Shown in pieces: positions 1 to 64,000 of a DNA stretch of 64,000 nucleotides. Under the pieces are notes generated by a model. It was not told the DNA's origin. It did no database searches and was given only the letters and a program-made list of their open reading frames with translations. The DNA comes from Phosphitispora fastidiosa. GTDB lineage: Bacteria > Bacillota > Thermincolia > Thermincolales > UBA2595. Positions within the stretch are counted from its first letter, which is position 1; every line of letters begins with the position of its first letter. The stretch is taken from positions 1 through 64,000 of the forward strand of contig NZ_JAHHUL010000002.1 of the NCBI RefSeq assembly GCF_019008365.1, read 5' to 3'. Both the position numbers and the translations under genes were made by a program.

Positions 1-105
1 CCACAGGTTCCTCAACCACAGGTTCCTCAACCACAGGTTCCTCAACCACAGGTTCCTCAACCACAGGTTCCTCAACCACAGGTTCCTCAACCACAGGTTC
101 CTCTA
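1..105. repeat. 15-bp tandem repeat, in frame with a coding region
   Basis: Six perfect head-to-tail copies of CCACAGGTTCCTCAA fill 1-90, followed by a copy with one mismatch at 91-105. The array continues past the left edge. The unit is a multiple of three and encodes Glu-Glu-Pro-Val-Val on the minus strand. Perfect identity at the DNA level suggests recent expansion, so copy number probably varies between strains. Confidence 0.95.
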
Positions 106-259
106 CTGCAGGTTCATAGTGGTCTATCACCGCAGGCCCCGCATGAATACCGGTTCCCGGTTGCGCAGTATCTTCAGCCAGCGCCATTCCTGGGAAAGAA
201 ACCAAAAGGAGCATAATCAGCACCAGGAAACCGGGAATACCCCAGCTTCGATTTCGCAT
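1..259 (-). CDS. Secreted protein with EEPVV repeats, 5' part only
   Basis: A reading frame starts at the ATG at 259, with a strong Shine-Dalgarno AGGAGG at 265-270, and runs off the left edge. The first 28 residues form a signal peptide: basic start (MRNRSW), hydrophobic core (FLVLIMLLLVSF) and an Ala-Leu-Ala cleavage site before Glu-Asp-Thr. About 20 residues later the protein becomes a perfect pentapeptide array, Glu-Glu-Pro-Val-Val, encoded by the 15-bp tandem repeat that fills 1-105. Acidic, proline-rich repeats of this kind usually act as extended spacers in exported or wall-spanning proteins. The functional domain must lie outside the window, so no function is assigned. A consensus -10 box lies about 100 bp upstream and a structured RNA element further up. 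Confidence 0.8.
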   Translation of the reverse strand, partial: MRNRSWGIPGFLVLIMLLLVSFPGMALAEDTAQPGTGIHAGPAVIDHYEPAVEEPVVEEPVVEEPVVEEPVVEEPVVEEPVVEEPV

Positions 260-361
260 AATACCCTCCTTTCTTTAACAATCGATTTTTACCACAAGAA
301 ACCTTTTCACAGGTAACTCTACAACATCAGGCACCCGGAAAAGGCTTCATGGACTAAGTAC

Positions 362-389
362 ATTATAACGCAGCATGTGACTGCTTTCA
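362..389 (-). promoter_or_regulatory. Candidate sigma-A promoter of the EEPVV gene
   Basis: On the minus strand a perfect -10 box TATAAT occupies 362-367, with a weak -35 TGAAAG at 384-389 (16-bp spacer). It lies about 100 bp upstream of the ATG at 259 and downstream of the structured RNA at 441-650. This suggests that the RNA is not part of the mRNA leader unless a second promoter lies further up. Confidence 0.45.
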
Positions 390-440
390 CCAAGTATAAT
401 CTGGTGTCAGTGGGATTGTTTTCTGGAAAATAACCTTAAA

Positions 441-650
441 CCAATATGGCGAGCTGTTTAGCGGTTTTCCACCCCGACGCCGGAGCAATCCAACCTTGTT
501 CTTGGCGAAACCACAGACTAAACCGCCAATTCGGCGTCTCGCCTCAGTGGTGGCACCGCCATCCGTGGCTCCGGTCTGCTGTGTGAGACTTTGCGCTTTA
601 GCGCCTTAGTCGAACGGCACACTCCTTACGGGTGTGAGCTTCACTGAAGG
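441..650 (-). ncRNA. Structured RNA, HEARO/IscB omega-RNA-like, orphan
   Basis: The roughly 400-bp gap between the EEPVV gene and sleB is GC-rich and full of short inverted repeats on the minus strand. They include a CACAC/GTGTG hairpin near 615-635, GCGC-TAAA-GCGC near 592-603, GCCA-CGGA-TGGC near 560-571, GGCG-AGA-CGCC near 532-542 and a long-range GTTTAG/CTAAAC pairing closing the 3' half. The 5' end follows a GTGA tetranucleotide (641-644), the reported insertion boundary of HEARO elements, and the order of the internal motifs resembles IscB omega-RNA scaffolds as I remember them. No iscB or tnpB reading frame accompanies it. It does not match the conserved cores of c-di-GMP, c-di-AMP, cobalamin or T-box leaders. 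The class assignment is tentative; that it is a structured element is more secure. Confidence 0.45.
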
Positions 651-701
651 GAAAAACAAAAACCGGTAACAGCTCCGCAGTCGCGTGAACTTATTACCGG
701 T
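650..701 (-). terminator. Intrinsic terminator of sleB
   Basis: Downstream of the sleB stop codon, the minus strand has an 8-bp perfect stem, ACCGGTAA/TTACCGGT (694-701 and 662-669), with a 24-nt loop. It is followed by the T-rich run TTTTTGTTTTT. The loop is longer than usual. Confidence 0.65.
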
Positions 702-713
702 ATTAGAAACAAA

Positions 714-1490
714 CTATTTTGCAAAAATGTGGCTTCCAATCTGTCTTATAATTGTCCGGGACCATACCCATTTACTCTGAGCTGTAGCCGGATTCCAATA
801 ATAGATCGCCCCATAAGAGGGATCCCAGCCATTTACAGCATCCTGCACAGCTTTATATGCTGTTTCATCAGCAGCCAGTTTGATCTGACCGTCATCCACT
901 GCAGTAAAAGCCCCAGGTTGATAGATAACGCCAGGTATGGTATTAGGGAAATCAGGATGCTTCACCCTATTAAGGACTACGGCTGCAACGGCAACCTGGC
1001 CCTCATAGGTCTCCCCCCTGGCCTCTGCATGAACCGCCTGGGCAAGCAGGTTAAGGTCACTTCTGGAAAAACTTCTGGACACTGTCAGGGTTGCCCGGGA
1101 AGACGATCCCGGGATATTCAGAACCTGTCCCGGATAAATTGTATTAGCAGATAGGCCATTGGCCCTTTTTATCTCATCTACAGAGACACCGAAACGTTTG
1201 GAAATCAAGTAAAGGGTGTCTCCCCCGGTAACTTTATAACCTGAGCCGGAACCTGATGAACTGTTCCCGGAAACGACAAGCTTCTGGCCTGGGTAAATCC
1301 AGTCACTTGTCAATCCGTTTGCTGATTTAAACGCAGAAACCGGAATTCCGTACCTCTTGGCAATAAGATACAGGGAATCGCCCTTCTGAACCGTGTATGT
1401 ATCAGAAGCACTGGCAAAACCAGCTGTTAAGACAATCAGAAGCATGGTAACAACCACAATCATCGTGTTTTTTAAAACATTTTTTTTCAC
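714..1490 (-). CDS. sleB: Spore cortex-lytic enzyme SleB-like hydrolase with two LysM domains
   Basis: A 258-residue exported cell wall hydrolase. Residues 1-28 are a signal peptide ending Ala-Ser-Ala. Two LysM peptidoglycan-binding domains follow (about 31-74 and 84-128), then a SleB/CwlJ (Hydrolase_2) catalytic domain from about 145 to the end. His-Ala-Glu-Ala-Arg-Gly-Glu at 154-160 contains the expected catalytic glutamate. Enzymes of this family are lytic transglycosylases that cleave muramic-lactam cortex peptidoglycan during germination. SleB of Bacillus has a different binding domain, but LysM-SleB fusions are common in Clostridia. A purine-rich Shine-Dalgarno sequence precedes the ATG. 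The gene is monocistronic, with a terminator downstream and the phosphate genes upstream. A vegetative wall hydrolase role cannot be excluded. Confidence 0.88.
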   Translation of the reverse strand: MKKNVLKNTMIVVVTMLLIVLTAGFASASDTYTVQKGDSLYLIAKRYGIPVSAFKSANGLTSDWIYPGQKLVVSGNSSSGSGSGYKVTGGDTLYLISKRFGVSVDEIKRANGLSANTIYPGQVLNIPGSSSRATLTVSRSFSRSDLNLLAQAVHAEARGETYEGQVAVAAVVLNRVKHPDFPNTIPGVIYQPGAFTAVDDGQIKLAADETAYKAVQDAVNGWDPSYGAIYYWNPATAQSKWVWSRTIIRQIGSHIFAK

Positions 1491-1590
1491 TCTATACCCC
1501 CTTTCCTTTACCCGGACAAGTCCGGTGTCTTAAGTATAAAGGAAAATACCCTTAGGGATAAGGGTGAAAAAATATCCAATTTCACCAGCA

Positions 1591-1616
1591 AGCCCCATAC
1601 TGTAGAGTATGGGGCT
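1591..1616. terminator. Hairpin between pit and sleB
   Basis: An 11-bp perfect stem, AGCCCCATACT/AGTATGGGGCT, with a 4-nt loop lies between the pit stop codon and sleB. No clean T run follows on either strand, so it may be a processing or transcript-end hairpin instead of a canonical terminator. Confidence 0.5.
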
Positions 1617-1675
1617 TATCCAATCTGGCTGGGAGTATTCCAGCAGTTTATTTTTATACCAATTTTTTCTATTAG

Positions 1676-2683
1676 CTAAACCAGGTCAATCAGGAAAAAT
1701 ATAATTCCCGCCACCAGCGCCGATAAAGGAGCTGTCAAAACCCAGGCATTCACAATGTTCCGGGCCACGGTCCAGCGCACCGCAGACATGCGTTTGGTCG
1801 CCCCTACACCCATTATGGAAGAAGAGATGACATGAGTTGTGCTAACAGGCTTGCCAAATAAAGAGGCGCCTATGATAACCAGCGCCGCCGATGTTTCGGC
1901 TGCAAATCCGTGAACCGGTTCCAGCTTGATAATCCTGGAACCCATGGTTTTTATAATCCGCCAGCCGCCAATAGATGTGCCCATGGCCATGGCAGTGGCA
2001 CATGCTATAACCACCCATAATTCAACATGGAACTCCTTAAGGATCCCCGCAGATACCAGGGCTGCAGTAATTATACCCATCGATTTCTGGGCGTCATTGG
2101 AGCCATGACTGAAGGCCATAAAGGCAGCCGACACTATCTGCAGCTTAGAAAAGTATTTATTTACTACACTGGGGGCAACATTACCCACCAGAAAAAATAT
2201 CAGGCGCATTACCATAAAGGCAATAAAGAAGCCAATGATAGGTGATGCAATGAGGGGTACAAATATTTTTTCCAGCAACGCTGCACCATTAAGCACTGCA
2301 AATCCCTGACTGGCCACTACGGCTCCGGCCACCCCGCCGATTAAAGCATGGGAAGAACTGCTGGGCAGCCCATAATACCATGTAAACAGATTCCATATGA
2401 TGGCTCCCAGCAAACCGGCTATTAAGACCTTGTTATTAATCAAATGCGGGCTGACAATACCGCTGCCAATGGTCTCAGCAACCTTTGTACTAACAAGTGC
2501 ACCTACAAAGTTAAGGACTGCAGCCATAAATATGGCCTTGGCCGGAGTGAGCACCCGGGTTGATACAGAAGTTGCGATGGCATTGGCCGTGTCATGAAAT
2601 CCGTTAATAAAATCAAAGACCAGCGCCAGCATGATGACAATTGCTATAAGCAGCAAATCAGGCATATTTGACCACAACCCCAC
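1676..2683 (-). CDS. pit: Inorganic phosphate transporter, PiT family
   Basis: A 335-residue integral membrane protein of the PiT/PHO4 family, which imports phosphate (often as metal-phosphate) by ion symport. The family signature with Gly-Phe-His-Asp-Thr-Ala-Asn-Ala lies near residue 28, in the first half. Its inverted counterpart, Ser-His-Gly-Ser-Asn-Asp-Ala-Gln, lies near 190 in the second half, as expected from the duplicated topology. About ten hydrophobic segments are visible. The GTG at 2683 lies inside the upstream PhoU-like gene, giving a 26-bp overlap; an ATG at 2665 is an equally good start. The overlap implies translational coupling. PhoP-type boxes upstream of the pair suggest induction by phosphate starvation. 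Confidence 0.92.
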   Translation of the reverse strand: MGLWSNMPDLLLIAIVIMLALVFDFINGFHDTANAIATSVSTRVLTPAKAIFMAAVLNFVGALVSTKVAETIGSGIVSPHLINNKVLIAGLLGAIIWNLFTWYYGLPSSSSHALIGGVAGAVVASQGFAVLNGAALLEKIFVPLIASPIIGFFIAFMVMRLIFFLVGNVAPSVVNKYFSKLQIVSAAFMAFSHGSNDAQKSMGIITAALVSAGILKEFHVELWVVIACATAMAMGTSIGGWRIIKTMGSRIIKLEPVHGFAAETSAALVIIGASLFGKPVSTTHVISSSIMGVGATKRMSAVRWTVARNIVNAWVLTAPLSALVAGIIFFLIDLV

Positions 2684-3287
2684 GAATCAATTTGGCAATC
2701 TTTTCACACCTGTCCAGGGCTGTCTCCAGTTGTTCAAAAACCTCTTTCCATTTTATCACCATGATGGCATCATTACTGTTTTTAAACAGATCAGCAACCC
2801 CAAAACGATATATCTTATCACCCTCAGATTCGAATTTTTTAATGTCATAGCAGATATCTAAAATCTGTACTGTGTTTGATTTCATTTTCTTCAATAATGA
2901 TACGGCATCCTTAACCTTTTCGGTTGCCTGCACAAAAACATCGACCATTTCCCGGAACTTCTTATCAGGCTTCCCGGCTTCATAAATTACCATCTTTTCA
3001 ACAGTACTGCACACCGAGTCCAGAACCTCATCTAGTTCCCGCGCCAGACTGTAAATATCCTCCCTGTCAAAAGGGGTCATGAAAGTCTCATTAAGCTTGT
3101 CAATAATCTCGTCAGTAACCCTGTCCCCTTTTTGTTCCACAGCTATGAGTTCATTCAGCCTTTCATCCATTGTTTCATGTTTTGCCATCATATCCTGGAG
3201 CAGTACTGCCCCCTGATGCAAAATAGTAGCTGCTTCTTCAAAGAGCTCGAAAAACATAGCATCAGCCGGCTTAAATCTCCTAAACAT
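2658..3287 (-). CDS. PhoU-like DUF47 protein, Pit-associated regulator
   Basis: A 209-residue, all-helical, charged protein of the DUF47/TIGR00153 family, distantly related to PhoU. It has no signal peptide or membrane segment and is predicted cytoplasmic. Acidic clusters typical of PhoU metal-binding helices are visible, for example Asp-Arg-Glu-Asp and Glu-Leu-Asp-Glu-Val-Leu-Asp near residues 75-90. Family members are almost always the first gene of a two-gene operon with pit and are thought to control the transporter. The start is well supported by AAGGAGA about 8 bp upstream of the ATG at 3287. The 3' end overlaps the pit start. Confidence 0.88.
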   Translation of the reverse strand: MFRRFKPADAMFFELFEEAATILHQGAVLLQDMMAKHETMDERLNELIAVEQKGDRVTDEIIDKLNETFMTPFDREDIYSLARELDEVLDSVCSTVEKMVIYEAGKPDKKFREMVDVFVQATEKVKDAVSLLKKMKSNTVQILDICYDIKKFESEGDKIYRFGVADLFKNSNDAIMVIKWKEVFEQLETALDRCEKIAKLIRGVVVKYA

Positions 3288-3360
3288 AGTTTCTGTCTCC
3301 TTTTTGTTTATTTCCCGAGAAATCGTATCCTAAAAACACCAAGGCATTGTAGAAACCCTA

Positions 3361-3466
3361 TATTAAAATTACGTTAAGTCCTATTAAGATTATGTTAAGA
3401 CCCAAATATATGTGTTTCGACTGAGTTCTTCATTTTCCTTTTTATTCAATGTTAATTTTATGTTAA
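3361..3466 (-). promoter_or_regulatory. PhoP-type box array upstream of the PhoU-like/pit operon
   Basis: Read on the minus strand, 3361-3398 holds four hexamers, TTAACA, TTAATA, TTAACG and TTAATA, starting 11, 10 and 11 bp apart. Further upstream, 3450-3466 holds two perfect TTAACA hexamers also 11 bp apart. The Bacillus PhoP operator is a direct repeat of TTAACA-like hexamers with about 5-bp spacers, so this matches in both sequence and period. It sits 70-180 bp upstream of the DUF47 start. Regulation by a PhoP/PhoR pair is inferred; the regulators are not in the window. Confidence 0.7.
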
Positions 3467-3548
3467 ATACCTTTACAGCTTTCTGTCAAAAAAAAATGCC
3501 CTGCTTCCCGTACAAAGAAACAGGGGCACTCAAACCCTGAAGAATAAC

Positions 3549-4055
3549 TTATGCAAAGTCAGCAGTGACAACGTCACCTTTCTGTAGCGACTCTCTGACA
3601 TTAATAATTCTCTGGTTCGCCGAACCCCTAAATGCCAGGGTCAAGTCCTTCCTGGATTCCATGAAAGGCCCATCTACCAAATAATCCGAGATCTCAAGAA
3701 GCTCCCTTACCGCAGGGTCCTCTTTGCCAATTTCAAGCAGTTCTTCCCATGTATACCCGGTGTATGTTATTATATCAAGGCCCTTTTCACGGGCCTTTTT
3801 TCCCAGCCTGGCAAAAGCCCCTGCCTGCATAAAAGGCTCCCCACCTGAAAAGGTGACCCCTTTTACCAGTTTTGTTTTTTCTATTAACCTGAGAATCTCG
3901 ATATCTTCCATATCCCGGCCGCCTGCCGGGTCAAGGGTTTCCGGGTTATGGCAGCCTATACAGGCCCTTGGGCATCCCTGAGCAAAAACCACAGTTCTGA
4001 TTCCCGGCCCATCTACCACCGATTCCCCGACGACACCCGCAATTCTTATCTTCAT
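3549..4055 (-). CDS. nrdG: Anaerobic ribonucleotide reductase activating protein
   Basis: A 168-residue radical SAM activase that uses a [4Fe-4S] cluster and S-adenosylmethionine to generate the glycyl radical on NrdD. The cluster motif is Cys28-x3-Cys32-x2-Cys35, and the SAM-binding Ser-Gly-Gly-Glu-Pro is at 70-74, both in family positions. Length is normal for Gram-positive NrdG. It lies 3 bp downstream of the deaminase gene and two genes downstream of its substrate nrdD on the same strand, so the three are probably cotranscribed. The spacing is compact, with the next gene's stop abutting this start. Cytoplasmic and strictly anaerobic in function. Confidence 0.93.
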   Translation of the reverse strand: MKIRIAGVVGESVVDGPGIRTVVFAQGCPRACIGCHNPETLDPAGGRDMEDIEILRLIEKTKLVKGVTFSGGEPFMQAGAFARLGKKAREKGLDIITYTGYTWEELLEIGKEDPAVRELLEISDYLVDGPFMESRKDLTLAFRGSANQRIINVRESLQKGDVVTADFA

Positions 4056-4058
4056 AAG

Positions 4059-4505
4059 CTACTCCTTATACCTAACCAGATCAATAAGCGCTTCATCAGC
4101 AATTCTTTGGGCCAGTTCATCAGGATACTCACCCTTGTAAATGACTTTATCCACCCCGGCGCTGATTAACAGCTTTACACATGAGACACAAGGCTGAATA
4201 GTAACATATACGGTAGCCCCCTCCAGAACATCACCATGCAGAGCTGCCTGTGCCACCACATTGGCTTCAGCGTGAACCGCCCAGCATAACTCATGCCTTT
4301 CACCGGAAGGTATTTGCAGTTCCTCCCTTAGACAACCTCTCTTGTCACAGTGGGATACACCTGATGGAGCGCCATTATAACCGGTACAGACAATATTCCT
4401 GTTCTTAACCGCGACAGCGCCGACTTTTCGCCTAAGACAGGTTGACCTGGTAGCAACCAGTTCGGCTATTTCCATGAAATATTGATGCCATGAAGGCCTA
4501 GACAT
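4059..4505 (-). CDS. dCMP deaminase (ComEB-like)
   Basis: A 148-residue zinc-dependent cytidine/deoxycytidylate deaminase. His78-Ala-Glu80 and Pro-Cys106-x2-Cys109 form the catalytic zinc site. Extra Cys/His residues near 52-58 and 71-74 are typical of the dCMP deaminase/ComEB subfamily. It converts dCMP to dUMP, feeding thymidylate synthesis. Its position between nrdD and nrdG makes a deoxynucleotide supply cluster. The adjacent genes are separated by 3 and 47 bp. The ComE-operon name is historical and does not imply a competence role. Confidence 0.9.
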
Positions 4506-4552
4506 GAAAAGTACCTCCTCTTTAACTTCATGTTCAACTCCATATTAAGCCA

Positions 4553-6646
4553 TTACTCCCGTTCCAGCAGACTATGGCATACCCGGTCGCGAAGTTCGGC
4601 CTGTTTGGCATCATTGAACCTTTCAACGGTACTCAAATAACCTGTAATCCGGCGGACACGTTTAATATCAATGGAACCGCACATAGGACAGTCATCTTTA
4701 TTGATAACACCTGTGTAATTACAGCTCATACAGTAATCCACTGGGAAGTTGATGCCGGCATAACCTATATCAGAATCTTTCATATGCCGGATAACCATTT
4801 CAATAGCTTCCAAATTATGTATCGGAGGGGACGGGAACTCAACATAGGTAATGTGACCCGCATTACAGTATTTATGATATGCTCCTTCAATAGAAATTTT
4901 ATCAAAAATACTCATCTTATGGCCTACCGGGATATGGAAGGAGTTGCTGTAATATTCACCATCGGTAACACCCGGAATCTCGCCGTATTCCCTGCGGTCA
5001 AGGCGGACAAACCTGCCTGACAGGCCCTCTGCGGGAGTAGCCAGAAGGGTGTAGTTTAGCTGGTGCTCCTGAGTAGCCTGATTCATCTTGTTATACATAA
5101 ACTCAACAATCTGCAGTCCAAGTTCATTAGCATCTGCAGATTCGCCGTGATGTTTGCCCAGCAGTGCCTTGAGAGTTTCTGCAAGCCCTATAAATCCTAC
5201 CGACAATGTCCCCTGCTTGATAACTTCTTCAATATAGTCATTAGGTTTCAGTCCCTCTGAATCTATGTAAAGGCCTTGTCCCATAAGGAAGGGCATGTCC
5301 TTCACCTTAAGCCGGGCCTGAACGCTGTATCTGTGGTAAAGCTGCTTCACCGACAGGTCAAGTACTTTATCAAGCTCTTTGTAGAACTTATCTATATTGG
5401 TCCCTGATTTAATTGCAATTCTGGGAAGGTTAATCGTGGTAAATGACAGGTTGCCGCGGCCTTCAGATGTTTCGGGGCCGTTGATGTTTCCAATAACCCT
5501 GGTGCGGCATCCCATATAGCTGACTTCCGTGCCATACTGTTTGTTGAATGATGAATCCATAAAGCTGAAGGTTGGGTTCAGCCTTCTTGAGGCAACTCTG
5601 ATTGCCAGTTTTAAGAGGTCATAGTTGGGATCTTCTTCATTAAGGTTAATACCTTCTTTAATTCTGAATATGATATTGGGGAAAATGGGGTTTTCACCCC
5701 TGCCAAGTCCTTTCTCATATGCCAGAAGCAGGTTCCTAACCACCTTGCGGGCTTCCGGTGAAGTATCTGTACCGATATTGAGGCTGGAAAAGGGCACCTG
5801 GGCACCGGCTCTTGAATGCATACTGTTAAGATTGTAAATGAAGGCCTCCATTGCCTGGTAAGTTTCATTTTCATCGGCATCCCTGACAAACTGGGATATA
5901 TCAGTATCAAAGAAGGGGAATGCCTGTCCACCGTGCATATCATTCTGCGAACTCTGGAGAATTATCGCTGCCAGGGCAGTGGCTGAGGCAGGTCTCTTGG
6001 GAGGGCGGATATAACCATGGCCGTTATCAAATCCCTGGTTTAAAATCTTACCCAGGGGAATCTGAACACAGGTTAATGTTTTCCCATAGAAATCGAGGTC
6101 ATGAATATGAATATCTCCATTTGTATGAGCATACGCCTGGTCTTCAGGGATAAGCCTTGAGAGATAATACTTCTTACTGGCTGCGCTTGCTATCTGAAGC
6201 ATCTTAGCCGATGGGGAGTTGCTCACATTAGCATTTTCCCGGTTTGTTTCCACAAGTATTTCTTCTACTGCATCCATTAATTCCGACTTGGCATCCCTGA
6301 TTCGGGTCCTGCTGGCCCGGTATAGTATGTAAGCCTTTGCCGTCCTGGCGTGGCCCTTCTCAATGAGAACCTTCTCCACCCAGTCCTGAACGTCTTCAAC
6401 AGAAAATATGTTATCATTAAATTTTTGCCGCAACTGCTTAAGTACTTCCAGAGTCAGTTCCATAGCCAGGGTCCGGTCCTCTCCGCCTACGGACTGTGCT
6501 GCCTTAAAAATGGCATCAGTAATTTTGCTCTCATGGAATTCTGCCAGTCTTCCGTCTCTTTTCCGGATAGCTACAAAGCCACCAGTTCGGATAGAGCGCA
6601 GTTCCGTCAGATTTGCTGCTGTCAAACTCTCTTTTTCAAGAATCAT
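4553..6646 (-). CDS. nrdD: Anaerobic ribonucleoside-triphosphate reductase (class III)
   Basis: A 697-residue glycyl radical enzyme that reduces ribonucleoside triphosphates to deoxyribonucleotides without oxygen. The N-terminus (about 25-115) is an ATP-cone allosteric domain. The barrel domain follows. Near the C-terminus is a zinc site with two Cys-x2-Cys pairs (639/642 and 653/656). The radical loop Arg-Ile-Thr-Gly-Tyr places the radical at Gly669. The start has GGGGAGG about 9 bp upstream of the ATG. NrdG activates it and NrdR (immediately upstream) probably controls it. No class I or II reductase occurs in the window. The 88-bp gap to nrdR contains a 20-bp tandem repeat. Confidence 0.95.
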   Translation of the reverse strand: MILEKESLTAANLTELRSIRTGGFVAIRKRDGRLAEFHESKITDAIFKAAQSVGGEDRTLAMELTLEVLKQLRQKFNDNIFSVEDVQDWVEKVLIEKGHARTAKAYILYRASRTRIRDAKSELMDAVEEILVETNRENANVSNSPSAKMLQIASAASKKYYLSRLIPEDQAYAHTNGDIHIHDLDFYGKTLTCVQIPLGKILNQGFDNGHGYIRPPKRPASATALAAIILQSSQNDMHGGQAFPFFDTDISQFVRDADENETYQAMEAFIYNLNSMHSRAGAQVPFSSLNIGTDTSPEARKVVRNLLLAYEKGLGRGENPIFPNIIFRIKEGINLNEEDPNYDLLKLAIRVASRRLNPTFSFMDSSFNKQYGTEVSYMGCRTRVIGNINGPETSEGRGNLSFTTINLPRIAIKSGTNIDKFYKELDKVLDLSVKQLYHRYSVQARLKVKDMPFLMGQGLYIDSEGLKPNDYIEEVIKQGTLSVGFIGLAETLKALLGKHHGESADANELGLQIVEFMYNKMNQATQEHQLNYTLLATPAEGLSGRFVRLDRREYGEIPGVTDGEYYSNSFHIPVGHKMSIFDKISIEGAYHKYCNAGHITYVEFPSPPIHNLEAIEMVIRHMKDSDIGYAGINFPVDYCMSCNYTGVINKDDCPMCGSIDIKRVRRITGYLSTVERFNDAKQAELRDRVCHSLLERE

Positions 6647-6691
6647 TAAGTAATCCTCCCCTATGCTGTTTTGCCGATTTTTTTATTTAAA

Positions 6692-6731
6692 TTGCATTTA
6701 AGCCCATATTTTTGCATTTAGGCCCATATTT
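6692..6731 (-). repeat. 20-bp tandem direct repeat before nrdD
   Basis: Two adjacent 20-bp units (6692-6711 and 6712-6731) differ by a single base. Each contains TTGCATTT followed by a GCCCATATTT block. They fill much of the 88-bp nrdR-nrdD gap, ending 46 bp from the nrdD start. They do not resemble NrdR boxes. They could be a binding site for another regulator or an mRNA element. Confidence 0.7.
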
Positions 6732-6734
6732 CTC

Positions 6735-7196
6735 TTACTTAGCCTTTCTTTTTAACAGCTTCTCCAATTCATCAATAAAGCTGTTAATATCCTGGAACTG
6801 CCGGTAAACCGAGGCAAATCTTACATAGGCGACTTCATCCAGCTTCCTGAGCCTGTCCATCACAAATTCACCTATTTGTTCAGACCCCACCTCAATGTCC
6901 ATTCTGTTCCTGATTTCCTTCTCAATATCGTTAACCATTTGTTCCATCTGCTGCATGGAAATTGACCTTTTTTCACCTGCTTTAATTATTCCGCCAAGAA
7001 TCTTGGCCCTGTCAAACACTTCCCTTCTGCCATCTTTTTTAACAACAACAAGTGGAATCTCATCTATTTTTTCATAAGTTGTAAACCTTCGGCCGCAATC
7101 AGCACATTCCCGTCTTCTCCTGATAGCGTTACCGTCATCTGCCGGTCTGGAATCGAGAACCTTACTTTCCATGAATCCGCAAAAGGGACATTTCAT
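6735..7196 (-). CDS. nrdR: Transcriptional repressor NrdR
   Basis: A 153-residue repressor of ribonucleotide reductase genes. It starts with the zinc-ribbon Met-Lys-Cys-Pro-Phe-Cys-Gly and a second Cys-x2-Cys pair at about residue 31, followed by an ATP-cone domain that senses dATP/ATP. The frame is open further upstream, but the ATG at 7196 matches the universal NrdR N-terminus and has AGGTGA 6 bp upstream. The promoter (7256-7284) contains an NrdR box, so the gene is probably autoregulated. It lies directly upstream of nrdD. Confidence 0.95.
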
Positions 7197-7255
7197 ATAA
7201 TCACCTGAAGTTTTCAGAATTATTTCAAATCCCACAACATGTAGGGTACATTTTC

Positions 7256-7284
7256 ATTATAGGACACTATATCTAGTGAGTCAA
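7256..7284 (-). promoter_or_regulatory. Sigma-A promoter of nrdR overlapped by an NrdR box
   Basis: Minus strand: -35 TTGACT (7279-7284), 17-bp spacer, perfect -10 TATAAT (7256-7261). The spacer holds TCACTAGATATAGTGT (7264-7279), a near-perfect palindrome that closely matches the NrdR box consensus ACACWATATATWGTGT. NrdR bound here would block RNA polymerase. A second box, usual in Gram-negative promoters, is not obvious. Confidence 0.82.
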
Positions 7285-7342
7285 GGAAATTCCTCCCAAA
7301 ACAGAAAGTTTAAATATTCGAAAAATAGAATGAATTAACGGC

Positions 7343-7377
7343 AAAAAAAATGGCCCCCTTATATAAATAAGGCAGTC
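7343..7377 (-). terminator. Intrinsic terminator of the ylmC-like gene
   Basis: Minus strand: GCCTTAT and ATAAGG/GGC arms (7351-7373) around a short AT loop, followed by eight T residues (7343-7350). It lies just after the stop codon of the PRC-barrel gene and just upstream of the nrdR promoter. Confidence 0.75.
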
Positions 7378-7386
7378 ATTTTTCTT

Positions 7387-7653
7387 TTAATAAACTGCAT
7401 TATGAGTTGTGTCAGCATAGTCAGAAAGCTCAACAAGGATAACATCCAACCCAAGCTTTTTGATTTTATGCCAGGGTATTACCACATCATCACTCCGGCC
7501 CATAAAACTAAAAACCCTTCCATTGCCGGGTAATACAACTGACCTGATACGGCCCGCTTCAAGGTCAATTTCAATGTCTTTGATAAGTCCGAGTTTCTTT
7601 CCATTTAAAACATTGATAACTTCCCGCATTCTCAAATCCGAGATTTTGACCAT
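7387..7653 (-). CDS. YlmC/YmxH family PRC-barrel sporulation protein
   Basis: A protein of about 88 residues with a single PRC-barrel fold. It starts Met-Val-Lys-Ile-Ser-Asp-Leu and contains the family block Gly-Lys-Lys-Leu-Gly-x-Ile-Lys-Asp-Ile-Glu-Ile-Asp. I chose the ATG at 7653, which gives the conserved YlmC N-terminus; GAGGAGGTG lies about 10 bp upstream. Homologues are found almost only in spore formers, and their molecular role is undefined. The position next to spoIIR and sigG is typical of Clostridia. Confidence 0.85.
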   Translation of the reverse strand: MVKISDLRMREVINVLNGKKLGLIKDIEIDLEAGRIRSVVLPGNGRVFSFMGRSDDVVIPWHKIKKLGLDVILVELSDYADTTHNAVY

Positions 7654-7723
7654 TTCAGTCTTCCACCTCCTCATTCATATTATATGAGGGAGGTTGTCAG
7701 AATGTGCAGGCAACTTTTAGCTT

Positions 7724-8527
7724 CTAACTAAATATTCCACCAAACAGTTCAATAATTTTAAACCTTACTTTTATGTTTTTATAATTTTCCTTACTGCTCT
7801 CATGTTTCCCAGAGTCCTTTTCAGGGTCCAGAAGTTCCACTTCAGGATCCTCTGGGCCTTTTTCCACCGAGCTCTGTTCATAAACTGCGGATGCAGTGAC
7901 CGCTTCCATAGCGAAAAAACCAGCCTCCGGTTCAGGTGCGCCCATTGACCTGGACACGTCTATAAAGCATAACGGCGGGAAAAGCACACACCACCAGTTT
8001 GCGCCCTGCCCGTGTCCAATAACAACCCTTACCGCTTCATAATTTCCGGCCGGGAGAGTCAGATCTCCGTAAGACTTCACCGGAAAATCAAAATTACCCA
8101 GCTGAACATTGACAGGGTAGTCTTCTCCCCAGGCCTTAACTTCCTCCGCAGCTATTGATTCGATTTCTTCAAGATGCCCCTGTGCAATTTTTCTGGCATC
8201 ATCAAGGTTTTTGGCCTTACTGAACTCAGAAGTCATTTCCCTTACAATAAGGTCCCTGACTTTTCTTTTCAGCGCCTGGTCACGTTCACTGTCACTATTG
8301 GCGATTACGTGAAACCTGATAAGATTATACTGGTTATATGCTTCGACACAGACACCGGCATCATTACCGGTAACAGGCTGGCCTGCTTTTACTGACAGGT
8401 CCGTTACGGTATCTGCCTGGGCTGTAATTTCGGCGCCGGCTGCAGCTAAAGTCAGCATTACCGCCAATACCACAATTGCCGCTGCCGTTACTGATACAGC
8501 GCCTATCTTCGTAAGTTTGCTCCGCAT
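7724..8527 (-). CDS. spoIIR: Stage II sporulation protein R
   Basis: A 267-residue secreted signalling protein. Residues 1-35 form a signal peptide or anchor. The body carries the SpoIIR domain (about 60-205) with the conserved Arg-Phe-His-Val-Ile-Ala-Asn-Ser-Asp-Ser block near 70-80 and Gly-Ala-Asn-Trp-Trp-Cys-Val-Leu-Phe-Pro-Pro-Leu-Cys near 175-188. In Bacillus it is made in the forespore under sigma-F and activates SpoIIGA in the mother cell to process pro-sigma-E. Both partners are in this window. The C-terminal 50 residues are acidic and poorly conserved. A good Shine-Dalgarno sequence (GGGAGGA) precedes the ATG. Confidence 0.92.
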   Translation of the reverse strand: MRSKLTKIGAVSVTAAAIVVLAVMLTLAAAGAEITAQADTVTDLSVKAGQPVTGNDAGVCVEAYNQYNLIRFHVIANSDSERDQALKRKVRDLIVREMTSEFSKAKNLDDARKIAQGHLEEIESIAAEEVKAWGEDYPVNVQLGNFDFPVKSYGDLTLPAGNYEAVRVVIGHGQGANWWCVLFPPLCFIDVSRSMGAPEPEAGFFAMEAVTASAVYEQSSVEKGPEDPEVELLDPEKDSGKHESSKENYKNIKVRFKIIELFGGIFS

Positions 8528-8621
8528 AAATTATTCCTCCCGTCTTCCTATCTCTCTCTGAATCTGCTCTAAATATATCTTTTTACATATATCTTTTCAC
8601 AAATTACCTTATTTTAATCTT

Positions 8622-9395
8622 TCACATGTGTTTTCTCATATGTTTTAGAGCAGCTTTTTCCAGGCGGGAGACCTGGGCCTGTGAAATGCCTATTTCATCG
8701 GCTACCTCCATCTGAGTCTTTCCTTCAAAAAATCTAAGTGAGAGAATCAATTTTTCCCGGTCACTGAGTTTGCGCATGGCTTCCCTTACGGAAATGCCTT
8801 CCAGCCAGTTCCCGTCCTGATTTTTTTCATCACTGATCTGGTCCATTACAAATATGGGGTCACCCCCGTCATGATAAATGGGCTCAAATAAGGAGATGGG
8901 CTCCTGAATGGCGTCCAGGGCAAAAACAACTTCTTCCCTGGGCATTTTAAGTTCGCCGGCTATTTCATTTATTGAAGGCTCCCTGGAATACCGGTTAACC
9001 AGACTGTCCCTGACCTGCAGCGCCTTATAGGCAACATCTCGGAGCGAGCGGGAAACCCGAATAGGGTTGTTATCTCGCAAATAGCGTCTTATCTCACCAA
9101 TAATCATTGGTACGGCATAAGTCGAAAACTTAACATTCTGACCCAGATCAAAGTTATCAATTGCCTTCATAAGTCCGATACAGCCTACCTGAAACAGGTC
9201 ATCAACATATTCGCCTCTGTTGGTGAATCGCTGAATCACACTGAGCACCAGCCTTAAGTTACCGTTAATCAGCTTGGAACGCGCACTTTTCTCACCGGCC
9301 TGCATGATTACGAACAACTCCCGCATTTCACTGCTGGTCAATACTGGTAGTTTCGATGTATTAACTCCACAAATTTCCACTTTGTTTATCATCAT
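8622..9395 (-). CDS. sigG: RNA polymerase sporulation sigma factor SigG
   Basis: Late forespore sigma factor. Regions 2.1-4.2 are intact: Asp-Leu-Phe-Gln-Val-Gly-Cys-Ile-Gly-Leu near residue 65, the -10 binding block Lys-Phe-Ser-Thr-Tyr-Ala, and the region 4.2 helix-turn-helix Gly-Ile-Ser-Gln-Ala-Gln-Val-Ser-Arg-Leu-Glu-Lys. The N-terminus Asn-Lys-Val-Glu-Ile-Cys-Gly-Val-Asn-Thr is diagnostic of SigG. The frame is open up to 9449, but the family N-terminus and an AAAGGG ribosome site point to the ATG at 9395 or 9392. A hairpin with a nine-T run lies between here and the divergent M50 gene. sigG is usually next to sigE; here three genes separate them. Confidence 0.94.
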   Translation of the reverse strand: MMINKVEICGVNTSKLPVLTSSEMRELFVIMQAGEKSARSKLINGNLRLVLSVIQRFTNRGEYVDDLFQVGCIGLMKAIDNFDLGQNVKFSTYAVPMIIGEIRRYLRDNNPIRVSRSLRDVAYKALQVRDSLVNRYSREPSINEIAGELKMPREEVVFALDAIQEPISLFEPIYHDGGDPIFVMDQISDEKNQDGNWLEGISVREAMRKLSDREKLILSLRFFEGKTQMEVADEIGISQAQVSRLEKAALKHMRKHM

Positions 9396-9447
9396 CAGCA
9401 TGACACCCTTTCCGGTTTCAGGTTCACAGTTCATTAGGATTATTGCC

Positions 9448-9476
9448 AAAAAAAAATGGGTTTATACACATAAACC
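9448..9476 (-). terminator. Terminator-like hairpin in the sigG leader
   Basis: Minus strand: perfect 7-bp stem GGTTTAT/ATAAACC (9459-9476) with loop GTGT, followed after two bases by nine T residues (9448-9456). No minus-strand gene lies just upstream, because the next gene is divergent. It is therefore either an attenuator in the sigG leader or a stop for readthrough antisense to the M50 gene. Confidence 0.6.
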
Positions 9477-9479
9477 TTT

Positions 9480-10445
9480 GTGCCGTTCGGCAAAGTAAAG
9501 TTAACAGAAAAGAGGTTCCTCCGGTTAAGATGTCGAAATGTGAATCTACAAAAACTTCTATCAACCATAAGGCAGGTTTTTGACTTGGATAAAGAGTTTA
9601 CCGCCCCCGCGGAAAATGATATTTTACCTGAAAATGAAATAAAGCAGCAGCAGGAAGCTCCAAACGGCACTGGACACCCTGGAAACAGGCAAAAAAACAA
9701 GAAGGGTATCTGGGCCCTTCTTGGCGCTTTGCTGCTGCTCCTGGGGAAACTAAAATACCTCCTGGTTTTTCTGAAATTTGGCAAATTCCTGACCACCTTT
9801 GGCTCCATGCTCCTTATGGTCTGGGTGTATGCCAACTTTTATGGCTGGATTTTTGCCGTTGGGTTCGTGCTGTTGATTTTCGTTCATGAAATGGGGCATT
9901 TTCTTACCGCCAAATTCGTTGGCCTCAATGTATCTGCCCCTGTATTCATCCCCTTTTTGGGGGCCTTTATTGCCATGAAAGACCATCCGGCTGATGCCGT
10001 TACCGAAGCCAAAGTAGCTATGGGAGGGCCGCTTGTAGGCAGTATGGGAGCATTTTTATGTGCTGCCATGTACCCCCTGTCAGGCCAGGATTTCTGGCTG
10101 GCTCTCGCATATTCAGGATTTATGATTAACCTATTTAACCTGATACCATTCCACCCACTTGACGGGGGACGCATCGTGTCAGCTATCTCCCCAAAAATGT
10201 GGCTGGTGGGGATTCCGCTTGTCATAGCTGCTGCCTTCAAGTTTTTTAACCCGATTCTTTTCCTGCTCCTCATCCTGGGCTTAACCCAGATATACCGCCA
10301 GTGGAAATCACCCAATCCGGAATACTATAATACTCCTCTAACCACCAGGGCAGCCTTTGCCGGTCTTTACTTCGGCCTGCTGATTATCCTTGGTATCGGC
10401 ATGAAGCTCGTTCTTGATTATCACTCTATTTTGATAAGCGGTTGA
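9480..10445 (+). CDS. Site-2 protease family (M50) membrane metalloprotease
   Basis: A 321-residue integral membrane zinc protease. His-Glu-Met-Gly-His at 136-140 supplies two zinc ligands and the catalytic glutamate. Asn-Leu-Ile-Pro-Phe-His-Pro-Leu-Asp-Gly-Gly-Arg at 220-231 supplies the third ligand (Asp228). Five to six hydrophobic segments follow residue 77; the first 75 residues are soluble and variable. The GTG at 9480 sits beside a hairpin and lacks a clear ribosome site. A TTG at 9585, preceded by AGGCAGG, is an alternative. Such proteases cut within membranes, often releasing sigma or anti-sigma factors (SpoIVFB, RseP). Its place between sigE and sigG is suggestive, but the SpoIVFB-specific CBS domain is absent. 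It is the only plus-strand gene in this block. Confidence 0.88.
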   Translation: MPFGKVKLTEKRFLRLRCRNVNLQKLLSTIRQVFDLDKEFTAPAENDILPENEIKQQQEAPNGTGHPGNRQKNKKGIWALLGALLLLLGKLKYLLVFLKFGKFLTTFGSMLLMVWVYANFYGWIFAVGFVLLIFVHEMGHFLTAKFVGLNVSAPVFIPFLGAFIAMKDHPADAVTEAKVAMGGPLVGSMGAFLCAAMYPLSGQDFWLALAYSGFMINLFNLIPFHPLDGGRIVSAISPKMWLVGIPLVIAAAFKFFNPILFLLLILGLTQIYRQWKSPNPEYYNTPLTTRAAFAGLYFGLLIILGIGMKLVLDYHSILISG

Positions 10446-10466
10446 TTTCTAAAAGACTCTCCCTGT

Positions 10467-10787
10467 CTATACCTGTACCAGCGCCATTACCGCCATACCT
10501 ACTAAAAGGGTCCAGACCAGGCTCCGTGTCTTTATGGCAACTCCGAAAGCCGGAACTGCAGCCACCAGATAACTGTTGGCAAAGCTTATTGACAGACCGC
10601 TTTCAGGCATTAAGATTGCCGGTGCTATTATGGCCGCCAGGACAGCTGCCGGGACGAAACCCAGCCACCAGATAACCGGCTCCGGTATCTTAAGCTTGCT
10701 TAAAATAACCATAGGGAACATCCTGGGGAGGTAATTCACCAGCCAGAGCCCAAGTATCAATAGGTAGATTTTTGTCTGTTCCGGCAC
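10467..10787 (-). CDS. azlD: Branched-chain amino acid exporter small subunit, AzlD family
   Basis: A 106-residue protein with four hydrophobic segments, matching AzlD. The Leu-Pro-Arg segment in its first helix region is a family hallmark. With AzlC it forms a two-component exporter for branched-chain amino acids and analogues. The start overlaps the 3' end of azlC by 31 bp, so translation is coupled. It ends 21 bp from the convergent M50 protease gene. Confidence 0.88.
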   Translation of the reverse strand: MPEQTKIYLLILGLWLVNYLPRMFPMVILSKLKIPEPVIWWLGFVPAAVLAAIIAPAILMPESGLSISFANSYLVAAVPAFGVAIKTRSLVWTLLVGMAVMALVQV

Positions 10788-11449
10788 AGAATCACCCCAA
10801 TCGTTGCTGCTACCACTGTGGCAGCAATAATGTTGGCACTGTTTCTGGTAAACAGGGTCAAAACTGTGGAAACCAAACCCGAAATCACTGCAACCCAGAG
10901 AGTATTCCGGTCTTTAACCTGCCATATAAGCAGGGCAATAAACATTGCGGGCAGGGCAAAATTTACCCCAAAGCGGTCAATATTGGGAATTAGATTACCT
11001 ACGGCAGCGCCAAGTGCGGAATTTACCGTCCAGGAAAGGTGGGAAAAAATATTGACTCCCAGTATGAAATCCCGGTCTGCCTCTCTACGGTCAAATTCAG
11101 CCATGTTTACTGCAAATGTCTCATCAGTAATCCCGAAGGCCAGAACTGCCTGTACGATACTTGGCATCTTCCTGACAGCCGGAGCCATAGAGGCGCTGAA
11201 AAGCAGGTATCTGAGGTTGACCAGAAAATTGGTCAGCAGTATTGCGGGAATGCCAACACCGGCGCTCAGCAGACCGACTGCTATAAACTGGCCGGAACCT
11301 GTAAATGAAGTAAGTGACATTAAAGCCGTTTGCATAACAGTAAGCCCCTTTTCCCTGGCAATTACACCAAACGCCAGGCCAAGGGGCATGTAGCCAACCA
11401 TTATGGGAACAGATTTTTTGGCGCCTTCAAAAAAGCTTGCCTTGCTCAT
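10757..11449 (-). CDS. azlC: Branched-chain amino acid exporter large subunit, AzlC family
   Basis: A 230-residue membrane protein with five to six hydrophobic segments. The N-terminal Pro-x-Met-x-Gly-Tyr-x-Pro-Leu-Gly-Leu-Ala-Phe-Gly block and the later Ser-Gly-Gln-Phe segment are typical of AzlC. It pairs with the overlapping azlD. In Bacillus the pair confers 4-azaleucine resistance and exports branched-chain amino acids. It interrupts the usual sigE-sigG adjacency and has no evident sporulation role, so it is probably an insertion into the cluster. Confidence 0.88.
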   Translation of the reverse strand: MSKASFFEGAKKSVPIMVGYMPLGLAFGVIAREKGLTVMQTALMSLTSFTGSGQFIAVGLLSAGVGIPAILLTNFLVNLRYLLFSASMAPAVRKMPSIVQAVLAFGITDETFAVNMAEFDRREADRDFILGVNIFSHLSWTVNSALGAAVGNLIPNIDRFGVNFALPAMFIALLIWQVKDRNTLWVAVISGLVSTVLTLFTRNSANIIAATVVAATIGVILCRNRQKSTY

Positions 11450-11536
11450 GCAATCATCCCTGTCTATGATTTAAGCCAATATCTCCTTTTCTATGAACTA
11501 ATATTTTAGTTTCTACATTATGTTTACTTTTTCCTG

Positions 11537-12262
11537 CTACTCCATGCGGTGGATTTCCTTGCGCAGTCTTTTGAGTATCCTTTTTTCCAGGCGGGATATA
11601 TAAGACTGCGAGATTCCCAACATATCGGCGACCTCTTTCTGGGTCTTTTCCATCCCGTCCGCGAGGCCAAAACGGAGTTCCATAATCCTGCGCTCCCGCC
11701 CATTGAGCTTGTGCAGCGCCAGGTTCAGCAGCTTCTTGTCGACTTCCTCTTCCAGGCATTTATAAATGATATCATTTTCAGTACCCAGGACATCTGATAA
11801 TAACAGTTCATTACCGTCCCAGTCGATATTCAGAGGTTCGTCAAAGGAAACTTCTGACCTTGTTTTACTATTTCTTCTGAGATACATCAGTATCTCATTT
11901 TCAATACAACGTGAAGCATAGGTAGCCAGTTTAATCTTTTTTTCCGGGTCAAAGGTGTTTACAGCTTTTATCAGGCCTATAGTACCGATAGAAACTAAAT
12001 CCTCTATTCCAACACCCGTATTCTCAAACTTCCTCGCTATATATACCACGAGCCTGAGATTGCGTTCAATAAGAACACTCTTTACCGTCTTATCACCTGA
12101 TTCCAGCCTTGAAATAAGAAATGATTCCTCATCAATAGACAATGGAGGCGGCAAGGCCTCACTGCTGCCAACATAGTGCACCTCTGACTTTAACCCCAGT
12201 TTCAAAAACAACCTGAGTAGTTTCAATCTTACCAGCCATTTAAACCGCATAAACTTGTTCAA
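11537..12262 (-). CDS. sigE: RNA polymerase sporulation sigma factor SigE, pro-form
   Basis: Mother-cell sigma factor, 241 residues. The first about 28 residues are a basic, amphipathic pro-sequence (Phe-Lys-Trp-Leu-Val-Arg-Leu-Lys) removed by SpoIIGA. After it comes the family block [10 protein letters not shown]. Region 2 ([10 protein letters not shown]) and region 4.2 ([11 protein letters not shown]) are intact. The start is the TTG at 12262, 10 bp after AGGAGG, or the ATG at 12250. It lies 22 bp downstream of its protease gene spoIIGA, forming the classical spoIIG operon. Confidence 0.95.
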
Positions 12263-12284
12263 ATCACCCTAACCTCCTCTTTAT

Positions 12285-13217
12285 TCAGGCTGTCATCCTG
12301 TCAAGCACCTCCGGATGCAGAAGCGCCTTATAGGACCCTTCAGGACTAAGCTGACGGTGATATACACCAACTATTACATTTCTGACACTGACCGGCTCAG
12401 CCCCATTCCACACCTCCACCCCGTCCGGGCGGAATCCTATCAGCATACCATGTTCTTCCCCCAGGGAACAGAATGGGATAACTCTAAACCTGGTAACCCA
12501 TGGAGTGTTAGACAGAGAACTCAGAAGTGCCATCAAATCAGGGTCTCGGCAGTCTTCGAAGGCCATCCGCACTTCAGCAGGAAACAGGCCCCTGAGAGCA
12601 CTGTACTCAACCACTATCACAGGAATCCTGCTTAAAGGGTCCTGCAGTTGGTTCCCAGTGTCAATCAGGGCATCGACGGTGACCTCAGAATCGCCAAATA
12701 TCACCTTCACAGATACCCTGAACAGATCCCGAGCCATCCTGGTCTGAATAATTCTTCCGGCAAACCGGGTCAGCAGCAGGTATAAAACCACTGTCACCAT
12801 TAATCCGGGCAAAAAATAACCTGCCACCTGGCGGGAAATGTCGGTAATCTGGTTGTGATACGGACTTGTTCTGAAGGAGTAAAGTACTCCAAGAAACAAG
12901 CCTCCAAGAGAAAAAGAAATAATATAGAACGTGGTTAGTGTAGAAATAAACCTTTTCAGGCTTAGCGGTGCGAATACCACAGCAAACATGAATACCGAGA
13001 ACGCTGTTTTTAACCACAGGGAATGCAGAATTCCCAGTTGTGGGAAGGCTGCGGCACCCGAATATAGCGCCCCGGTTAAGGCTCCGGCAGCTATTCTCTG
13101 CCATCGGGTGGTGATCTTACTAAACCTGGCTGTCCCCCACAGTATAAGTCCGTTCATTAGCAAACTGACAGCAAAGGCAATGTCCGGGTAGACATACACT
13201 ACTGTTTGGACCCCCAT
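12285..13217 (-). CDS. spoIIGA: Sigma-E processing peptidase SpoIIGA
   Basis: A 310-residue membrane-embedded aspartic protease that cleaves pro-sigma-E in the mother cell at the sporulation septum. Five hydrophobic segments occupy about residues 8-150. The cytoplasmic protease domain follows, with Asp-Thr-Gly-Asn at 186-189, equivalent to the catalytic Asp183 site in Bacillus. SpoIIR, the activating signal, is encoded 5 kb away. First gene of the spoIIG operon. The promoter at 13349-13381 has the unusually wide spacer seen at Bacillus spoIIG, and the 130-bp leader contains a possible attenuator. Confidence 0.93.
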   Translation of the reverse strand: MGVQTVVYVYPDIAFAVSLLMNGLILWGTARFSKITTRWQRIAAGALTGALYSGAAAFPQLGILHSLWLKTAFSVFMFAVVFAPLSLKRFISTLTTFYIISFSLGGLFLGVLYSFRTSPYHNQITDISRQVAGYFLPGLMVTVVLYLLLTRFAGRIIQTRMARDLFRVSVKVIFGDSEVTVDALIDTGNQLQDPLSRIPVIVVEYSALRGLFPAEVRMAFEDCRDPDLMALLSSLSNTPWVTRFRVIPFCSLGEEHGMLIGFRPDGVEVWNGAEPVSVRNVIVGVYHRQLSPEGSYKALLHPEVLDRMTA

Positions 13218-13283
13218 TTCGCCACCACCATATTATGTAATTTCATAGTAACATTATATGTTAGTCCTTCATGGTATATGATT

Positions 13284-13337
13284 AAAAACCTTAGCTTTGC
13301 TAAGCGCCTTCAGATTATCCTTTGACCAAGCTTAGCG
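13284..13337 (-). promoter_or_regulatory. Possible attenuator in the spoIIGA leader
   Basis: Between the promoter and spoIIGA the minus strand contains CTTAGC-AAA-GCTAAG (13290-13304) followed by GTTTTTAAT, a weak terminator. Just upstream, CGCTAAGC (13330-13337) can pair over 7 bp with the GCTTAGC that forms the terminator's left arm (13299-13305). The two pairings exclude each other, the arrangement expected of an antiterminator/terminator switch. The stems are short, so this is a hypothesis. Confidence 0.4.
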
Positions 13338-13348
13338 TTATCCTATTC

Positions 13349-13382
13349 ATTATACAATGCCTCTAAATAGAAATTTGTCAAT
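13349..13382 (-). promoter_or_regulatory. spoIIG promoter with 21-bp spacer and a Spo0A-type box
   Basis: Minus strand: perfect -35 TTGACA (13376-13381) and perfect -10 TATAAT (13349-13354) separated by 21 bp. Bacillus spoIIG is known for a 22-bp spacer that makes it dependent on phosphorylated Spo0A. On the plus strand the -35 overlaps TTTGTCAAT (13374-13382), 8 of 9 bases of the 0A box TTTGTCRAA. The transcript would start about 125 bp upstream of spoIIGA. Confidence 0.75.
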
Positions 13383-13397
13383 AGATGCATCAGGCAC

Positions 13398-13432
13398 AAA
13401 AAAATCTCTCGCCTTTTTCTGCGGGTGAGAGT
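13398..13432 (-). terminator. Terminator isolating spoIIG from the accessory region
   Basis: Minus strand: CTCTC-ACCCGC/GGCG-AGAG stem (about 13406-13432) followed by ATTTTTTTG (13398-13405). It lies upstream of the spoIIG promoter and would stop transcripts arriving from the mobile-element region. Confidence 0.7.
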
Positions 13433-13678
13433 ACATTTTTCGCAGTATGGGAGCCGTCCGTAATCTAATGGGGGCTGCTTATTTTTGACTTTAACGTAAG
13501 AAGCGGCAGATATATTCCTCCGGGATGGCTACAACTCAGCCGGCATGCTGCTCCCGCATTCCGTGCGGGTCGCAGGCCGGCTGACGTCAGACTGTGTGAA
13601 AACCTCTTTTTTATTAACATAAAACGACATTTATGATATAATTTAACTATAGTAGATTCAAGGGGGATGTGTTGTTTT

Positions 13679-13984
13679 ATGAGATATGTAGAGGGTACAG
13701 ACAGAAATCAGCTCATCTTTTTTCCGGATAGAATAGACGATTATATAAGTGAAGATAATCCGATAAGAGTCCTTGATCAATTTGTTGCGGTTTTGGATAT
13801 AAAGGAATTAGGCTTTACTAAAGCTGTTCCGGCCAATACTGGGCGATTAGCATATAACCCAAAAGATCTGCTCAAGCTATATCTATATGGTTATATAAAC
13901 AGGATACGCTCTTCCCGAAAACTCGAAACAGAAGCTGGAAGAAATTTAGAATTGATGTGGCTTCTAGGAAAACTCAAACCTTAG
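13679..13984 (+). pseudogene. IS1182-family transposase, N-terminal fragment
   Basis: Encodes about 101 residues that match the conserved N-terminus of IS1182 transposases (DUF772): Arg-Asn-Gln-Leu-Ile-Phe-Phe-Pro, Asp-Asp-Tyr-Ile, and Leu-Lys-Leu-Tyr-Leu-Tyr-Gly-Tyr-Ile-Asn-Arg-Ile-Arg-Ser-Ser-Arg. It stops right after Leu-Trp/Leu-Leu-Gly-Lys-Leu-Lys-Pro, where full-length members (450-550 residues) continue into the DDE catalytic core. The DDE domain is absent. A TATAAT-like box near 13635 precedes the gene. Confidence 0.85.
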
Positions 13985-14061
13985 GTAGAGGCCTCTTTGG
14001 CTTTTTTTGCGTATAATTTCAAAAGGGTATTAACTATCTTAGGAGTTAAAGAAATAAGACA

Positions 14062-14106
14062 AAGGCTAGCGTTACTTATGTAGATAACGCTAGCCTTAAT
14101 TTTTTA
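14062..14106 (+). terminator. Strong intrinsic terminator inside the IS remnant
   Basis: Perfect 13-bp stem AAGGCTAGCGTTA/TAACGCTAGCCTT (14062-14074 and 14085-14097), 10-nt loop, then AATTTTTTATT. It would end the transposase transcript and, being symmetric, might also act on the minus strand. Confidence 0.85.
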
Positions 14107-14280
14107 TTGTCTTGAAAAATCACAAATACGATTAACACCATATGCAAAATTTGATGAGTTGCGATTAAATGCTTAGTTTAGCGATGGTTTATGGATGGGT
14201 TTTCACACAGTCTGACGTCAGACTCATCCCTCCGGAACACATCTGCCACTTCTTAAATATATCCCAAGTATAGTAAAAGG

Positions 14281-14395
14281 TACAGCAGTTCACTCTCCTG
14301 ATCCCACATCTCACCTGTATAGCCAAAGGTGTTATGCAGCATATTCTTGCCGTCCTGTGACAGCTGGCTGTTCCCCGGTGCAGGGTTACCGTAAA
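14281..14395 (-). pseudogene. Fragment of an RHS core domain
   Basis: About 38 codons on the minus strand encode Pro-Ala-Pro-Gly-Asn-Ser, Leu-Ser-Gln-Asp-Gly, then His-Asn-Thr-Phe-Gly-Tyr-Thr-Gly-Glu and Gln-Glu-Ser-Glu-Leu-Leu-Tyr. This matches the intact RHS gene at 16561-16690 at about 85-90 % DNA identity. It has no start or continuation. It is a relic of a second RHS gene or of a partial duplication, cut by the palindromic element on one side and the intron fragment on the other. Confidence 0.85.
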
Positions 14396-14399
14396 TGCC

Positions 14400-14657
14400 G
14401 GGCTTCTCCGGTTAAGTGTAATTGCCTGAGTCTGAAACCATCCGTCCTAACTCCCCAGATTATCCAGCTTTCGGGCTTTCCCATTTCTTGCAGGGTTACC
14501 CATCCGGAGAGCCAACCTCGGTTCGCTTCCGCTATGTTCCAGTCTCCCCCTTCAGCTTCCTTCAGACCCCACCGTTAGCCAGTGACGCCCTTGCTTACGG
14601 GTTATCTTCCCGCTGGTTAGGTGATAGGGTTTCTTTCAACCCATCGGCCCGGTACAC
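14400..14657 (-). mobile_element. Group II intron fragment, 5' domain I
   Basis: Read on the minus strand from 14657, the sequence begins GTGTACCGGGC, close to the GUGYG 5' end of group II introns. It proceeds through the conserved CGTAAGCAAGGGCGTC and GGGGTCTGAAGGAAGC blocks that I recognise from group IIC domain I (Oceanobacillus type). Domains II-VI and any reverse transcriptase are missing. The 5' end lies 18 nt after the hairpin of the terminator at 14671-14706. Group IIC introns typically insert after such terminators, so the site fits. Confidence 0.7.
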
Positions 14658-14670
14658 ATGCCGGACGAAC

Positions 14671-14706
14671 AAAAACCCTCAAACGACTAATCTAGCCCCT
14701 TGAGGG
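14671..14706 (-). terminator. Terminator of the DUF5050 lipoprotein gene
   Basis: Minus strand: CCCTCAA/TTGAGGG arms (14700-14706 and 14676-14682) with an 17-nt loop, followed by TTTTTG. It lies 17 bp beyond the gene's stop codon. Confidence 0.7.
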
Positions 14707-14722
14707 AAAATATAAAAACCTT

Positions 14723-15766
14723 TTATTTTATTACTTGTCTAACAGTCCCATCATTTTTTATTTTATAAAATTTCCCTTCTTCCTCAGAGGTGCTTTGATA
14801 AAAAATCCAACCACCTGATATATTTATATTGGCACTTTCATCATCATTAAGTCTAGTCTTATCAGTACCATCTGTCTTTATTTTATAAATTCTGTTATTG
14901 TCTGACTTATTGCGGTAATAAATCCAATCTCCTGATACATTTATATTGCTCACCATATCATTATTTAACTTAACTTTATTTGTCCCATCAATCTTCATTT
15001 TGTAAAGACCATTAATTAAATTCATTGAGTAATAAATCCAATCCTTTTCGATATTAAATTGTCCAACTAAGTCGTAGATTTTGGTTTTATCTAAACCACT
15101 GGTCCTAATTTTATATAGATTTTTATTGTCTTTCCGATTTAAGTAATAAATCCAGTCTCCTACTACATTTACATTTTCACACCAATCATCACTTAATTTA
15201 GTTCCGTTCGTACCATCAACTTTCAGTTTATAAAGTGCACCAAGTTCTGAACCGTTGCTATAATATATCCAATCTCCTACAACGTTTAAAAACCAAACAC
15301 TGTCATTGGTCATCATGGTTTTGCCTGTTCCATCAGTCTTTATTTTATATAATTTTTCGTTATCTGAACCATTACTATAATAAATCCATTCACCTACTAC
15401 ATTTATGTTTCTGCTTACATCATCATTTATCTTAATTCGGCTTAAACCATCTGCTCCTACTTTGTATAATTTTTTCCCATCCGATAAATTGCTATAGTAT
15501 ATCCAACCACCTTGTTTAGCTACTAGCCCATCATTAATGATATTTCCTACTGTATTGCCTCGTTCATTGACAATATCATACTCATTTGCTGTCTCTATAA
15601 CCTGATTTTTAGGTTTATCCGTCTGACAACCTGAGATAAACACCATAAAAACTATACCGGCAAAAACCATGGAACTTGTAGTGATAATTTTTATGAACTT
15701 CTTTTGCTTCCTCAAACCATAATAAGCAATTAAATTAAAAATCGGTTTTTTCATTAAAAAGTCCAT
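14723..15766 (-). CDS. DUF5050 repeat lipoprotein
   Basis: A 347-residue predicted lipoprotein. A basic N-terminus and a hydrophobic stretch end in Phe-Ile-Ser-Gly-Cys near residue 48, a lipobox. The rest is about seven repeats of roughly 40 residues containing Trp-Ile-Tyr-Tyr-Ser-Asn and Leu-Tyr-Lys-Ile-Lys-Thr-Asp-Gly-Thr, the DUF5050 signature, expected to form a beta-propeller-like fold outside the membrane. AAGGAAGGAG lies 9-10 bp before the ATG. It starts 24 bp after the giant RHS gene, the position where immunity genes of polymorphic toxins usually sit. DUF5050 is not a known immunity family, so this link is open. The gene is richer in AT than its neighbours. Confidence 0.8.
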   Translation of the reverse strand: MDFLMKKPIFNLIAYYGLRKQKKFIKIITTSSMVFAGIVFMVFISGCQTDKPKNQVIETANEYDIVNERGNTVGNIINDGLVAKQGGWIYYSNLSDGKKLYKVGADGLSRIKINDDVSRNINVVGEWIYYSNGSDNEKLYKIKTDGTGKTMMTNDSVWFLNVVGDWIYYSNGSELGALYKLKVDGTNGTKLSDDWCENVNVVGDWIYYLNRKDNKNLYKIRTSGLDKTKIYDLVGQFNIEKDWIYYSMNLINGLYKMKIDGTNKVKLNNDMVSNINVSGDWIYYRNKSDNNRIYKIKTDGTDKTRLNDDESANINISGGWIFYQSTSEEEGKFYKIKNDGTVRQVIK

Positions 15767-15790
15767 ATGTTTATAACTCCTTCCTAGCTT

Positions 15791-18700
15791 TTATAAAAAC
15801 TTCGTTGAAATACTGTGAGCAACTATTTCGATGTCTTCATAGGTATCATTTAAGATTGCCTCAATAGTATCAAAATACGCGTAAACCATTAGGATAGTTC
15901 TATGAGAATCGTCTTCACCAATTGAAACCCAACCAGTATCTCCATAGTAGTAAGCTCTGTCAATTTCTTTCAACCGACTTTTCCAATATTTCCAGCCATT
16001 ATGATCCGGGTCCACCCATAACCCATTTTTGCTTATATGGGCATGTCCAAACATATATTTATATATTCCAAATATTATTTTATCCCTAGAAGCACTTTTC
16101 AAGTTCGGTTGTATCATATAGGTAATGCCATTAAATACTATGCCGGGTGCTTCAGACAAAGCTTTCTCTTGTAACCAACTAATACCTGCTGAACCTGCCT
16201 TTGCAACTCCAACTAAGAGCTTGCCTGCTCCTATAGTAACTGCTGCTGTTAACACATCTTTTGCAGCTTCAGGTAAGTCACCTCGATAGACATCATATCC
16301 TATTTTAACTGCATCTCCAACAAAGGGAACTAATGATACCATTTCAATTTTTTCATTCAATGATTCATTCTCAAAATATGCCCTCTTGTGTCCTAATTCT
16401 GTAAACCACCCCAGTCTATATTTTCCTGTGGGGTCACTAAAATTAATAGGGTTGTTCTGTACATATATGAATAAATTCTTACTCAGCGGGTTCTGCAGAT
16501 TCCCCTCATACGTATCCCTACTCAGGAACCTCCCCGTCTCCGGCTCATAATACCTCGCCCGCAGGTACAGCAGTTCACTCTCCTGATCCCATATCTCACC
16601 GGTATAGCCGAAGGTGTTATGCAGTACATTCACGCCATCCTGGGACAGCTTACTGTTCCCCGGTGCAGGTTTGCCGAACTCATCATAACGGTAGTGGTCA
16701 CGCTTGTTCCCGTCTGGCTTCACCATAAAGGTGACACTGCCTAAGCCGTCATAGAGGTAATACAGCGGGTCCTGGGATTCCGGCCTGGTCTCATCCAATG
16801 CCTCAACTTCGATACGCTCTAATCCGTAAGTATAGGCTGCGTTGAAGTTGCCATCTTCACCATAGGTCATCAATACCTGAGTAAGCGGGTCAGACACATC
16901 GTTGAGGTAATAAGTGATTTCAACTTTTTCACCTTCAGGGCCCTGGGGTATCTTCCCATTCTTATACCACCCCAGGTGTTTACCCCGATTTTCGTATTTC
17001 CCTTTTTTGCGGTAGCCCTTCTTAGCCTTGGCCTTCTCTTTTTTAGCTTCTCTATCCTTTATATCGAGGTCTTTATTCTTTACTTTAGCACTGTCTTTGC
17101 CGTTATTGACCTTATCCTTTTCATTTCCGTTCTCTTTACCGTTGTCAGGCTTATCCTTGTCATTCCCATTGCCGTTACTGCCGCCGCTATTACCGCCACC
17201 GTTATTCCCACTGCTGCCGCCGCCATTTCCGCCGCTGTTGCCTTTGCTTTTGCCTCCCTCACCCCTGTCATTCTTCAGCAGCATATAGACCAGGTCAGCC
17301 CTCTGCTTCTTAACCTTCTGCTGGCCGGGAGGCACAAACTCAGGGTCATTGCCTTTGCCGTTGTCCTGTTTAATCTCTTCTTCATGCCACGGCTGGGTCA
17401 TAGCTGACAGCTTGGTGATGCGGTTGCCGTCACCGTCATATTCGAATCCGACCCACTTATCCTGGTGAAAGTTTACTTCTGTGAGGCGGTTCTCGTAATC
17501 CCAGGTATATGTGGTTACCCGGTCCCCGGGCTCTATTCTGGTGGTCCTGTTCCCGTTATTGTCATAGCGGAACTCGGTGTATGGGCCTTCATTCATGTTG
17601 TACCTGAGCAGTTCATTTGCTTCGTTGTATTCATATTTCGTGGTGGTGATGCAATCCCCTTCTGTTTTTGTCATTTTTATCCTGTTGCCCGCCGGGTCAT
17701 AGTCATAGGTCACCTGGCCGCCATTGGGGTTGTCCACTCCAATGAGCTGGTTTAGGGGGTCATATTCATAATCTGTGGTATAGACCATGTCTTCTACGGT
17801 CTGGGTGAAGCTATCCCGGTTCCCGGCCCCGTTATACGTATATTCATACTTGGCCAGGAGTTTGTCTGCCGGGTTTCTGCTGGCAATAGCAGTGAGCTGG
17901 TTTGCCCTGTCATAGTCATATGAGGTGACTACCCCGTTTGGTAAGACAGTATCTGTGCGGCGGCCCACGGCGTCATATTTGTACGTAGTGGCTTTACCCA
18001 GCCGGTCGGTTACCGTTTCCAGGCGGTTCAGGTTATCATAACTGTAGGTTACTTCCTTACCGTCAGGGTAGCGGACTTTTGTTTTCTGGTCCAGTTGGTT
18101 GTAGCCATATTCGGTGGTCATGTCATCCTGGTTGGTTACTGCAGTCAGGCGGCCCATTTGGTCATAGTCATACCAGGTGGTACCATACATGTCTTCCATC
18201 CATTCCCGTTTACCCTGGTCGTTATAGCCGTATTCGACATAGCTGCCATCAGGGTAATAGGCCCCCAGGAGGCGGTTGAGTTCATCATATTCATATTCTA
18301 CGTTGCTGCCATTGGGGTCTGTCTTGGAGATGATGTTGCCGTTTTGGTCATAGTCAAACGAGTTCTTTTGCCCCAGGGGATTGATTACTTCGGTAAGCAG
18401 GTTCTTCTGGTTGTATCTGTATTCGGTGGTATGGTGATTGGCATCAGTGAATAAGACCAGGTTTCCGACATCATCATATTTGTACCTGGTGGTATTGTTT
18501 TTGGCATCAATAACCTGTTCCAGACGTCCATTGGCATCATAGCCGAACTTGGTGGTATTATTATTGCCGTCTGTGACTGCCAGCCGGTTGCCGTTTTTGT
18601 CAAGTTCGATCTCGGTATCACGGTTTAACGGGTCAGCCACCCCAACCAGACGGCCCATGTCGTCATACTCATAGGTGGTCCTCTGGCCCAGGGCGTCAAT

Positions 18701-21700
18701 CATAGCTGTCCGGTTGTTTGTCTCATCATACTCGAACCGGGTGATGTTCCCTGCCGGGTTGATTACCTTTTCCAGGTTGTTGTTATCATCATAACGGTAG
18801 GCATATGTCTGATTCAGGGTATTGGTGACGGTCTCCCTGTTGCCGGAACGGTCATAGGTGAATTTGGTGGTGCTCCCTATCTGGTCGATAACCTCTCTTA
18901 CCCTTGACTGGCTGTCATACCGGTACTCTGTGACTGTCCCGTCAAAGTCTGTGTAGGTGAGGGTATTGCCCAGGTCGTCATAGGTGTATGCAGCTCTCCG
19001 CCCCAGGGGGTCGATAACTGCTTCCAGGCGGTTCAGGATATCATATTCATAGTATGTGGTTTCACCTTTGGCATCTATGACTGCTGTCCTGTTCCCATTG
19101 GGGTCATAGGAATATGTGGTGATATCCCCGGCAGGCTCGATAATTTCCCGCAGCCGGCCCAGGTCATCATAGCGGTAATCAGTCCGGTTGTTGTTGGCAT
19201 CCTTTGTCCACAAACGGCTGCCGTTGCCGTCATAACCCATCCAGGTATATTTCCCCAGGGGGTCTTTTCCCCTGACCATTAGTCCCCTGCTTTCATATTC
19301 AAAGGTGGTCACATTCCCCTCAGGGTCCCTGGTGCCTGTCAGGTAATTGTTATAGTTGTAGCTGTTGATGGTTGTGCCGATGGGTGTCCTTTCTTCCAGC
19401 AGGTTGCCGTTGTCGTCATATTCATAATATGTGTAGTTCCCTTTGGGGTCTTCGACTTCTTCCAGCCTGCTGATACCGTCATAGCGGTAATAAGTGATAT
19501 ATCCCCTGCCGTCTTTTACTGTGGCTGCATTCCCGTCAGAGTCATAGGTATAGGACACCGTTTTCCCTGCCGGGTCTGATACTGATTTTACCTGGCCGGA
19601 GCCGTAATAGGTATATGTGGTTGTCTTCCCTTCGGCATCAGTCACCCTAAGGAGGTTGCCATTTCCGTCATATTCCAGGAGGGTCTTATTGTCCATGGCA
19701 TCAATGATGTCTGTAACATTGTTGTCATTATCATATACATAGGTGTTCTCTTTACCGTCTGCATTTATAACTGAGGTCAGGTTGTTCCGGGTGTCATAAT
19801 CATATTGGGTCACATTGCCCATGGCATCAGTCACCGTGTCCCGGTTGCCCCGTCCGTCATAATGGTACTCTGCCAGGATGCGGGTTGCCGAAGCAGAGGT
19901 AACCACAGGATCCGGTTCTCCCGTCACAGTTCCTTCATTTATGGACATATCCGTGATGCCGGATACCGTGCCCCCGGTTTGGGTATCAGTGAATTTGCTG
20001 TCCTCTGCCGGTGCCGCATAATTTACATAAACCGTCCCGTCAGCCGTATCAGGCCCGGAGATGCTTGTCACCCGGTATTCGCTGTCAAATTCATAAATAA
20101 ATTCATTTCCATTACGGTCGGTATATGTTGTCCTCCCGCTGTCATAATCCATGCTGACAGTATAACCGGCGGCATCGGTCTGCCTGATGACCCGACCCTG
20201 ACTGTCATATTCATTAACTACAGCCACATTGCCCATAGGGTCGGTTACCTTGGTAACCAGGTAGTTGTCATGGGCCAGGCCCTCTTCATCCACATAGCCA
20301 TATTCATACTTTACAGCCCCGCCGTTGGGGTCAATTACCTGGAGGAGCCGTCCCCAGTTGTCATAGTCATAGTCCACCTGGCGGCCTTCAGGATCCTGGA
20401 TTATGATCACCCGGCCCATTTCGTCATAATACAGGGTACAGGTCCTTCCGGCAGCATCAGTCACCTGCCGCAGCAGTCCTTCCCCGTCATAGGTCATGGT
20501 TACCGCATTCCCGTTGCGGTCGGTAACCCGGTCCAGCATCCCGTCATCATTGAAGTGATAGACGGTGTCATATTTGGTGATGACTGAATAGGTCCCGTCA
20601 CCGTTCTTCACCAGTTGTTCGGTGACATCATCATCAGAGACATAACGGCTACCCGACTTACGGAAGAAATACCCTCCCCCGTCACCGCCGGTGGCCAGTA
20701 TGGAACCATCCTCATATTTTACCAGCATCTTGTCATAGCCCATGTACCAGTTCTGCCCCATAGGCCCCCGGTATATTTCAGGTTCCCGGGCATTAAAGAA
20801 CCTGGTGAATTCCACCGGCAGCCCCAGGGCGTCAAAGGACAGGTCGGTATCTATGACAAAGAAGTTCCCGGTGGCAGCATCAACAGAGTTGCCGACTATA
20901 TCACCATTGGCATATAAGGGCCTTATCTTTTCCCTCAAGCGGTATTCCTCATCAGGGTTTATGATGATCTCTCCGCCTATATATGGTTTTTCCCGTTTGG
21001 GGTCAGGGATAAGGACATAGTCCCCGACAACCATATCAAGCTCTGAATCAATTTCATTTATTTCTTTGAGCAGGTCATCTTTTGTCCCGTCCAGGTAATA
21101 GAATTTGGCCATCCTCTTCATCCTGGCCCCTTTGCTGTACCTGGTCACCAGGAATTTCTGGGAGGTGGTGTCACCGGTAATTGTCTCGGTATGGGTTTCG
21201 CCCTCTTCATCGGTCCATTCAATTTCATATGTATAGTACATGGAGATGGTCTTGTATTTACCTTCTTCAAAGGTCAGCCCGTCTATTTCCCAGTCACCGC
21301 TGCTGTCAGCAGAGGTGGTATAGTTATCCCCGTCACCGGTGGAGAGATATATCCTGGCATCATCCCTAGCACTGCCGTAAACCCTGATTTCACCTGTATC
21401 ACGGTCGATGCCCAGGCTGAAGTCCGCCGATGGCTGGGGCGGGTTCAGGGTATATGTGTAAGCCAGTTTGGGATGTTTGCTGTTATATGTGTCTGACCTG
21501 GGGTCATCATCAGCGCCATAGTTGCTGGAAATTAATTTTACATAACCTGAGCCGGAACCGGGGACAAGGGCCAGTCCTCCGTTCTTCTTGACCGGGTCTT
21601 CCATCCACCTCTGGACCAGGTCCAGGACATCAAAATTCCACCACCCGGAAGACGGGCCTGCCGTGCTGTCAACAAGCTCACCCAGGGTATCGCCCCGTGC

Positions 21701-23050
21701 GGACACGGTCTGCCACCAGTTCCATGTCAATACCTCATAATCCCACATCACGTCAGGGATTACCCGGTACAGGTCAACAGAATCCGGACTGCCCCCTGCG
21801 GCATAAACAGAAAAGGTGGCTTCCGTTACCGTGGCATTGGCTTCACGGATAATATCACGGAAATAGAAGAAACTCATGGTATCCCCAAATCCGGCAGTAT
21901 CCCCCACATAGAGGTGTTCACTGTCATTATAGGCGGTATCGGGGTACTTTGAGGAAATAAAGGTGTCCCTGCCGAAGCGTTCTCCCGGCTGGAGGGTGGG
22001 GTCGATGACAACAGGATAAGCCCTGTCCGGGGCAGTGAGCCATTCGGGGTCGGCTGTCACGGTGAGCACCGTTTCGCCAAACAGGCCGTATTTACGACTT
22101 ATTTCTGCAGTTACGGCCTGAGAGCGTTCGCCCCTGGCATCATACATGTATGGTGTGGGCATGTTCCAGATAACATCACCTGTACCGGGGTCGGTGAAAT
22201 CGATAGAGCCATCGTCCCGCATGCTGTAGTCCAGGTGCCTTATATCAAGGGCAAACTTAAACTCAGACGGGGCCTCCGGGTCATTAAGGATGATTTCCTC
22301 CTTCAGGGTTTTCCCGTCAATAATGTACCTGAGGTCGGTATGGTCTGTTATGCCGCGGTAGATTAAGGTATTCTGTACAGCCCTGGCCGGACTTTCTTTA
22401 CTGCCCAGAAGGCGCCAGGCAATGGCATGCTCCTTCTGCTGTATCTCTCCCAGCTTCTGTTCCCCCGGCTTCCCCCAGAACATCTCCCGGGAGGCTGTAC
22501 CGGACGTTTCACGGACCGTTTCACCGGCCTTTTCACGGGACTTAACCCATGAATTCTCAGAAAAGCGCACTTTAAGGCTGTTGGCCCGGTTTTCAAAGGC
22601 ATAGCCTTTTTCCGGTGACTCCACCAGGGTATTATCTATGTCTGCCAGCCCGTTGTTTTCATCCCTGTAATGGACCGGTTCCTGGTAGACCTCAGTCCTG
22701 TATTCACTGTCACTGATTTTGAAGGTTTTGGAGTACTCAGTTCTTTTCTCCCTGACCTCATTTCTGCTTTTGGCCTCCAGGACCGCCGGGTTTCTGGGCT
22801 TTTTGGGCCCTGCAGTCTCGGGCAGGACATTTTTGTCCCTGCCCGGCTCGTTTTTCTCAGGCCCGGTGTCATAGACCGTGTCATCAACCTTCTTGGCCGC
22901 TGCCGGGCGCAGGAACCCTTCAAAACCTCCCAGGGTCCATTCCTGCACAGCCAGCCTGATTACCCCGTCCAGGGCCCCCATGTTCAGGGCCAGGGCCAGA
23001 ACAACAGCCAGGACCTTAATCCACAACTGCTTTTTAAATGTTTTTCTCAT
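15791..23050 (-). CDS. Giant RHS-repeat secreted protein, WapA-like polymorphic toxin candidate
   Basis: A 2419-residue exported protein. Residues 1-30 are a signal sequence. A beta-sandwich (DNRLRE-like) region spans about 350-530. An RHS N-terminal domain (about 715-790, with Thr-Gly-Asn-Phe) leads into more than 40 YD/RHS repeats (about 800-1900; Tyr-Asp-x2-Gly-Asn/Asn-Arg-Leu). A Gly/Asn/Lys-rich linker covers about 1927-2010. The RHS core at about 2110-2210 ends in Tyr-Asp...Asn-Pro-Ile-Asn-Phe-Ser-Asp-Pro-Thr-Gly. The final 200 residues are variable, starting with a pretoxin-like Gly-Asp-Ala-Val segment. The shell is known to encapsulate a C-terminal toxin in contact-dependent killing. 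I do not recognise the last domain. AAGGAGG precedes the ATG, and a c-di-GMP riboswitch and terminator lie in the leader. Confidence 0.92.
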   Translation of the reverse strand: MRKTFKKQLWIKVLAVVLALALNMGALDGVIRLAVQEWTLGGFEGFLRPAAAKKVDDTVYDTGPEKNEPGRDKNVLPETAGPKKPRNPAVLEAKSRNEVREKRTEYSKTFKISDSEYRTEVYQEPVHYRDENNGLADIDNTLVESPEKGYAFENRANSLKVRFSENSWVKSREKAGETVRETSGTASREMFWGKPGEQKLGEIQQKEHAIAWRLLGSKESPARAVQNTLIYRGITDHTDLRYIIDGKTLKEEIILNDPEAPSEFKFALDIRHLDYSMRDDGSIDFTDPGTGDVIWNMPTPYMYDARGERSQAVTAEISRKYGLFGETVLTVTADPEWLTAPDRAYPVVIDPTLQPGERFGRDTFISSKYPDTAYNDSEHLYVGDTAGFGDTMSFFYFRDIIREANATVTEATFSVYAAGGSPDSVDLYRVIPDVMWDYEVLTWNWWQTVSARGDTLGELVDSTAGPSSGWWNFDVLDLVQRWMEDPVKKNGGLALVPGSGSGYVKLISSNYGADDDPRSDTYNSKHPKLAYTYTLNPPQPSADFSLGIDRDTGEIRVYGSARDDARIYLSTGDGDNYTTSADSSGDWEIDGLTFEEGKYKTISMYYTYEIEWTDEEGETHTETITGDTTSQKFLVTRYSKGARMKRMAKFYYLDGTKDDLLKEINEIDSELDMVVGDYVLIPDPKREKPYIGGEIIINPDEEYRLREKIRPLYANGDIVGNSVDAATGNFFVIDTDLSFDALGLPVEFTRFFNAREPEIYRGPMGQNWYMGYDKMLVKYEDGSILATGGDGGGYFFRKSGSRYVSDDDVTEQLVKNGDGTYSVITKYDTVYHFNDDGMLDRVTDRNGNAVTMTYDGEGLLRQVTDAAGRTCTLYYDEMGRVIIIQDPEGRQVDYDYDNWGRLLQVIDPNGGAVKYEYGYVDEEGLAHDNYLVTKVTDPMGNVAVVNEYDSQGRVIRQTDAAGYTVSMDYDSGRTTYTDRNGNEFIYEFDSEYRVTSISGPDTADGTVYVNYAAPAEDSKFTDTQTGGTVSGITDMSINEGTVTGEPDPVVTSASATRILAEYHYDGRGNRDTVTDAMGNVTQYDYDTRNNLTSVINADGKENTYVYDNDNNVTDIIDAMDNKTLLEYDGNGNLLRVTDAEGKTTTYTYYGSGQVKSVSDPAGKTVSYTYDSDGNAATVKDGRGYITYYRYDGISRLEEVEDPKGNYTYYEYDDNGNLLEERTPIGTTINSYNYNNYLTGTRDPEGNVTTFEYESRGLMVRGKDPLGKYTWMGYDGNGSRLWTKDANNNRTDYRYDDLGRLREIIEPAGDITTYSYDPNGNRTAVIDAKGETTYYEYDILNRLEAVIDPLGRRAAYTYDDLGNTLTYTDFDGTVTEYRYDSQSRVREVIDQIGSTTKFTYDRSGNRETVTNTLNQTYAYRYDDNNNLEKVINPAGNITRFEYDETNNRTAMIDALGQRTTYEYDDMGRLVGVADPLNRDTEIELDKNGNRLAVTDGNNNTTKFGYDANGRLEQVIDAKNNTTRYKYDDVGNLVLFTDANHHTTEYRYNQKNLLTEVINPLGQKNSFDYDQNGNIISKTDPNGSNVEYEYDELNRLLGAYYPDGSYVEYGYNDQGKREWMEDMYGTTWYDYDQMGRLTAVTNQDDMTTEYGYNQLDQKTKVRYPDGKEVTYSYDNLNRLETVTDRLGKATTYKYDAVGRRTDTVLPNGVVTSYDYDRANQLTAIASRNPADKLLAKYEYTYNGAGNRDSFTQTVEDMVYTTDYEYDPLNQLIGVDNPNGGQVTYDYDPAGNRIKMTKTEGDCITTTKYEYNEANELLRYNMNEGPYTEFRYDNNGNRTTRIEPGDRVTTYTWDYENRLTEVNFHQDKWVGFEYDGDGNRITKLSAMTQPWHEEEIKQDNGKGNDPEFVPPGQQKVKKQRADLVYMLLKNDRGEGGKSKGNSGGNGGGSSGNNGGGNSGGSNGNGNDKDKPDNGKENGNEKDKVNNGKDSAKVKNKDLDIKDREAKKEKAKAKKGYRKKGKYENRGKHLGWYKNGKIPQGPEGEKVEITYYLNDVSDPLTQVLMTYGEDGNFNAAYTYGLERIEVEALDETRPESQDPLYYLYDGLGSVTFMVKPDGNKRDHYRYDEFGKPAPGNSKLSQDGVNVLHNTFGYTGEIWDQESELLYLRARYYEPETGRFLSRDTYEGNLQNPLSKNLFIYVQNNPINFSDPTGKYRLGWFTELGHKRAYFENESLNEKIEMVSLVPFVGDAVKIGYDVYRGDLPEAAKDVLTAAVTIGAGKLLVGVAKAGSAGISWLQEKALSEAPGIVFNGITYMIQPNLKSASRDKIIFGIYKYMFGHAHISKNGLWVDPDHNGWKYWKSRLKEIDRAYYYGDTGWVSIGEDDSHRTILMVYAYFDTIEAILNDTYEDIEIVAHSISTKFL

Positions 23051-23074
23051 TCATCATTCCTCCTTCGCAGACGC

Positions 23075-23102
23075 AAAAAACACCTACCCGATAAGATAGG
23101 CG
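23075..23102 (-). terminator. Riboswitch expression-platform terminator
   Basis: Minus strand: CGCCTA/TAGGTG stem (23081-23102) followed by TTTTTT (23075-23080), located between the c-di-GMP aptamer and the RHS start codon. It can abort the RHS transcript, so the riboswitch probably works by transcription control. Confidence 0.75.
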
Positions 23103-23130
23103 CTTCTACTGTAATGTAATATAGCAAATT

Positions 23131-23240
23131 CTGCTTCGGCAGCCCGGCTGTCATAGCATATCACGGTTAATAAAAGTCGGTCGCGATATGCTTTAGACCC
23201 GTGGCTTTGCGCCCCCGCCTTTCGGCGGGTTTGCCTTTAT
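23131..23240 (-). ncRNA. Cyclic-di-GMP-I (GEMM) riboswitch
   Basis: The minus strand shows the full GEMM-I consensus in order. GGCAAACC (from 23235) is followed by a CCGCC-GAAA-GGCGG hairpin with the GNRA tetraloop. Then come GCGCAAAGCCACGGGTCTA with the conserved GCAAAGC core, a second helix closed by GCATATC/GATATGC, and the closing block GACAGCCGGGCTGCCGAAG. The aptamer ends about 30 nt before the terminator that precedes the giant RHS gene. This is a strong sequence match by eye to the class-I c-di-GMP aptamer. Whether ligand turns expression on or off cannot be read directly. Confidence 0.93.
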
Positions 23241-23252
23241 CGGGGAATTGAA

Positions 23253-23417
23253 TCTTGTTTATTCTGGATCTTGTTTATTCTGGATCTTGTTTATTCTGGA
23301 TTTTGTTTATTTTATGCTCCTTTTTACATTTTACCACCTTTTTTTACATTTTCCGGCAAAAGGGTCTGAAATGCGGTTTTCGGGGTCTAAAATGCGGTTT
23401 TGGGGGTATGAAATGTA
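23253..23417. repeat. Short tandem repeats upstream of the RHS riboswitch
   Basis: Two arrays. At 23253-23310 a 16-bp unit (CTTGTTTATTCTGGAT) is repeated about three and a half times. At 23365-23417 a 21-bp unit containing GGTCTGAAATGCGGTTTT is repeated two and a half times with small changes. An overlapping plus-strand frame has no coding signature. The arrays lie where the RHS promoter should be and may be regulator sites or slippage-prone phase-variable DNA. Confidence 0.75.
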
Positions 23418-23518
23418 GTCTGCCCCTATTCAATTATTGATTCCTCTTTCTCAATTGATAAAACAACAGAAACCCGGAGCAAGGTCAAAGACATAAAAAA
23501 ATATACTTTCTATACGTT

Positions 23519-23555
23519 GAAAAAGCTGCCGGCTTATACTAAGCCGGCAGCTTTA
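23519..23555 (-). terminator. Intrinsic terminator after the zf-HC2 gene
   Basis: Near-perfect 14-15-bp stem AAAGCTGCCGGCTTA/TAAGCCGGCAGCTTT (23522-23555) with a TACT loop and a T run on the minus strand. It closes the ftsQ-to-zf-HC2 block and separates it from the RHS region. Confidence 0.85.
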
Positions 23556-23594
23556 TATTACTATAAGACTCTGTATTACTAAGAATCTACTTTT

Positions 23595-23900
23595 CTAAAA
23601 GAAATCGAAAAGTTGTCCTTTAAGCTGAACTGAAATAAGCGCCATGACCAAAATGAACGTGAAAATAGCCCCCACAAAGAAAAACCTTTTAAAGCCCCCG
23701 GAGGGCATTAACAAGTACCAGAAAAGGCCTGAAGCCTTTTCTTCTTTTTCCTTTGCCGCTTCCCTGGCCTTCATTTTAGCAAAACTCTGGGCACATGAAG
23801 GACATTCATCCAGGTGTTTTTCCATCTCTTGCCTGAGATCCTCTGACAGCTTATCATCAATCAGGTCGAACATCAGGTATCTACACTCATGACAATTCAA
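23595..23900 (-). CDS. Small zf-HC2 membrane protein, anti-sigma-like
   Basis: A 101-residue protein. The N-terminus carries a zf-HC2 module with Cys3/Cys6 and His30-x3-Cys34-x2-Cys37, the zinc-binding HCC pattern of anti-sigma factors. A charged linker (Lys-Glu-Lys-Glu-Glu-Lys) leads to one transmembrane helix at about 75-92. The zinc module faces the cytoplasm. No ECF sigma factor is adjacent, so a classical anti-sigma role is not shown. It starts 21 bp downstream of ftsZ and is probably cotranscribed with it, hinting at an envelope or division link. Confidence 0.75.
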   Translation of the reverse strand: MNCHECRYLMFDLIDDKLSEDLRQEMEKHLDECPSCAQSFAKMKAREAAKEKEEKASGLFWYLLMPSGGFKRFFFVGAIFTFILVMALISVQLKGQLFDFF

Positions 23901-23921
23901 GAAACCTACCTCCTGTGCCCC

Positions 23922-24965
23922 TTATTTCCTGCGCAGAAATGCCGGAATATCAAGGTCATCAGTCGCAAATGGTTTTATGTCCAGTTCGGAATTAATTTCC
24001 TTGCGGTTAAACTTTTGGTCAAAACCCGTAGCTATAACGGTTACCCGGACTTCATCTTCCATCGACTCATCAATCACCGCGCCAAAGATAATATTTGCCT
24101 CGGGATCAGCAGCCTGGGCTATAATTTCGGCAGCCTCATTGACTTCAAAGAGCGCCAGACTGGAACCGCCGGTGATGTTCAGCAGCACACCCCGGGCTCC
24201 TTCGATTGAGGTCTCCAAAAGCGGGCTGGAAATAGCTGACTCAGCCGCCTCTGAGGCTCTTTTTTCACCTGAAGCAATACCAATTCCCATTAGGGCCGAC
24301 CCTGTTTCAGTCATAATTGTCTTCACATCAGCAAAATCAAGATTGATAAGTCCAGGTACCGCAATCAAGTCAGATATGCCCTGGACACCCTGGCGCAGGA
24401 CGTCATCTGCTATCCTGAAAGCCTCCACAATAGAAGTATGTTTGTCGATTACCTGGAGCAGCCTGTCATTTGGAATTGTTATCAGGGTATCGACTTTATT
24501 CTTTAAGTTGGAAATACCGCCTTCGGCCTGGGTCAGGCGCTTTCTTCCCTCAAAGGTGAAGGGTTTGGTCACCACCCCGACAGTAAGAGCGCCGATTTCT
24601 TTAGCCACTTCAGCCACAATAGGAGCAGCTCCTGTCCCGGTGCCGCCACCCATACCTGCGGTAACAAATACCATGTCAGCACCGTTAAGGGCCTTGGCTA
24701 ACTCTTCCCTGCTCTCCTCAGCAGCCTTTTGCCCAATCTCGGGATTGGCTCCGGCTCCGAGTCCTTTAGTCAGTTTGGCTCCAATCTGCATCTTGTGCTG
24801 AGCTTCTGACATATACAGAGCCTGGGCATCAGTATTTACCGTAATAAACTCTACACCCTTCAACCCTGCCGTAATCATCCTATTGACCGCATTTCCTCCT
24901 CCGCCGCCAACGCCGATGACTTTTATATTGGCAAACTGGTCCATATCGATTTCAAATTCAAGCAT
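23922..24965 (-). CDS. ftsZ: Cell division protein FtsZ
   Basis: A 347-residue tubulin-like GTPase that forms the division ring. The N-terminal [10 protein letters not shown] and the tubulin signature [10 protein letters not shown] bind GTP. The T7-loop Asn-Leu-Asp-Phe-Ala-Asp is present. The C-terminal tail Leu-Asp-Ile-Pro-Ala-Phe-Leu-Arg is the FtsA/SepF binding peptide. The frame is open for 44 codons upstream, but AAAGGAGGTC 9 bp before the ATG at 24965 and the family N-terminus fix the start. No ftsA gene lies in this cluster. Confidence 0.97.
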
Positions 24966-25103
24966 TAAAATTTTGACCTCCTTTGAAGCTCTACTCCCCT
25001 TTAAAGTATATGAACCCCATTCATTTTTCAAGATACCAAAACCGGAATAATGGTAAAATTCCACATGGAACTTAAATTCCCTCTTTTTGAATTTCAATTT
25101 TTT

Positions 25104-25430
25104 CTACTTTTTTAAAATGTGCCTCCTTATAATTGCAAGGTTTTGAAAGATCCTGACCCCAAAGGCAAATATGGCTGCGGTATACAGCGCTACCCCGATT
25201 CTTTCCCCGATATAGGCAAGTCCGGCGGCCAGCAGAGTATTGCTGAAAAAGCCTGTTATAAAGATAGTATCATCAAACTTCTTTTCCATTCCGGCCCTGA
25301 TTCCCCCAAATACCGAGTCCAGTGCAGCCAGTACCGCAACCGACATATACTGGGCATAAGCCTGAGGCAGAGAAGGCGCCTGAATGCCTATTACTATTCC
25401 GATTATCAAACCTAATAAAGGTAACCACAC
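25104..25430 (-). CDS. sbp: Small basic protein Sbp (DUF1290)
   Basis: A 108-residue membrane protein with three hydrophobic segments and the internal block Ser-Val-Phe-Gly-Gly-Ile-Arg-Ala, typical of the DUF1290/Sbp family. It is encoded in dcw clusters of spore formers between ftsQ and ftsZ. Its function is unknown. It starts 25 bp after the DUF881 gene. A 138-bp gap to ftsZ follows. Confidence 0.85.
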   Translation of the reverse strand: MWLPLLGLIIGIVIGIQAPSLPQAYAQYMSVAVLAALDSVFGGIRAGMEKKFDDTIFITGFFSNTLLAAGLAYIGERIGVALYTAAIFAFGVRIFQNLAIIRRHILKK

Positions 25431-25455
25431 TATAAATCAACCCTCTTTCAGTCGT

Positions 25456-26160
25456 TCATCTACCGCTGTCTTCCACCGGACTGGTATAATTAAAAGTCAC
25501 CGGTCCCGAAAAACCCGGAATGGTAATATCATCACTTTTCTCTACCGTCGCCACCAGACCCCAGTATTTTAGCTGCTCAAATATACCGCCCTTAATTTCA
25601 AGCCCGCTTTTGAGGGTATCCGGATTCCCTGTTGCCAGAATGGTAATCGGAGGTACTACTTTTTTTGTGTTCACCAAAATAGTATTGCCGGCACACCTGA
25701 TTTCAGAAGTTGCCAGGATTCTCTGGCCGTTTATGGACATGGCCTCAGCCCCGCCGGCACGTAATTCATTGACCACCTTGAGGAGGTCCTCCTCGTGAAG
25801 GATATACAGGTTGGGGTCTTCGCCGGGTTGTAGTTCCTTCGGGCTGTCATTCATGGTCACCTCAACACCCTTACCTTTAACTGGCAGGACTCCGGCCTCC
25901 ATCCTGGCCTTGGCCAATTCATCTCTGATGGCCTGACTGGCACCCCCGGCACTTACCTGATTAAGCTTGGTGCGGAGGTCGTCAACTTCAATAACAAGGG
26001 AATCCCGTTCCTCCTTGACTTCTTTGAGCCTGGTAGTAAGTTCCTGCACCCGCGCAGTCGGCACATTCTGTTCAGCCTGTTGGGTCGCCCGTACCTGCAC
26101 GGCAATCATCATGCCGAGAAAAAGGAGTACAATGGCTATTGAAATTTGTCCTCTTTTCAA
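25456..26160 (-). CDS. DUF881 division-cluster membrane protein (YlxW/YlxX-like)
   Basis: A 234-residue bitopic protein: one N-terminal transmembrane helix (about 7-24), a coiled coil (about 35-70; Arg-Leu-Lys-Glu-Val-Lys-Glu-Glu-Arg-Asp), then the extracellular DUF881 domain with Gly-Ala-Glu-Ala-Met-Ser-Ile-Asn-Gly-Gln-Arg near 140. Homologues are conserved next to ftsQ and sbp in Firmicutes, with no established function. Many Clostridia carry two copies here; only one is present. Confidence 0.85.
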   Translation of the reverse strand: MKRGQISIAIVLLFLGMMIAVQVRATQQAEQNVPTARVQELTTRLKEVKEERDSLVIEVDDLRTKLNQVSAGGASQAIRDELAKARMEAGVLPVKGKGVEVTMNDSPKELQPGEDPNLYILHEEDLLKVVNELRAGGAEAMSINGQRILATSEIRCAGNTILVNTKKVVPPITILATGNPDTLKSGLEIKGGIFEQLKYWGLVATVEKSDDITIPGFSGPVTFNYTSPVEDSGR

Positions 26161-26237
26161 TGCTGCATCCCTTACCTTTCAAATGGTTATTTTTTCTATA
26201 AATGTTAGTGTTTCTCCTGCTTCCCAATCCCAGTTAG

Positions 26238-26993
26238 TTATTGGACGAATTTTATCACAGGACTGCCCTTATAACTTATGTCAATATACTGAATCTTATT
26301 AGCATATTTTTGCCTGATTACCTCCTGATAAAGATTGATCTTTTCCGGTATCCGTTCCGTATCACCAAACCTGACTTCAGCTTTATCCATGGTGTACATG
26401 CGGATATTGTTCAGATCAGTCACATTTAACTCTGAAACTGCTGCTCTCAGATTAATCGGCATTGCCCTGAGGTAATCAAGGGCTGCCGACACTTTTTCTC
26501 CCGAAACCTTTTGGCCCGGAGCCGGCAAACCCGGTTCTGCCCCTGTAATGATAGGCAGATTTGTCCGCCCCAGACTGCTTTCCTTGGCCAGACAATAACC
26601 ATCGCTGCTGATGACCGCAAAGCTGTCCCCACTGAAAACCAAAGCCGCCTGTTGGCGTTCTTTTATTTCAATAATAATGGCTGCCGGAAAATCCCTGACT
26701 ATCTGTACACTCTGTATCACCGGGTGCATGGCAACCTTGCTCTCTGCCTGCTTTAAATTGGCTTTGAAGATGTTGACACCATCAGACAATCCGCTCAGGG
26801 ATACCACTTCCGCAGCGTTAAACCCTTTATTTCCTCTGACGGTAATTTCCCTTACCCTGAAAAATGAAGATTGAAGAAAAAAGAATACCGCCAGACAGCA
26901 GATGAAAATAAAAAAAAGGCTCTGTATAATATGCCACCGTCCGCTTTTTTTGTGAGAGTGACTTGTTGAGTAAAGACTTGGCATGCCTATCAC
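26238..26993 (-). CDS. ftsQ: Cell division protein FtsQ/DivIB
   Basis: A 251-residue bitopic division protein. A short cytoplasmic N-terminus and one transmembrane helix (about 25-43) precede a POTRA domain (about 46-115; Phe-Arg-Val-Arg-Glu-Ile-Thr-Val-Arg-Gly-Asn) and the FtsQ beta domain. It recruits FtsL/DivIC at the septum. It is the first gene after the murA terminator and has its own -10 box at 27005-27010, making it the head of ftsQ-DUF881-sbp-ftsZ-zf-HC2. Confidence 0.88.
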   Translation of the reverse strand: MIGMPSLYSTSHSHKKSGRWHIIQSLFFIFICCLAVFFFLQSSFFRVREITVRGNKGFNAAEVVSLSGLSDGVNIFKANLKQAESKVAMHPVIQSVQIVRDFPAAIIIEIKERQQAALVFSGDSFAVISSDGYCLAKESSLGRTNLPIITGAEPGLPAPGQKVSGEKVSAALDYLRAMPINLRAAVSELNVTDLNNIRMYTMDKAEVRFGDTERIPEKINLYQEVIRQKYANKIQYIDISYKGSPVIKFVQ

Positions 26994-27004
26994 CTCTGTT
27001 TTTT

Positions 27005-27010
27005 ATTATA
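27005..27010 (-). promoter_or_regulatory. Promoter -10 box of the ftsQ-ftsZ operon
   Basis: Perfect TATAAT in the context TTGGTATAATAA on the minus strand, 12 bp before the ftsQ start codon. No good -35 is visible at 17 bp; the upstream DNA is very AT-rich. The distance to the start codon is short but leaves room for the AGAGGTGAT ribosome site. Confidence 0.5.
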
Positions 27011-27067
27011 CCAAAATACAGAATAAAAATATATCAGCTTGTTAAAAAACTTGTCCCCCAGTGAAAC

Positions 27068-27089
27068 AAAAAAAAGCAGCCTTAGCTGC
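27068..27089 (-). terminator. Intrinsic terminator after murA
   Basis: Minus strand: GCAGC-TAAG-GCTGC stem (27076-27089) followed by eight T residues (27068-27075), 6 bp past the murA stop codon. It ends the mur transcript before ftsQ. Confidence 0.8.
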
Positions 27090-27094
27090 ATCCC

Positions 27095-28012
27095 TCAGAT
27101 ACCATTTACCCTCATAATCCGCGCTCCCAGTGAGCTCAGTTTGCGTTCCAGATTTTCATAGCCCCTGTCTATATGCCAGACATTTTCAATTACAGTGGCA
27201 TCTTCGGCGATCAACCCTGCTAACACCAGGGCGGCTCCAGCCCTTAGGTCAGTGGCCTCTACAAAAGTACCGCTCGGGCGAGGTATTCCTTTGACTATAG
27301 CCACCCTGCCCTCTATTTTAATGTCAGCGCCCATTCGTCGCAGTTCATCAACATGTTTGTACCTGTTTTCAAAAACGGCTTCAGAAACTATTCCGGTACC
27401 ATCGGCTACAGTCATCAGCACCATCATCTGGGCCTGCATATCTGTGGGAAAACCGGGATATGGCAGGGTTTTCAGGTCAACCGGCTTCAGCCTGGGCGGT
27501 CCCGCCACCCTGATATTGTCCTCACCCACCTCCACTATTACTCCGGCCTCCCTTAGTTTGGCTATCACTGCTTCCACATGCTCGGGAATAACATTCAGGA
27601 TAATGATGTCTCCACCGGTTATAGCAGCCGCAACCATATAAGTCCCTGCCTCCACCCGGTCCGGAATAACAGTATGGCTGGCAGAACCCAGCTCGGTAGG
27701 TCCGTCTATTTTAATCAAATCTGTTCCGGCGCCCCTGATTCTGGCTCCAAGAGTGTTAAGAAAATTCTGCAGGTCCACCAGTTCCGGTTCCTTGGCAGCA
27801 TTTCGGATAATAGTCTGCCCCCTGGCCTGGGTTGCTGCCATCATCAGGTTTTCAGTAGCCCCCACACTGGGAAAATCCAAATGCAGCTCAGTGCCCTGCA
27901 GGCAATCTGTCTCAGCTATAATATAACCATGCTTCTCCTTTATGGATGCCCCCATGGCAGCAAAACCCTTAAGATGCAGGTCCATGGGCCGTGAACCAAT
28001 GGCACATCCACC
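27095..28012 (-). CDS. murA: MurA, C-terminal part, split by the island
   Basis: Encodes residues from the active-site loop to the end of UDP-N-acetylglucosamine 1-carboxyvinyltransferase, the first committed step of peptidoglycan synthesis. The frame is open from the att core (28000-28012) as [13 protein letters not shown] and continues with normal MurA sequence to the stop. Conserved blocks include Gly-Ala-Thr-Glu-Asn, Pro-Asp-Arg-Val-Glu-Ala-Gly-Thr and Pro-Gly-Phe-Pro-Thr-Asp. The 5' third lies at 55170-55529. Separated like this, the fragment lacks a ribosome site and the Lys22/Asn23 region and should be inactive. A precise junction of the two 13-bp cores gives 418 codons, normal for MurA. 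No other murA is in the window. Confidence 0.93.
28000..28012 (-). other. Attachment site core, recombinase side
   Basis: Minus-strand GGTGGATGTGCCA, encoding Gly-Gly-Cys-Ala of MurA. It lies 11 bp beyond the recombinase stop codon. Flanking bases keep partial similarity to the other end (7 of 10 on one side), as expected for att half-sites. Confidence 0.88.
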
Positions 28013-28023
28013 CAGGCAGGCCC

Positions 28024-29655
28024 CTATATAGATACTAGGTTGTATTCAATGAAAATACCTCCTTCTTGTTTTACTCTTATTACTGTCTCTATGTCTGTTC
28101 CCAATTTTTTGGCAACAACCTCTTTATCTTCATCTTTAATGTCACCTGGTAGATAAACATAAATTTTCTTAATTGCCTTTTCCAGCAGTTCTCTAGTCAA
28201 TTTTTTTTGTTTAAGAACGTCTCTGAATGTGCTTTTTAATTTATCCTTGGTTAACTCCAGTTTTTTATCAGCCAACATTTCTTTTTCAAGGGTTGCCACC
28301 TGTAGTTTAAGTCCATCTATATTATTATTAACGTCCTTTGTCTTCGTCTGAAAGTACTCCACTGATATAATATCGTTTAACCTATCTTCATAAATAATAT
28401 CTAACTTTCTTTTATACTTATCAATTTCTTTTTGTAGTTGACTAATTGTCTTGGTATGATCTTTCGCTATCTTCTCCTTTTCCAACTTCCTGTGGAAAAT
28501 GGATTCCATGTTTGCTTCGTTCATCTGGTTGACAATATCATCATATACAACTTGCTCCAAAAGGTCTGAACGAACATGATGGCTTGTGCAGCCACCAACT
28601 TTCCCATCGGCCTTTTTCCCAAAGTGAAAATAGTTTGCGCAGATAAATCCTAAATGGCCATGTGTTACCCGTGCACATAAGAATCTCCCACACGCTCCGC
28701 ATTCCAAAAATCCGCTAAATAAATAGATTGTTTTTTTATTTCGAGCGCCATTTTCATTGGCTCTTTTCTGGTTAATTTTATTTGCAAGTTCCCAAGTCTC
28801 TCTCGAGACAATGGGTTCATGAGAGTTTTCTGTTACATACCATTGCGTTTCCGGTCTCTTTCGTGTTTTTTTTGTCTTATAACTGATCCGCTCCGAGACA
28901 CCCTGAACAGTATCTCCACAATACACTCTGTTGGTTATTATACGTTTGACATGGTCCTTATTCCAACGTAAACTCTGCGGCCTATTATAATTTTTATATT
29001 TGGAAGGGTTGATGTATCCCTTGTCCTGCAAAATGTCCGCTATATTTCGATAACCATGTCCGGCTATGTATAAATCGAAAATTTCTACAATGATATGCCG
29101 TACTAATTCATCAACAAGCAACTTATTAATTGGTTTGGGCTTGTTATTTAACATCGTGTATTCTTTTTTATATCCAAAAGGTGGAGTCCCTAAGTATTCG
29201 CCCTGTTTTAATTTTTGATGAACATTTGAACGAATTTTGACTGAAACATCTCGCACATATTGCTCATTGAACCAGGTTTTAATACCAATGTAACTATCAT
29301 CACCCTTGAGAGAATCGATATTATCATTTATGGCCACTAGGCGGAATTGATTTTCCTGCAACCATTCGATTAATCCAAGTGTTTTATAATTGGTTCTACC
29401 AAGCCGAGACAAATCTTTTGTGACAACCGCATTGATTTTTCCGTTTATTAAGTCTTCTTTTAATCTTTCAAGATCTTCCCGGTCATCAAACACCGTACCT
29501 GATATATCATCATCAAAATAATTGTCTACGATCATACCCATACTATTATCATTTATGAACTGATTGTTAAAGGCCAATTGAGTATCTTTGCTATCTAGTT
29601 TTTCACCTTTTTCGTCCTTGCTTAACCTGCCGTAATTGCCAAATAACCAAATCAT
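28024..29655 (-). CDS. Large serine recombinase (integrase/excisionase)
   Basis: A 543-residue site-specific recombinase. The N-terminal resolvase domain (about 1-145) holds Tyr-Gly-Arg-Leu-Ser12-Lys-Asp, with the catalytic serine, and Lys-Asp-Leu-Ser-Arg-Leu-Gly-Arg near 80. The recombinase domain (about 165-275) includes Pro-Pro-Phe-Gly-Tyr. A zinc ribbon (about 330-385; Cys-Gly-Ala-Cys-Gly) and a long coiled coil (about 400-490) follow, the layout of phiC31/SpoIVCA-type integrases. I chose the ATG at 29655 (GGGAGGA 6 bp upstream). The stop codon is 11 bp from the att core, typical for an integrase at its own element end. An 11-bp inverted repeat surrounds its start region. Confidence 0.93.
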
Positions 29656-29676
29656 AGGTTGTCCTCCCTGTATAAA

Positions 29677-29738
29677 ACAAAACAATCAATGTAACGGTAG
29701 TACACACTCTAAGTATACCATCACATAGATTGTTTTGT
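29677..29738. promoter_or_regulatory. Inverted repeat around the recombinase promoter
   Basis: ACAAAACAATC (29677-29687) and GATTGTTTTGT (29728-29738) form perfect 11-bp arms 40 bp apart, bracketing a TATACT-like -10 on the minus strand (29712-29717) and the recombinase leader. One arm overlaps the last codons of the small upstream gene. It could be an operator for autoregulation or a long-loop RNA hairpin. Confidence 0.5.
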
Positions 29739-29888
29739 CCGTTCATTCTTCAAGGCATCTTCCAAAATGTACAACATTACATCTTCGATTGTAAATTTTT
29801 TGCCTCGGAAACTTCGGCCCTGTATAACCATAGGTACCGTGATCCTCTTTGGTTTCTTGTCTTCATTAATCTTGTTTTTGGCATCCAT
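29721..29888 (-). CDS. Small basic protein beside the recombinase, candidate directionality factor
   Basis: A 55-residue, lysine/arginine-rich, soluble protein ending Asn-Glu-Arg-Thr-Lys-Gln-Ser-Met. The frame is open to 30218, but the upstream part runs through a terminator and has no coding character. The ATG at 29888, preceded by GGGGTGG 5 bp away, is the likely start. A predicted beta segment (Val-Pro-Met-Val-Ile-Gln-Gly-Arg) is followed by an amphipathic helix (Val-Met-Leu-Tyr-Ile-Leu-Glu-Asp-Ala-Leu). I do not recognise the family. Its size, charge and place directly upstream of the integrase resemble recombination directionality factors such as SprB; this is inference only. Confidence 0.55.
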   Translation of the reverse strand: MDAKNKINEDKKPKRITVPMVIQGRSFRGKKFTIEDVMLYILEDALKNERTKQSM

Positions 29889-30125
29889 GGATACCACCCC
29901 GCTCACTATCAGTCTATTCAGATGTCTCGTTGTCCGATAACCAACAACGGATACATTTTTTCTCTCTATATTACTGAAACGACGGTTGACACTTGGTATA
30001 GCCTTAAGATAGAAAAAGAGTCTAATCACTTTGCAACTACCCCTCTCATTTGCACCATGCTCTAGATAGTATAAAGCCAGTTTTCCACATAAATTTATGG
30101 CGAGCACGGCCGTTATCTGAAAGCA

Positions 30126-30147
30126 AAAAACAGCCCAAGGGGGCTGC
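30126..30147 (-). terminator. Intrinsic terminator upstream of the recombinase unit
   Basis: Minus strand: CAGCCC-CCTT-GGGCTG (30132-30147) followed by TTTTTT (30126-30131). It separates the sortase/DUF948 genes from the small gene and recombinase. The rest of 29889-30279 holds no gene I can recognise. Confidence 0.8.
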
Positions 30148-30279
30148 TGCCGGGACCATATGTAATTGAGAGATCTTACGGCTAAGCAGCATGGGCTTAA
30201 GCCAACAAAGCATTGCATTCAGTTGCCAGTGCTCTCGTAACACGGTTTCAAATGTGTTATTAAGGTTGCCCAGCAAGTT

Positions 30280-30735
30280 TTACTTGCTGGAAGAAAGGAT
30301 GCGGTATATGATTTCCAGCACTTCTTCAATGATGTGAAAATAAGCCATAAAACCAGAGGTGTCTTTCTTGTAAGCAGCTATAGTTTCATTAATTCCGGAA
30401 CCCATATTTTCCACCACAACACCTGCCAATTCAATGCTTCCTTTTGCTGTATTGGTAACGCACTCAACTTCTTGTAAAATCACCGGAACCGAAACTTTGA
30501 GCTTATCTGTAGTCTCTCTGACATCACTGCTGATTTGTCCCACATTCTCAAAAATTCCCGGCAATGTTCTGATAGTTTTGTTAATAAATTCCTGATTGGT
30601 TTCTACCAGAGCCCGCAAGATACCTACCACCTTTTTTATATTCCAAAGGATAGGAAGTAGAAGAATCCCTGCTACAATTCCTAATGCACAAACCCAAAAA
30701 AGCATTAGGTCCTGTAATGTAAATTGAATTACCAT
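30280..30735 (-). CDS. DUF948-like membrane-anchored coiled-coil protein
   Basis: A 151-residue protein with an N-terminal membrane segment (about 8-32) and then amphipathic helices rich in Val/Thr/Glu, with the pattern of DUF948 proteins (Bacillus YoxC-like). These are general-stress membrane proteins of unknown mechanism. It lies 10 bp after the YtxH gene, a common DUF948-YtxH pairing, supporting the assignment. The stop codon falls inside a short AGCAAG/CTTGCT hairpin. Confidence 0.65.
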   Translation of the reverse strand: MVIQFTLQDLMLFWVCALGIVAGILLLPILWNIKKVVGILRALVETNQEFINKTIRTLPGIFENVGQISSDVRETTDKLKVSVPVILQEVECVTNTAKGSIELAGVVVENMGSGINETIAAYKKDTSGFMAYFHIIEEVLEIIYRILSSSK

Positions 30736-30745
30736 AGTGTGTTCC

Positions 30746-31150
30746 TCACTTTACAGCTTTATTAAGTTCATTCGAAATATTTTCAGCAGTTTTATGAATA
30801 TCCTGTGTGATTTCATGGCAACCGTCCTTAATGTCCTTTTTTACACTTTCTGTTTTCCCATGAACGTCTTTGATGACATTACTTACTTCCTGCGCAGCAT
30901 GAGCCGCGGAATCGTTCACCGTCTTTACCTTCTTCCGGACTGTATCCTTGATGGTTTCGGCAGTGTTTACAGCTTTTTTTTTCAAATTTTCTCGTGTTTC
31001 CTTGCCCAACTTTGGAGCAAAAAGAATTCCTGTTGCTACACCTGCAGCGGCTACGACGCCCATTCCTACAGCGAACTTCTGCGCTGCTTTTACTCTCTCT
31101 CTCTTTCTTTTCTCCTTGCTTACAAAGTCTAGTAAATTTCTCAAAATCAT
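30746..31150 (-). CDS. YtxH domain protein
   Basis: A protein of about 134 residues. After a basic N-terminus, a hydrophobic, glycine/alanine-rich helix (about 24-45; Val-Val-Ala-Ala-Ala-Gly-Val) precedes Leu-Phe-Ala-Pro-Lys-Leu-Gly-Lys-Glu-Thr-Arg-Glu, the YtxH signature. A long charged helical tail follows. The ATG at 31150 has AAGGAGG 8 bp upstream and is preferred to the longer frame. YtxH proteins are linked to general stress and the cell envelope, with no known activity. A second, decayed copy lies at 40241-40484. Confidence 0.82.
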   Translation of the reverse strand: MILRNLLDFVSKEKRKRERVKAAQKFAVGMGVVAAAGVATGILFAPKLGKETRENLKKKAVNTAETIKDTVRKKVKTVNDSAAHAAQEVSNVIKDVHGKTESVKKDIKDGCHEITQDIHKTAENISNELNKAVK

Positions 31151-31209
31151 TATGAAAACCTCCTTATTTATTGATCTAAAATCATTCAAACCTCATCCAA
31201 ACATGGGTT

Positions 31210-31887
31210 TTATATACTTATCACCAAATCTGCGGTGAGGATATAGCGGTCCTGTGCATTGCCAACAAAACGGAATGGATAGCAGGTAGTTAGTGTCAGG
31301 ACGGCATGGTCGGCAGGTACGATAACCGTTTTGTCATCTTTATCAACGATTCGGATTCGATTAATTTCATAGGTGAATGTACCGGCCGATGTTTGCACAA
31401 TCAATTGATCACCTATCTTCAACTTGCCTAATTTTGCGAAGACCGTATCGCGATGTCCGGAAAGAACACTATTGTCTTCTTCCCCGGGCAGCACGCTTTG
31501 GGTGAAGTGTCCTACGCCTTTTTTTAACTCATCCGCACCAGTTCCCTGGATAATGGGCAGTTTCTGCTTTAAAACCGGAATCGACAGGCTTCCGATATTA
31601 TCACCCTCCGCAGGATATAAAGGGTAAAGAATTTTTTCAGGATTAAGTATACTGGATGGATGTTCTGGTTCCATTTGGGCGGCATTGTCTCCCGTTAACC
31701 GGACCTGTTTCACCGCGATAGTGGTTGGGCTGGCAGAGGGGCCGCGGTATACATAGTCAGAATCTACGGACTGTGCCCCAATATTTATCAATGCCCAACT
31801 GATAAATCCAATCCCAAGGACTAAAGATCCCAGGGATAGTGTGGCACCGAGGGAAAACTTGCCCCGTGGCGATTTTGCTTTATGCAT
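31210..31887 (-). CDS. Class D sortase
   Basis: A 225-residue membrane-anchored transpeptidase. An N-terminal transmembrane helix (about 13-35) places the enzyme outside the cell. The catalytic triad is His145 (Ser-Gly-His-Arg-Asp-Thr), Cys202 (Leu-Thr-Thr-Cys-Tyr-Pro-Phe) and Arg214 (Asp-Arg-Tyr-Ile-Leu). Class D enzymes attach sorting-signal proteins to the wall, often preferring LPNTA/LPDT-type signals. Its start overlaps the upstream gene for an LPDTS protein by 8 bp, so enzyme and substrate are translationally coupled. Confidence 0.93.
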   Translation of the reverse strand: MHKAKSPRGKFSLGATLSLGSLVLGIGFISWALINIGAQSVDSDYVYRGPSASPTTIAVKQVRLTGDNAAQMEPEHPSSILNPEKILYPLYPAEGDNIGSLSIPVLKQKLPIIQGTGADELKKGVGHFTQSVLPGEEDNSVLSGHRDTVFAKLGKLKIGDQLIVQTSAGTFTYEINRIRIVDKDDKTVIVPADHAVLTLTTCYPFRFVGNAQDRYILTADLVISI

Positions 31888-33793
31888 AAAACTTCTTCCT
31901 GGTTATCCACCAGCCCACAACTCCGATAAGCGTTAAAGCAGCGCCTGCAAGGAGGACATTGTACCAAGGTGTGCTAGTGTCTGGAAGCTGCCTGCCTGTA
32001 ACAGTCGGTGTGACAACTACCGGTGGAGTTACAACGACTGTAGCGAACGCGATATCGATAGCTGTCATACCATTTGCGCTGCCTTCGGCCCTGGCGGTGT
32101 TCGTCGTGGTTACATTGAGATTCATCTTGCCGGTGTATATCCATGTCTCGTTGGGTTGGAGCAGGTTGTCAGCGTTGACGTCACCGGAAACATAGTTCAC
32201 GGGACTGACTTTATCATCGGTGACACTCACATTGCTTAATGCGACCATACTGGGGTTGGTTACTTTATAGGTGTACGTAACCGAACCCTGTCCAGAAGTC
32301 AATGACAGCGGTTCTGGTGTTTTTATAATGTTGATGAGTGGTGGATAGACTGGAACAGTTGGTGTGACAACGACTGTAGCGAACGCGATATCGATAGCTG
32401 TTATACCATTTGCGCTGCCTTTGGCCGTGGCGGTGTTCGTCGTGGTTGCGTTGAGATTCATCTTGCCGGTGTAGATCCATGTCTCATTGGCTTGGAGCAG
32501 GTTGTCAGCGTTGTCGTCACCGGAAACATAGTTCACGGGACTGACTTTATCATCGGTGACACTCACATTGCTTAATGCGACCATACCGGGGTTGGTTACT
32601 TTATAGGTGTACGTAACCGAGCCCTGTCCGGAAGTCAATGCCAGCGGTTCTGGTGTTTTTATAACGTTGATTAATGGTGGATAGGTCGTTTGTCCCCCCC
32701 CGCTGCTATGGGTAACGCTTGGCGGAATGGGAATGTCATTGTTAGTAAGCGTTACGGTTTTGTTATCGCCGGAGGCTAAAGTAATATTGCCACTAAAATC
32801 ACTATCCCCGCTATAACTTACGGTATATCCAGCAAAAGTGTCTTCGCTAACTACATAAGTACCCGCTGCCAACGTGTAGGTTGTTCCAGGTGATTCAACA
32901 CCTGGTGCTGGGCTTGCGGCAACATCACTACCGGAAGTCTTTACGTGCAGGTTAAAGTTAGCAGCAACTGCTGTGCGACCATTATCATTAATAACATGCT
33001 TAATTACATGAAGGGTGGCTGGGGCCGGCGGGACCGGTGGAGTCGGTGGGATCGCACAAGTCCCATTTGTGATGGTATTGGTGTCTAGTGTGACCGCGCC
33101 ATTCCGTGCCAACAACTGTCCTTGCACCGTCGCACCGGAATCCGCTGTAATGGATGTCAATGCGAAGATGTGTCCTACGAAATGAGAGTTCATTCCTAAT
33201 GTCGCGGAGCTTCCGACCTTCCAGAAGATTCTGCAGAACCGAGCGCTGTTGATGAGGTTAACATTACTGTCTGATGCTGTGATGAGCGTGGAGGCAGTCT
33301 TAAATACGAAGACGCCATCGGGGTCACCCTGGGCGTCGAGCGTGAGAGTGCCTGTTATCTGGAAAGTGCCGTCGGCTGAATCGTAAGTGCCAGGAGTCAA
33401 TGTAGTCCCACCAAGCTCAGTGGGAATGCGAGTGACCGGTGTTCTTCCAGCGGCGTCGTCATATGCAGTTACCAGATCGTCCTTGGCCACACTTGCGACA
33501 CCATCAACATCAGCCAGGTATACAGTCCCACTCACTGACACGCTCGCCTGCCCAGTGAACTCTGTACCTGGAGACAGCCCGACATCTCCGCCAGCATCTC
33601 CGTTAATTGTGGTCGTTCCGGTATTGGTGATTGTCGAGCCGGCCAAAACCGCAAAACTGGAGGTTGTTCCAAGATCTACGGGCGTTTGGGCTGCCATACT
33701 AATTGCAGATACTGCCATCATAATTACCAGTAATAGTGTTAGTAGTAATGGTATGAATTTCATCTTATTAAGTGTTTTCATAGATTTATTCAA
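31880..33793 (-). CDS. Sortase-anchored DUF3494 (ice-binding-like) surface protein
   Basis: A 637-residue wall protein. Signal peptide (about 1-35, ending Met-Ala-Ala), then a DUF3494 ice-binding-like beta-helix domain (about 38-245; Leu-Gly-Thr-Thr-Ser-Ser-Phe-Ala-Val-Leu-Ala-Gly). A proline linker, a SpaA/prealbumin-like domain (about 260-350) and two nearly identical DUF11-type repeats of about 105 residues follow. The C-terminus is a sorting signal: Leu-Pro-Asp-Thr-Ser at 603, hydrophobic helix, Arg-Lys-Lys. The domain is used by many non-cold bacteria as an adhesin, so ice binding is not implied. Start may be the TTG at 33793 or the ATG at 33781. Confidence 0.88.
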   Translation of the reverse strand: MNKSMKTLNKMKFIPLLLTLLLVIMMAVSAISMAAQTPVDLGTTSSFAVLAGSTITNTGTTTINGDAGGDVGLSPGTEFTGQASVSVSGTVYLADVDGVASVAKDDLVTAYDDAAGRTPVTRIPTELGGTTLTPGTYDSADGTFQITGTLTLDAQGDPDGVFVFKTASTLITASDSNVNLINSARFCRIFWKVGSSATLGMNSHFVGHIFALTSITADSGATVQGQLLARNGAVTLDTNTITNGTCAIPPTPPVPPAPATLHVIKHVINDNGRTAVAANFNLHVKTSGSDVAASPAPGVESPGTTYTLAAGTYVVSEDTFAGYTVSYSGDSDFSGNITLASGDNKTVTLTNNDIPIPPSVTHSSGGGQTTYPPLINVIKTPEPLALTSGQGSVTYTYKVTNPGMVALSNVSVTDDKVSPVNYVSGDDNADNLLQANETWIYTGKMNLNATTTNTATAKGSANGITAIDIAFATVVVTPTVPVYPPLINIIKTPEPLSLTSGQGSVTYTYKVTNPSMVALSNVSVTDDKVSPVNYVSGDVNADNLLQPNETWIYTGKMNLNVTTTNTARAEGSANGMTAIDIAFATVVVTPPVVVTPTVTGRQLPDTSTPWYNVLLAGAALTLIGVVGWWITRKKFYA

Positions 33794-33835
33794 TCCTCTC
33801 TTTTACCTAAATATAACAACAAATTTGTTTCATTG

Positions 33836-34537
33836 TTAATATTCATTATCTTGAAATGCATCTTCTGCATCCCAATTACCCATAGCCTCCCATTTAAGAA
33901 AAACTTCGTGAGTGGGACTGTTAATCGTATCAGCAGAGAAACTTAAAAAGACTTCTGGTATTTGATTTTTCATCCCCCCGAAAAAATAATTCATATAATA
34001 TAAATTGTTTAGGCCAAGTTCAGGTCCGGAATCGGGTACTCCTAAAATATTTTTTATCTGCAAGAAAGTCATTCCCACCCTTGCGTCCAAAATTTCTTGT
34101 TTTCCTCCCATAATGATGCTGACTGCTAATTGATTCTCCACATCCTCCGGTGAACAAAAACGAATGGGTCCCCTTTCATAGTTAAAGAGCATATAGTTGT
34201 GCGGCCCATACCAATTGCTGTCCCCTTGCTCTTCCGGTTCCCCCATCACTTCCTTTATTTCAGCAAAACTTTTTCCCAGAAGATTTAATACCAGATCCCT
34301 TTGCAACAAATCCAAATCCAGATCAGGCCGTTCCGAATAGCTTTCCGCTCCCTCCATTTTAGGTTCCTGGGCGTATACGTAATCAACCATCTTTATTTCC
34401 CGGAAGTTCATTTGATCAACCGTCTTTATTTTCTGGGAATATACGTGCTTCTGCAAAGGATCATAACCCAATAGCAGGATAAAAATTAATAATGATATTA
34501 AAAGAGCTAAGGGTTTGCAAAGTTTATATGAAAACAT
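33836..34537 (-). CDS. Exported protein of unknown function, two SmpA-like repeats
   Basis: About 233 residues from the ATG at 34537 (AAGGAG 9 bp upstream; the frame is open 6 codons further). One N-terminal membrane segment or uncleaved signal (about 8-25) is followed by an extracellular part. Two segments share the pattern Gly-x-Ser/Thr-Phe-x-x-Ile-Lys-x2-(Met/Leu)-Gly-x-Pro (near 95 and 160), reminiscent of SmpA/BLIP-type or DUF4309 folds. I do not recognise a specific family. It stands between the signalling operon and the sortase substrate and has its own upstream region, part of which is duplicated at 43962-44034. Confidence 0.55.
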   Translation of the reverse strand: MFSYKLCKPLALLISLLIFILLLGYDPLQKHVYSQKIKTVDQMNFREIKMVDYVYAQEPKMEGAESYSERPDLDLDLLQRDLVLNLLGKSFAEIKEVMGEPEEQGDSNWYGPHNYMLFNYERGPIRFCSPEDVENQLAVSIIMGGKQEILDARVGMTFLQIKNILGVPDSGPELGLNNLYYMNYFFGGMKNQIPEVFLSFSADTINSPTHEVFLKWEAMGNWDAEDAFQDNEY

Positions 34538-34643
34538 TTTAATCTTCTCCTTCACTTCAATACTTTCTTTAAAGCTTCAGTGTGGCAGGGGACGGTTGAA
34601 CTGTAAGTTTGAAGTATAATTCGAATATTATCTCTAATTTTAT

Positions 34644-34733
34644 ACGAATAGTTTCTGAGAAGTCTATCAGCACAGTACCTATAAATTAAATAAGTAAGTA
34701 AATAAGTAAATAAAAACAAGCCTTGTCAAACAT
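34644..34733. repeat. Duplicated intergenic segment, copy 1
   Basis: Starting ACGAATAGTTTCTGAGAA and running through TCTATCAGCACAGTAC, an AAGTAA-rich stretch and AGCCTTGTCAAACAT, this segment recurs at 43962-44034 with a few changes and a shorter AT tract. Both copies lie upstream of minus-strand genes, so they probably carry a shared promoter or operator. In this copy the last part also forms half of the terminator at 34712-34745. Confidence 0.75.
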
Positions 34734-34745
34734 CATAAGGCTTGT
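34712..34745 (-). terminator. Terminator of the signalling operon
   Basis: Minus strand: ACAAGCCTT/AAGGCTTGT arms (34737-34745 and 34716-34724), 12-nt loop, then TTTTTATTT. It lies 30 bp after the response regulator stop codon. Confidence 0.8.
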
Positions 34746-34774
34746 TTAGTGAAGTTATGGAGCAAACCTTTACT

Positions 34775-35422
34775 TCAGGAATTTTCCTGTTTAAGGATTT
34801 TGGCAAATTCAATTATTTCTGTCTCGCTGTTGATGTTTAATTTTTGCATAATATTAAAGCGGTGCGTGTCAACTGTTTTGGGGCTTATTTGTAAGCTTTG
34901 CGCGATTTTCTTACGGCTGCAGTTATGAGAAAAAAGCTTAAATATTTCCCGTTCCCTTATTGTAAGATTATTGTATGCTTTTAAAGCCTTACTCACAGGA
35001 GGTGACTCCATATAATGGGTCACGATAGGCTCCAGTAACCCAGGACTTAGATAGATTTTATTATTTTTTACGGCGTTCAGCGCTACTTTGAGTTCTTCAA
35101 AAACAGCATCCTTAATCACAAATCCCAATGCACCAAACTTTAAAGCCTCCTTTACATACACTTTATCCGCATAACTGGAAAGGATAATTATCTTTGTCTT
35201 TGGAAAACGTTCTCGTATCTGTTTCGTTGCTTGCAATCCGCTGAGCTTCGGCATGTAGATATCCATAACAACCAAATCGGGAGCTTTTTTAGCAGTGAGG
35301 GCCAGCGCTTCAAGCCCGTCTTCCGCCTCACCAATAACCTCTACATTACTGTCCTTAGTTTCCAACAAGGCACGCAGTCCCTGGCGGAAAATTGCATGAT
35401 CATCTACTAATAAAACACGCAT
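34775..35422 (-). CDS. NarL/FixJ-family response regulator
   Basis: A 215-residue two-component regulator. The receiver domain (about 1-118) has Asp7-Asp8, phospho-acceptor Asp54 (Val-Met-Asp-Ile-Tyr-Met-Pro), Ser85-Ser86 and Lys107. A LuxR-type helix-turn-helix (about 148-208; Leu-Thr-Ile-Arg-Glu-Arg-Glu-Ile) binds DNA. It follows the histidine kinase gene by 10 bp and is its evident partner. Targets are unknown; nearby island promoters are candidates. Confidence 0.92.
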   Translation of the reverse strand: MRVLLVDDHAIFRQGLRALLETKDSNVEVIGEAEDGLEALALTAKKAPDLVVMDIYMPKLSGLQATKQIRERFPKTKIIILSSYADKVYVKEALKFGALGFVIKDAVFEELKVALNAVKNNKIYLSPGLLEPIVTHYMESPPVSKALKAYNNLTIREREIFKLFSHNCSRKKIAQSLQISPKTVDTHRFNIMQKLNINSETEIIEFAKILKQENS

Positions 35423-35432
35423 GGGAAACGCC

Positions 35433-37019
35433 TCACTTTTTACTGAGCGGTATGGTTATTTTAATATCGGTCCCTTGCCCGGGAGAAGATTTTATTTCAA
35501 TTGTTCCTTTTAACAAAAAAACACGTTCTTTCATGCCCAGCAAGCCGAGATGGTTAGAGGCGTAGTCGTTAAAATCATTTGTATCAAAGCCGACACCATC
35601 ATCTCGAATCCTGCAGGTAACCTTCTTTAAGTTCCAGGTAAGGTTAACAGTCAAATTGCGGGCGTAAGCATGACGGGCCGCGTTGGTCAAAGATTCCTGG
35701 ATGCAGCGGTAAAGGGTGTTTTCTACTTCCGGGCTAAATTCCGGCGTCTCCGGGTCAACCCTCAACTGGGTATTCATGCTCGTTTTCTGGTTCATTTCCT
35801 CTACCATGTCTTTTAACACAACTATTAGACCAAGAACGTCCAGCGCAGGGGGGCGTAAATAAGCGGATTTATGGCGAACTTTTACTATTGAATCATTTAC
35901 TTTATTTATACTTTCCTGCAACCTTTCTTGCAACTTTATATCTGCATCAGAAATCATCGTGCAGAGCAACTGCAGGTCCAGCTTGAGGGCAAAAAGAATC
36001 ATGCCTACTTCATCATGCAGTTCTCTGGCCAGGCGCATCCTTTCATTTTCGATAGCTTGAAGCGCTTCGACGCGAACTGCTTCCGCTTCGGCTTGCTTTC
36101 TTGCTGTTACATCCCGGGAAATGCCGCGGTAGCCCTGTAAACAGCCTTGCTCATCAAAAAAGGGTATCCCACTTGTTTCAAAAAAGACGGGGTGCCCCTC
36201 TGGGTGGAGCATGGTATTTTTATATAGAGCAAAAATCTCTTGCCGTTGCATTATATCTTCTATAAACAGCCTAGATCTCCCGGCTTCTTCAGGTTTCATA
36301 AAGTCAAACAGTGTTTTTCCAATAATTTCTGCAGCAGAGCTATAGCCCATTATTTCAAATATCCTGGGATTAGTGTAAGTATATTTAATCTCGGTATCTA
36401 TCTCCCAAACCCAGTCACTGGTCTGTTCCAGCAGTTCTTTATACCTTTTGTTGCTCTCCCGCAGCCCTTCTTCCGCCTGCTTGCGCTCGCTGATGTCCAC
36501 CGCTGCAATGCGGCACTGTTGTCCGTTTTCAAAAGGCCTGGCTTCAATGTGCACATAGAGTGGTTCCATTCCTGCTTTGCGGATTGCCACCTCGCAGGTC
36601 TCTTTGGCCTCGCTTTTAAACACTTTTTCCAGGAAAACGTTAAAAAGGGGACGGTACTCGGTAGAAATGAATAAACCGAATGGACGGTTTGCCAACCTGG
36701 AACGTTCTACCCCCAACAGGTGTGACCCTGTCAGGTTGGCTTGGAGGATCATCCCGTCGCGCTCCAGGGTGAAGTAGCCTACAGGAGCAAAGTCGTAGAG
36801 GTCGGTGTATTGTCCAAGATATGCCTCCAGCTCTGAGCGTGCCTGCTGCAGTTCCTCGTTTTGCATCTCCAGCTCAATTTGGTGTACCTCCAGTTCATGA
36901 ACGAGCCGATGCAATTCTGCCGGCGTCGCGGAAAAACCTCTTTTTTGCTTTATTTCTTTCAACCGCACCTCTGCCCGACGGCGCAACTCGTCCGCTGACT
37001 TGTTATTGTTCTTGCTCAT
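35433..37019 (-). CDS. PAS-domain sensor histidine kinase, NarX/DegS type
   Basis: About 528 residues, no transmembrane segment, so a cytoplasmic sensor. An N-terminal coiled coil, then two PAS domains (about 75-185 and 195-310) with PAC motifs. The HisKA_3 dimerisation helix carries His335 in Leu-Ala-Arg-Glu-Leu-His-Asp-Glu-Val-Gly. The ATPase domain follows, with Asn-Ala-Ala-Arg-His-Ala and Gly-Leu-Leu-Gly-Met. The ATG at 37019 (GGGAG 8 bp upstream) lies within the last codons of the cheB-cheR fusion, indicating coupling. This kinase class pairs with NarL-type regulators, and one follows directly. Confidence 0.9.
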   Translation of the reverse strand: MSKNNNKSADELRRRAEVRLKEIKQKRGFSATPAELHRLVHELEVHQIELEMQNEELQQARSELEAYLGQYTDLYDFAPVGYFTLERDGMILQANLTGSHLLGVERSRLANRPFGLFISTEYRPLFNVFLEKVFKSEAKETCEVAIRKAGMEPLYVHIEARPFENGQQCRIAAVDISERKQAEEGLRESNKRYKELLEQTSDWVWEIDTEIKYTYTNPRIFEIMGYSSAAEIIGKTLFDFMKPEEAGRSRLFIEDIMQRQEIFALYKNTMLHPEGHPVFFETSGIPFFDEQGCLQGYRGISRDVTARKQAEAEAVRVEALQAIENERMRLARELHDEVGMILFALKLDLQLLCTMISDADIKLQERLQESINKVNDSIVKVRHKSAYLRPPALDVLGLIVVLKDMVEEMNQKTSMNTQLRVDPETPEFSPEVENTLYRCIQESLTNAARHAYARNLTVNLTWNLKKVTCRIRDDGVGFDTNDFNDYASNHLGLLGMKERVFLLKGTIEIKSSPGQGTDIKITIPLSKK

Positions 37020-39780
37020 GATGATCGCTCCCATGTTTTTCAGATTTCGGGGTTTTATCAGTATCCTCTTCCTTACAATCCCGCCTTATTTCATCCTGCA
37101 GTCTCTTTCCGGCCTCGTTCAGTTCCATATCTTTTTTAGCTATGCGTTTCTCCAAATCGATCTGGGTCTGCTTAAGAGCAGCCTCCAGCGTCTTTAAAGC
37201 GGTGATGTCTGTAAAGGTGATCACCAGACCGTCAATTTTGTCTTCAAGCGTGCGATAGGGCATGATGCGCACCCTAAACCAGCGCCCGCCGGCGGTGACC
37301 GACTTCTCCGTAAATACTAGTGTGCGCAGGACTTTCCGCCCGTCTGCGGCCAATTCCGGGTAGGACAGGTCGGAGGTAATGTCCGTGATCGGCCGTCCCA
37401 CATCGACGGGGATCAGCTTGATGATTTTGGCCGTCTGGGCGGTAAAACGCCGCACGCAGAGCTTTTTATCCAGGAATAAAGTAGCGATGTCCGTGCTGTC
37501 GAGCAGGTTTTTCATGTCGTTATTTACCCGGGACAGCTCTTCCACCTTTGTTTGCAATTCGTAGTTAACCGTCTGCAATTCTTCATTTAAGGACTGCATT
37601 TCTTCTCTGGAGGAAGTTGTTTCCTCGTTGGTGGATTGCAGTTCCTCATTGGTGGATTGCAGTTCCTCGTAGGCGGATAAGAGTTCTTCCTGAGAGGTCT
37701 GCATCTCTTGATGAAAGGTCTGCAGTTCCTGGCAGGCTTGCGCCAGTTCTAACTCCAGTTCCGCCACACGGTTTCTGTGGGCAGGTGCCAGTTTAGCCCC
37801 GCCTGGTACTTCCGTTAGAGAGGGCATTCTGACTTCTGTAAAAACAATCATGACCAGGCACTGCTGCCCCTTCGTCTCTGGGAGCGGCTGGAGGGTGACA
37901 TCCGCGGTGTGTTTCCCGCTATCAGTATCTATCTCTAAGTTTTTCAAGGTTACCAGGCTGTTTTGGCGAAGCGCTTTCTGAAAGGCACTGCTTAGCTTGT
38001 AGCGCAACCCTGCGTGGACCATGGCGAAAATGTTCCAATTGGCCTTACCGGCTGCCGGTTCCAGGTACTTGCCCGTTCGTCCCCTGGTATAGAGAATATC
38101 GCCCCTATCGTTAACCAGCACGGCTGCCGGAGCGTAGTGCAGCAGGATCAACTGGTCGGCCAGCTCCTCCAGATTTGGGATATGCTTTTGTGCTTGCGGG
38201 TGAGTGACAGCCGTTTCCAGCGCACCCGGAAAAACGGGATAGAGCGAGGAAGGAAATTCGAAAAACTCCGAACGCAGGCTGGACTCCAGCCGCCGGTAGA
38301 GTCGCCCTTTGCCTTCCAAGGGCGCAAAATGGTCGGAAAAGCTGCCGGTGGTTTCCGCACTGCCCAGAAATAGGATCCCGCCTGGATTTAAGCTGTATTG
38401 AAAGAGTGCCAGGAGCTTTTTCTGCAGCTTGGGGGTCAGGTAGATGAACAGGTTGCGGCAGCTCAGGATATCCATCTTGGTGAAGGGTGGATCCATGATG
38501 ATATTATGGGGAGCAAAAACAACCATCTCGCGGATCTCTTGAGCTACGCGGTAACCGTGTTCGTCTTGGATAAAAAAGCGGCGTAGCCGTTTCGGGGAAA
38601 CATCTGCCGCAATGTTGGCCGTATAGAAGCCCTGACGGGCTTTTTCAATGGCGTCACGGTTCAGGTCGGTGGCAAAAATCTGAAACGGGAAGTTCGTAGT
38701 TGGTTCGAGGTGCTCCAGTGCCTCTTTGAAAACAATAGCCAAGGAATAGGCTTCCTCCCCTGTGGAGCAGCCGGGCACCCAGGCCCGCAGCGGCTGATGC
38801 GGCGCACGCCCGCTAAAAAGCTCCGGGAATACCTGTTCTTTCAAATGCTCCCACACCTCCGGGTCGCGGAAAAAGCTGGTCACACTAATCAAAAGTTCCT
38901 TGAAGAGCAGTTGCAGTTCCTGGGGATTCTCCTGCAGTAAGCGGATATATGTTGCGAGCTTGTCGATCTGGTGGATGCCCATACGCCGCTCGATGCGGCG
39001 ACAGACGGTGGTTTTCTTATAGAGAGAAAAATCCTGGCCTGTCTGTGAGCGCAGCAGGATAATAACCTTTTCGAAGGCACTGTCTTCTTTGTCTGTCAGG
39101 GCTGGTTCGGACCGGTCGATTATCAGGGGTTTGTGCTTAAGGTAAGCGATAATCTTGAACGGCAGCTCCTCCACCGGGGCTACGACGTCAACAAGACCGG
39201 TGCCGATGGCACTTTTGGGCATACCATTGAATTTCGCCGAAGTCGGATCCTGTGCAAAGACCACTCCGCTTCTTTCCTTGATGGCCTTAAGGCCCATCGT
39301 GCCGTCGGTGCCCATGCCGGAGAGGATCACTGCGATGCTCCGTTCCTGCCGGTCATCGGCCAGAGATCGAAAAAAGAAATCGATTGGCAGACGAAGACCG
39401 CGGGGCGCTGCCATGTCGAAAAGGTGTAACACCCCGTGGAAGAGGGACATGTCCTTGTTTGGCGGGATAAGATAGACGCAGTCGGGCTGGACAGCAGTGT
39501 GCTCCTGGGCCTGAAAGACGGGCATGACGGTTGCACGCTTAAGCAATTCCACCATGATGCCCTCGCGCGTTGGGTCCAGGTGCTGAACCACAACAAAAGC
39601 TACACCGCTTTTTTCCGGCACATTTCCCAGGAAGAGTTCCAGGGCTTCCAAACCCCCGGCGGAAGCGCCAATGCCGATGATGGGAAAGTCCGCCTCAGGC
39701 GTTTTCGCTTGATCAGTGTTATGGTACTCACCGGGTGAGCAGATTTCTTTTTGCGTATCAGCAATCTTCTTATTGACCAC
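37003..39780 (-). CDS. CheB-CheR fusion with coiled coil and PAS domain
   Basis: About 925 residues. A CheB methylesterase domain (about 33-215) keeps the triad Ser40 (Gly-Ala-Ser-Ala-Gly-Gly), His (Gln-His-Leu-Asp-Pro) and Asp (Gly-Met-Gly-Thr-Asp-Gly). A CheR methyltransferase domain (about 235-490) has Arg-Arg-Ile-Glu-Arg-Arg-Met and the SAM loop Pro-Gly-Cys-Ser-Thr-Gly-Glu-Glu-Ala-Tyr-Ser. Then a leucine/glutamate heptad coiled coil (about 655-765) and a PAS domain. Start: GTG at 39780, 6 bp after GGAGGT. No receiver domain and no chemoreceptor gene are nearby, so it likely works in a non-chemotactic pathway with the kinase downstream. Confidence 0.92.
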   Translation of the reverse strand: MVNKKIADTQKEICSPGEYHNTDQAKTPEADFPIIGIGASAGGLEALELFLGNVPEKSGVAFVVVQHLDPTREGIMVELLKRATVMPVFQAQEHTAVQPDCVYLIPPNKDMSLFHGVLHLFDMAAPRGLRLPIDFFFRSLADDRQERSIAVILSGMGTDGTMGLKAIKERSGVVFAQDPTSAKFNGMPKSAIGTGLVDVVAPVEELPFKIIAYLKHKPLIIDRSEPALTDKEDSAFEKVIILLRSQTGQDFSLYKKTTVCRRIERRMGIHQIDKLATYIRLLQENPQELQLLFKELLISVTSFFRDPEVWEHLKEQVFPELFSGRAPHQPLRAWVPGCSTGEEAYSLAIVFKEALEHLEPTTNFPFQIFATDLNRDAIEKARQGFYTANIAADVSPKRLRRFFIQDEHGYRVAQEIREMVVFAPHNIIMDPPFTKMDILSCRNLFIYLTPKLQKKLLALFQYSLNPGGILFLGSAETTGSFSDHFAPLEGKGRLYRRLESSLRSEFFEFPSSLYPVFPGALETAVTHPQAQKHIPNLEELADQLILLHYAPAAVLVNDRGDILYTRGRTGKYLEPAAGKANWNIFAMVHAGLRYKLSSAFQKALRQNSLVTLKNLEIDTDSGKHTADVTLQPLPETKGQQCLVMIVFTEVRMPSLTEVPGGAKLAPAHRNRVAELELELAQACQELQTFHQEMQTSQEELLSAYEELQSTNEELQSTNEETTSSREEMQSLNEELQTVNYELQTKVEELSRVNNDMKNLLDSTDIATLFLDKKLCVRRFTAQTAKIIKLIPVDVGRPITDITSDLSYPELAADGRKVLRTLVFTEKSVTAGGRWFRVRIMPYRTLEDKIDGLVITFTDITALKTLEAALKQTQIDLEKRIAKKDMELNEAGKRLQDEIRRDCKEEDTDKTPKSEKHGSDHHEQEQ

Positions 39781-39908
39781 CCTTATACCTCCATTCTTAA
39801 TATCCAAAGTTTGCTGCGCGAATCCCCACCCGCAAGATCACTTAAAACCACCTTTGTATGCTCAATGGTAAAAATGACGGTATTGCCTGACCGCAGACTA
39901 CTATATAT

Positions 39909-40006
39909 AATGACCATAGAATTTACAGAAAAGAAAGACGCCCCCGTTTAAAGTGCTACTGCACTAACAGCGCCAGGGGCGTCTACCAACTCTAACTATG
40001 GTCATT
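39909..40006. terminator. Three-tier long hairpin
   Basis: Nested perfect arms: ATGACCATAG/CTATGGTCAT (outer), AGACGCCCC/GGGGCGTCT (39936-39944 and 39976-39984), and AGTGC/GCACT (inner). On the minus strand the middle stem is followed by TCTTTCTTTTC, so it may terminate transcripts from the decayed YtxH gene. It shares the CGCC/GGGGCG stem and adjoining GCGCCAG with the terminator at 44087-44129. The remaining gene-free DNA, 40007-40240, shows nothing I can identify. Confidence 0.6.
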
Positions 40007-40240
40007 TTAACAAATTATGAGCTGGTTGAAAACCCCTCAAGCGGTGTTTTTCATTAGTAGCGGAGAACAGATTTTTTGCCCATGTTGTGGCGCCGTTGAA
40101 AGTCATCAGTAGCCGGAGACGAGGGTATAGATATTTATATATTTCAACAATATTCTAGCTAATTCCTGCCTCTAAAAAAGGTTGGGTATTAAAACTAGCC
40201 TTTAGTTTGTTTCATACCAAGGGTTTAACCTTGCCTAAGC

Positions 40241-40484
40241 TTAAATCACGTGTATTTGGAAGGAGGATCTCATCTGTCGTTGGGGAGGGTATGAAACGCC
40301 ATAATCTGCTTTATTTGTGTCTTCCCTGGTTTCTTGACCAGATTTGGGCGCTAATAAAACGCCAGCTGCTGCACCAATAGCAGCACCTACTGTGAGTCCT
40401 GCAGCTACTTTTTTTGCTGTATCCTTTCTTTCGTTCTTTCTTCTTTTTTTCATTCTTTAGTTTCTCTAAATAATCCTTTAGCAT
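40241..40484 (-). pseudogene. YtxH-domain gene, frameshifted
   Basis: The recognisable YtxH core (Ala-Ala-Gly-Leu-Thr-Val-Gly-Ala-Ala-Ile-Gly, Leu-Leu-Ala-Pro-Lys-Ser-Gly-Gln-Glu-Thr-Arg-Glu) is encoded in one frame that could start at the ATG at 40453. A better start, the ATG at 40484 with AGGGGGT 7 bp upstream, opens a different frame (Met-Leu-Lys-Asp-Tyr-Leu-Glu-Lys-Leu) that resembles the N-terminus of the intact YtxH protein at 31150. The two frames meet in an A-rich run near 40430, so one indel appears to have broken the gene. The C-terminal 20 residues also look out of frame. Confidence 0.65.
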
Positions 40485-40593
40485 TTCTCATACCCCCTGT
40501 ATCTATCAATCTAACTGTAATTGCCTCCGCCTTCGGCATAGGCTATCGATTAGAATATCCTCGTTCAGCATCAACGTCGTAATGTACCCTTTT

Positions 40594-41982
40594 CTATGTA
40601 CTTACCCGACCATATATATCCTCAAACCGAACGATATCGTCCTCACCCAAATAACTGCCGTTTTGCACCTCGATGATCTCTAGCAGCAGCTTGCCCGGAT
40701 TTTCCATACGGTGTTTGGTCGTTTGCGGCACGAAGACGCTTTCGTTCTCGTGGACCATCTGCTCGATTTCACCGATGGTCACCTTGGCTGTACCACCGAT
40801 AACGATCCAGTGCTCACTCCGGTGATAATGCATCTGCAGGCTAAGTACCTGCCCCGGATTGACGACGATCTTCTTCATCTTATATCCCTGCCCAGAGCAC
40901 AGCACAGTATATAGCCCCCAGGGTCGATAGACTGTCGTATGCTCATCCGCTTCCACCCGGCCCTTTGACGTTAGTTCGCTCACTAGGTCTTTTACCTTCT
41001 GCGATTCGCCTTTTTTGGCAACTACGATGACATCATCCGTCTCCACTACCAATAGGTCTTCCAGACCAATGCCAGCGATGAGGCGGCTGTGTCCCAAAAT
41101 CAACGTGTTCGAACAATCAATCGGGATACAGTCGCCCTGGACTGCATTGCCGTTTGCATCCTTGTCCAACACGTTATAGATAGCATCCCACGAACCGATA
41201 TCACTCCATTCTGTCGTAAGCGGCAACATCACCACCTGCCTTGATTTCTCGACCACGGCATAGTCGATCGAGATATTAGGCATTTCAGCAAAATTTTCCG
41301 TCATTATGTCCAGAACCGTGTCCGTAAGCGCATAAATATCCGGCCGATGCACCCGCAATTCCTCCATTAAGCAACAAATGGTAAACGCCAACATCCCAGA
41401 ATTCCAATAGTAATTGCCCTCAGTAACGTAAGCCTCTGCCGTGGCTTTGTCCGGCTTCTCATGGAACGACTCGACGATAAAACCGCCATCACTAGGCTTG
41501 CCGGTCTGGATATACCCATAGCCGGTTTCCGGACTATCCGGCTTTACGCCAAGCGTTACAATTTTGTTCATCTTTGTCATGCCCAGCGCCTGCCCCAAAT
41601 TGGTAGTAAACATTTCCAATGGTCGGATGATGTGGTCAGAGGGCGTCACAAAAATAACTTCATCCAACTCACAGCCCAGTCGGTCGACGCAGTACCTGAC
41701 CGCTAAGGCAATTGCCGGTGCGGTATTACGGGCCACTGGCTCCAGCAGAATATGAGCTTCTTGGGCCTTGGCTGCAACAAGCTCAGTTTTTACATGGTGA
41801 ACATATTCCTGATTAGTAACGATGACCATATTTGATGGATTAAACAGCGTCGAAAAGCGCTCTATTGTCTGGGCCAGCAACGATTTGTCGCCGTTCAATT
41901 TCAGAAACTGCTTAGGAAACCTAGTTCGCGAAAGAGGGAACAGGCGGCTACCTCCGCCGCCCGCAAGAATGATAATTTTCAT
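40594..41982 (-). CDS. manC: Mannose-1-phosphate guanylyltransferase / mannose-6-phosphate isomerase
   Basis: A protein of about 462 residues. The N-terminal nucleotidyltransferase domain has Leu-Ala-Gly-Gly-Gly-Gly-Ser-Arg-Leu-Phe-Pro-Leu-Ser-Arg and Phe-Pro-Lys-Gln-Phe, and makes GDP-mannose. The C-terminal type II cupin domain (about 350-455; His-Tyr-His-Arg-Ser-Glu-His-Trp) is the mannose-6-phosphate isomerase part. The ATG at 41982 matches the family N-terminus; the frame is open 8 codons further. It probably feeds mannose into surface glycans, consistent with the glycosyltransferase upstream and the S-layer-type protein in the same island. Confidence 0.92.
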   Translation of the reverse strand: MKIIILAGGGGSRLFPLSRTRFPKQFLKLNGDKSLLAQTIERFSTLFNPSNMVIVTNQEYVHHVKTELVAAKAQEAHILLEPVARNTAPAIALAVRYCVDRLGCELDEVIFVTPSDHIIRPLEMFTTNLGQALGMTKMNKIVTLGVKPDSPETGYGYIQTGKPSDGGFIVESFHEKPDKATAEAYVTEGNYYWNSGMLAFTICCLMEELRVHRPDIYALTDTVLDIMTENFAEMPNISIDYAVVEKSRQVVMLPLTTEWSDIGSWDAIYNVLDKDANGNAVQGDCIPIDCSNTLILGHSRLIAGIGLEDLLVVETDDVIVVAKKGESQKVKDLVSELTSKGRVEADEHTTVYRPWGLYTVLCSGQGYKMKKIVVNPGQVLSLQMHYHRSEHWIVIGGTAKVTIGEIEQMVHENESVFVPQTTKHRMENPGKLLLEIIEVQNGSYLGEDDIVRFEDIYGRVST

Positions 41983-41989
41983 ATCAGAA

Positions 41990-42115
41990 TCACTTTCCTT
42001 TCTCATGTTGCACCAAAGCTAGACTGGCAATACAGAAGCCGATGATACTTTCGGCTCCTTGGTTGCGATTGATGCCGTTTGACGTGATGCCATCGCAACA
42101 TCCCCCGGTTATATC
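41990..42115 (-). pseudogene. C-terminal remnant of a carbohydrate-active protein
   Basis: A 42-codon open stretch, without a start codon, between the glycosyltransferase and manC. It encodes Gly-Gly-Cys-Cys-Asp-Gly-Ile-Thr, Asn-Gly-Ile-Asn-Arg-Asn-Gln-Gly-Ala-Glu-Ser and a helical tail. I recall the Asn-x-Asn-Gln-Gly-Ala-Glu-Ser motif from the C-termini of glycosidase/mannosyltransferase proteins encoded next to manC and GT4 genes. A stop codon precedes it in frame, so most of the gene has been deleted. Its stop overlaps the manC ribosome-site region. Confidence 0.6.
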
Positions 42116-42142
42116 CTAAAGCCCACAAACAGCGTGATCCAT

Positions 42143-43441
42143 TTATTCTACCAGCGCCTTCTGTTTGGGTACTTCAATGATGTTGGCAGGCACTCCCTTT
42201 TGTTGGGGCGCTCCCATGATGCCGGTGAACAGTTGCATTCCCTTCGGTTGGGGTCTCTCTATCATGTTGGTGAACAGTTGCATTCCCTTCGGTGGGGGTG
42301 CTTCCATGATATTGGTGAACAGCTTGATGTAACGACCAGCTACATTGGCCCATATCATCTCCTGTCCGACAGCCAAGGTCCTCATTTCCATTTCTCTTTT
42401 TTGCGAGGGATTGTCGAGTACACCTCTGATGCACGACGCCAGAGATTCGGAATCCCTAAATTCGGCAAGCATTCCCCGACCACCACCCAGCAATTCCTGA
42501 GCATAGCGGTATGGAGTCGACACGACGATCCGCCCGCATCCCACAGCGTACGCCAATGTCCCGCTGACCGCCTGTTCTTTGGACAGATACGGCGTCATGT
42601 AGATGTCAGACAAATGGAGATAGGTGATAACTTCTTCTTTCGTCAGATACTTGTCGATAAATCGGACATTATCCTTCACCCCGAGGTTTTCCGCCAAGGC
42701 AGTCAGGCTCTCTCTGTAGCTTTCCCCATATAACTCCTTGACGCATGGATGCGTTTTGCCCAGTATCAGGTAAACCAGATTTTCGTATTCCGGCACAACT
42801 TTGGCCACAGCTTCAATTCCATACTCCAACCCCTTAGCTGGGCTTAAGAGACCGAAACTACTAATGACCTGCTTGTTAGCTAAGCCATGACTGACTTTAA
42901 TTTCTTCCCGCGGTTTAACTTGCAGGCTTGGTACACCGTGAGGAATGACCGCTATTTTGTTTGGCTCAATACCGTACGTGTGGGTCAATAAAGGGACCGC
43001 GCTTTGAGCCATTGTCACTACCATCGCACTAAGTCGTCCAAGCTCCCCCAGAACTACCCGTTGTTTTGGGGATGGATCCATCAGCACGGTGTGCGTCGTG
43101 ACGATAAAAGGTATTGTTAGATTCTTGGCCAAGTCGATGATGTATTCACCGCTTTCTCCGCCAAATATCCCGTATTCATGCTCAATAATCAGCAATTTGG
43201 TATTGGTGTTTGCCCAGCGGGCAGTCTGGAAATAGCTGGCGCGGTCGTGCTGGGTGAGATTGGCTACCACCCGCAAGTCCTCGTATTTTTCCGTATTAGT
43301 GACCGCAATCACGTTCGATCGGAATAAAGCCGTTTTATCGATTTCGTTCACCAAGTCCTCCGTAAATGTGGCCAACCCGCATACCCGCGGAGGATACGTG
43401 CTTAAAAAGGTCATAGTCCTTGTTTGGTTTGTCCTTTCCAT
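42143..43441 (-). CDS. GT4-family glycosyltransferase with a C-terminal repeat tail
   Basis: A 432-residue predicted cytosolic glycosyltransferase of GT-B fold. The N-terminal Ser-Thr-Tyr-Pro-Pro-Arg-Val-Cys-Gly-Leu-Ala-Thr-Phe is typical of a GT4 subgroup that uses GDP- or UDP-sugars. The C-terminal Rossmann part contains Leu-Leu-Ser-Pro-Ala-Lys-Gly-Leu-Glu and Glu-Gln-Ala-Val-Ser-Gly. After about residue 375 come three imperfect 15-residue repeats (Gln-Leu-Phe-Thr-Asn-Met/Ile, Pro-Lys-Gly-Met), also visible as DNA repeats near 42180-42310. These are not part of the fold. With manC it suggests mannosylation of a surface polymer. Confidence 0.85.
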   Translation of the reverse strand: MERTNQTRTMTFLSTYPPRVCGLATFTEDLVNEIDKTALFRSNVIAVTNTEKYEDLRVVANLTQHDRASYFQTARWANTNTKLLIIEHEYGIFGGESGEYIIDLAKNLTIPFIVTTHTVLMDPSPKQRVVLGELGRLSAMVVTMAQSAVPLLTHTYGIEPNKIAVIPHGVPSLQVKPREEIKVSHGLANKQVISSFGLLSPAKGLEYGIEAVAKVVPEYENLVYLILGKTHPCVKELYGESYRESLTALAENLGVKDNVRFIDKYLTKEEVITYLHLSDIYMTPYLSKEQAVSGTLAYAVGCGRIVVSTPYRYAQELLGGGRGMLAEFRDSESLASCIRGVLDNPSQKREMEMRTLAVGQEMIWANVAGRYIKLFTNIMEAPPPKGMQLFTNMIERPQPKGMQLFTGIMGAPQQKGVPANIIEVPKQKALVE

Positions 43442-43588
43442 CTTTATTTTCTCCCTCCTAATATTCAGACTTCTACCGGTTCTTTTAAAAGCATTTACCT
43501 GTCTTCAATGGCTAAGTCCGTGAATACCACCACCACAGTCATGGCAAGTCTGTTCATGTCCTTGTTTACAGGGCAAAAGGAACACATC

Positions 43589-43876
43589 CTAGCGAAGTTC
43601 CGTCGGCACAAAAGCAGCCACAATGCCAATGACTATGGCCGCTAGGGCGGCGCCAAGGACGGAAACCGTCATGGCATTGACAAAAAACTGCGCTACGTAA
43701 ATAACGATTGCAGCCACAATAAAACCAACAATGCCTCTGCTCTGGGGGGATATTTTCTTACCCATAATGGCCTCCACAACGTAGCCCAGAATGGCGATAA
43801 CGACCGCCGCCAGCAGCGCTCCGCCGAACCCCACCACAGCAAAGCCCGGTAGTATAAAACTAAGGACTATAAGCAC
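43589..43876 (-). CDS. Small membrane protein, phage-holin-like/YvlD family
   Basis: At least 95 residues, with three hydrophobic helices and Leu-Pro-Gly-Phe early on, as in the YvlD (Phage_holin_4_2) family of small membrane proteins. The first in-frame usual start is the GTG at 43876, but family-like sequence (Leu-Ile-Val-Arg-Phe-Ile-Ile-Ser-Ala-Leu) continues upstream. GGAGGT at 43924-43929 is spaced for an ATA codon at 43915 in this frame, or for an out-of-frame ATG at 43910. So either an atypical start or a one-base indel is involved. No other phage genes are nearby. Confidence 0.7.
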   Translation of the reverse strand: MLIVLSFILPGFAVVGFGGALLAAVVIAILGYVVEAIMGKKISPQSRGIVGFIVAAIVIYVAQFFVNAMTVSVLGAALAAIVIGIVAAFVPTELR

Positions 43877-43961
43877 CAGTGCCGAGATAATAAAACGAAC
43901 GATTAAACATAATATGGTTATTCACCTCCTGTTTTTATACTGCTTGTTTCCACTATTTTAC

Positions 43962-44034
43962 ACGAATAGTTTCTGAGAATTCTATCAGCACAGTACTTAT
44001 AAATAAGTAAAAATAAAGAAGCCTTGTCAAACAT
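43962..44034. repeat. Duplicated intergenic segment, copy 2
   Basis: Second copy of the sequence at 34644-34733, 9.3 kb away in direct orientation, upstream of the YvlD-like gene. It keeps ACGAATAGTTTCTGAGAA and AGCCTTGTCAAACAT but lacks the second half of the terminator found in copy 1. Minus-strand TTGACA in its right part could be a -35 element. Confidence 0.75.
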
Positions 44035-44078
44035 AATCAAATTATCCACAATCCTGCAAAACGGTAATTTCCTTAATT

Positions 44079-44129
44079 AAAAAAAACGCCCCAGCACGAA
44101 TTGGGATTAACCCAAACCGCGCCAGGGCG
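44079..44129 (-). terminator. Terminator of the giant S-layer-type gene
   Basis: Minus strand: CGCCC...GGGGCG outer stem (44125-44129 and 44087-44092), inner TTGGG-TTAA-CCCAA, followed by eight T residues (44079-44086). It lies about 80 bp after the stop codon. Confidence 0.75.
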
Positions 44130-44208
44130 CTTGAAGCATGACTATCTCAACATATGCTGATTAAATCTACAGAAACTGCCTGACTACCTGTCGTTACTGC
44201 TGCTTCAG

Positions 44209-47200
44209 CTAAGCATACATGGAAAGCACATTTGTGGATGCAGCTTCACTCACTAATTCACCGTCAGACTGAGCAGTAACTGTAATCCAATCTCCCAATT
44301 GTAACGTCAGGCCTGTAACCTCCCAGCTGCCGTCAACTCCGGCAGTTACAGGCGCTTGCGGCGCCCCGTTAATGCTGAGGATAATCTCTGCTCCTGCTGT
44401 AGCTGTTCCGGTGACCACTGTGTGATCCTCTTTTACCGGCAGGGTAATAACCGGCGCTGCTGTCTGGGCCAGCAGAGAAGCTTCTGTTGTCACTGCAACT
44501 TTTACAATTGACGTTGCATTACCGTTGCTGTCATAGGCAACTACATAGACATCATACGCTGTTTCCACTGCCAATCCTGAAACAGTGATTACCGCCTCAG
44601 TGTCAGGGGTTAAAGAGATTTCCCCAAAACGGTTTCCGGGTAAAGGCTGACCATCATCGTAACAGCCCGCGGTAATTCTGGATGTATTGCTTGGCGGTGT
44701 CGCCCCGGCATCATATACAACAAAGTAGGCATCGCCATACTCATTGGTCTGTACCGTTAAATCAAATTGAGTCTCGGTGATATTATCAGTCTTCGGATAA
44801 CCGGCCGCAAATTCAGGTGGTGTCGTATCTTCCTGGACATTAATCGCGAAGGTAACGGGATCACCGGTATCAAAGCTGACAACAAAGGAGTATATTCCTT
44901 CACCGTTGTCCCACAGATCGTTTAACACAATTGGTTTAACAGCCAGAACAGCCGTACCGTCTCCGCTGTCTGTAACTATATACTCTGATCCCATGAGAGT
45001 ATATCCTTCATCATAGGCTTCAGGTACAAAGATACCGGTAACCTGAGCAGCATCTACCCAGTTTATGGTTGTGACCACATTTTCATAGCCAAAGTAGTAG
45101 AAGTCTGCTGCCTCCGGGACAATAACAGCACTGATTACATCCCTGGTGGTAAAGCTCCAGGTGATTGCTTCATTACCGGTGCTGCCGCTTCGTACCGCAT
45201 CTGCCGGGATGGTTACCGTGTAAGTTGTGTTATGGTTTAAGGTATCATGGGCAATAGTCAGGGTACGGTTATCACCCTGTAGGACTGCCGCCACATTGCC
45301 CACCTGTTGTATTACCCCATCCAGATAGGTTATAGTGATGCCGCTGAGGTCGTTTACAGTAACATCTGTATCAAAGGTAACAGCGGTCGGGGGGTTTATA
45401 TCTGCTGCCGGGGCGCCGTTCATTGGAACCAGCGTCTCTGCTGCCGGCGCCGGAGGTACTGCCTTGACCGTCAGTTTATAGTATTTGGTGGTTACCCCGT
45501 CTTCGGCAACAACAACCACTACAATGACATCATTCTCTGCCAGGACTTGAGTTGCCAGGTCTGCTTCATCTATCGTTATCCCGTTTAGGGTCACAGTTAC
45601 TGTTGCATTGCTGTCAGCAGGCGCTGCCCCAATCCCGGCGAACCCGGTAAAGTCCGCTACCTCAAGCTCTGCTCCCGCATCCACCGAGGGGTCGGTCACC
45701 TCAAGTCCGGTCAACCCGGTTACATCCACCCCGCCTGCGGTGAAGACTGCCAGGGTGGCATTAGTGTTCAGGGGTCTGGTAATCTCCGCCAGCTTGATGA
45801 TACTGTCAGCATTATCTGAGTATATGGCATTAAATGTACCCCCGGTATTTACCACCGATACCCTGGTGCCTTTGACAACAATACCATCATATACCTGGGA
45901 CTGCCCGTTGTAATGGGTCTGCAGCTTGGTGGAATTGATGCCGCCCACAACTACATTGGTTAAGTCGGTTTCCACAGAGCTGACTGAGGTGCCGGTAAGA
46001 CCCCCGGTGTTAATAAAGCTGATGGCCGCACCGCTGAAGACCAGTTCGGACACCTTAAAGGTACTCTGCTTATAGAGAAGGTGTATTGTATCCCCATTGG
46101 CAGTCAGGTCATAGATGTCAAAAACATCTGTAGATGAACCTGTGGTGCTGCCGGTGCCCAGATTTGATTTGACAACTATGGAATAGGTTTTGTCAGTACC
46201 GCTCATCCATCTATAATAATTGTATTTGTGTGCTGCAATATAATAGTTGTCTCCTGAATCCAAGGCAATATAGGAGCCTTTGTTAAAGTAGTTCCCGGCA
46301 TAGGTAGCCCCTCCCAGGCTTTCATAATACCCGTCAAAGATAACCTGATTCGTAAAACTGCCCGAAGTATTTACGGCATACATAATATCCGGCTTGTTAT
46401 CATACCAGAAGGTATTTCCATCTGTATCCGTATAGGTTATATGGGCATAGCCATTACTGTCCACGGCAATATCCGGTTTGGAGCAGGAACCGCCATTATT
46501 GGATGCTATCAACACCTCACCGCTCCAGGCGCTGCCGTTAAAAGTACGGTAACCGATGGCCCCATTTGTGGTATAGGCTATATGAGCGTTATCGGAACTG
46601 TCAATGGCCATTCTTCCTTCAGTACCTGTTCCAATTTCTGTTTCCACACCCCAGAGACCGCCGGCCTTCTCATTGTAGTAAATTTTGCCGTCCCTGGTAT
46701 ATACAACTCCGATAAAATCAGAACCGGCTTCCGCTTCCAGGAAATCCCCCACGGGAATTACCTCACTCAGTAATACTGCAGTTACCTTGTAATGCCTTAC
46801 CGTTGTTCCATCCTCAGCCACCACTGTCACTACTATTACATCATTTTCTGCAACAGCCTGGTGAACCGGGTCTGCTGCGGGGATTCCATTTACGGTAACA
46901 GTCACTGCTGCATTGGCATCAGCTGCCGCTGCCGCAATACCGGTAAAATCAGTGAAATCGGTTATTTCAAGTTCAGCTCCCTGGTCAGTCATCGGGTTTG
47001 AGACCTCCAGTCCCGCCAAACCGGTTACGTCAATTCCACCTACAGTGAAGGCAGCTAAGGTTGCATCTGAGTTTGGAGTTAACAGCAGAATTTCATCTGC
47101 GGTAAGCTCCCGGGAAACCGTCATTTCACTCCAGAATGTGGTTTGTCCCTCCAGGGGCTTAATAACCAGCTCAATATGGGAGGGAATAAAGACCTCAGCG

Positions 47201-50200
47201 GGATTACTCCACCACTGCACAATAACTTCATTCAGGCTGCTGTAAGTCTTTGTTCCGTCTGCCGATATCCCTAAAGTGGTCAGAGCTTTGGTCACCGACT
47301 GCTCACCTAGCTTCAGGGTAACTATTGAATTATCCTTATCCAGGTAATATGGTGTCAGATGGGCCTCATTATAATTAATTTCCGTCCCATTTTCAAAGAA
47401 CTTGTAGCCAAAAACGATACTGCCCTCACTAATATCTACTTGGGCGCCGGTAATCTGGTCCAAAGGCTGAACTGTAATCGCAAGTTCGCCTTTCGCTGCA
47501 ACTCTTCCGGTGGCATCTTCTGTCACCCGGTAGCTTATGGTTGTGTCGCCGGCTGCTGCTGCAGTTATTTCTCCTGTGGCAGCATTAACAACCGCTTTGG
47601 TCTCATCACCGGACTGCCATGTAATCGTTTCTCCCGCTGCCGGTGCCGTAAATTCCGCAGGTGTTACATTAGGCTGACCTACCCTGACTTCGGCAATTGC
47701 GGGGTTATCGATGACTGCTGCCGGATAGACAGTGATTTCAGTACTGTTGTAGTTACCACTGTCTGATACGGTATAACTGATTGTAGTTGTACCGGCCCCC
47801 AGGGCTGTAATTACCCCGGTACTGGCATCAATGGATACTGTGGCTGTATTGCTGGACTGCCACCCGCCGACGCCGGCTTCTGTGGTCGAGGCCGCAGCTG
47901 TTGTGTTTTCTCCTATCTGGAGAACATTATCGATGTCAACTGCTGCGCCGAGAATGATAAAGTTTGCCGTATATTCCACATCCCCGGTTACAGTAAAGGT
48001 ATATGTGCTTGCTGTGCTTATCTCTGTTCCGCCTTCGGTCCAGTTAACAAACAGGTAGCCTTCGTTTGCAGAGGCTGTCAGGGTCACCTCGGTGTTCTCT
48101 TCATGTAACCCTGCTCCCACCACGGTTCCGCCATCCACAGGGTTGATATTAATCACAATATTAAATCCGGGAATCGTATCCGGTCTCGGTATTGATGCTC
48201 CATCCTGCCAGTACAGGTATGGATAGCTGGCCCCTTCATCAATTGCCCAGACATTATCAAAATCCCAGCCGGTAAATGTCTCCCCTCTGATCATTTTAAA
48301 AGTGGTTTTGGGTTCACCTTTGCCTGTGTCGGACTGTCCTGATGTATTAGTATCATAGTAACAGTTGTTAATATCTCCGACACCGCCGTCCTGATACCCG
48401 ATAAAGCCTCCTATGGTGCTGCCGCTTCCGGTAACTACTCCTGTGGAATATGAATTAAGAAAATGGCTGAGCGCATGGGCATTTCCAGCCATACCCCCTC
48501 TGCCCCAGGCTGCTCCAGTAACAGTAACATGGGAAGCACAGTTAACTATGAGATTACCGGCGCCGTGTTCTCCTGCCAAACCGCCGCCGTTTTGTGAAGC
48601 AGCTGCCACTATACCTGTTGCCCGGCACATTTGAATTGTCCCGTAACTGGCCCTGCCGGCAATGCTGCCTACATAACTCTTCCCGGAAATGTTGACATTT
48701 TCCAGGGATAAATCCCGGATAACAGCATAGTAAGTCATGCCAAAGAGGCCAATATTGTCCTCATTCGACCGGTTTATAGTGAGATTGGAAATTGTTTTGC
48801 CATTACCATCGAGTTCCCCTTTAAACTCTGAGCCCCAGGTTGGTCCGATAGGTATCCAGCCCTTGCCTTCATTGTACTCCGGACCATCTTCACCCAGGTA
48901 ACCGGCTAAATCTATATCATTCAGCAAAATAAAATGCTTATTACTGTGAGCAGCTCCCAGATAGTTGCGGATATTGTGCAAATGCCTGGGTTCACTGATT
49001 TGCCAGGGAGCCTCTGCAGTACCTGAGCCTCCGGCAAACTCTGCCAATGTAGTAACGGTTGTGCCGTCACCTGCTGCTGATGCTTTGTGGGTATCTGTTT
49101 CCCTGACCCTGGCAATAAAGGTGTATCCAGTCTCCGGTGTTAATCCTGTGAAGACTTCACTGTCTTGCCACGTGGAACCGCCATCCCGGCTAAACTCCAC
49201 AAGGGGATTGGCAGTCAGGGTAACAGTGGTCTCAGTTTTGCCCACCAATACCGGTGCATCAGGCGCTGCCGGTCCATCAGCTTTTTCCACTGCTGCTGTC
49301 GGGGCGCTGGTGACACTTCCGGCGGCATTGCTTCCATCAGCCGTTACTGTTGCGGTTATGGTCTGCCCGATGTCTTCCTGTACCAGGATGTAAGCCGTGC
49401 CTGTGGCCCCTGCAATGGCTGCCCCGCCGCGCTGCCACCGGTATGAAAGTGAGTTATCAGTTACCTCACCAGTGTACGTAAGTCCACTGATATTTGCTGT
49501 CAGTGTTTCTCCGAATTTAGTACTGCCATCTATTGTTACTGTGCCGCCCATTTCAGGCAGTGGTGCATTGTCAAAAGCGGTTATCGCCGCATTCAGGGCA
49601 GTCACGGCATCAGCGACTTGCTGCACTGTTGCTGCCACATTATCTGCTACCGCCTCTGCTGCTGCTATGGCCGCTTCCAAAGCATCCAAGTCTGCCTGCA
49701 GGACTTGTCCGGGATTCCGCGGTGTTGTTCCAACATCAGCATTTTCCGCTTTACCCTCGGCTGTTGCTATTGCTGCCAGCAAAGCTGTCTTGTCCACTTC
49801 TCCCTGTACTGATGCATCAAAGTCTGTTACCGCTCCATTTAGCGCAGTGACCGCATCAGTAACTTCCTGGACCATTGCCTCTGCATTATCCGCTATTAAC
49901 TGTGCTGCCGCTATAGCTGCTGTCAATGCATCCAAATCTGCCTGCAGCACTTCACCCGGGTCTCTCGGGTCTGTCCCGACCACAGCATGGTCCACTTTAT
50001 CCTGGGCTGCTGCTATCGCCGATGTTAACGCTGTCTTGTCTACTTCTCCCTGGACTGCGGCCTCAAATTCTGTTACCGCTGCATTTAACGCAGTAACCGC
50101 ATCAGCAACTTCCTGCACTGTTGCCTCTGCATCAGCTGCCATTGCCTGTGCTGTTGCTATAGCTGCTTCCAAAATATCCAAATCCGCCTGCAGGACTTCC

Positions 50201-53200
50201 CCCGGATCTCTCGGGTCTGTTCCTACCATAGCACTGCCTGCTTTTACCTGAGCAGCTGTTATTGCAGATGTTAACGCTGTCTTGTCCACTTCTCCCTGGA
50301 CTGACGCATCAAATTCTGTTACCGCTGCGTTCAGGGCAGTGACCGCATCGGCAACTTCCTGTACAGTTGCCTCTGCATCAGCTTCAACAACCTCTGCTGC
50401 TGTTATAGCTGCTTCCAGTGTATCCAAATCTACCTGCAGCACTTCACCCGGGTCTCTCGGGTCTGTCCCCACCACAGCCGCATCCGCTTTTCCCTGGGCT
50501 GTTGCTATCGCAGATGTTAACGCTGTCTTTTCCACTTCTCCCTGTATTGATGCCTCAAAGGCATCTACAGCTCCATTGAGTGCAGCAACCGCAGCAGCGA
50601 CTTGCTGCACTGTGGCTGCCACATTATCTGCTACCGCCTCTGCTGCCGCTATAGCTGCTTCCAAAGCATCCAAGTCTGCCCGCAGGACTTCACCCGGGTC
50701 TCTCGGGTCTGTTCCTACCATATCAGCAGCAGCATCCGCTTTTGCCTGAGCTGCTGTTATCGCCGATGTCAGGGCTGTCTTATCTACCTGGCCGATATCA
50801 CCCGCCTGGACATTATAGACATATTCTTCCCCTGCAGGTATAAGACCGGCTGCTCTAACCCTGACCTCAATCCTGTCCCCGGCAATCAGAGGCGTACCGG
50901 CCTGAGTTATCCTGTCAGCCGATATGCCAGGTGTCCAGTTTTGTTTGACTGCACTGCCATCAGAATTTGTGATCCTGAATTCCAGAGCAGCGGCAATATT
51001 GATTTTTGTCTGTCCTGCAGCTTCTCCTGCTGAAGGCCGGGTAATAACAACTTCTCCTCCGGCAGGCGCTGCCGGAGCAATTGTTACAATAAAGGTCCCC
51101 GCTTTGATTACTTCATTGGAACTATTCTTTATCTGGACATCAATTGTGGCTCTGCCAGCTGCTAAAGGAGTTACCCGGATCTCATTACTGCCTGCTCCGC
51201 TCACCTCTGCAGCAGCAACTTCAGGCGCCGAGGAATTGACTTCCAGTATTTCTCCCGCATCTAAAACTACAGAATTGGAACTGTCCGCCGGGCCGCCAAC
51301 AGTAAGATTAACGCCTGTCAGACCTGTAACTAGCTGTATTTCCGGAGGCGCTAATCCTATGATTACAGGCGGCACAATTACGGTGTTATTGACCGCAATT
51401 CTCGATAAGCTTCCACCCACAATGTTAATATAGGCACTATTTTCCTCTACCTGAAGATAATTAATCGTTCCGCCTGCAACGGTAATCTGAACACCATCTG
51501 ATACCACCTGAACTACATTGATACTTCCGGCGAATCGAACCTGGCCGGTGGTATTTACCGAAACTGTTGCCTGACCTGCATTTCCGGTTAGATTTAGTGA
51601 TGCCGGACCAAATACCCCGATTACACCATGATGACTTCCCTGACTGTTAAAAGTATCTGCTGATACCGCCTGAATATTGGTATCCCCGGTTACTGTAACA
51701 TCATCAGTTACATTAACAGTGGCATTGGGAGTATTGATAGTCAGGTTACCGGATATGGTCATGTTCTGAATTGTGATAACCTGACTTAAATTGCCCTCAA
51801 TTAAGATGTCACCATTAATTGTATGGATTCCCGTTTCCGGGCCATAGGTAATATCCTCTGTCCCTGCAGGATATAATGTCACCGGCCCATCAGTTGTTCC
51901 ACCATCAGTCCAGACAGGTACTGTTGCTGCTGCTGCTTCAAACACGGCACTGGCAGCAGCATAACCACTCCTGCTGAAGGTAAGTGTATATTCTCCGGCC
52001 ATTGGCAGTTGGGAATCGACCGGATAAATTGTATAGCGGCCCGGATCATTATCTTCCGGGTCATCAGATATCCATTCATAAAAAGCTGCTTCATTGAGCG
52101 GTATAGCGGTTTCTCCCTTATTGAGAGAAAAATCACTGACAGACAGCCCTGTTATTGGAGCATTAGTTTCATCATTTGTGACAACTGCATCAAAATGGTC
52201 GGGAACGATACTACCGGAGGGAACTGCCAAATTTACCTCCGTATCGCCGCCACCGCCACCGCCACCGCCACCGCCACCGGCTGCCGGTGTGGTTGCCGGT
52301 GTGGTTGAAGTTATGGTGATATTGCCTCCGGCAGCTACAGTCAGCGTAGTCCCTGCAGCAAATGCCGTATTGTTGATGACCACATTTTCAGCTTTCACTT
52401 CGATTGTCGTTTCAGCCCAGACGTCAATATCTGCCCCTTTGGCAGTTTCGCTCACGGTTATTGCCGTGATTTTTGCGCCCTGGGCAATGGTGACTTTCGC
52501 TGCCGCCTTAACAGCTACAGTGGAAATAGTCGCTGTTTCTGATATTTCAATGGTTCCGCCCCGGATAAAGGTCTTTCCCTTTACGGTAACACCATCCAGG
52601 GTTACTCCACTATTACCTATTCCTTCGGCAAGATACAGATCCCCTGCAATAACCATATCCTTAAGGATTACATTACCGGAATTAACCACCAGGTTACCCT
52701 TGGTCTCGCTGCTGTACGTACCTGGCTGGTTAATAATCTCCCCACTGGCTTTACCGAGGATTGTAACTGTTTCGGCACGTTTAATATTCTTCTCCGGCCC
52801 GAATGTGCCGTCAGGATACCCGCCGATAAAACCTTTACCCTGCATAACAGCTACAGAGTTTCTGGCCCAGTCCCCAATCTGACCGGAATCCTTAAATTCA
52901 GAAGACATTGAGGAGGTGTCATCACTTAAACCAAAGGCCTTAACCACCACTAAAGCAGCTTCCTGACGGGTAATATTGTTCTGCGGCCTGATGGAGCCAT
53001 CAGGATATCCCCCAACATAACCTGCAGCCACAGCTTTGGCAATTTCGTCATAATACCAGACATCGCCGGATACATCTGAGAAACTTACCACAGCTTTTTC
53101 CTTAAACCCAAATACCTTGTTTATCAGGGTGAAGAATTCTGCCCTGGTAATGTTATTATCCGGTCTAAAGGTATTATCGGAATAACCTTTAATCAAACCC

Positions 53201-53346
53201 TTAGCTGACCACTCTTCAATTTGCCCTTTTGCCCAATGATGTGAAATATCGGAAGCGGCAAAAGAAGTAATGGGCATCATGAGCACCAACATTGCTAAAA
53301 TAACGGATACTAATAATAAATTCTTAACTTTCAATCTCCTGCACAT
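44209..53346 (-). CDS. Giant S-layer-homology surface protein with FIVAR repeats
   Basis: A 3045-residue exported protein. Signal peptide (about 1-30), then three SLH domains (about 31-205; His-His-Trp-Ala, Arg-Ala-Glu-Phe, Gly-Tyr-Pro-Asp-Gly), which anchor proteins to pyruvylated wall polymers. A polar beta-rich stretch and a poly-glycine hinge (about 358-369) follow. Next come Ig-like domains, five FIVAR repeats of about 82 residues (about 852-1262), a GLUG-type region (about 1450-1690), an InlB-like beta-repeat (about 1730-1800), bacterial Ig domains, a predicted propeller-like sugar-binding segment, and further Ig domains to the end. FIVAR and InlB modules point to adhesion. AAGGGGG precedes the ATG. 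A poly-T hairpin lies in the leader, and a regulator gene is divergent. Confidence 0.9.
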   Translation of the reverse strand: MCRRLKVKNLLLVSVILAMLVLMMPITSFAASDISHHWAKGQIEEWSAKGLIKGYSDNTFRPDNNITRAEFFTLINKVFGFKEKAVVSFSDVSGDVWYYDEIAKAVAAGYVGGYPDGSIRPQNNITRQEAALVVVKAFGLSDDTSSMSSEFKDSGQIGDWARNSVAVMQGKGFIGGYPDGTFGPEKNIKRAETVTILGKASGEIINQPGTYSSETKGNLVVNSGNVILKDMVIAGDLYLAEGIGNSGVTLDGVTVKGKTFIRGGTIEISETATISTVAVKAAAKVTIAQGAKITAITVSETAKGADIDVWAETTIEVKAENVVINNTAFAAGTTLTVAAGGNITITSTTPATTPAAGGGGGGGGGGGDTEVNLAVPSGSIVPDHFDAVVTNDETNAPITGLSVSDFSLNKGETAIPLNEAAFYEWISDDPEDNDPGRYTIYPVDSQLPMAGEYTLTFSRSGYAAASAVFEAAAATVPVWTDGGTTDGPVTLYPAGTEDITYGPETGIHTINGDILIEGNLSQVITIQNMTISGNLTINTPNATVNVTDDVTVTGDTNIQAVSADTFNSQGSHHGVIGVFGPASLNLTGNAGQATVSVNTTGQVRFAGSINVVQVVSDGVQITVAGGTINYLQVEENSAYINIVGGSLSRIAVNNTVIVPPVIIGLAPPEIQLVTGLTGVNLTVGGPADSSNSVVLDAGEILEVNSSAPEVAAAEVSGAGSNEIRVTPLAAGRATIDVQIKNSSNEVIKAGTFIVTIAPAAPAGGEVVITRPSAGEAAGQTKINIAAALEFRITNSDGSAVKQNWTPGISADRITQAGTPLIAGDRIEVRVRAAGLIPAGEEYVYNVQAGDIGQVDKTALTSAITAAQAKADAAADMVGTDPRDPGEVLRADLDALEAAIAAAEAVADNVAATVQQVAAAVAALNGAVDAFEASIQGEVEKTALTSAIATAQGKADAAVVGTDPRDPGEVLQVDLDTLEAAITAAEVVEADAEATVQEVADAVTALNAAVTEFDASVQGEVDKTALTSAITAAQVKAGSAMVGTDPRDPGEVLQADLDILEAAIATAQAMAADAEATVQEVADAVTALNAAVTEFEAAVQGEVDKTALTSAIAAAQDKVDHAVVGTDPRDPGEVLQADLDALTAAIAAAQLIADNAEAMVQEVTDAVTALNGAVTDFDASVQGEVDKTALLAAIATAEGKAENADVGTTPRNPGQVLQADLDALEAAIAAAEAVADNVAATVQQVADAVTALNAAITAFDNAPLPEMGGTVTIDGSTKFGETLTANISGLTYTGEVTDNSLSYRWQRGGAAIAGATGTAYILVQEDIGQTITATVTADGSNAAGSVTSAPTAAVEKADGPAAPDAPVLVGKTETTVTLTANPLVEFSRDGGSTWQDSEVFTGLTPETGYTFIARVRETDTHKASAAGDGTTVTTLAEFAGGSGTAEAPWQISEPRHLHNIRNYLGAAHSNKHFILLNDIDLAGYLGEDGPEYNEGKGWIPIGPTWGSEFKGELDGNGKTISNLTINRSNEDNIGLFGMTYYAVIRDLSLENVNISGKSYVGSIAGRASYGTIQMCRATGIVAAASQNGGGLAGEHGAGNLIVNCASHVTVTGAAWGRGGMAGNAHALSHFLNSYSTGVVTGSGSTIGGFIGYQDGGVGDINNCYYDTNTSGQSDTGKGEPKTTFKMIRGETFTGWDFDNVWAIDEGASYPYLYWQDGASIPRPDTIPGFNIVININPVDGGTVVGAGLHEENTEVTLTASANEGYLFVNWTEGGTEISTASTYTFTVTGDVEYTANFIILGAAVDIDNVLQIGENTTAAASTTEAGVGGWQSSNTATVSIDASTGVITALGAGTTTISYTVSDSGNYNSTEITVYPAAVIDNPAIAEVRVGQPNVTPAEFTAPAAGETITWQSGDETKAVVNAATGEITAAAAGDTTISYRVTEDATGRVAAKGELAITVQPLDQITGAQVDISEGSIVFGYKFFENGTEINYNEAHLTPYYLDKDNSIVTLKLGEQSVTKALTTLGISADGTKTYSSLNEVIVQWWSNPAEVFIPSHIELVIKPLEGQTTFWSEMTVSRELTADEILLLTPNSDATLAAFTVGGIDVTGLAGLEVSNPMTDQGAELEITDFTDFTGIAAAAADANAAVTVTVNGIPAADPVHQAVAENDVIVVTVVAEDGTTVRHYKVTAVLLSEVIPVGDFLEAEAGSDFIGVVYTRDGKIYYNEKAGGLWGVETEIGTGTEGRMAIDSSDNAHIAYTTNGAIGYRTFNGSAWSGEVLIASNNGGSCSKPDIAVDSNGYAHITYTDTDGNTFWYDNKPDIMYAVNTSGSFTNQVIFDGYYESLGGATYAGNYFNKGSYIALDSGDNYYIAAHKYNYYRWMSGTDKTYSIVVKSNLGTGSTTGSSTDVFDIYDLTANGDTIHLLYKQSTFKVSELVFSGAAISFINTGGLTGTSVSSVETDLTNVVVGGINSTKLQTHYNGQSQVYDGIVVKGTRVSVVNTGGTFNAIYSDNADSIIKLAEITRPLNTNATLAVFTAGGVDVTGLTGLEVTDPSVDAGAELEVADFTGFAGIGAAPADSNATVTVTLNGITIDEADLATQVLAENDVIVVVVVAEDGVTTKYYKLTVKAVPPAPAAETLVPMNGAPAADINPPTAVTFDTDVTVNDLSGITITYLDGVIQQVGNVAAVLQGDNRTLTIAHDTLNHNTTYTVTIPADAVRSGSTGNEAITWSFTTRDVISAVIVPEAADFYYFGYENVVTTINWVDAAQVTGIFVPEAYDEGYTLMGSEYIVTDSGDGTAVLAVKPIVLNDLWDNGEGIYSFVVSFDTGDPVTFAINVQEDTTPPEFAAGYPKTDNITETQFDLTVQTNEYGDAYFVVYDAGATPPSNTSRITAGCYDDGQPLPGNRFGEISLTPDTEAVITVSGLAVETAYDVYVVAYDSNGNATSIVKVAVTTEASLLAQTAAPVITLPVKEDHTVVTGTATAGAEIILSINGAPQAPVTAGVDGSWEVTGLTLQLGDWITVTAQSDGELVSEAASTNVLSMYA
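49560..50790. repeat. Five FIVAR-encoding tandem repeats
   Basis: Five units of about 246 bp encode the FIVAR modules, each with Thr-Asp/Thr-Pro-Arg-Asp/Asn-Pro-Gly near the middle and Ala-Val-Thr-Ala-Leu-Asn-Ala-Ala-Val near the end. DNA identity between units is high (for example, repeated GCACTTCACCCGGGTCTCTC), so copy number can change by recombination and assembly errors are possible. Confidence 0.88.
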
Positions 53347-53417
53347 TTATTTACCCCCTTAGCTGTCAGTCTTTTTACCTGAAACCTTTTTTGGCTGCCA
53401 CCCCCTTCTGATAAGGT

Positions 53418-53445
53418 AAAAAAGCACAACAGGTTAATGCTGTGC
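53418..53445 (-). terminator. Terminator-like hairpin in the S-layer gene leader
   Basis: Minus strand: GCACA/TGTGC stem (53424-53445) followed by TTTTTT (53418-53423), about 75 bp before the start codon of the giant gene. It may be an attenuator. A 10-bp palindrome TTTCGCGAAA lies just upstream at 53473-53482. Confidence 0.5.
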
Positions 53446-53505
53446 CGAGCACCACAATTAATACTAATACGCTTTCGCGAAACACCAATAACTAACCAAA
53501 AATAA

Positions 53506-53567
53506 TTCGCATATGCTTCAGTTTATGATATAATTAACCAAGCGTCTATCACCCTTGAAGGGTGATT
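53506..53567 (+). promoter_or_regulatory. Promoter and leader hairpin of the LuxR gene
   Basis: -35 TTCGCA (53506-53511), 17-bp spacer, -10 TATAAT (53529-53534). Starting about 8 bp downstream of the predicted transcript start is ATCACCC-TTGAA-GGGTGAT (53549-53567), followed by TTTTGTC, which may be an operator or attenuator. The divergent promoter of the S-layer-type gene shares this 285-bp region. Confidence 0.6.
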
Positions 53568-53631
53568 TTGTCTAATTAATCAAGTAGTAATTATTATTGG
53601 GTATGATAATGTCTTAGTGCAGGAGAAAAAA

Positions 53632-55128
53632 ATGTGGGCTAAATCATTTGGGCTGGGAATTGTGCAGGGCTGGTTATGGCTGTTCTTTCTGAACGGCCCG
53701 CTTATGTATGGTGTCACCACTAAATCTGGCGGGAGCCCTGAAACCGTGTTTATGGCCTTTTTACTTTGCACCTCAATTTCATATCTGCTTATTGCCAAAA
53801 TGGGTAAAATAACAGCAGGGTTGTGGAAAAAACCATTATTTATAATTCTGTCTATATCATTAATGACAGCCGGAACTCTGGTATGCGGTTTAATAGGAAA
53901 TGATAGTCCGGAACTTCGTTACAATCTGCTGATTATACTGGGTTCACTTCTGGCAGGGGTGGGTTCTGCCATGCTGATATCGGCATGGGGTGAACGGTAC
54001 AGTACTCTTCCTGCCCATCAGGCCAGCCTGGCCTTCGGTATCGCGGTAACGGTCGGAACCATCATTTTCTTTATTGTCAGCAAGCTTCCGTTACTTATGG
54101 CAGTCCCAGTCACTGCCTTTATACCACTGGGTTCCATGATCCTGCTGCTGCGCGAAACTAATACCATAGCTGAACCGCAGCAGGATGCCTCTATCCGGTC
54201 GGCTGAATCCTTTCCCTTTCCCGTACGGTTAGTAGTGCTAATCATTTTATTTTACGTGGCCGGCGGCCTGATGCATAAGATGATTGCCTCAGGACAGCAA
54301 TTAGGCTTTGTCGAAAACTTCTGGCTTACCAATATGGTGTACTTCGCCGTATGCCTGTCAGCAGGAGTATTTGTTTACTTCAATCCCGGCCTTGACCTGA
54401 GATTACTTTACCGGCCAATTCTTCCTCTCCTTGGAGTTGGTTTTGTGCTGTTCCCCTTTTTACATATTTCTTATCCTGTGATTCCTTTTACTTTCCTGCA
54501 GACCGGGTTTGCTCTTTTTGACCTTTACACCTGGATACTTTTTGCATACCTGGCGGCACGTCATCGTTTTCCGTGGAGTGTCATTGCCTGGGGTATGTTC
54601 CTGATTACAACGGCCATTTTTTCCGGAGAATTTATTTTTAAAGAGATCTCGTCAGCAATTTCGCTAAGCATAGCAGAAACTGATTTGATTTCCCTTTTGG
54701 CGGCACTGCTGATGTTTATCGGGACAATGGTTTTCCGGGGAGAGCGGGAAACATTTGCCGGCTGGAATTATCCTTCTGCCCCTGTAAAGCCGGAGATAGC
54801 TGAAGCGCGTCTGAGCAATAAGGCTCATGCAGAAACAGCCTGTAGTGTCTGGAAGATACCAAACCCTGAAGGCGGGTCTCCGGTTGGGGCTGCTCAGGAA
54901 GGTTCTCCAGTTGCACAGTTCGCCGGGCATTACGGCCTGACACCCCGGGAAAAACAGATTATGGAACTGCTCCTGGAGGGACGGAACAACCCTTATATCC
55001 GGGAAAATCTCAACATTTCCAACAACACCCTGAAAACCCATCTGCGCAACACTTTCCGCAAACTCTCCATCAGTGACCGCCAGGAACTCCTTGACCTGTA
55101 CAGGGAATTCAAGGATAGTTTTCTTTGA
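53632..55128 (+). CDS. LuxR-type regulator with a polytopic membrane domain
   Basis: A 498-residue protein. Twelve hydrophobic segments occupy about residues 1-395 in an MFS-like pattern. After a charged linker, a LuxR helix-turn-helix (about 430-490; Leu-Thr-Pro-Arg-Glu-Lys-Gln-Ile and Ser-Asn-Asn-Thr-Leu-Lys-Thr-His) binds DNA. The ATG at 53632 with AGGAG 6 bp upstream is preferred to the GTG at 53617. Membrane-LuxR fusions are frequent next to surface-protein genes in Clostridia and Actinobacteria, where they are thought to sense at the membrane. It is the last island gene and divergent from the giant S-layer-type gene, its likely target. Confidence 0.85.
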   Translation: MWAKSFGLGIVQGWLWLFFLNGPLMYGVTTKSGGSPETVFMAFLLCTSISYLLIAKMGKITAGLWKKPLFIILSISLMTAGTLVCGLIGNDSPELRYNLLIILGSLLAGVGSAMLISAWGERYSTLPAHQASLAFGIAVTVGTIIFFIVSKLPLLMAVPVTAFIPLGSMILLLRETNTIAEPQQDASIRSAESFPFPVRLVVLIILFYVAGGLMHKMIASGQQLGFVENFWLTNMVYFAVCLSAGVFVYFNPGLDLRLLYRPILPLLGVGFVLFPFLHISYPVIPFTFLQTGFALFDLYTWILFAYLAARHRFPWSVIAWGMFLITTAIFSGEFIFKEISSAISLSIAETDLISLLAALLMFIGTMVFRGERETFAGWNYPSAPVKPEIAEARLSNKAHAETACSVWKIPNPEGGSPVGAAQEGSPVAQFAGHYGLTPREKQIMELLLEGRNNPYIRENLNISNNTLKTHLRNTFRKLSISDRQELLDLYREFKDSFL

Positions 55129-55136
55129 AAAAACTT

Positions 55137-55167
55137 AAGGGTTACAGCTAAAATTGCTGTAACCCTT
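55137..55167 (+). terminator. Terminator at the right end of the island
   Basis: Perfect 12-bp stem AAGGGTTACAGC/GCTGTAACCCTT (55137-55148 and 55156-55167), 7-nt loop, then TTCTAT. It ends the LuxR transcript before it runs antisense into murA. Confidence 0.85.
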
Positions 55168-55169
55168 TT

Positions 55170-55529
55170 CTATAAAGTGGCACATCCACCTGGGTAGGCA
55201 GCCTTAACCCGGCCGAACCTCCCCAGAAGAGGACCCATGACCAGATTTGAGGCCCTCATTTTACGCATCAGGTCTTCTGAAATTTCCAGGCTGCCGACTT
55301 TGCTGCTATCAACGGTAACTGTGCTGCCATCGCACTTTATCCGGGCCCCAAGATATGTCAGCACCTCTTTCATCACCTGGACATCCAGGAGGGCCGGAAC
55401 CTCATGAATAATACTTATACCCTTGGTGAGCAGACTGGCCGCCAGAATAGGAAGGATAGCATTCTTGGCGCCGCTTACCCTTACATTCCCCTTTAGACGT
55501 TTACCTCCAATAACAATAAACTTCTCCAC
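55170..55529 (-). CDS. murA: MurA, N-terminal part, truncated by the island
   Basis: A 119-residue stub of UDP-N-acetylglucosamine 1-carboxyvinyltransferase. It has the substrate-binding Lys22-Asn23 (Ser-Gly-Ala-Lys-Asn-Ala) and runs to Pro-Gly-Gly-Cys116-Ala, the loop with the fosfomycin-sensitive catalytic cysteine. Two island-encoded residues and a stop codon follow directly. Only about 28 % of the enzyme remains, so the stub cannot fold into both lobes. The other 72 % is at 27095-28012. The gene follows murB by 21 bp. Clostridia often have a second MurA (MurZ), which could keep the cell alive. Confidence 0.95.
   Translation of the reverse strand: MEKFIVIGGKRLKGNVRVSGAKNAILPILAASLLTKGISIIHEVPALLDVQVMKEVLTYLGARIKCDGSTVTVDSSKVGSLEISEDLMRKMRASNLVMGPLLGRFGRVKAAYPGGCATL
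55178..55190 (-). other. Attachment site core, murB side
   Basis: Second copy of minus-strand GGTGGATGTGCCA. It spans the codons Gly-Gly-Cys-Ala of the MurA stub; the reading frame is lost 8 bp into the island at a TAG codon. The copy at 28000-28012 is identical over 13 bp. Confidence 0.88.
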
Positions 55530-55550
55530 TTGGTCACCTCCAGATTCAGG

Positions 55551-56459
55551 TTATTCACCTACAACCCGAACCTCCAGTTCCAGCTCAATTTGGTACTTTT
55601 GCATGACAAGGTTCTTTATTCGGGTTATTAGTTGTAAGATATCTTCAGCCTTAGCCATGCCCAAATTCACAATGAAATTAGCGTGTTTGTCTGAAACCAT
55701 GGCATCACCAATTCTCATTCCCTTACACCCGGCATTTTCGATGAGCCACCCGGCCCACTGTCCGGGGGGATTAGCGAAGACACTGCCCGCAGTTGGAAAC
55801 TCCAGGGGCTGTGAGCGCCTTCGTTTCTCCAGGTTGACTTTATTTGCAGCCATTATCTCCTCCGGTTCTCCCGGTTTCAGGTCAAAATCTGCAGTCAGGA
55901 TCACCAGGCCTTTACCAGGGATGCCGCTTTTTCGATATGAAAAACCAATCTCTTCTTTCTCCAAAGAGACGGTATTCCCATCACCTGTCAGTGCGGTAAC
56001 CCCCCTGACAACATCAGCCATACTCTTACCGTGGGCTCCTGCATTCATGCTCACAGCGCCCCCCACGGAAGCCGGAATGCCGGCCGCAAATTCCATACCT
56101 GTCAAGCCTTCCCGGGCAGCCCTGGCGGACAAAGTTGGGATAAACACCCCCGCTTCAGCTGTAATCACTGTACCCTTAACCTCAATCTGGTTAAATCCCC
56201 GGGAAATCTTGAGTACAATCCCCCTGATGCCCCCGTCTTTGACAAGCATATTGGAACCATTCCCCATCACTGTCAACGGCAGGCCTTGTTGAATGGCAAA
56301 CTGCTGGCATAGCCTGATATCTTCGATAGAGGAAGGCAGCACCATTATGTCCGCCGGGCCGCCAACCCGCCAGGAGGTATGGTTCTTCATGCTTTCGCAG
56401 CTTTTAACTTCACCTTTAAGCAATTTTTCCAAACTCTGCTCAATTTCGCAAGGGTCCAT
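55551..56459 (-). CDS. murB: UDP-N-acetylenolpyruvoylglucosamine reductase MurB
   Basis: A 302-residue FAD enzyme that reduces enolpyruvyl-UDP-GlcNAc to UDP-MurNAc, the step after MurA. Visible motifs: Thr-Ser-Trp-Arg-Val-Gly-Gly-Pro-Ala near 29, Gly-Asn-Gly-Ser-Asn-Met-Leu for FAD binding near 82, and Ala-Gly-Ser-Val-Phe-Ala-Asn-Pro near 225 with the active-site serine (type II family). It lies 3 bp after murC and 21 bp before the murA stub, so it is certainly in the mur operon. Confidence 0.95.
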   Translation of the reverse strand: MDPCEIEQSLEKLLKGEVKSCESMKNHTSWRVGGPADIMVLPSSIEDIRLCQQFAIQQGLPLTVMGNGSNMLVKDGGIRGIVLKISRGFNQIEVKGTVITAEAGVFIPTLSARAAREGLTGMEFAAGIPASVGGAVSMNAGAHGKSMADVVRGVTALTGDGNTVSLEKEEIGFSYRKSGIPGKGLVILTADFDLKPGEPEEIMAANKVNLEKRRRSQPLEFPTAGSVFANPPGQWAGWLIENAGCKGMRIGDAMVSDKHANFIVNLGMAKAEDILQLITRIKNLVMQKYQIELELEVRVVGE

Positions 56460-56462
56460 ACC

Positions 56463-57842
56463 CTACCTCTCTTTCAGCCTTTCTACCAGTTGCATTCCGG
56501 CTGTCCTGATATTACCCGCCCCCATAGTCAGGATGAGGTCTCCGGGCTCGGCTGTCCGATACAGGAAATCAGTAATCTCTTCCAGTGTCCGGAAATAATG
56601 CACGCTCCTGTTCTCATGCTCGCTTACTGCATTAACTATCAAATCAGCGGTAACACCTGGCACAGGTGTCTCTCCGGCTGCATAAATCTCATTTATTATA
56701 ATCATGTCTGCATCAGGAAATGCTTCACCAAACTCCCTGTAAAGCAGCCCTGTCCTGGAATACCTGTGTGGTTGAAAAACACCTATGACACGATTTGATT
56801 CCGTCTGTTTAGCCGCCCTTAAAGTTGCTTTCACCTCCGTTGGATGGTGGGCATAATCGTCAACAACCCTGATGCCATCAACTTCTCCCAGTAACTCAAA
56901 TCTTCGGTGTGGTCCCTTAAAATTTTTCAGCGCTCCCGCAACTGCCTCAAAATCAAGACCGGCTGTCCGGCCAACTGCAATTGCCGCCATGGCATTATTT
57001 ATATTATGCAGACCGGGTACATTAAGTTCCAGAACCCCCAGCCTATCATCCCCGAAAAAAATTTCAGCATATGTATTTATACCCCTGGTCCGGATATCTC
57101 TGGCCGAATACATCGCCGGGTGTTCAATACCGTAAGTCAGCAGCCTTTTATCTTTTGCGACCGCCATTTCCACCAGGTCCGGGTCATCGGCACATACAAT
57201 CAGATATCCGTCAGAAGGAACTTTTTCCATAAAATCGCCAAAAGCCTCTTTAATGGCTTCCCTGCTCCCATAGTAGTCCATATGGTCATCCTCTATATTT
57301 GTAATCACCTCAATCAACGGAGACAATAGCAAAAACGAACCATCACTTTCATCCGCCTCTGCAACAAGGTACTCTCCTGACCCCAATTTGGCATTGCCCC
57401 CGATTTCAGTTATATCCCCACCGACCACAATTGTCGGTTCCTGACCGTTCCTTTCAAATACCAGAGCTACCATGGAACTGGTGGTTGTTTTTCCATGAGC
57501 CCCGGCCACGGCAATTCCTTTTTTTCCGGCCATCAGCCGGGCCAGCATTTCTCCCCTTTTTACAACCTCAATACCCCGCCTCAGCGCCTCCTGCAGCTCG
57601 GGGTTATTTTCCCTGATGGCAGAAGAAACCACCACCAGATCAGTGTCCTGTCCAATATTCGCACCGTCATGTCCGAAGCAAACCCGGGCGCCCATATTTA
57701 TTAACCGGGAAGTGGGTTCCCCCTGTTTCAGGTCTGACCCGCTTACATGATATCCCTGCTGCAATAAAATCGTGGCAATTCCGCTCATTCCCGAACCACC
57801 TATTCCAACGAAATGAACATTCCCGTGTCCGGTTTCCAACAA
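56463..57842 (-). CDS. murC: UDP-N-acetylmuramate-L-alanine ligase MurC
   Basis: A 459-residue Mur ligase that adds L-alanine to UDP-MurNAc. The N-terminal Gly-Ile-Gly-Gly-Ser-Gly-Met-Ser-Gly-Ile-Ala binds UDP. The P-loop is Gly-Ala-His-Gly-Lys-Thr-Thr-Thr near 113. Asp-Asp-Tyr-Ala-His-His-Pro-Thr-Glu near 335 is the MurC signature. Cytoplasmic. A 128-bp AT-rich gap separates it from murG; no clear promoter is seen there. Confidence 0.96.
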   Translation of the reverse strand: MLETGHGNVHFVGIGGSGMSGIATILLQQGYHVSGSDLKQGEPTSRLINMGARVCFGHDGANIGQDTDLVVVSSAIRENNPELQEALRRGIEVVKRGEMLARLMAGKKGIAVAGAHGKTTTSSMVALVFERNGQEPTIVVGGDITEIGGNAKLGSGEYLVAEADESDGSFLLLSPLIEVITNIEDDHMDYYGSREAIKEAFGDFMEKVPSDGYLIVCADDPDLVEMAVAKDKRLLTYGIEHPAMYSARDIRTRGINTYAEIFFGDDRLGVLELNVPGLHNINNAMAAIAVGRTAGLDFEAVAGALKNFKGPHRRFELLGEVDGIRVVDDYAHHPTEVKATLRAAKQTESNRVIGVFQPHRYSRTGLLYREFGEAFPDADMIIINEIYAAGETPVPGVTADLIVNAVSEHENRSVHYFRTLEEITDFLYRTAEPGDLILTMGAGNIRTAGMQLVERLKER

Positions 57843-57970
57843 CTGTCACTCCTCCCTGTTATCCCTATCTCATATTATGCAGTATAATTTTTTATTGTGC
57901 CATGAAGCTGACGGAGCCTGTCCATCACTAACCAAAAAGAAAAAAGTCTTCATTAAAAGTCTCTGAACAA

Positions 57971-59116
57971 TTACTGCCCGCTGATATCGTTTATAAGCTG
58001 CAGGATATGTTTCAGCGCCCCGGGTTTACCCAGACTGCGCGATTTTTCTGCCATTCCGGCAAGAACCTGTCTGTCGGAGAACAAATTATATATGGTATCC
58101 CACAGGACTTTAGAGGTAAGGTTCCGGTCCGGTATCATCACTGCAGCCCCTTTTCTGACCAGCGCTTCCGCATTATATTCCTGGTGATTGCCGGAGGCGT
58201 ATGGGTAAGGAATCAGAACCGACGGCAGCCCCCGAACCGTAATCTCGGCAATTGAAGTAGCCCCGGCCCGGCATATAACCAGGTCTGCAACCGCAAGAGC
58301 CTCATCAATATTGTATAAATAAGGGGTGACAGTAACATTCCCACACCCGGCAAGGTCTATTCCCCTGGACCTGAAATCACCTAAGGTCTCCTCATATCCG
58401 GTTTGTCCGGTCACCAGCACCAGCTGCATACCCTGCTGTCCGCAAACCTTCGCGGCCACATCAGGCAGGGCCTTGTTAATGCTCCGGGCCCCACGGCTGC
58501 CGCCCAGAACCAGGACAGTAAATCTGTTCCCGTCAAGGCTCAGGGCCTTGACTCCCGCTTCCCGTTCTGCCATTGTAATCTCCGGCCTTACCGGAAGTCC
58601 GGTTACTTTGATATCAGCCCTGGAACTGAAATACTTCCTGGATTCGGGAAATGTAGCTGCAACTTTCGTCACAAAGCCTGACAAAAGCTTATTGGTGATC
58701 CCGGGATATGCATTCTGCTCATGAATCAGGGTCGGTATTTTGAGCATTACCGCTGCACTGATAACAGGAGCGCAGACATACCCTCCGGTTCCCACTACCA
58801 CAGTTGGTTTAAACCTTTTTAAAATTCGTAAAGCGTCAAAAAAACCCTTGATGGCGCTAAAAACAGTCTTAAATACCCGTAAAGATAGTTTCCGCCTCAG
58901 GGCTTCAGCTGTAATTATTTCAAAATTAAACCCCTCACGCGGGACAATGTCTGCCTCCAACCCTTTAGCAGTCCCCAAAAACAGCACTTCTGCCTTCGGG
59001 TTATTTTCTTTTAAACCTCTGGCAATGGCCAGGGCGGGATAAATATGCCCCCCTGTACCGCCGCCGGTAAGAACTATCCGCACTGCCACTCCCCCCATTT
59101 TAACGGGTTTAATCAT
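57971..59116 (-). CDS. murG: UDP-GlcNAc:lipid I N-acetylglucosaminyltransferase MurG
   Basis: A GT28-family enzyme of about 380 residues that makes lipid II on the inner face of the membrane. Gly-Gly-Thr-Gly-Gly-His-Ile-Tyr-Pro-Ala near residue 17 and Gly-Gly-Ser-Arg-Gly-Ala near 205 are family signatures, and Cys-Arg-Ala-Gly-Ala-Thr-Ser-Ile-Ala-Glu near 285 contacts the donor. It overlaps ftsW by 4 bp. The reading frame is open about 10 residues before the conserved Val-Arg-Ile-Val-Leu-Thr, so the start is slightly uncertain. Confidence 0.95.
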   Translation of the reverse strand: MIKPVKMGGVAVRIVLTGGGTGGHIYPALAIARGLKENNPKAEVLFLGTAKGLEADIVPREGFNFEIITAEALRRKLSLRVFKTVFSAIKGFFDALRILKRFKPTVVVGTGGYVCAPVISAAVMLKIPTLIHEQNAYPGITNKLLSGFVTKVAATFPESRKYFSSRADIKVTGLPVRPEITMAEREAGVKALSLDGNRFTVLVLGGSRGARSINKALPDVAAKVCGQQGMQLVLVTGQTGYEETLGDFRSRGIDLAGCGNVTVTPYLYNIDEALAVADLVICRAGATSIAEITVRGLPSVLIPYPYASGNHQEYNAEALVRKGAAVMIPDRNLTSKVLWDTIYNLFSDRQVLAGMAEKSRSLGKPGALKHILQLINDISGQ

Positions 59117-60216
59117 CGCGAAGAGATATATCGTGAAATATTCAAAAGAATCCCCACCCCTATCAGTGTAAAAACAAGGGATGAGCCGCCAAAACTTATC
59201 AGCGGCAGCGGTATTCCGGTAATCGGCAGGGATCCGGTAACTACTCCAATATTTATAATGGCCTGAAGGGCAATCATCGAAGTCAGCCCCACTGCCAACA
59301 AGCTCGCAAAGGGATCCTGGGTACTCAGGGCAACCTTAAAACCCCGCCATACAAAAACCAGGAACAGCATAATTACAAAGGCCCCGCCAAAAAACCCCAG
59401 TTCCTCACCCAGAACAGCGAATATAAAATCCGTATGCTGCTCAGGGAGATAAAAAAACTTCTGGTGACTCTGTCCCAGGCCCAGACCAAACAACCCGCCG
59501 GAACCAAGCGCATACAGTGACTGGATGATATGAAACCCCGTTCCCTGCGGATCTGCCCAAGGATCCAGAAAGGCCAGGAAACGGCTCATCCGGTACGGCT
59601 CGAGGACAATTGCCAGACAAACTGCTGCCAGACCTGCTAAAGCCAGGTAAATCAGGTGTTTGCCCCTGGCCCCTGCGGCAAACAGCATTATATAGACAGT
59701 CCCGGCAAGAGACACAGCAGTTCCCAGGTCAGGCTGGAGCAAAATCAACAAGCAGGCCAAGGCCAGAATAGCCAGGTAAGGAAGCATTCCTGAAGCAAAC
59801 TGTTTGAGCCGGCTGCGGTTCTTAGCCAGCCCATAGGACATGAAAATCACCAGCGAAAGCTTGATTACCTCTGAAGGCTGAATCCTCATGGATCCGACTC
59901 CCAGCCAGCGCTGGGCGCCTTTGACACTCTTCCCGATACCGGGCATTACAACTGCAATAAGAAGGACAAATGCCATTATTAACAGCGGGATCGCCCATTT
60001 CTTATACTTCCAGTAATCAATTTTCATCACTGAAATCATTGCGGCAATCCCTATCAGAGCCCACAGCACCTGTCTTTTCAGGTAATAAAAGGTGTCATCA
60101 AGTCTTTCATAAGCGGTAACCTGGCTGGCGCTGTACACCATGACCACACCGATGCCCAGCAGCAGCACCACAGCACCAAACAAGAGAATATCAGGCGACT
60201 TTTTCCGAGGATACAA
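59113..60216 (-). CDS. ftsW: Peptidoglycan polymerase FtsW
   Basis: A 367-residue SEDS-family glycosyltransferase with about ten transmembrane helices that polymerises septal glycan from lipid II. Visible SEDS features: Gln-Pro-Asp-Leu-Gly-Thr near 162, the Trp-x-Gly-x2 segment after Pro-Ser-Glu-Val-Ile-Lys, and Pro-Leu-Ile-Ser-Phe-Gly-Gly-Ser-Ser near 340. The start is the TTG at 60216, 8 bp after AAGGAGGT. The position between murD and murG supports FtsW over RodA or SpoVE; SpoVE-like function cannot be excluded from sequence alone. Confidence 0.92.
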   Translation of the reverse strand: MYPRKKSPDILLFGAVVLLLGIGVVMVYSASQVTAYERLDDTFYYLKRQVLWALIGIAAMISVMKIDYWKYKKWAIPLLIMAFVLLIAVVMPGIGKSVKGAQRWLGVGSMRIQPSEVIKLSLVIFMSYGLAKNRSRLKQFASGMLPYLAILALACLLILLQPDLGTAVSLAGTVYIMLFAAGARGKHLIYLALAGLAAVCLAIVLEPYRMSRFLAFLDPWADPQGTGFHIIQSLYALGSGGLFGLGLGQSHQKFFYLPEQHTDFIFAVLGEELGFFGGAFVIMLFLVFVWRGFKVALSTQDPFASLLAVGLTSMIALQAIINIGVVTGSLPITGIPLPLISFGGSSLVFTLIGVGILLNISRYISSR

Positions 60217-60222
60217 AGAGTA

Positions 60223-61638
60223 TTACCTCCTTAGGCTGAGTACAAGCTCCTTAAATCGTTCTCCCCGCTCCTCGAAGTTCCTGAACATATCCCAGCTGGC
60301 ACAGGCCGGTGACAACAGCACAATTTCCCCGGGTCTGGCTTCTGCCGCAGCCATCCTGACGGCATCATCAAAATTTGCGGCCTCCAGGATTTGTGTAAAG
60401 CCGGTCCCCATAACGGCTTTACGCAGTTCGTCCCTGCATTCGCCAAGGACTATCAGGCTGCGTACCTTTTCCTTAACTTTCCGGGCAAACTCGCTGAAAT
60501 CACTGCCCTTATTTCTCCCGCCGGCCAGGAGTATAATAGGTTCATCATAAGCTTCGAGGGCCTTTATTGAGGCATCGGGATTAGTTCCCTTGGAATCATT
60601 GATAAACCTGATTCCATCAAACTCGGCAACAGGTTCCAGCCGGTGCGCCACTCCCCGGAAGCTTTTCAGGGTCATGCCGATAACTTCTGCCGGAACGCCC
60701 ATTACATAGGCGGCCGCGGCTGCAGCCAGGGCATTTTCCAGGTTATGGGCTCCCCTGATAAACACTTCCCCCACTGGACAGACCGGTTCGGTTTTTCCGC
60801 CAAACAATGCCACTATTTGCCCGTCCTCAACAAATATTCCTTCTTCTACCTTATGCCTCCGGCTGAAAAATATTACTTTTCCCGGAGTCCGGCCACTTAA
60901 TGCGGCCACTCCGGGGTCGTCATAATTAAGTACCGTAAAATCAGTCTTGTCTTGATTCTCATATATCCTGGCCTTGGCGCCGGTATAGTTTTCCATCGTC
61001 CCGTGCCTGTCCAGGTGGTCGGGTGTAAAATTAAGCATAACAGCCACCTTGGGCCGGAACTCTGCAATACACTCTAGCTGAAAACTGGACACCTCGGCCA
61101 CAATAACATCTTCAGGGCCATACTTTTCCACTTCCAGCACCAGGGGCAGGCCGATATTGCCTCCAACACAAACACGCCTGCCGGCATCCCTGAAAATCTC
61201 CCCAACAAGTGATGTCGTGGTTGTCTTCCCATTGGTTCCGGTAATGGCAACAATGGGAGATGCGGCGAACCATGAGGCCAGTTCCAGCTCACTGTATACC
61301 GGAATTCCCAGGTTAACAGCACGCTCAATCGGTGGTATATTCAGAGGCACACCCGGGCTGACCACCACAAAGTCGAAGTCACCGGAACCGAACTCGGGAT
61401 ACACACCGGTAATAATACCAACATTCTCCGGCACCTGGTCAAGAACATCCTGCAAGTCCTCCTCGGACTTTTTATCAGTAAGTACCACGCGGGCTCCCCT
61501 TCCGGCCAGGAAGCCGGCTGCTGCCAGTCCGCTGCGGGCTATCCCCACCACCAGTACCTTTATGTTCTCCCATTCAGTTGTTCCCCATTTTGTTCTCTGT
61601 TTCTCCCTGGAACTCTCCATTTTGCTCCCTACTCTCAT
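60223..61638 (-). CDS. murD: UDP-N-acetylmuramoyl-L-alanine-D-glutamate ligase MurD
   Basis: A Mur ligase of about 465 residues that adds D-glutamate. Rossmann N-terminus (Val-Val-Gly-Ile-Ala-Arg-Ser-Gly), P-loop Gly-Thr-Asn-Gly-Lys-Thr-Thr-Thr near 135, and Asn-Asp-Ser-Lys-Gly-Thr-Asn near 345, the MurD hallmark. The annotated ATG is followed by a second ATG six codons later with a better ribosome site. It ends 6 bp before the ftsW start. Confidence 0.95.
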   Translation of the reverse strand: MRVGSKMESSREKQRTKWGTTEWENIKVLVVGIARSGLAAAGFLAGRGARVVLTDKKSEEDLQDVLDQVPENVGIITGVYPEFGSGDFDFVVVSPGVPLNIPPIERAVNLGIPVYSELELASWFAASPIVAITGTNGKTTTTSLVGEIFRDAGRRVCVGGNIGLPLVLEVEKYGPEDVIVAEVSSFQLECIAEFRPKVAVMLNFTPDHLDRHGTMENYTGAKARIYENQDKTDFTVLNYDDPGVAALSGRTPGKVIFFSRRHKVEEGIFVEDGQIVALFGGKTEPVCPVGEVFIRGAHNLENALAAAAAAYVMGVPAEVIGMTLKSFRGVAHRLEPVAEFDGIRFINDSKGTNPDASIKALEAYDEPIILLAGGRNKGSDFSEFARKVKEKVRSLIVLGECRDELRKAVMGTGFTQILEAANFDDAVRMAAAEARPGEIVLLSPACASWDMFRNFEERGERFKELVLSLRR

Positions 61639-61688
61639 TATGTCCCGAATATCATTATGCCCATAATATCATGACTTGAATTTCTCTG

Positions 61689-62660
61689 TTAACCGATATT
61701 ATGCATTCCCAACAGTCCCAAAGCCGCACCAATTAAGGCCGCCAGCCAGAACACCCGGACAACTTTCTGCTCCTGCCATCCTTTAAGCTCGTAATGATGG
61801 TGCAGCGGGCTCATTAGAAAGACTCTTTTACCGGTCGTTTTAAAAGATATAACCTGTATGATTACAGATAATATTTCAGCAAAGTATAGAAATCCAATAA
61901 ACGGAATAAACAACTCTGTCCCGGTAACTACAGCCATCGATGCCAAAGCCCCTCCCAGGGCCAGGGAACCGGTATCTCCCATAAAAACACGAGCCGGGTG
62001 GATGTTGTATCTCAAAAAGCCCAGGCAGCCGCCCACCAGCGCCGCCCCAAATACGGCCACTCCCTGGAGTTCCAGCATAATTGCAGCCAGGATAAATGCC
62101 AGTGTTGATATCGCCACCGAACCGGCAGCCAGTCCGTCAAGACCGTCTGTGATGTTGACCGCATTAACCGTCCCCGGAATCACTATCAGTGAGGTGAATA
62201 TTATGTACAGAACCGGGCCAATATCAAACCGGTATCCCGAAAAAGGAATAACCAGCTCTGTCCCCCTGCCCAGGAAAAATACAGCCACCACCGACACGGT
62301 AATGGCGACCCCCAGCTGTCCTAACAGCTTTTCACGGGCTCGCAGTCCCAGTGACCGCCTCAAGACCACCTTGATATAATCATCAATGAATCCAATAAGT
62401 CCATAAGCCAGGGTAGCCCCCAGGACCAGGAAAACAGGTCCTGTTTTCGGTGCAAATACTAATGTCCCCGTTACCGCACCGGTTAAAAACAATACTCCAC
62501 CCATGGTGGGTGTACCCGCCTTCTGCAGATGTCTCTTAGGACCGTCATCCCTTATATACTGCCCAAACTTCATCTTATACAGTACAGGTATCAAAAGCGG
62601 TCCTGTCAGGAGACTGATTATCAAAGCCAAACCAAACCCGTAGATTATCTCTTCCAACAA
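61689..62660 (-). CDS. mraY: Phospho-MurNAc-pentapeptide translocase MraY
   Basis: A 323-residue polytopic membrane enzyme that forms lipid I. Asp-Gly-Pro-Lys-Arg-His near 39 and Asp-Asp near 93 start the active site. Asn-Ile-Thr-Asp-Gly-Leu-Asp-Gly-Leu-Ala near 170 and Pro-Leu-His-His-His-Tyr-Glu near 285 are the diagnostic MraY motifs. The start is the TTG at 62660, after a GGGGGGAG ribosome site. It lies 19 bp downstream of murF. Confidence 0.96.
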   Translation of the reverse strand: MLEEIIYGFGLALIISLLTGPLLIPVLYKMKFGQYIRDDGPKRHLQKAGTPTMGGVLFLTGAVTGTLVFAPKTGPVFLVLGATLAYGLIGFIDDYIKVVLRRSLGLRAREKLLGQLGVAITVSVVAVFFLGRGTELVIPFSGYRFDIGPVLYIIFTSLIVIPGTVNAVNITDGLDGLAAGSVAISTLAFILAAIMLELQGVAVFGAALVGGCLGFLRYNIHPARVFMGDTGSLALGGALASMAVVTGTELFIPFIGFLYFAEILSVIIQVISFKTTGKRVFLMSPLHHHYELKGWQEQKVVRVFWLAALIGAALGLLGMHNIG

Positions 62661-62679
62661 ATTCTCCCCCCGGAATGTA

Positions 62680-64000
62680 TTATGTCATCTGCAGGAGGTA
62701 CTCCACTATACTCTCCATCTTAACTCCGCGCGAACCTTTAACCAGAACCACATCACCGGGCCGGACCACCTTCCCGAGAATTTCTGCGGTTTCTCCGGTA
62801 GCATTAAAACTAATAATCTCCACAGGAGGATTTTCCGTCATAGTTGCCCCCAGCGCTATTTCCCGGGCCAGGCTGCCGACTGTAACCAGTACATCCACCT
62901 GCCTGTCCGCAGCTGCTTCACCAACCTCCCGGTGTCCGTCAAAAGCCCTTGTCCCCAACTCATACATGTCTCCGAGGATGGCTATTTTTCTTTTCCCCCG
63001 GCCCACATCGGCTAGAATTTCCAGAGCTGCCTTAACAGACGCGGGATTGGCATTATAGGTGTCATCAATAACAGTAGCCCTTTTACCCTCTTTAATCCCC
63101 AGTCTCATGGATGTAAGCCTGGCATTCCCAAGTCCCTTCTTTATCTTCTCAAGAGAAACCCCGGCCTCCAGACCCACTCCTACAGCAGCCAAGGCATTAA
63201 GGACATTATGCCTGCCGGGAATAGGCAGGTTCAGATCGATTTTACCTTCTGAAGTCAGGGCTGTAAAGCTTATGCTTCTGCCTTCCGGACTTCGGATGTC
63301 CTGTGCCGTAAGCTGCACATCTCCACCTGTGCCATAAAACACCACCCGGCCCCGGCATCTCGCTGCCTGACCGCGGACCATACAGTCATCCCCATTGAGT
63401 ATGGCAAACCCCTCAGGATCAATGTGGTCAAGGATCTCACCCTTAGCCCTGGCTATATTGGCAAGCGAACCGAGCCTTTCCAGGTGCGTTTCCCCTATAT
63501 TTGTAATTACTGCACCATCAGGTTTAGCAATTCCGGCCAGGAGGTCAATTTCCCGGAGTCCCCTCATGCCCATCTCCAAAACAACAGCGCCAAAACTGTT
63601 ATCCAGTTTAAGCAGTGTCAGGGGCAGTCCAATATGGTTATTCAGGTTCCCGTCAGTCTTCAGGACGGCATACCTCTGTTCCAGGACAGCAGCGATCAGG
63701 TCCTTTGTGGTGGTTTTCCCGTTGCTTCCGGTAACCCCTATCACCAGACCGGCAAATTTACTCCTGTTGTGTGCCGCCAGGTCCTGCAGGGCCTTAAGAG
63801 TATCCGTGACCAGAATGACCGGTCCCGGCCAGGGTCCGGTATCAACCTCCCGGCTGACTATAACTCCGGCGGCTTTTTGGGATACTGCCCTGTCAATAAA
63901 ATCATGGGCATCAAAGCGATCTCCCACTAAAGCAATAAAGAGGTCTCCCTCATTAATCTGCCTGGTATCAGTGGACACCCGGTCAAAGAGCACACCGGGG
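62680..64000 (-). CDS. murF: UDP-MurNAc-tripeptide-D-Ala-D-Ala ligase MurF, 3' part
   Basis: Mur ligase that adds D-Ala-D-Ala to UDP-MurNAc-tripeptide. The P-loop Gly-Ser-Asn-Gly-Lys-Thr-Thr-Thr-Lys near 92 (window numbering), Glu-Met-Gly-Met-Arg-Gly and Asp-Asp-Thr-Tyr-Asn-Ala-Asn-Pro are typical. The frame stays open to the last base of the window (Pro-Gly-Val-Leu-Phe-Asp-Arg-Val-Ser-Thr-Asp-Thr-Arg), which corresponds to about residue 25 of MurF. The true start therefore lies about 60-80 bp beyond the right edge, and the GTG at 63993 is an internal valine. Confidence 0.95.
   Translation of the reverse strand, partial: PGVLFDRVSTDTRQINEGDLFIALVGDRFDAHDFIDRAVSQKAAGVIVSREVDTGPWPGPVILVTDTLKALQDLAAHNRSKFAGLVIGVTGSNGKTTTKDLIAAVLEQRYAVLKTDGNLNNHIGLPLTLLKLDNSFGAVVLEMGMRGLREIDLLAGIAKPDGAVITNIGETHLERLGSLANIARAKGEILDHIDPEGFAILNGDDCMVRGQAARCRGRVVFYGTGGDVQLTAQDIRSPEGRSISFTALTSEGKIDLNLPIPGRHNVLNALAAVGVGLEAGVSLEKIKKGLGNARLTSMRLGIKEGKRATVIDDTYNANPASVKAALEILADVGRGKRKIAILGDMYELGTRAFDGHREVGEAAADRQVDVLVTVGSLAREIALGATMTENPPVEIISFNATGETAEILGKVVRPGDVVLVKGSRGVKMESIVEYLLQMT

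What the first reader, a model, noticed from the sequence alone, without database searches (positions are those of the whole stretch)
23075..23240. Cyclic-di-GMP riboswitch controls a giant RHS/WapA-like protein
A textbook GEMM-I aptamer is followed by a terminator hairpin and then the RHS start codon. c-di-GMP riboswitches usually control motility, adhesion or pili genes; placing a predicted contact-dependent toxin or surface RHS protein under c-di-GMP would tie intercellular competition to the sessile/motile decision.
Basis: partly seen in the sequence, partly recalled or inferred. Interest (0 to 1): 0.78.

Follow-up and report, generated by a model that had tools for sequence, protein, structure and literature searches.

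The report
c-di-GMP riboswitch upstream of RHS/WapA gene
A real RNA sensor for the bacterial "settle or swim" signal c-di-GMP sits in front of a giant gene that looks like a bacterial contact weapon, and the same pairing occurs in all ten close relatives of the gene that were checked, so it is unlikely to be an accident.

Summary
Confirmed and strengthened. On the minus strand of a Thermincola-like genome, a class I c-di-GMP aptamer (23244→23134; Rfam 81–87 bits) is followed by an intrinsic terminator (23103→23080), an RBS and the ATG of a 2,419-aa protein (23050→15791) with DNRLRE, DUF6531, YD/RHS repeats and an Rhs core: the WapA-like architecture. Ten of ten close N-terminal homologues, in six genomes from at least three families, carry the aptamer just upstream, including four paralogues in one genome and homologues only 43–48% identical. 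Two distant homologues (~30%) do not. C-terminal tails after the DP.G junction differ completely between copies (one is a clear VanY peptidase), the next gene usually encodes a lipoprotein or membrane protein, and orphan RHS-tail cassettes lie downstream: the genetic signature of a polymorphic toxin. The terminator loop is complementary to a P1 strand of the aptamer, which predicts c-di-GMP → termination → OFF, so the protein would be made at low c-di-GMP. Ligand binding, switching and toxicity are untested. Rfam's "GGC" label is probably not diagnostic, because the A47-equivalent is retained. The riboswitch is an ordinary class I member; conserved riboswitch control of a WapA/RHS gene was not found in the open-access literature searched.

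The parts
23134..23244 (-). Class I c-di-GMP (GEMM-I) riboswitch aptamer
   Evidence: cmscan RF03167 81.3 bits E 9.3e-18; RF01051 87.1 bits; P2 and P3 covary across 10 distinct RHS leaders
23237..23245 (-). 5' P1 strand CCCCGAUAA, predicted antiterminator strand 1
   Evidence: 8-bp complement of the terminator apical region (-11 to -12 kcal/mol)
23125..23131 (-). GAAUUUG, 3' strand of the extended P1 (partner CAAUUC/CAAAUUC/CAGGUUC just 5' of the aptamer)
   Evidence: forms in the minimum-energy folds of most relatives; visible in the alignment
23080..23103 (-). Intrinsic terminator hairpin GCGCCUAUC-UUAUCG-GGUAGGUGU followed by a U-tract
   Evidence: -12 to -14 kcal/mol; stem has changes on both sides at 2 of 9 pairs, one-sided at 5, in relatives
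23087..23094 (-). UUAUCGGG in the terminator loop/3' arm, predicted antiterminator strand 2
23059..23066 (-). Ribosome-binding site GAAGGAGG
   Evidence: read from sequence
15791..23050 (-). 2,419-aa WapA-like RHS protein: hydrophobic N-terminus, DNRLRE domain, DUF6531, about 24 RHS/YD repeats, Rhs core, DPTG junction, unique C-terminal tail
15791..16423 (-). C-terminal variable tail (about 210 aa), no known domain; homologue in G003:C42
   Evidence: no Pfam match, no solved relative, 57-58% identity to G003 pieces, structure model unusable
14723..15766 (-). 347-aa DUF5050 lipoprotein, candidate immunity protein (weak)
   Evidence: Pfam E 8.3e-79; lipobox SGC; starts 24 bp after the RHS stop codon; not next to the tail homologue in G003
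14270..14417 (-). Orphan RHS-core fragment (remnant of a displaced RHS tail cassette)
   Evidence: sequence encodes ...NSQLSQDGKNMLHNTFGYTGEMWDQESELLYL..., matching the RHS core just before the tail

Best explanation
The element is a transcription-terminating class I c-di-GMP riboswitch in the leader of a WapA-like RHS polymorphic-toxin gene. At low c-di-GMP a P1 strand of the unliganded aptamer pairs with the apex of the terminator hairpin (in the window CCCGAUAA with UUAUCGGG), so RNA polymerase reads through and the giant surface protein is made. At high c-di-GMP the ligand locks P1, the antiterminator strand is unavailable, the terminator forms and expression stops. The exported protein would present a swappable C-terminal tail that acts on neighbouring cells, with protection from the gene that follows. 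SHOWN by computation: aptamer, terminator, gene architecture, conserved linkage, variable tails, orphan cassettes, complementarity of P1 strands to terminator loops. INFERRED: c-di-GMP as ligand, OFF direction, export, toxicity, immunity.
For: Aptamer scores 81-87 bits and keeps the G20-, A47- and C92-equivalent bases and the GAAA tetraloop. Linkage: aptamer directly upstream of 10/10 close homologues: G000 (1), G002 (4 paralogues), G008 and G005, G009 in another family, and G097 outside the class (2), where the protein is only 43-48% identical. Compensatory changes in aptamer and terminator stems: 98% of cells paired against 32-46% when slid, 7 pairs with double changes. Antiterminator: own aptamer-terminator pairing beats swapped partners over 18 riboswitches (p ~5e-5) and beats shuffled loops (Fisher 7.7e-5 for 6 RHS leaders, 2.6e-6 for 12 others). 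G009 (UGCCGAAG/CUUCGGCA) and G097b (UUCCGAAG/CUUCGGAA) show different but matching pairs. The window leader is poised: -65.5 kcal/mol (terminator) against -65.9 (antiterminator). C. difficile class I c-di-GMP riboswitches are transcriptional OFF switches (PMC11477304). The genome has 15 GGDEF domains. Tails after DP.G are unrelated between copies: VanY/M15 above cut-off; Cu-amine-oxidase-N; sub-threshold or marginal Zn-PLC, Lnb_N and SleB-type hydrolase. Downstream genes mostly encode lipoproteins or membrane proteins. Orphan tail cassettes as in known Rhs loci (PMC3967940).
Against: No experiment. In relatives the terminator fold beats the antiterminator by about 4-12 kcal/mol at equilibrium, so switching must be kinetic or the default is OFF. 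The P1-strand pairing uses the 5' strand in some copies and the 3' strand in others. In the six-leader RHS set the swap test alone is weak (p ~0.1), and related leaders are not independent in the shuffle test. The window tail has no known toxin domain, and its neighbour in G003 is not DUF5050. Other RHS genes of the same genome (C10, C3, C35) have no aptamer nearby, and the one on C9 has one only 3.3 kb upstream behind another gene.
Confidence: 0.6

Rival explanations
1. The riboswitch is as described, but the RHS protein is a surface adhesin or cell-wall-remodelling enzyme scaffold, not a weapon; c-di-GMP then controls attachment, as for many known class I targets.
For: Identified tails include cell-wall-type hydrolases (VanY; weak SleB) and copper-amine-oxidase-N; the other riboswitches of this genome precede pili, chemotaxis and surface genes; C. 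difficile class I targets include adhesins and flagella.
Against: Tails differ completely at the DP.G junction between paralogues of one genome, lie beside unrelated lipoprotein or membrane genes, and are accompanied by orphan RHS-tail cassettes, the pattern described for Rhs/WapA toxin-immunity loci (PMC3967940).
Confidence: 0.25
2. The switch has the opposite sign (c-di-GMP turns the gene ON), tying the weapon to the sessile state.
For: Not all class I riboswitches need be OFF; equilibrium folding in relatives favours the terminator without ligand, so ligand could relieve it; in B. thuringiensis Bc1 one terminator unfolds as c-di-GMP rises (PMC11218506).
Against: The terminator is self-contained and about 31 nt beyond the aptamer; the only pairing found to compete with it uses P1 strands, which the bound aptamer would hide. 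No conserved linker antiterminator was seen by eye in the alignment.
Confidence: 0.2
3. The aptamer binds c-di-GMP but hardly regulates, because another promoter or a dominant terminator overrides it.
For: Bc1 of B. thuringiensis binds but does not respond (PMC11218506); no good sigma-70 promoter was found, only one 9/12 match at 23461-23433 on the right strand.
Against: Aptamer plus terminator kept across families and through four duplications.
Confidence: 0.12
4. The ligand is not c-di-GMP (the Rfam best hit is a named variant, or cGAMP is sensed).
For: Rfam's lowest E-value is for c-di-GMP-I-GGC.
Against: The GGC consensus reads GCGAA where this sequence reads GCAAA (alignment), so the A47-equivalent is canonical in all RHS leaders; the G20-equivalent is G, not the A of cGAMP-type variants (numbering from own knowledge of the Vc2 aptamer); RF01051 scores higher in bits.
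Confidence: 0.05

Closest known systems
Class I c-di-GMP riboswitch (Rfam RF01051, GEMM-I), C. difficile transcriptional OFF type
   Same: Aptamer sequence and structure, downstream intrinsic terminator, canonical ligand-contact bases
   Different: Target is a WapA-like RHS polymorphic protein; P1 strands (5' or 3') appear to pair with the terminator apex; switching untested
WapA / Rhs polymorphic toxins (B. subtilis WapA, S. suis WapA-CT, enterobacterial Rhs)
   Same: RHS/YD repeats and Rhs core, DP.G junction, variable C-terminal tail, neighbouring small gene, orphan tail cassettes
   Different: Riboswitch-controlled leader; recognised tails look envelope-directed; toxicity not tested; window tail is of unknown type
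V. cholerae TfoY: c-di-GMP riboswitch, low c-di-GMP raises T6SS killing (PMC4858559)
   Same: c-di-GMP, through a leader with a riboswitch, feeds into interbacterial killing at low c-di-GMP
   Different: There the riboswitch precedes a regulator gene; here it precedes the putative weapon gene itself

Membership tests
Class I c-di-GMP riboswitch (RF01051) | Covariance-model score above gathering cut-off | tested here: met
   87.1 bits against 35
Class I c-di-GMP riboswitch (RF01051) | Canonical ligand-contact bases (G20, A47, C92 equivalents) and GAAA tetraloop | tested here: met
   Invariant in all RHS leaders; numbering mapped from own knowledge
Class I c-di-GMP riboswitch (RF01051) | Binds c-di-GMP | not testable with these tools
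   -
c-di-GMP-I-GGC variant (RF03167) | Score above cut-off | tested here: met
   81.3 bits against 59
c-di-GMP-I-GGC variant (RF03167) | Variant base (G in GCGAA of the model consensus at the A47-equivalent) | tested here: not met
   Window reads GCAAA (alignment); that this base defines the variant is my inference, original paper not held
WapA/RHS polymorphic toxin | RHS/YD repeats, DNRLRE domain and Rhs core | tested here: met
WapA/RHS polymorphic toxin | C-terminal domain variable between close homologues after DP.G | tested here: met
WapA/RHS polymorphic toxin | Cognate immunity gene next to the tail | tested here: inconclusive
   Lipoprotein or membrane gene follows in most copies, but DUF5050 is not beside the tail homologue in G003
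WapA/RHS polymorphic toxin | Orphan tail cassettes downstream | tested here: met
   G002 C34, C33, C23; array in G003; remnant in window
WapA/RHS polymorphic toxin | Growth inhibition by the tail | not testable with these tools
   -

The most novel reading that the evidence does not exclude
A lineage-wide arrangement in which one fixed c-di-GMP OFF riboswitch leader directly controls a family of swappable RHS/WapA contact weapons: tails are exchanged by recombination downstream while second-messenger control is kept, so the weapon is made in the motile, low-c-di-GMP state.
Probability: 0.5. Interest if true: 0.65.

Novelty: new member of a known kind. Interest (0 to 1): 0.5.

Why it matters
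If true, it links the motile/sessile signal to a polymorphic toxin system by a single RNA element, without an intermediate regulator as in Vibrio TfoY. It also makes a testable prediction about when such weapons are deployed in Gram-positive-type bacteria, and suggests that leader and toxin tail evolve as separate modules.

Tried and rejected
The Rfam 'GGC' label as evidence for another ligand was rejected because the variant base is absent. DUF5050 as proven immunity was rejected because the tail homologue in G003 has a different neighbour. A structure model of the 210-aa tail was unusable (pLDDT 37.6), so no fold search was run. PADLOC had no match for the RHS or DUF5050 protein. Literature searches for c-di-GMP riboswitch with RHS repeat, YD repeat or polymorphic toxin found no report of the pairing, but only open-access papers are held. 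A sigma-D-like reading of CCGATAA inside the aptamer was dropped (spacing wrong, inside P1). Scans with wrong coordinates or too much sequence failed and were redone.

Full report
WHAT IS THERE. The whole-window Rfam scan returns two families: a c-di-GMP-I-GGC aptamer at 23244-23134 on the minus strand (81.3 bits, E 9.3e-18) and a group II intron fragment at 14585-14417. The parent c-di-GMP-I model scores 87.1 bits at the same place. Reading in RNA sense: a short AT-rich leader, the aptamer, about 31 nt of linker, a terminator GCGCCUAUC-UUAUCG-GGUAGGUGU (23103->23080) with a U-tract, GAAGGAGG, and AUG at 23050. The upstream gene on the same strand (zf-HC2, 23900->23595) ends before a perfect 15-bp inverted repeat at 23522-23554, so the leader probably has its own promoter. 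Only one weak sigma-70-like match lies on this strand (23461-23433, 9/12).

LIGAND CLASS. The window sequence differs from the GGC consensus at the base that I take to define the variant: the consensus reads GCGAA, the window GCAAA (alignment). GCAAA is invariant in all RHS leaders, and the G20- and C92-equivalents are canonical. Mapping to Vc2 numbering is from my own knowledge; the paper that I believe defines the variant is not held. c-di-GMP is therefore the expected ligand. The genome carries 15 GGDEF domains and 18 class I aptamers. Their downstream genes, identified here only by reading the ORF translations, include Flp/Tad-type pilus genes, methyl-accepting chemotaxis proteins, a flagellar operon and surface or exported proteins.

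THE GENE. The 2,419-aa protein has a hydrophobic N-terminus, DNRLRE domain, DUF6531, RHS/YD repeats and Rhs-associated core, the WapA-like layout. Its reading frame is intact.

THE LINK IS CONSERVED. Homologues of the first 720 residues were sought in the genus, family, class and 299 genomes of the phylum. Close homologues occur in G000 (1), G002 (4), G008 (1), G005 (1), G009 (1, other family) and G097 (2, outside the class; 43-48% identity). All ten have a class I aptamer just upstream. Two distant homologues (about 30%, G181 and G268) have none nearby. G001 keeps aptamer and terminator fused to an internal RHS fragment at a contig end. In the own genome the RHS genes on C10, C3 and C35 show no aptamer in the stretches scanned; the one on C9 has an aptamer 3.3 kb upstream, in front of a separate gene. 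The pairing therefore belongs to this WapA-like lineage, not to RHS genes in general. Relatives in the public genome collection are labelled Thermincola ferriacetica MAG BL5_bin.1.

STRUCTURE AND SELECTION. In the 11-leader alignment, P2, P3 and the terminator stem have 98% of cells paired against 32-46% when slid, and 7 pairs changed on both sides, with 0 of 500 shuffles reaching any measure. The alignment is small and the sequences are related.

HOW IT PROBABLY SWITCHES. The terminator does not overlap the aptamer, so ligand control needs a competitor. In the window CCCGAUAA (5' P1 strand, 23244-23237) is perfectly complementary to UUAUCGGG in the terminator apex (23094-23087). The two folds are within 0.4 kcal/mol of each other. 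In G009 and G097 the competitor is the 3' P1 strand (UGCCGAAG/CUUCGGCA; UUCCGAAG/CUUCGGAA; UACCGA/UCGGUA). Over 18 non-redundant riboswitches the aptamer pairs with its own terminator better than with swapped ones (p ~5e-5; RHS subset alone p ~0.1) and better than with shuffled apices (Fisher 2.5e-9 overall, 7.7e-5 for RHS leaders, which are not independent). Because ligand-bound P1 hides these strands, the prediction is OFF: c-di-GMP promotes termination. This agrees with class I riboswitches in C. difficile (PMC11477304). Against it, the terminator is favoured at equilibrium in the relatives by about 4-12 kcal/mol, and Bc1 shows that a bound aptamer need not regulate (PMC11218506).

IS THE PROTEIN A WEAPON? 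After the DP.G junction the tails are unrelated: VanY/M15 peptidase (G002 C23, above cut-off); copper-amine-oxidase-N domain (C33, above cut-off); Lnb_N (C34, marginal); zinc phospholipase C-like (C19, below cut-off, in a locus whose RHS frame is broken); SleB-type hydrolase (G008, below cut-off); an unknown tail in the window. The following gene usually encodes a lipoprotein or membrane protein, judged by eye from the translations. Orphan RHS-core-plus-tail fragments follow in G002 C34, C33 and C23, in a G003 array, and as a remnant in the window near 14,270-14,417. This is the pattern described for Rhs and WapA toxin loci (PMC3967940; PMC12704120). The window tail has a 57-58% homologue in G003, but there the next gene is a small membrane protein, not DUF5050, so the immunity partner is uncertain.

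COMPARISON AND NOVELTY. The aptamer is an ordinary class I member. The nearest functional precedent is Vibrio TfoY, where low c-di-GMP raises T6SS killing through a riboswitch-bearing regulator (PMC4858559). No open-access paper found pairs a c-di-GMP riboswitch with RHS/WapA genes; subscription papers were not searchable. I rate it a new member of a known kind with an apparently unreported, conserved target.

Noticed in passing
L047 about 2590-2950, L048, L050 (G002 RHS leaders); 42 matches in G000: A MITE-like inverted-repeat element is inserted between terminator and RBS in the G002 RHS leaders; its end matches 42 places in the window's own genome, but the window leader lacks it.
   Followed up: partly
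window 14417-14585 (-): Group II intron D1-D4 fragment directly upstream of an orphan RHS-core remnant.
   Followed up: no
window 23249-23311 and 23362-23424: A 16-bp tandem repeat and three 21-bp AAATGCGGTTTT-type direct repeats upstream of the aptamer; the 21-bp motif also lies upstream of the G002 and G001 RHS aptamers and the C21 aptamer, possibly insertion-sequence ends.
   Followed up: no
window 44209-53346 (-): 3,045-aa surface protein with three S-layer homology domains, FIVAR and InlB-type repeats.
   Followed up: partly
G000:C2 93406-94841 (-), about 30 kb beyond the window: Three class I aptamers within 1.4 kb on one strand, two of them nearly in tandem.
   Followed up: no
L100 (G001:C43:1-232, -): Aptamer and terminator fused to an internal RHS repeat fragment at a contig end: a rearranged RHS locus.
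   Followed up: partly
L102 (G003:C42:1-4600): Array of displaced RHS tail cassettes, each followed by a candidate lipoprotein or membrane protein; one tail is homologous to the window's.
   Followed up: partly
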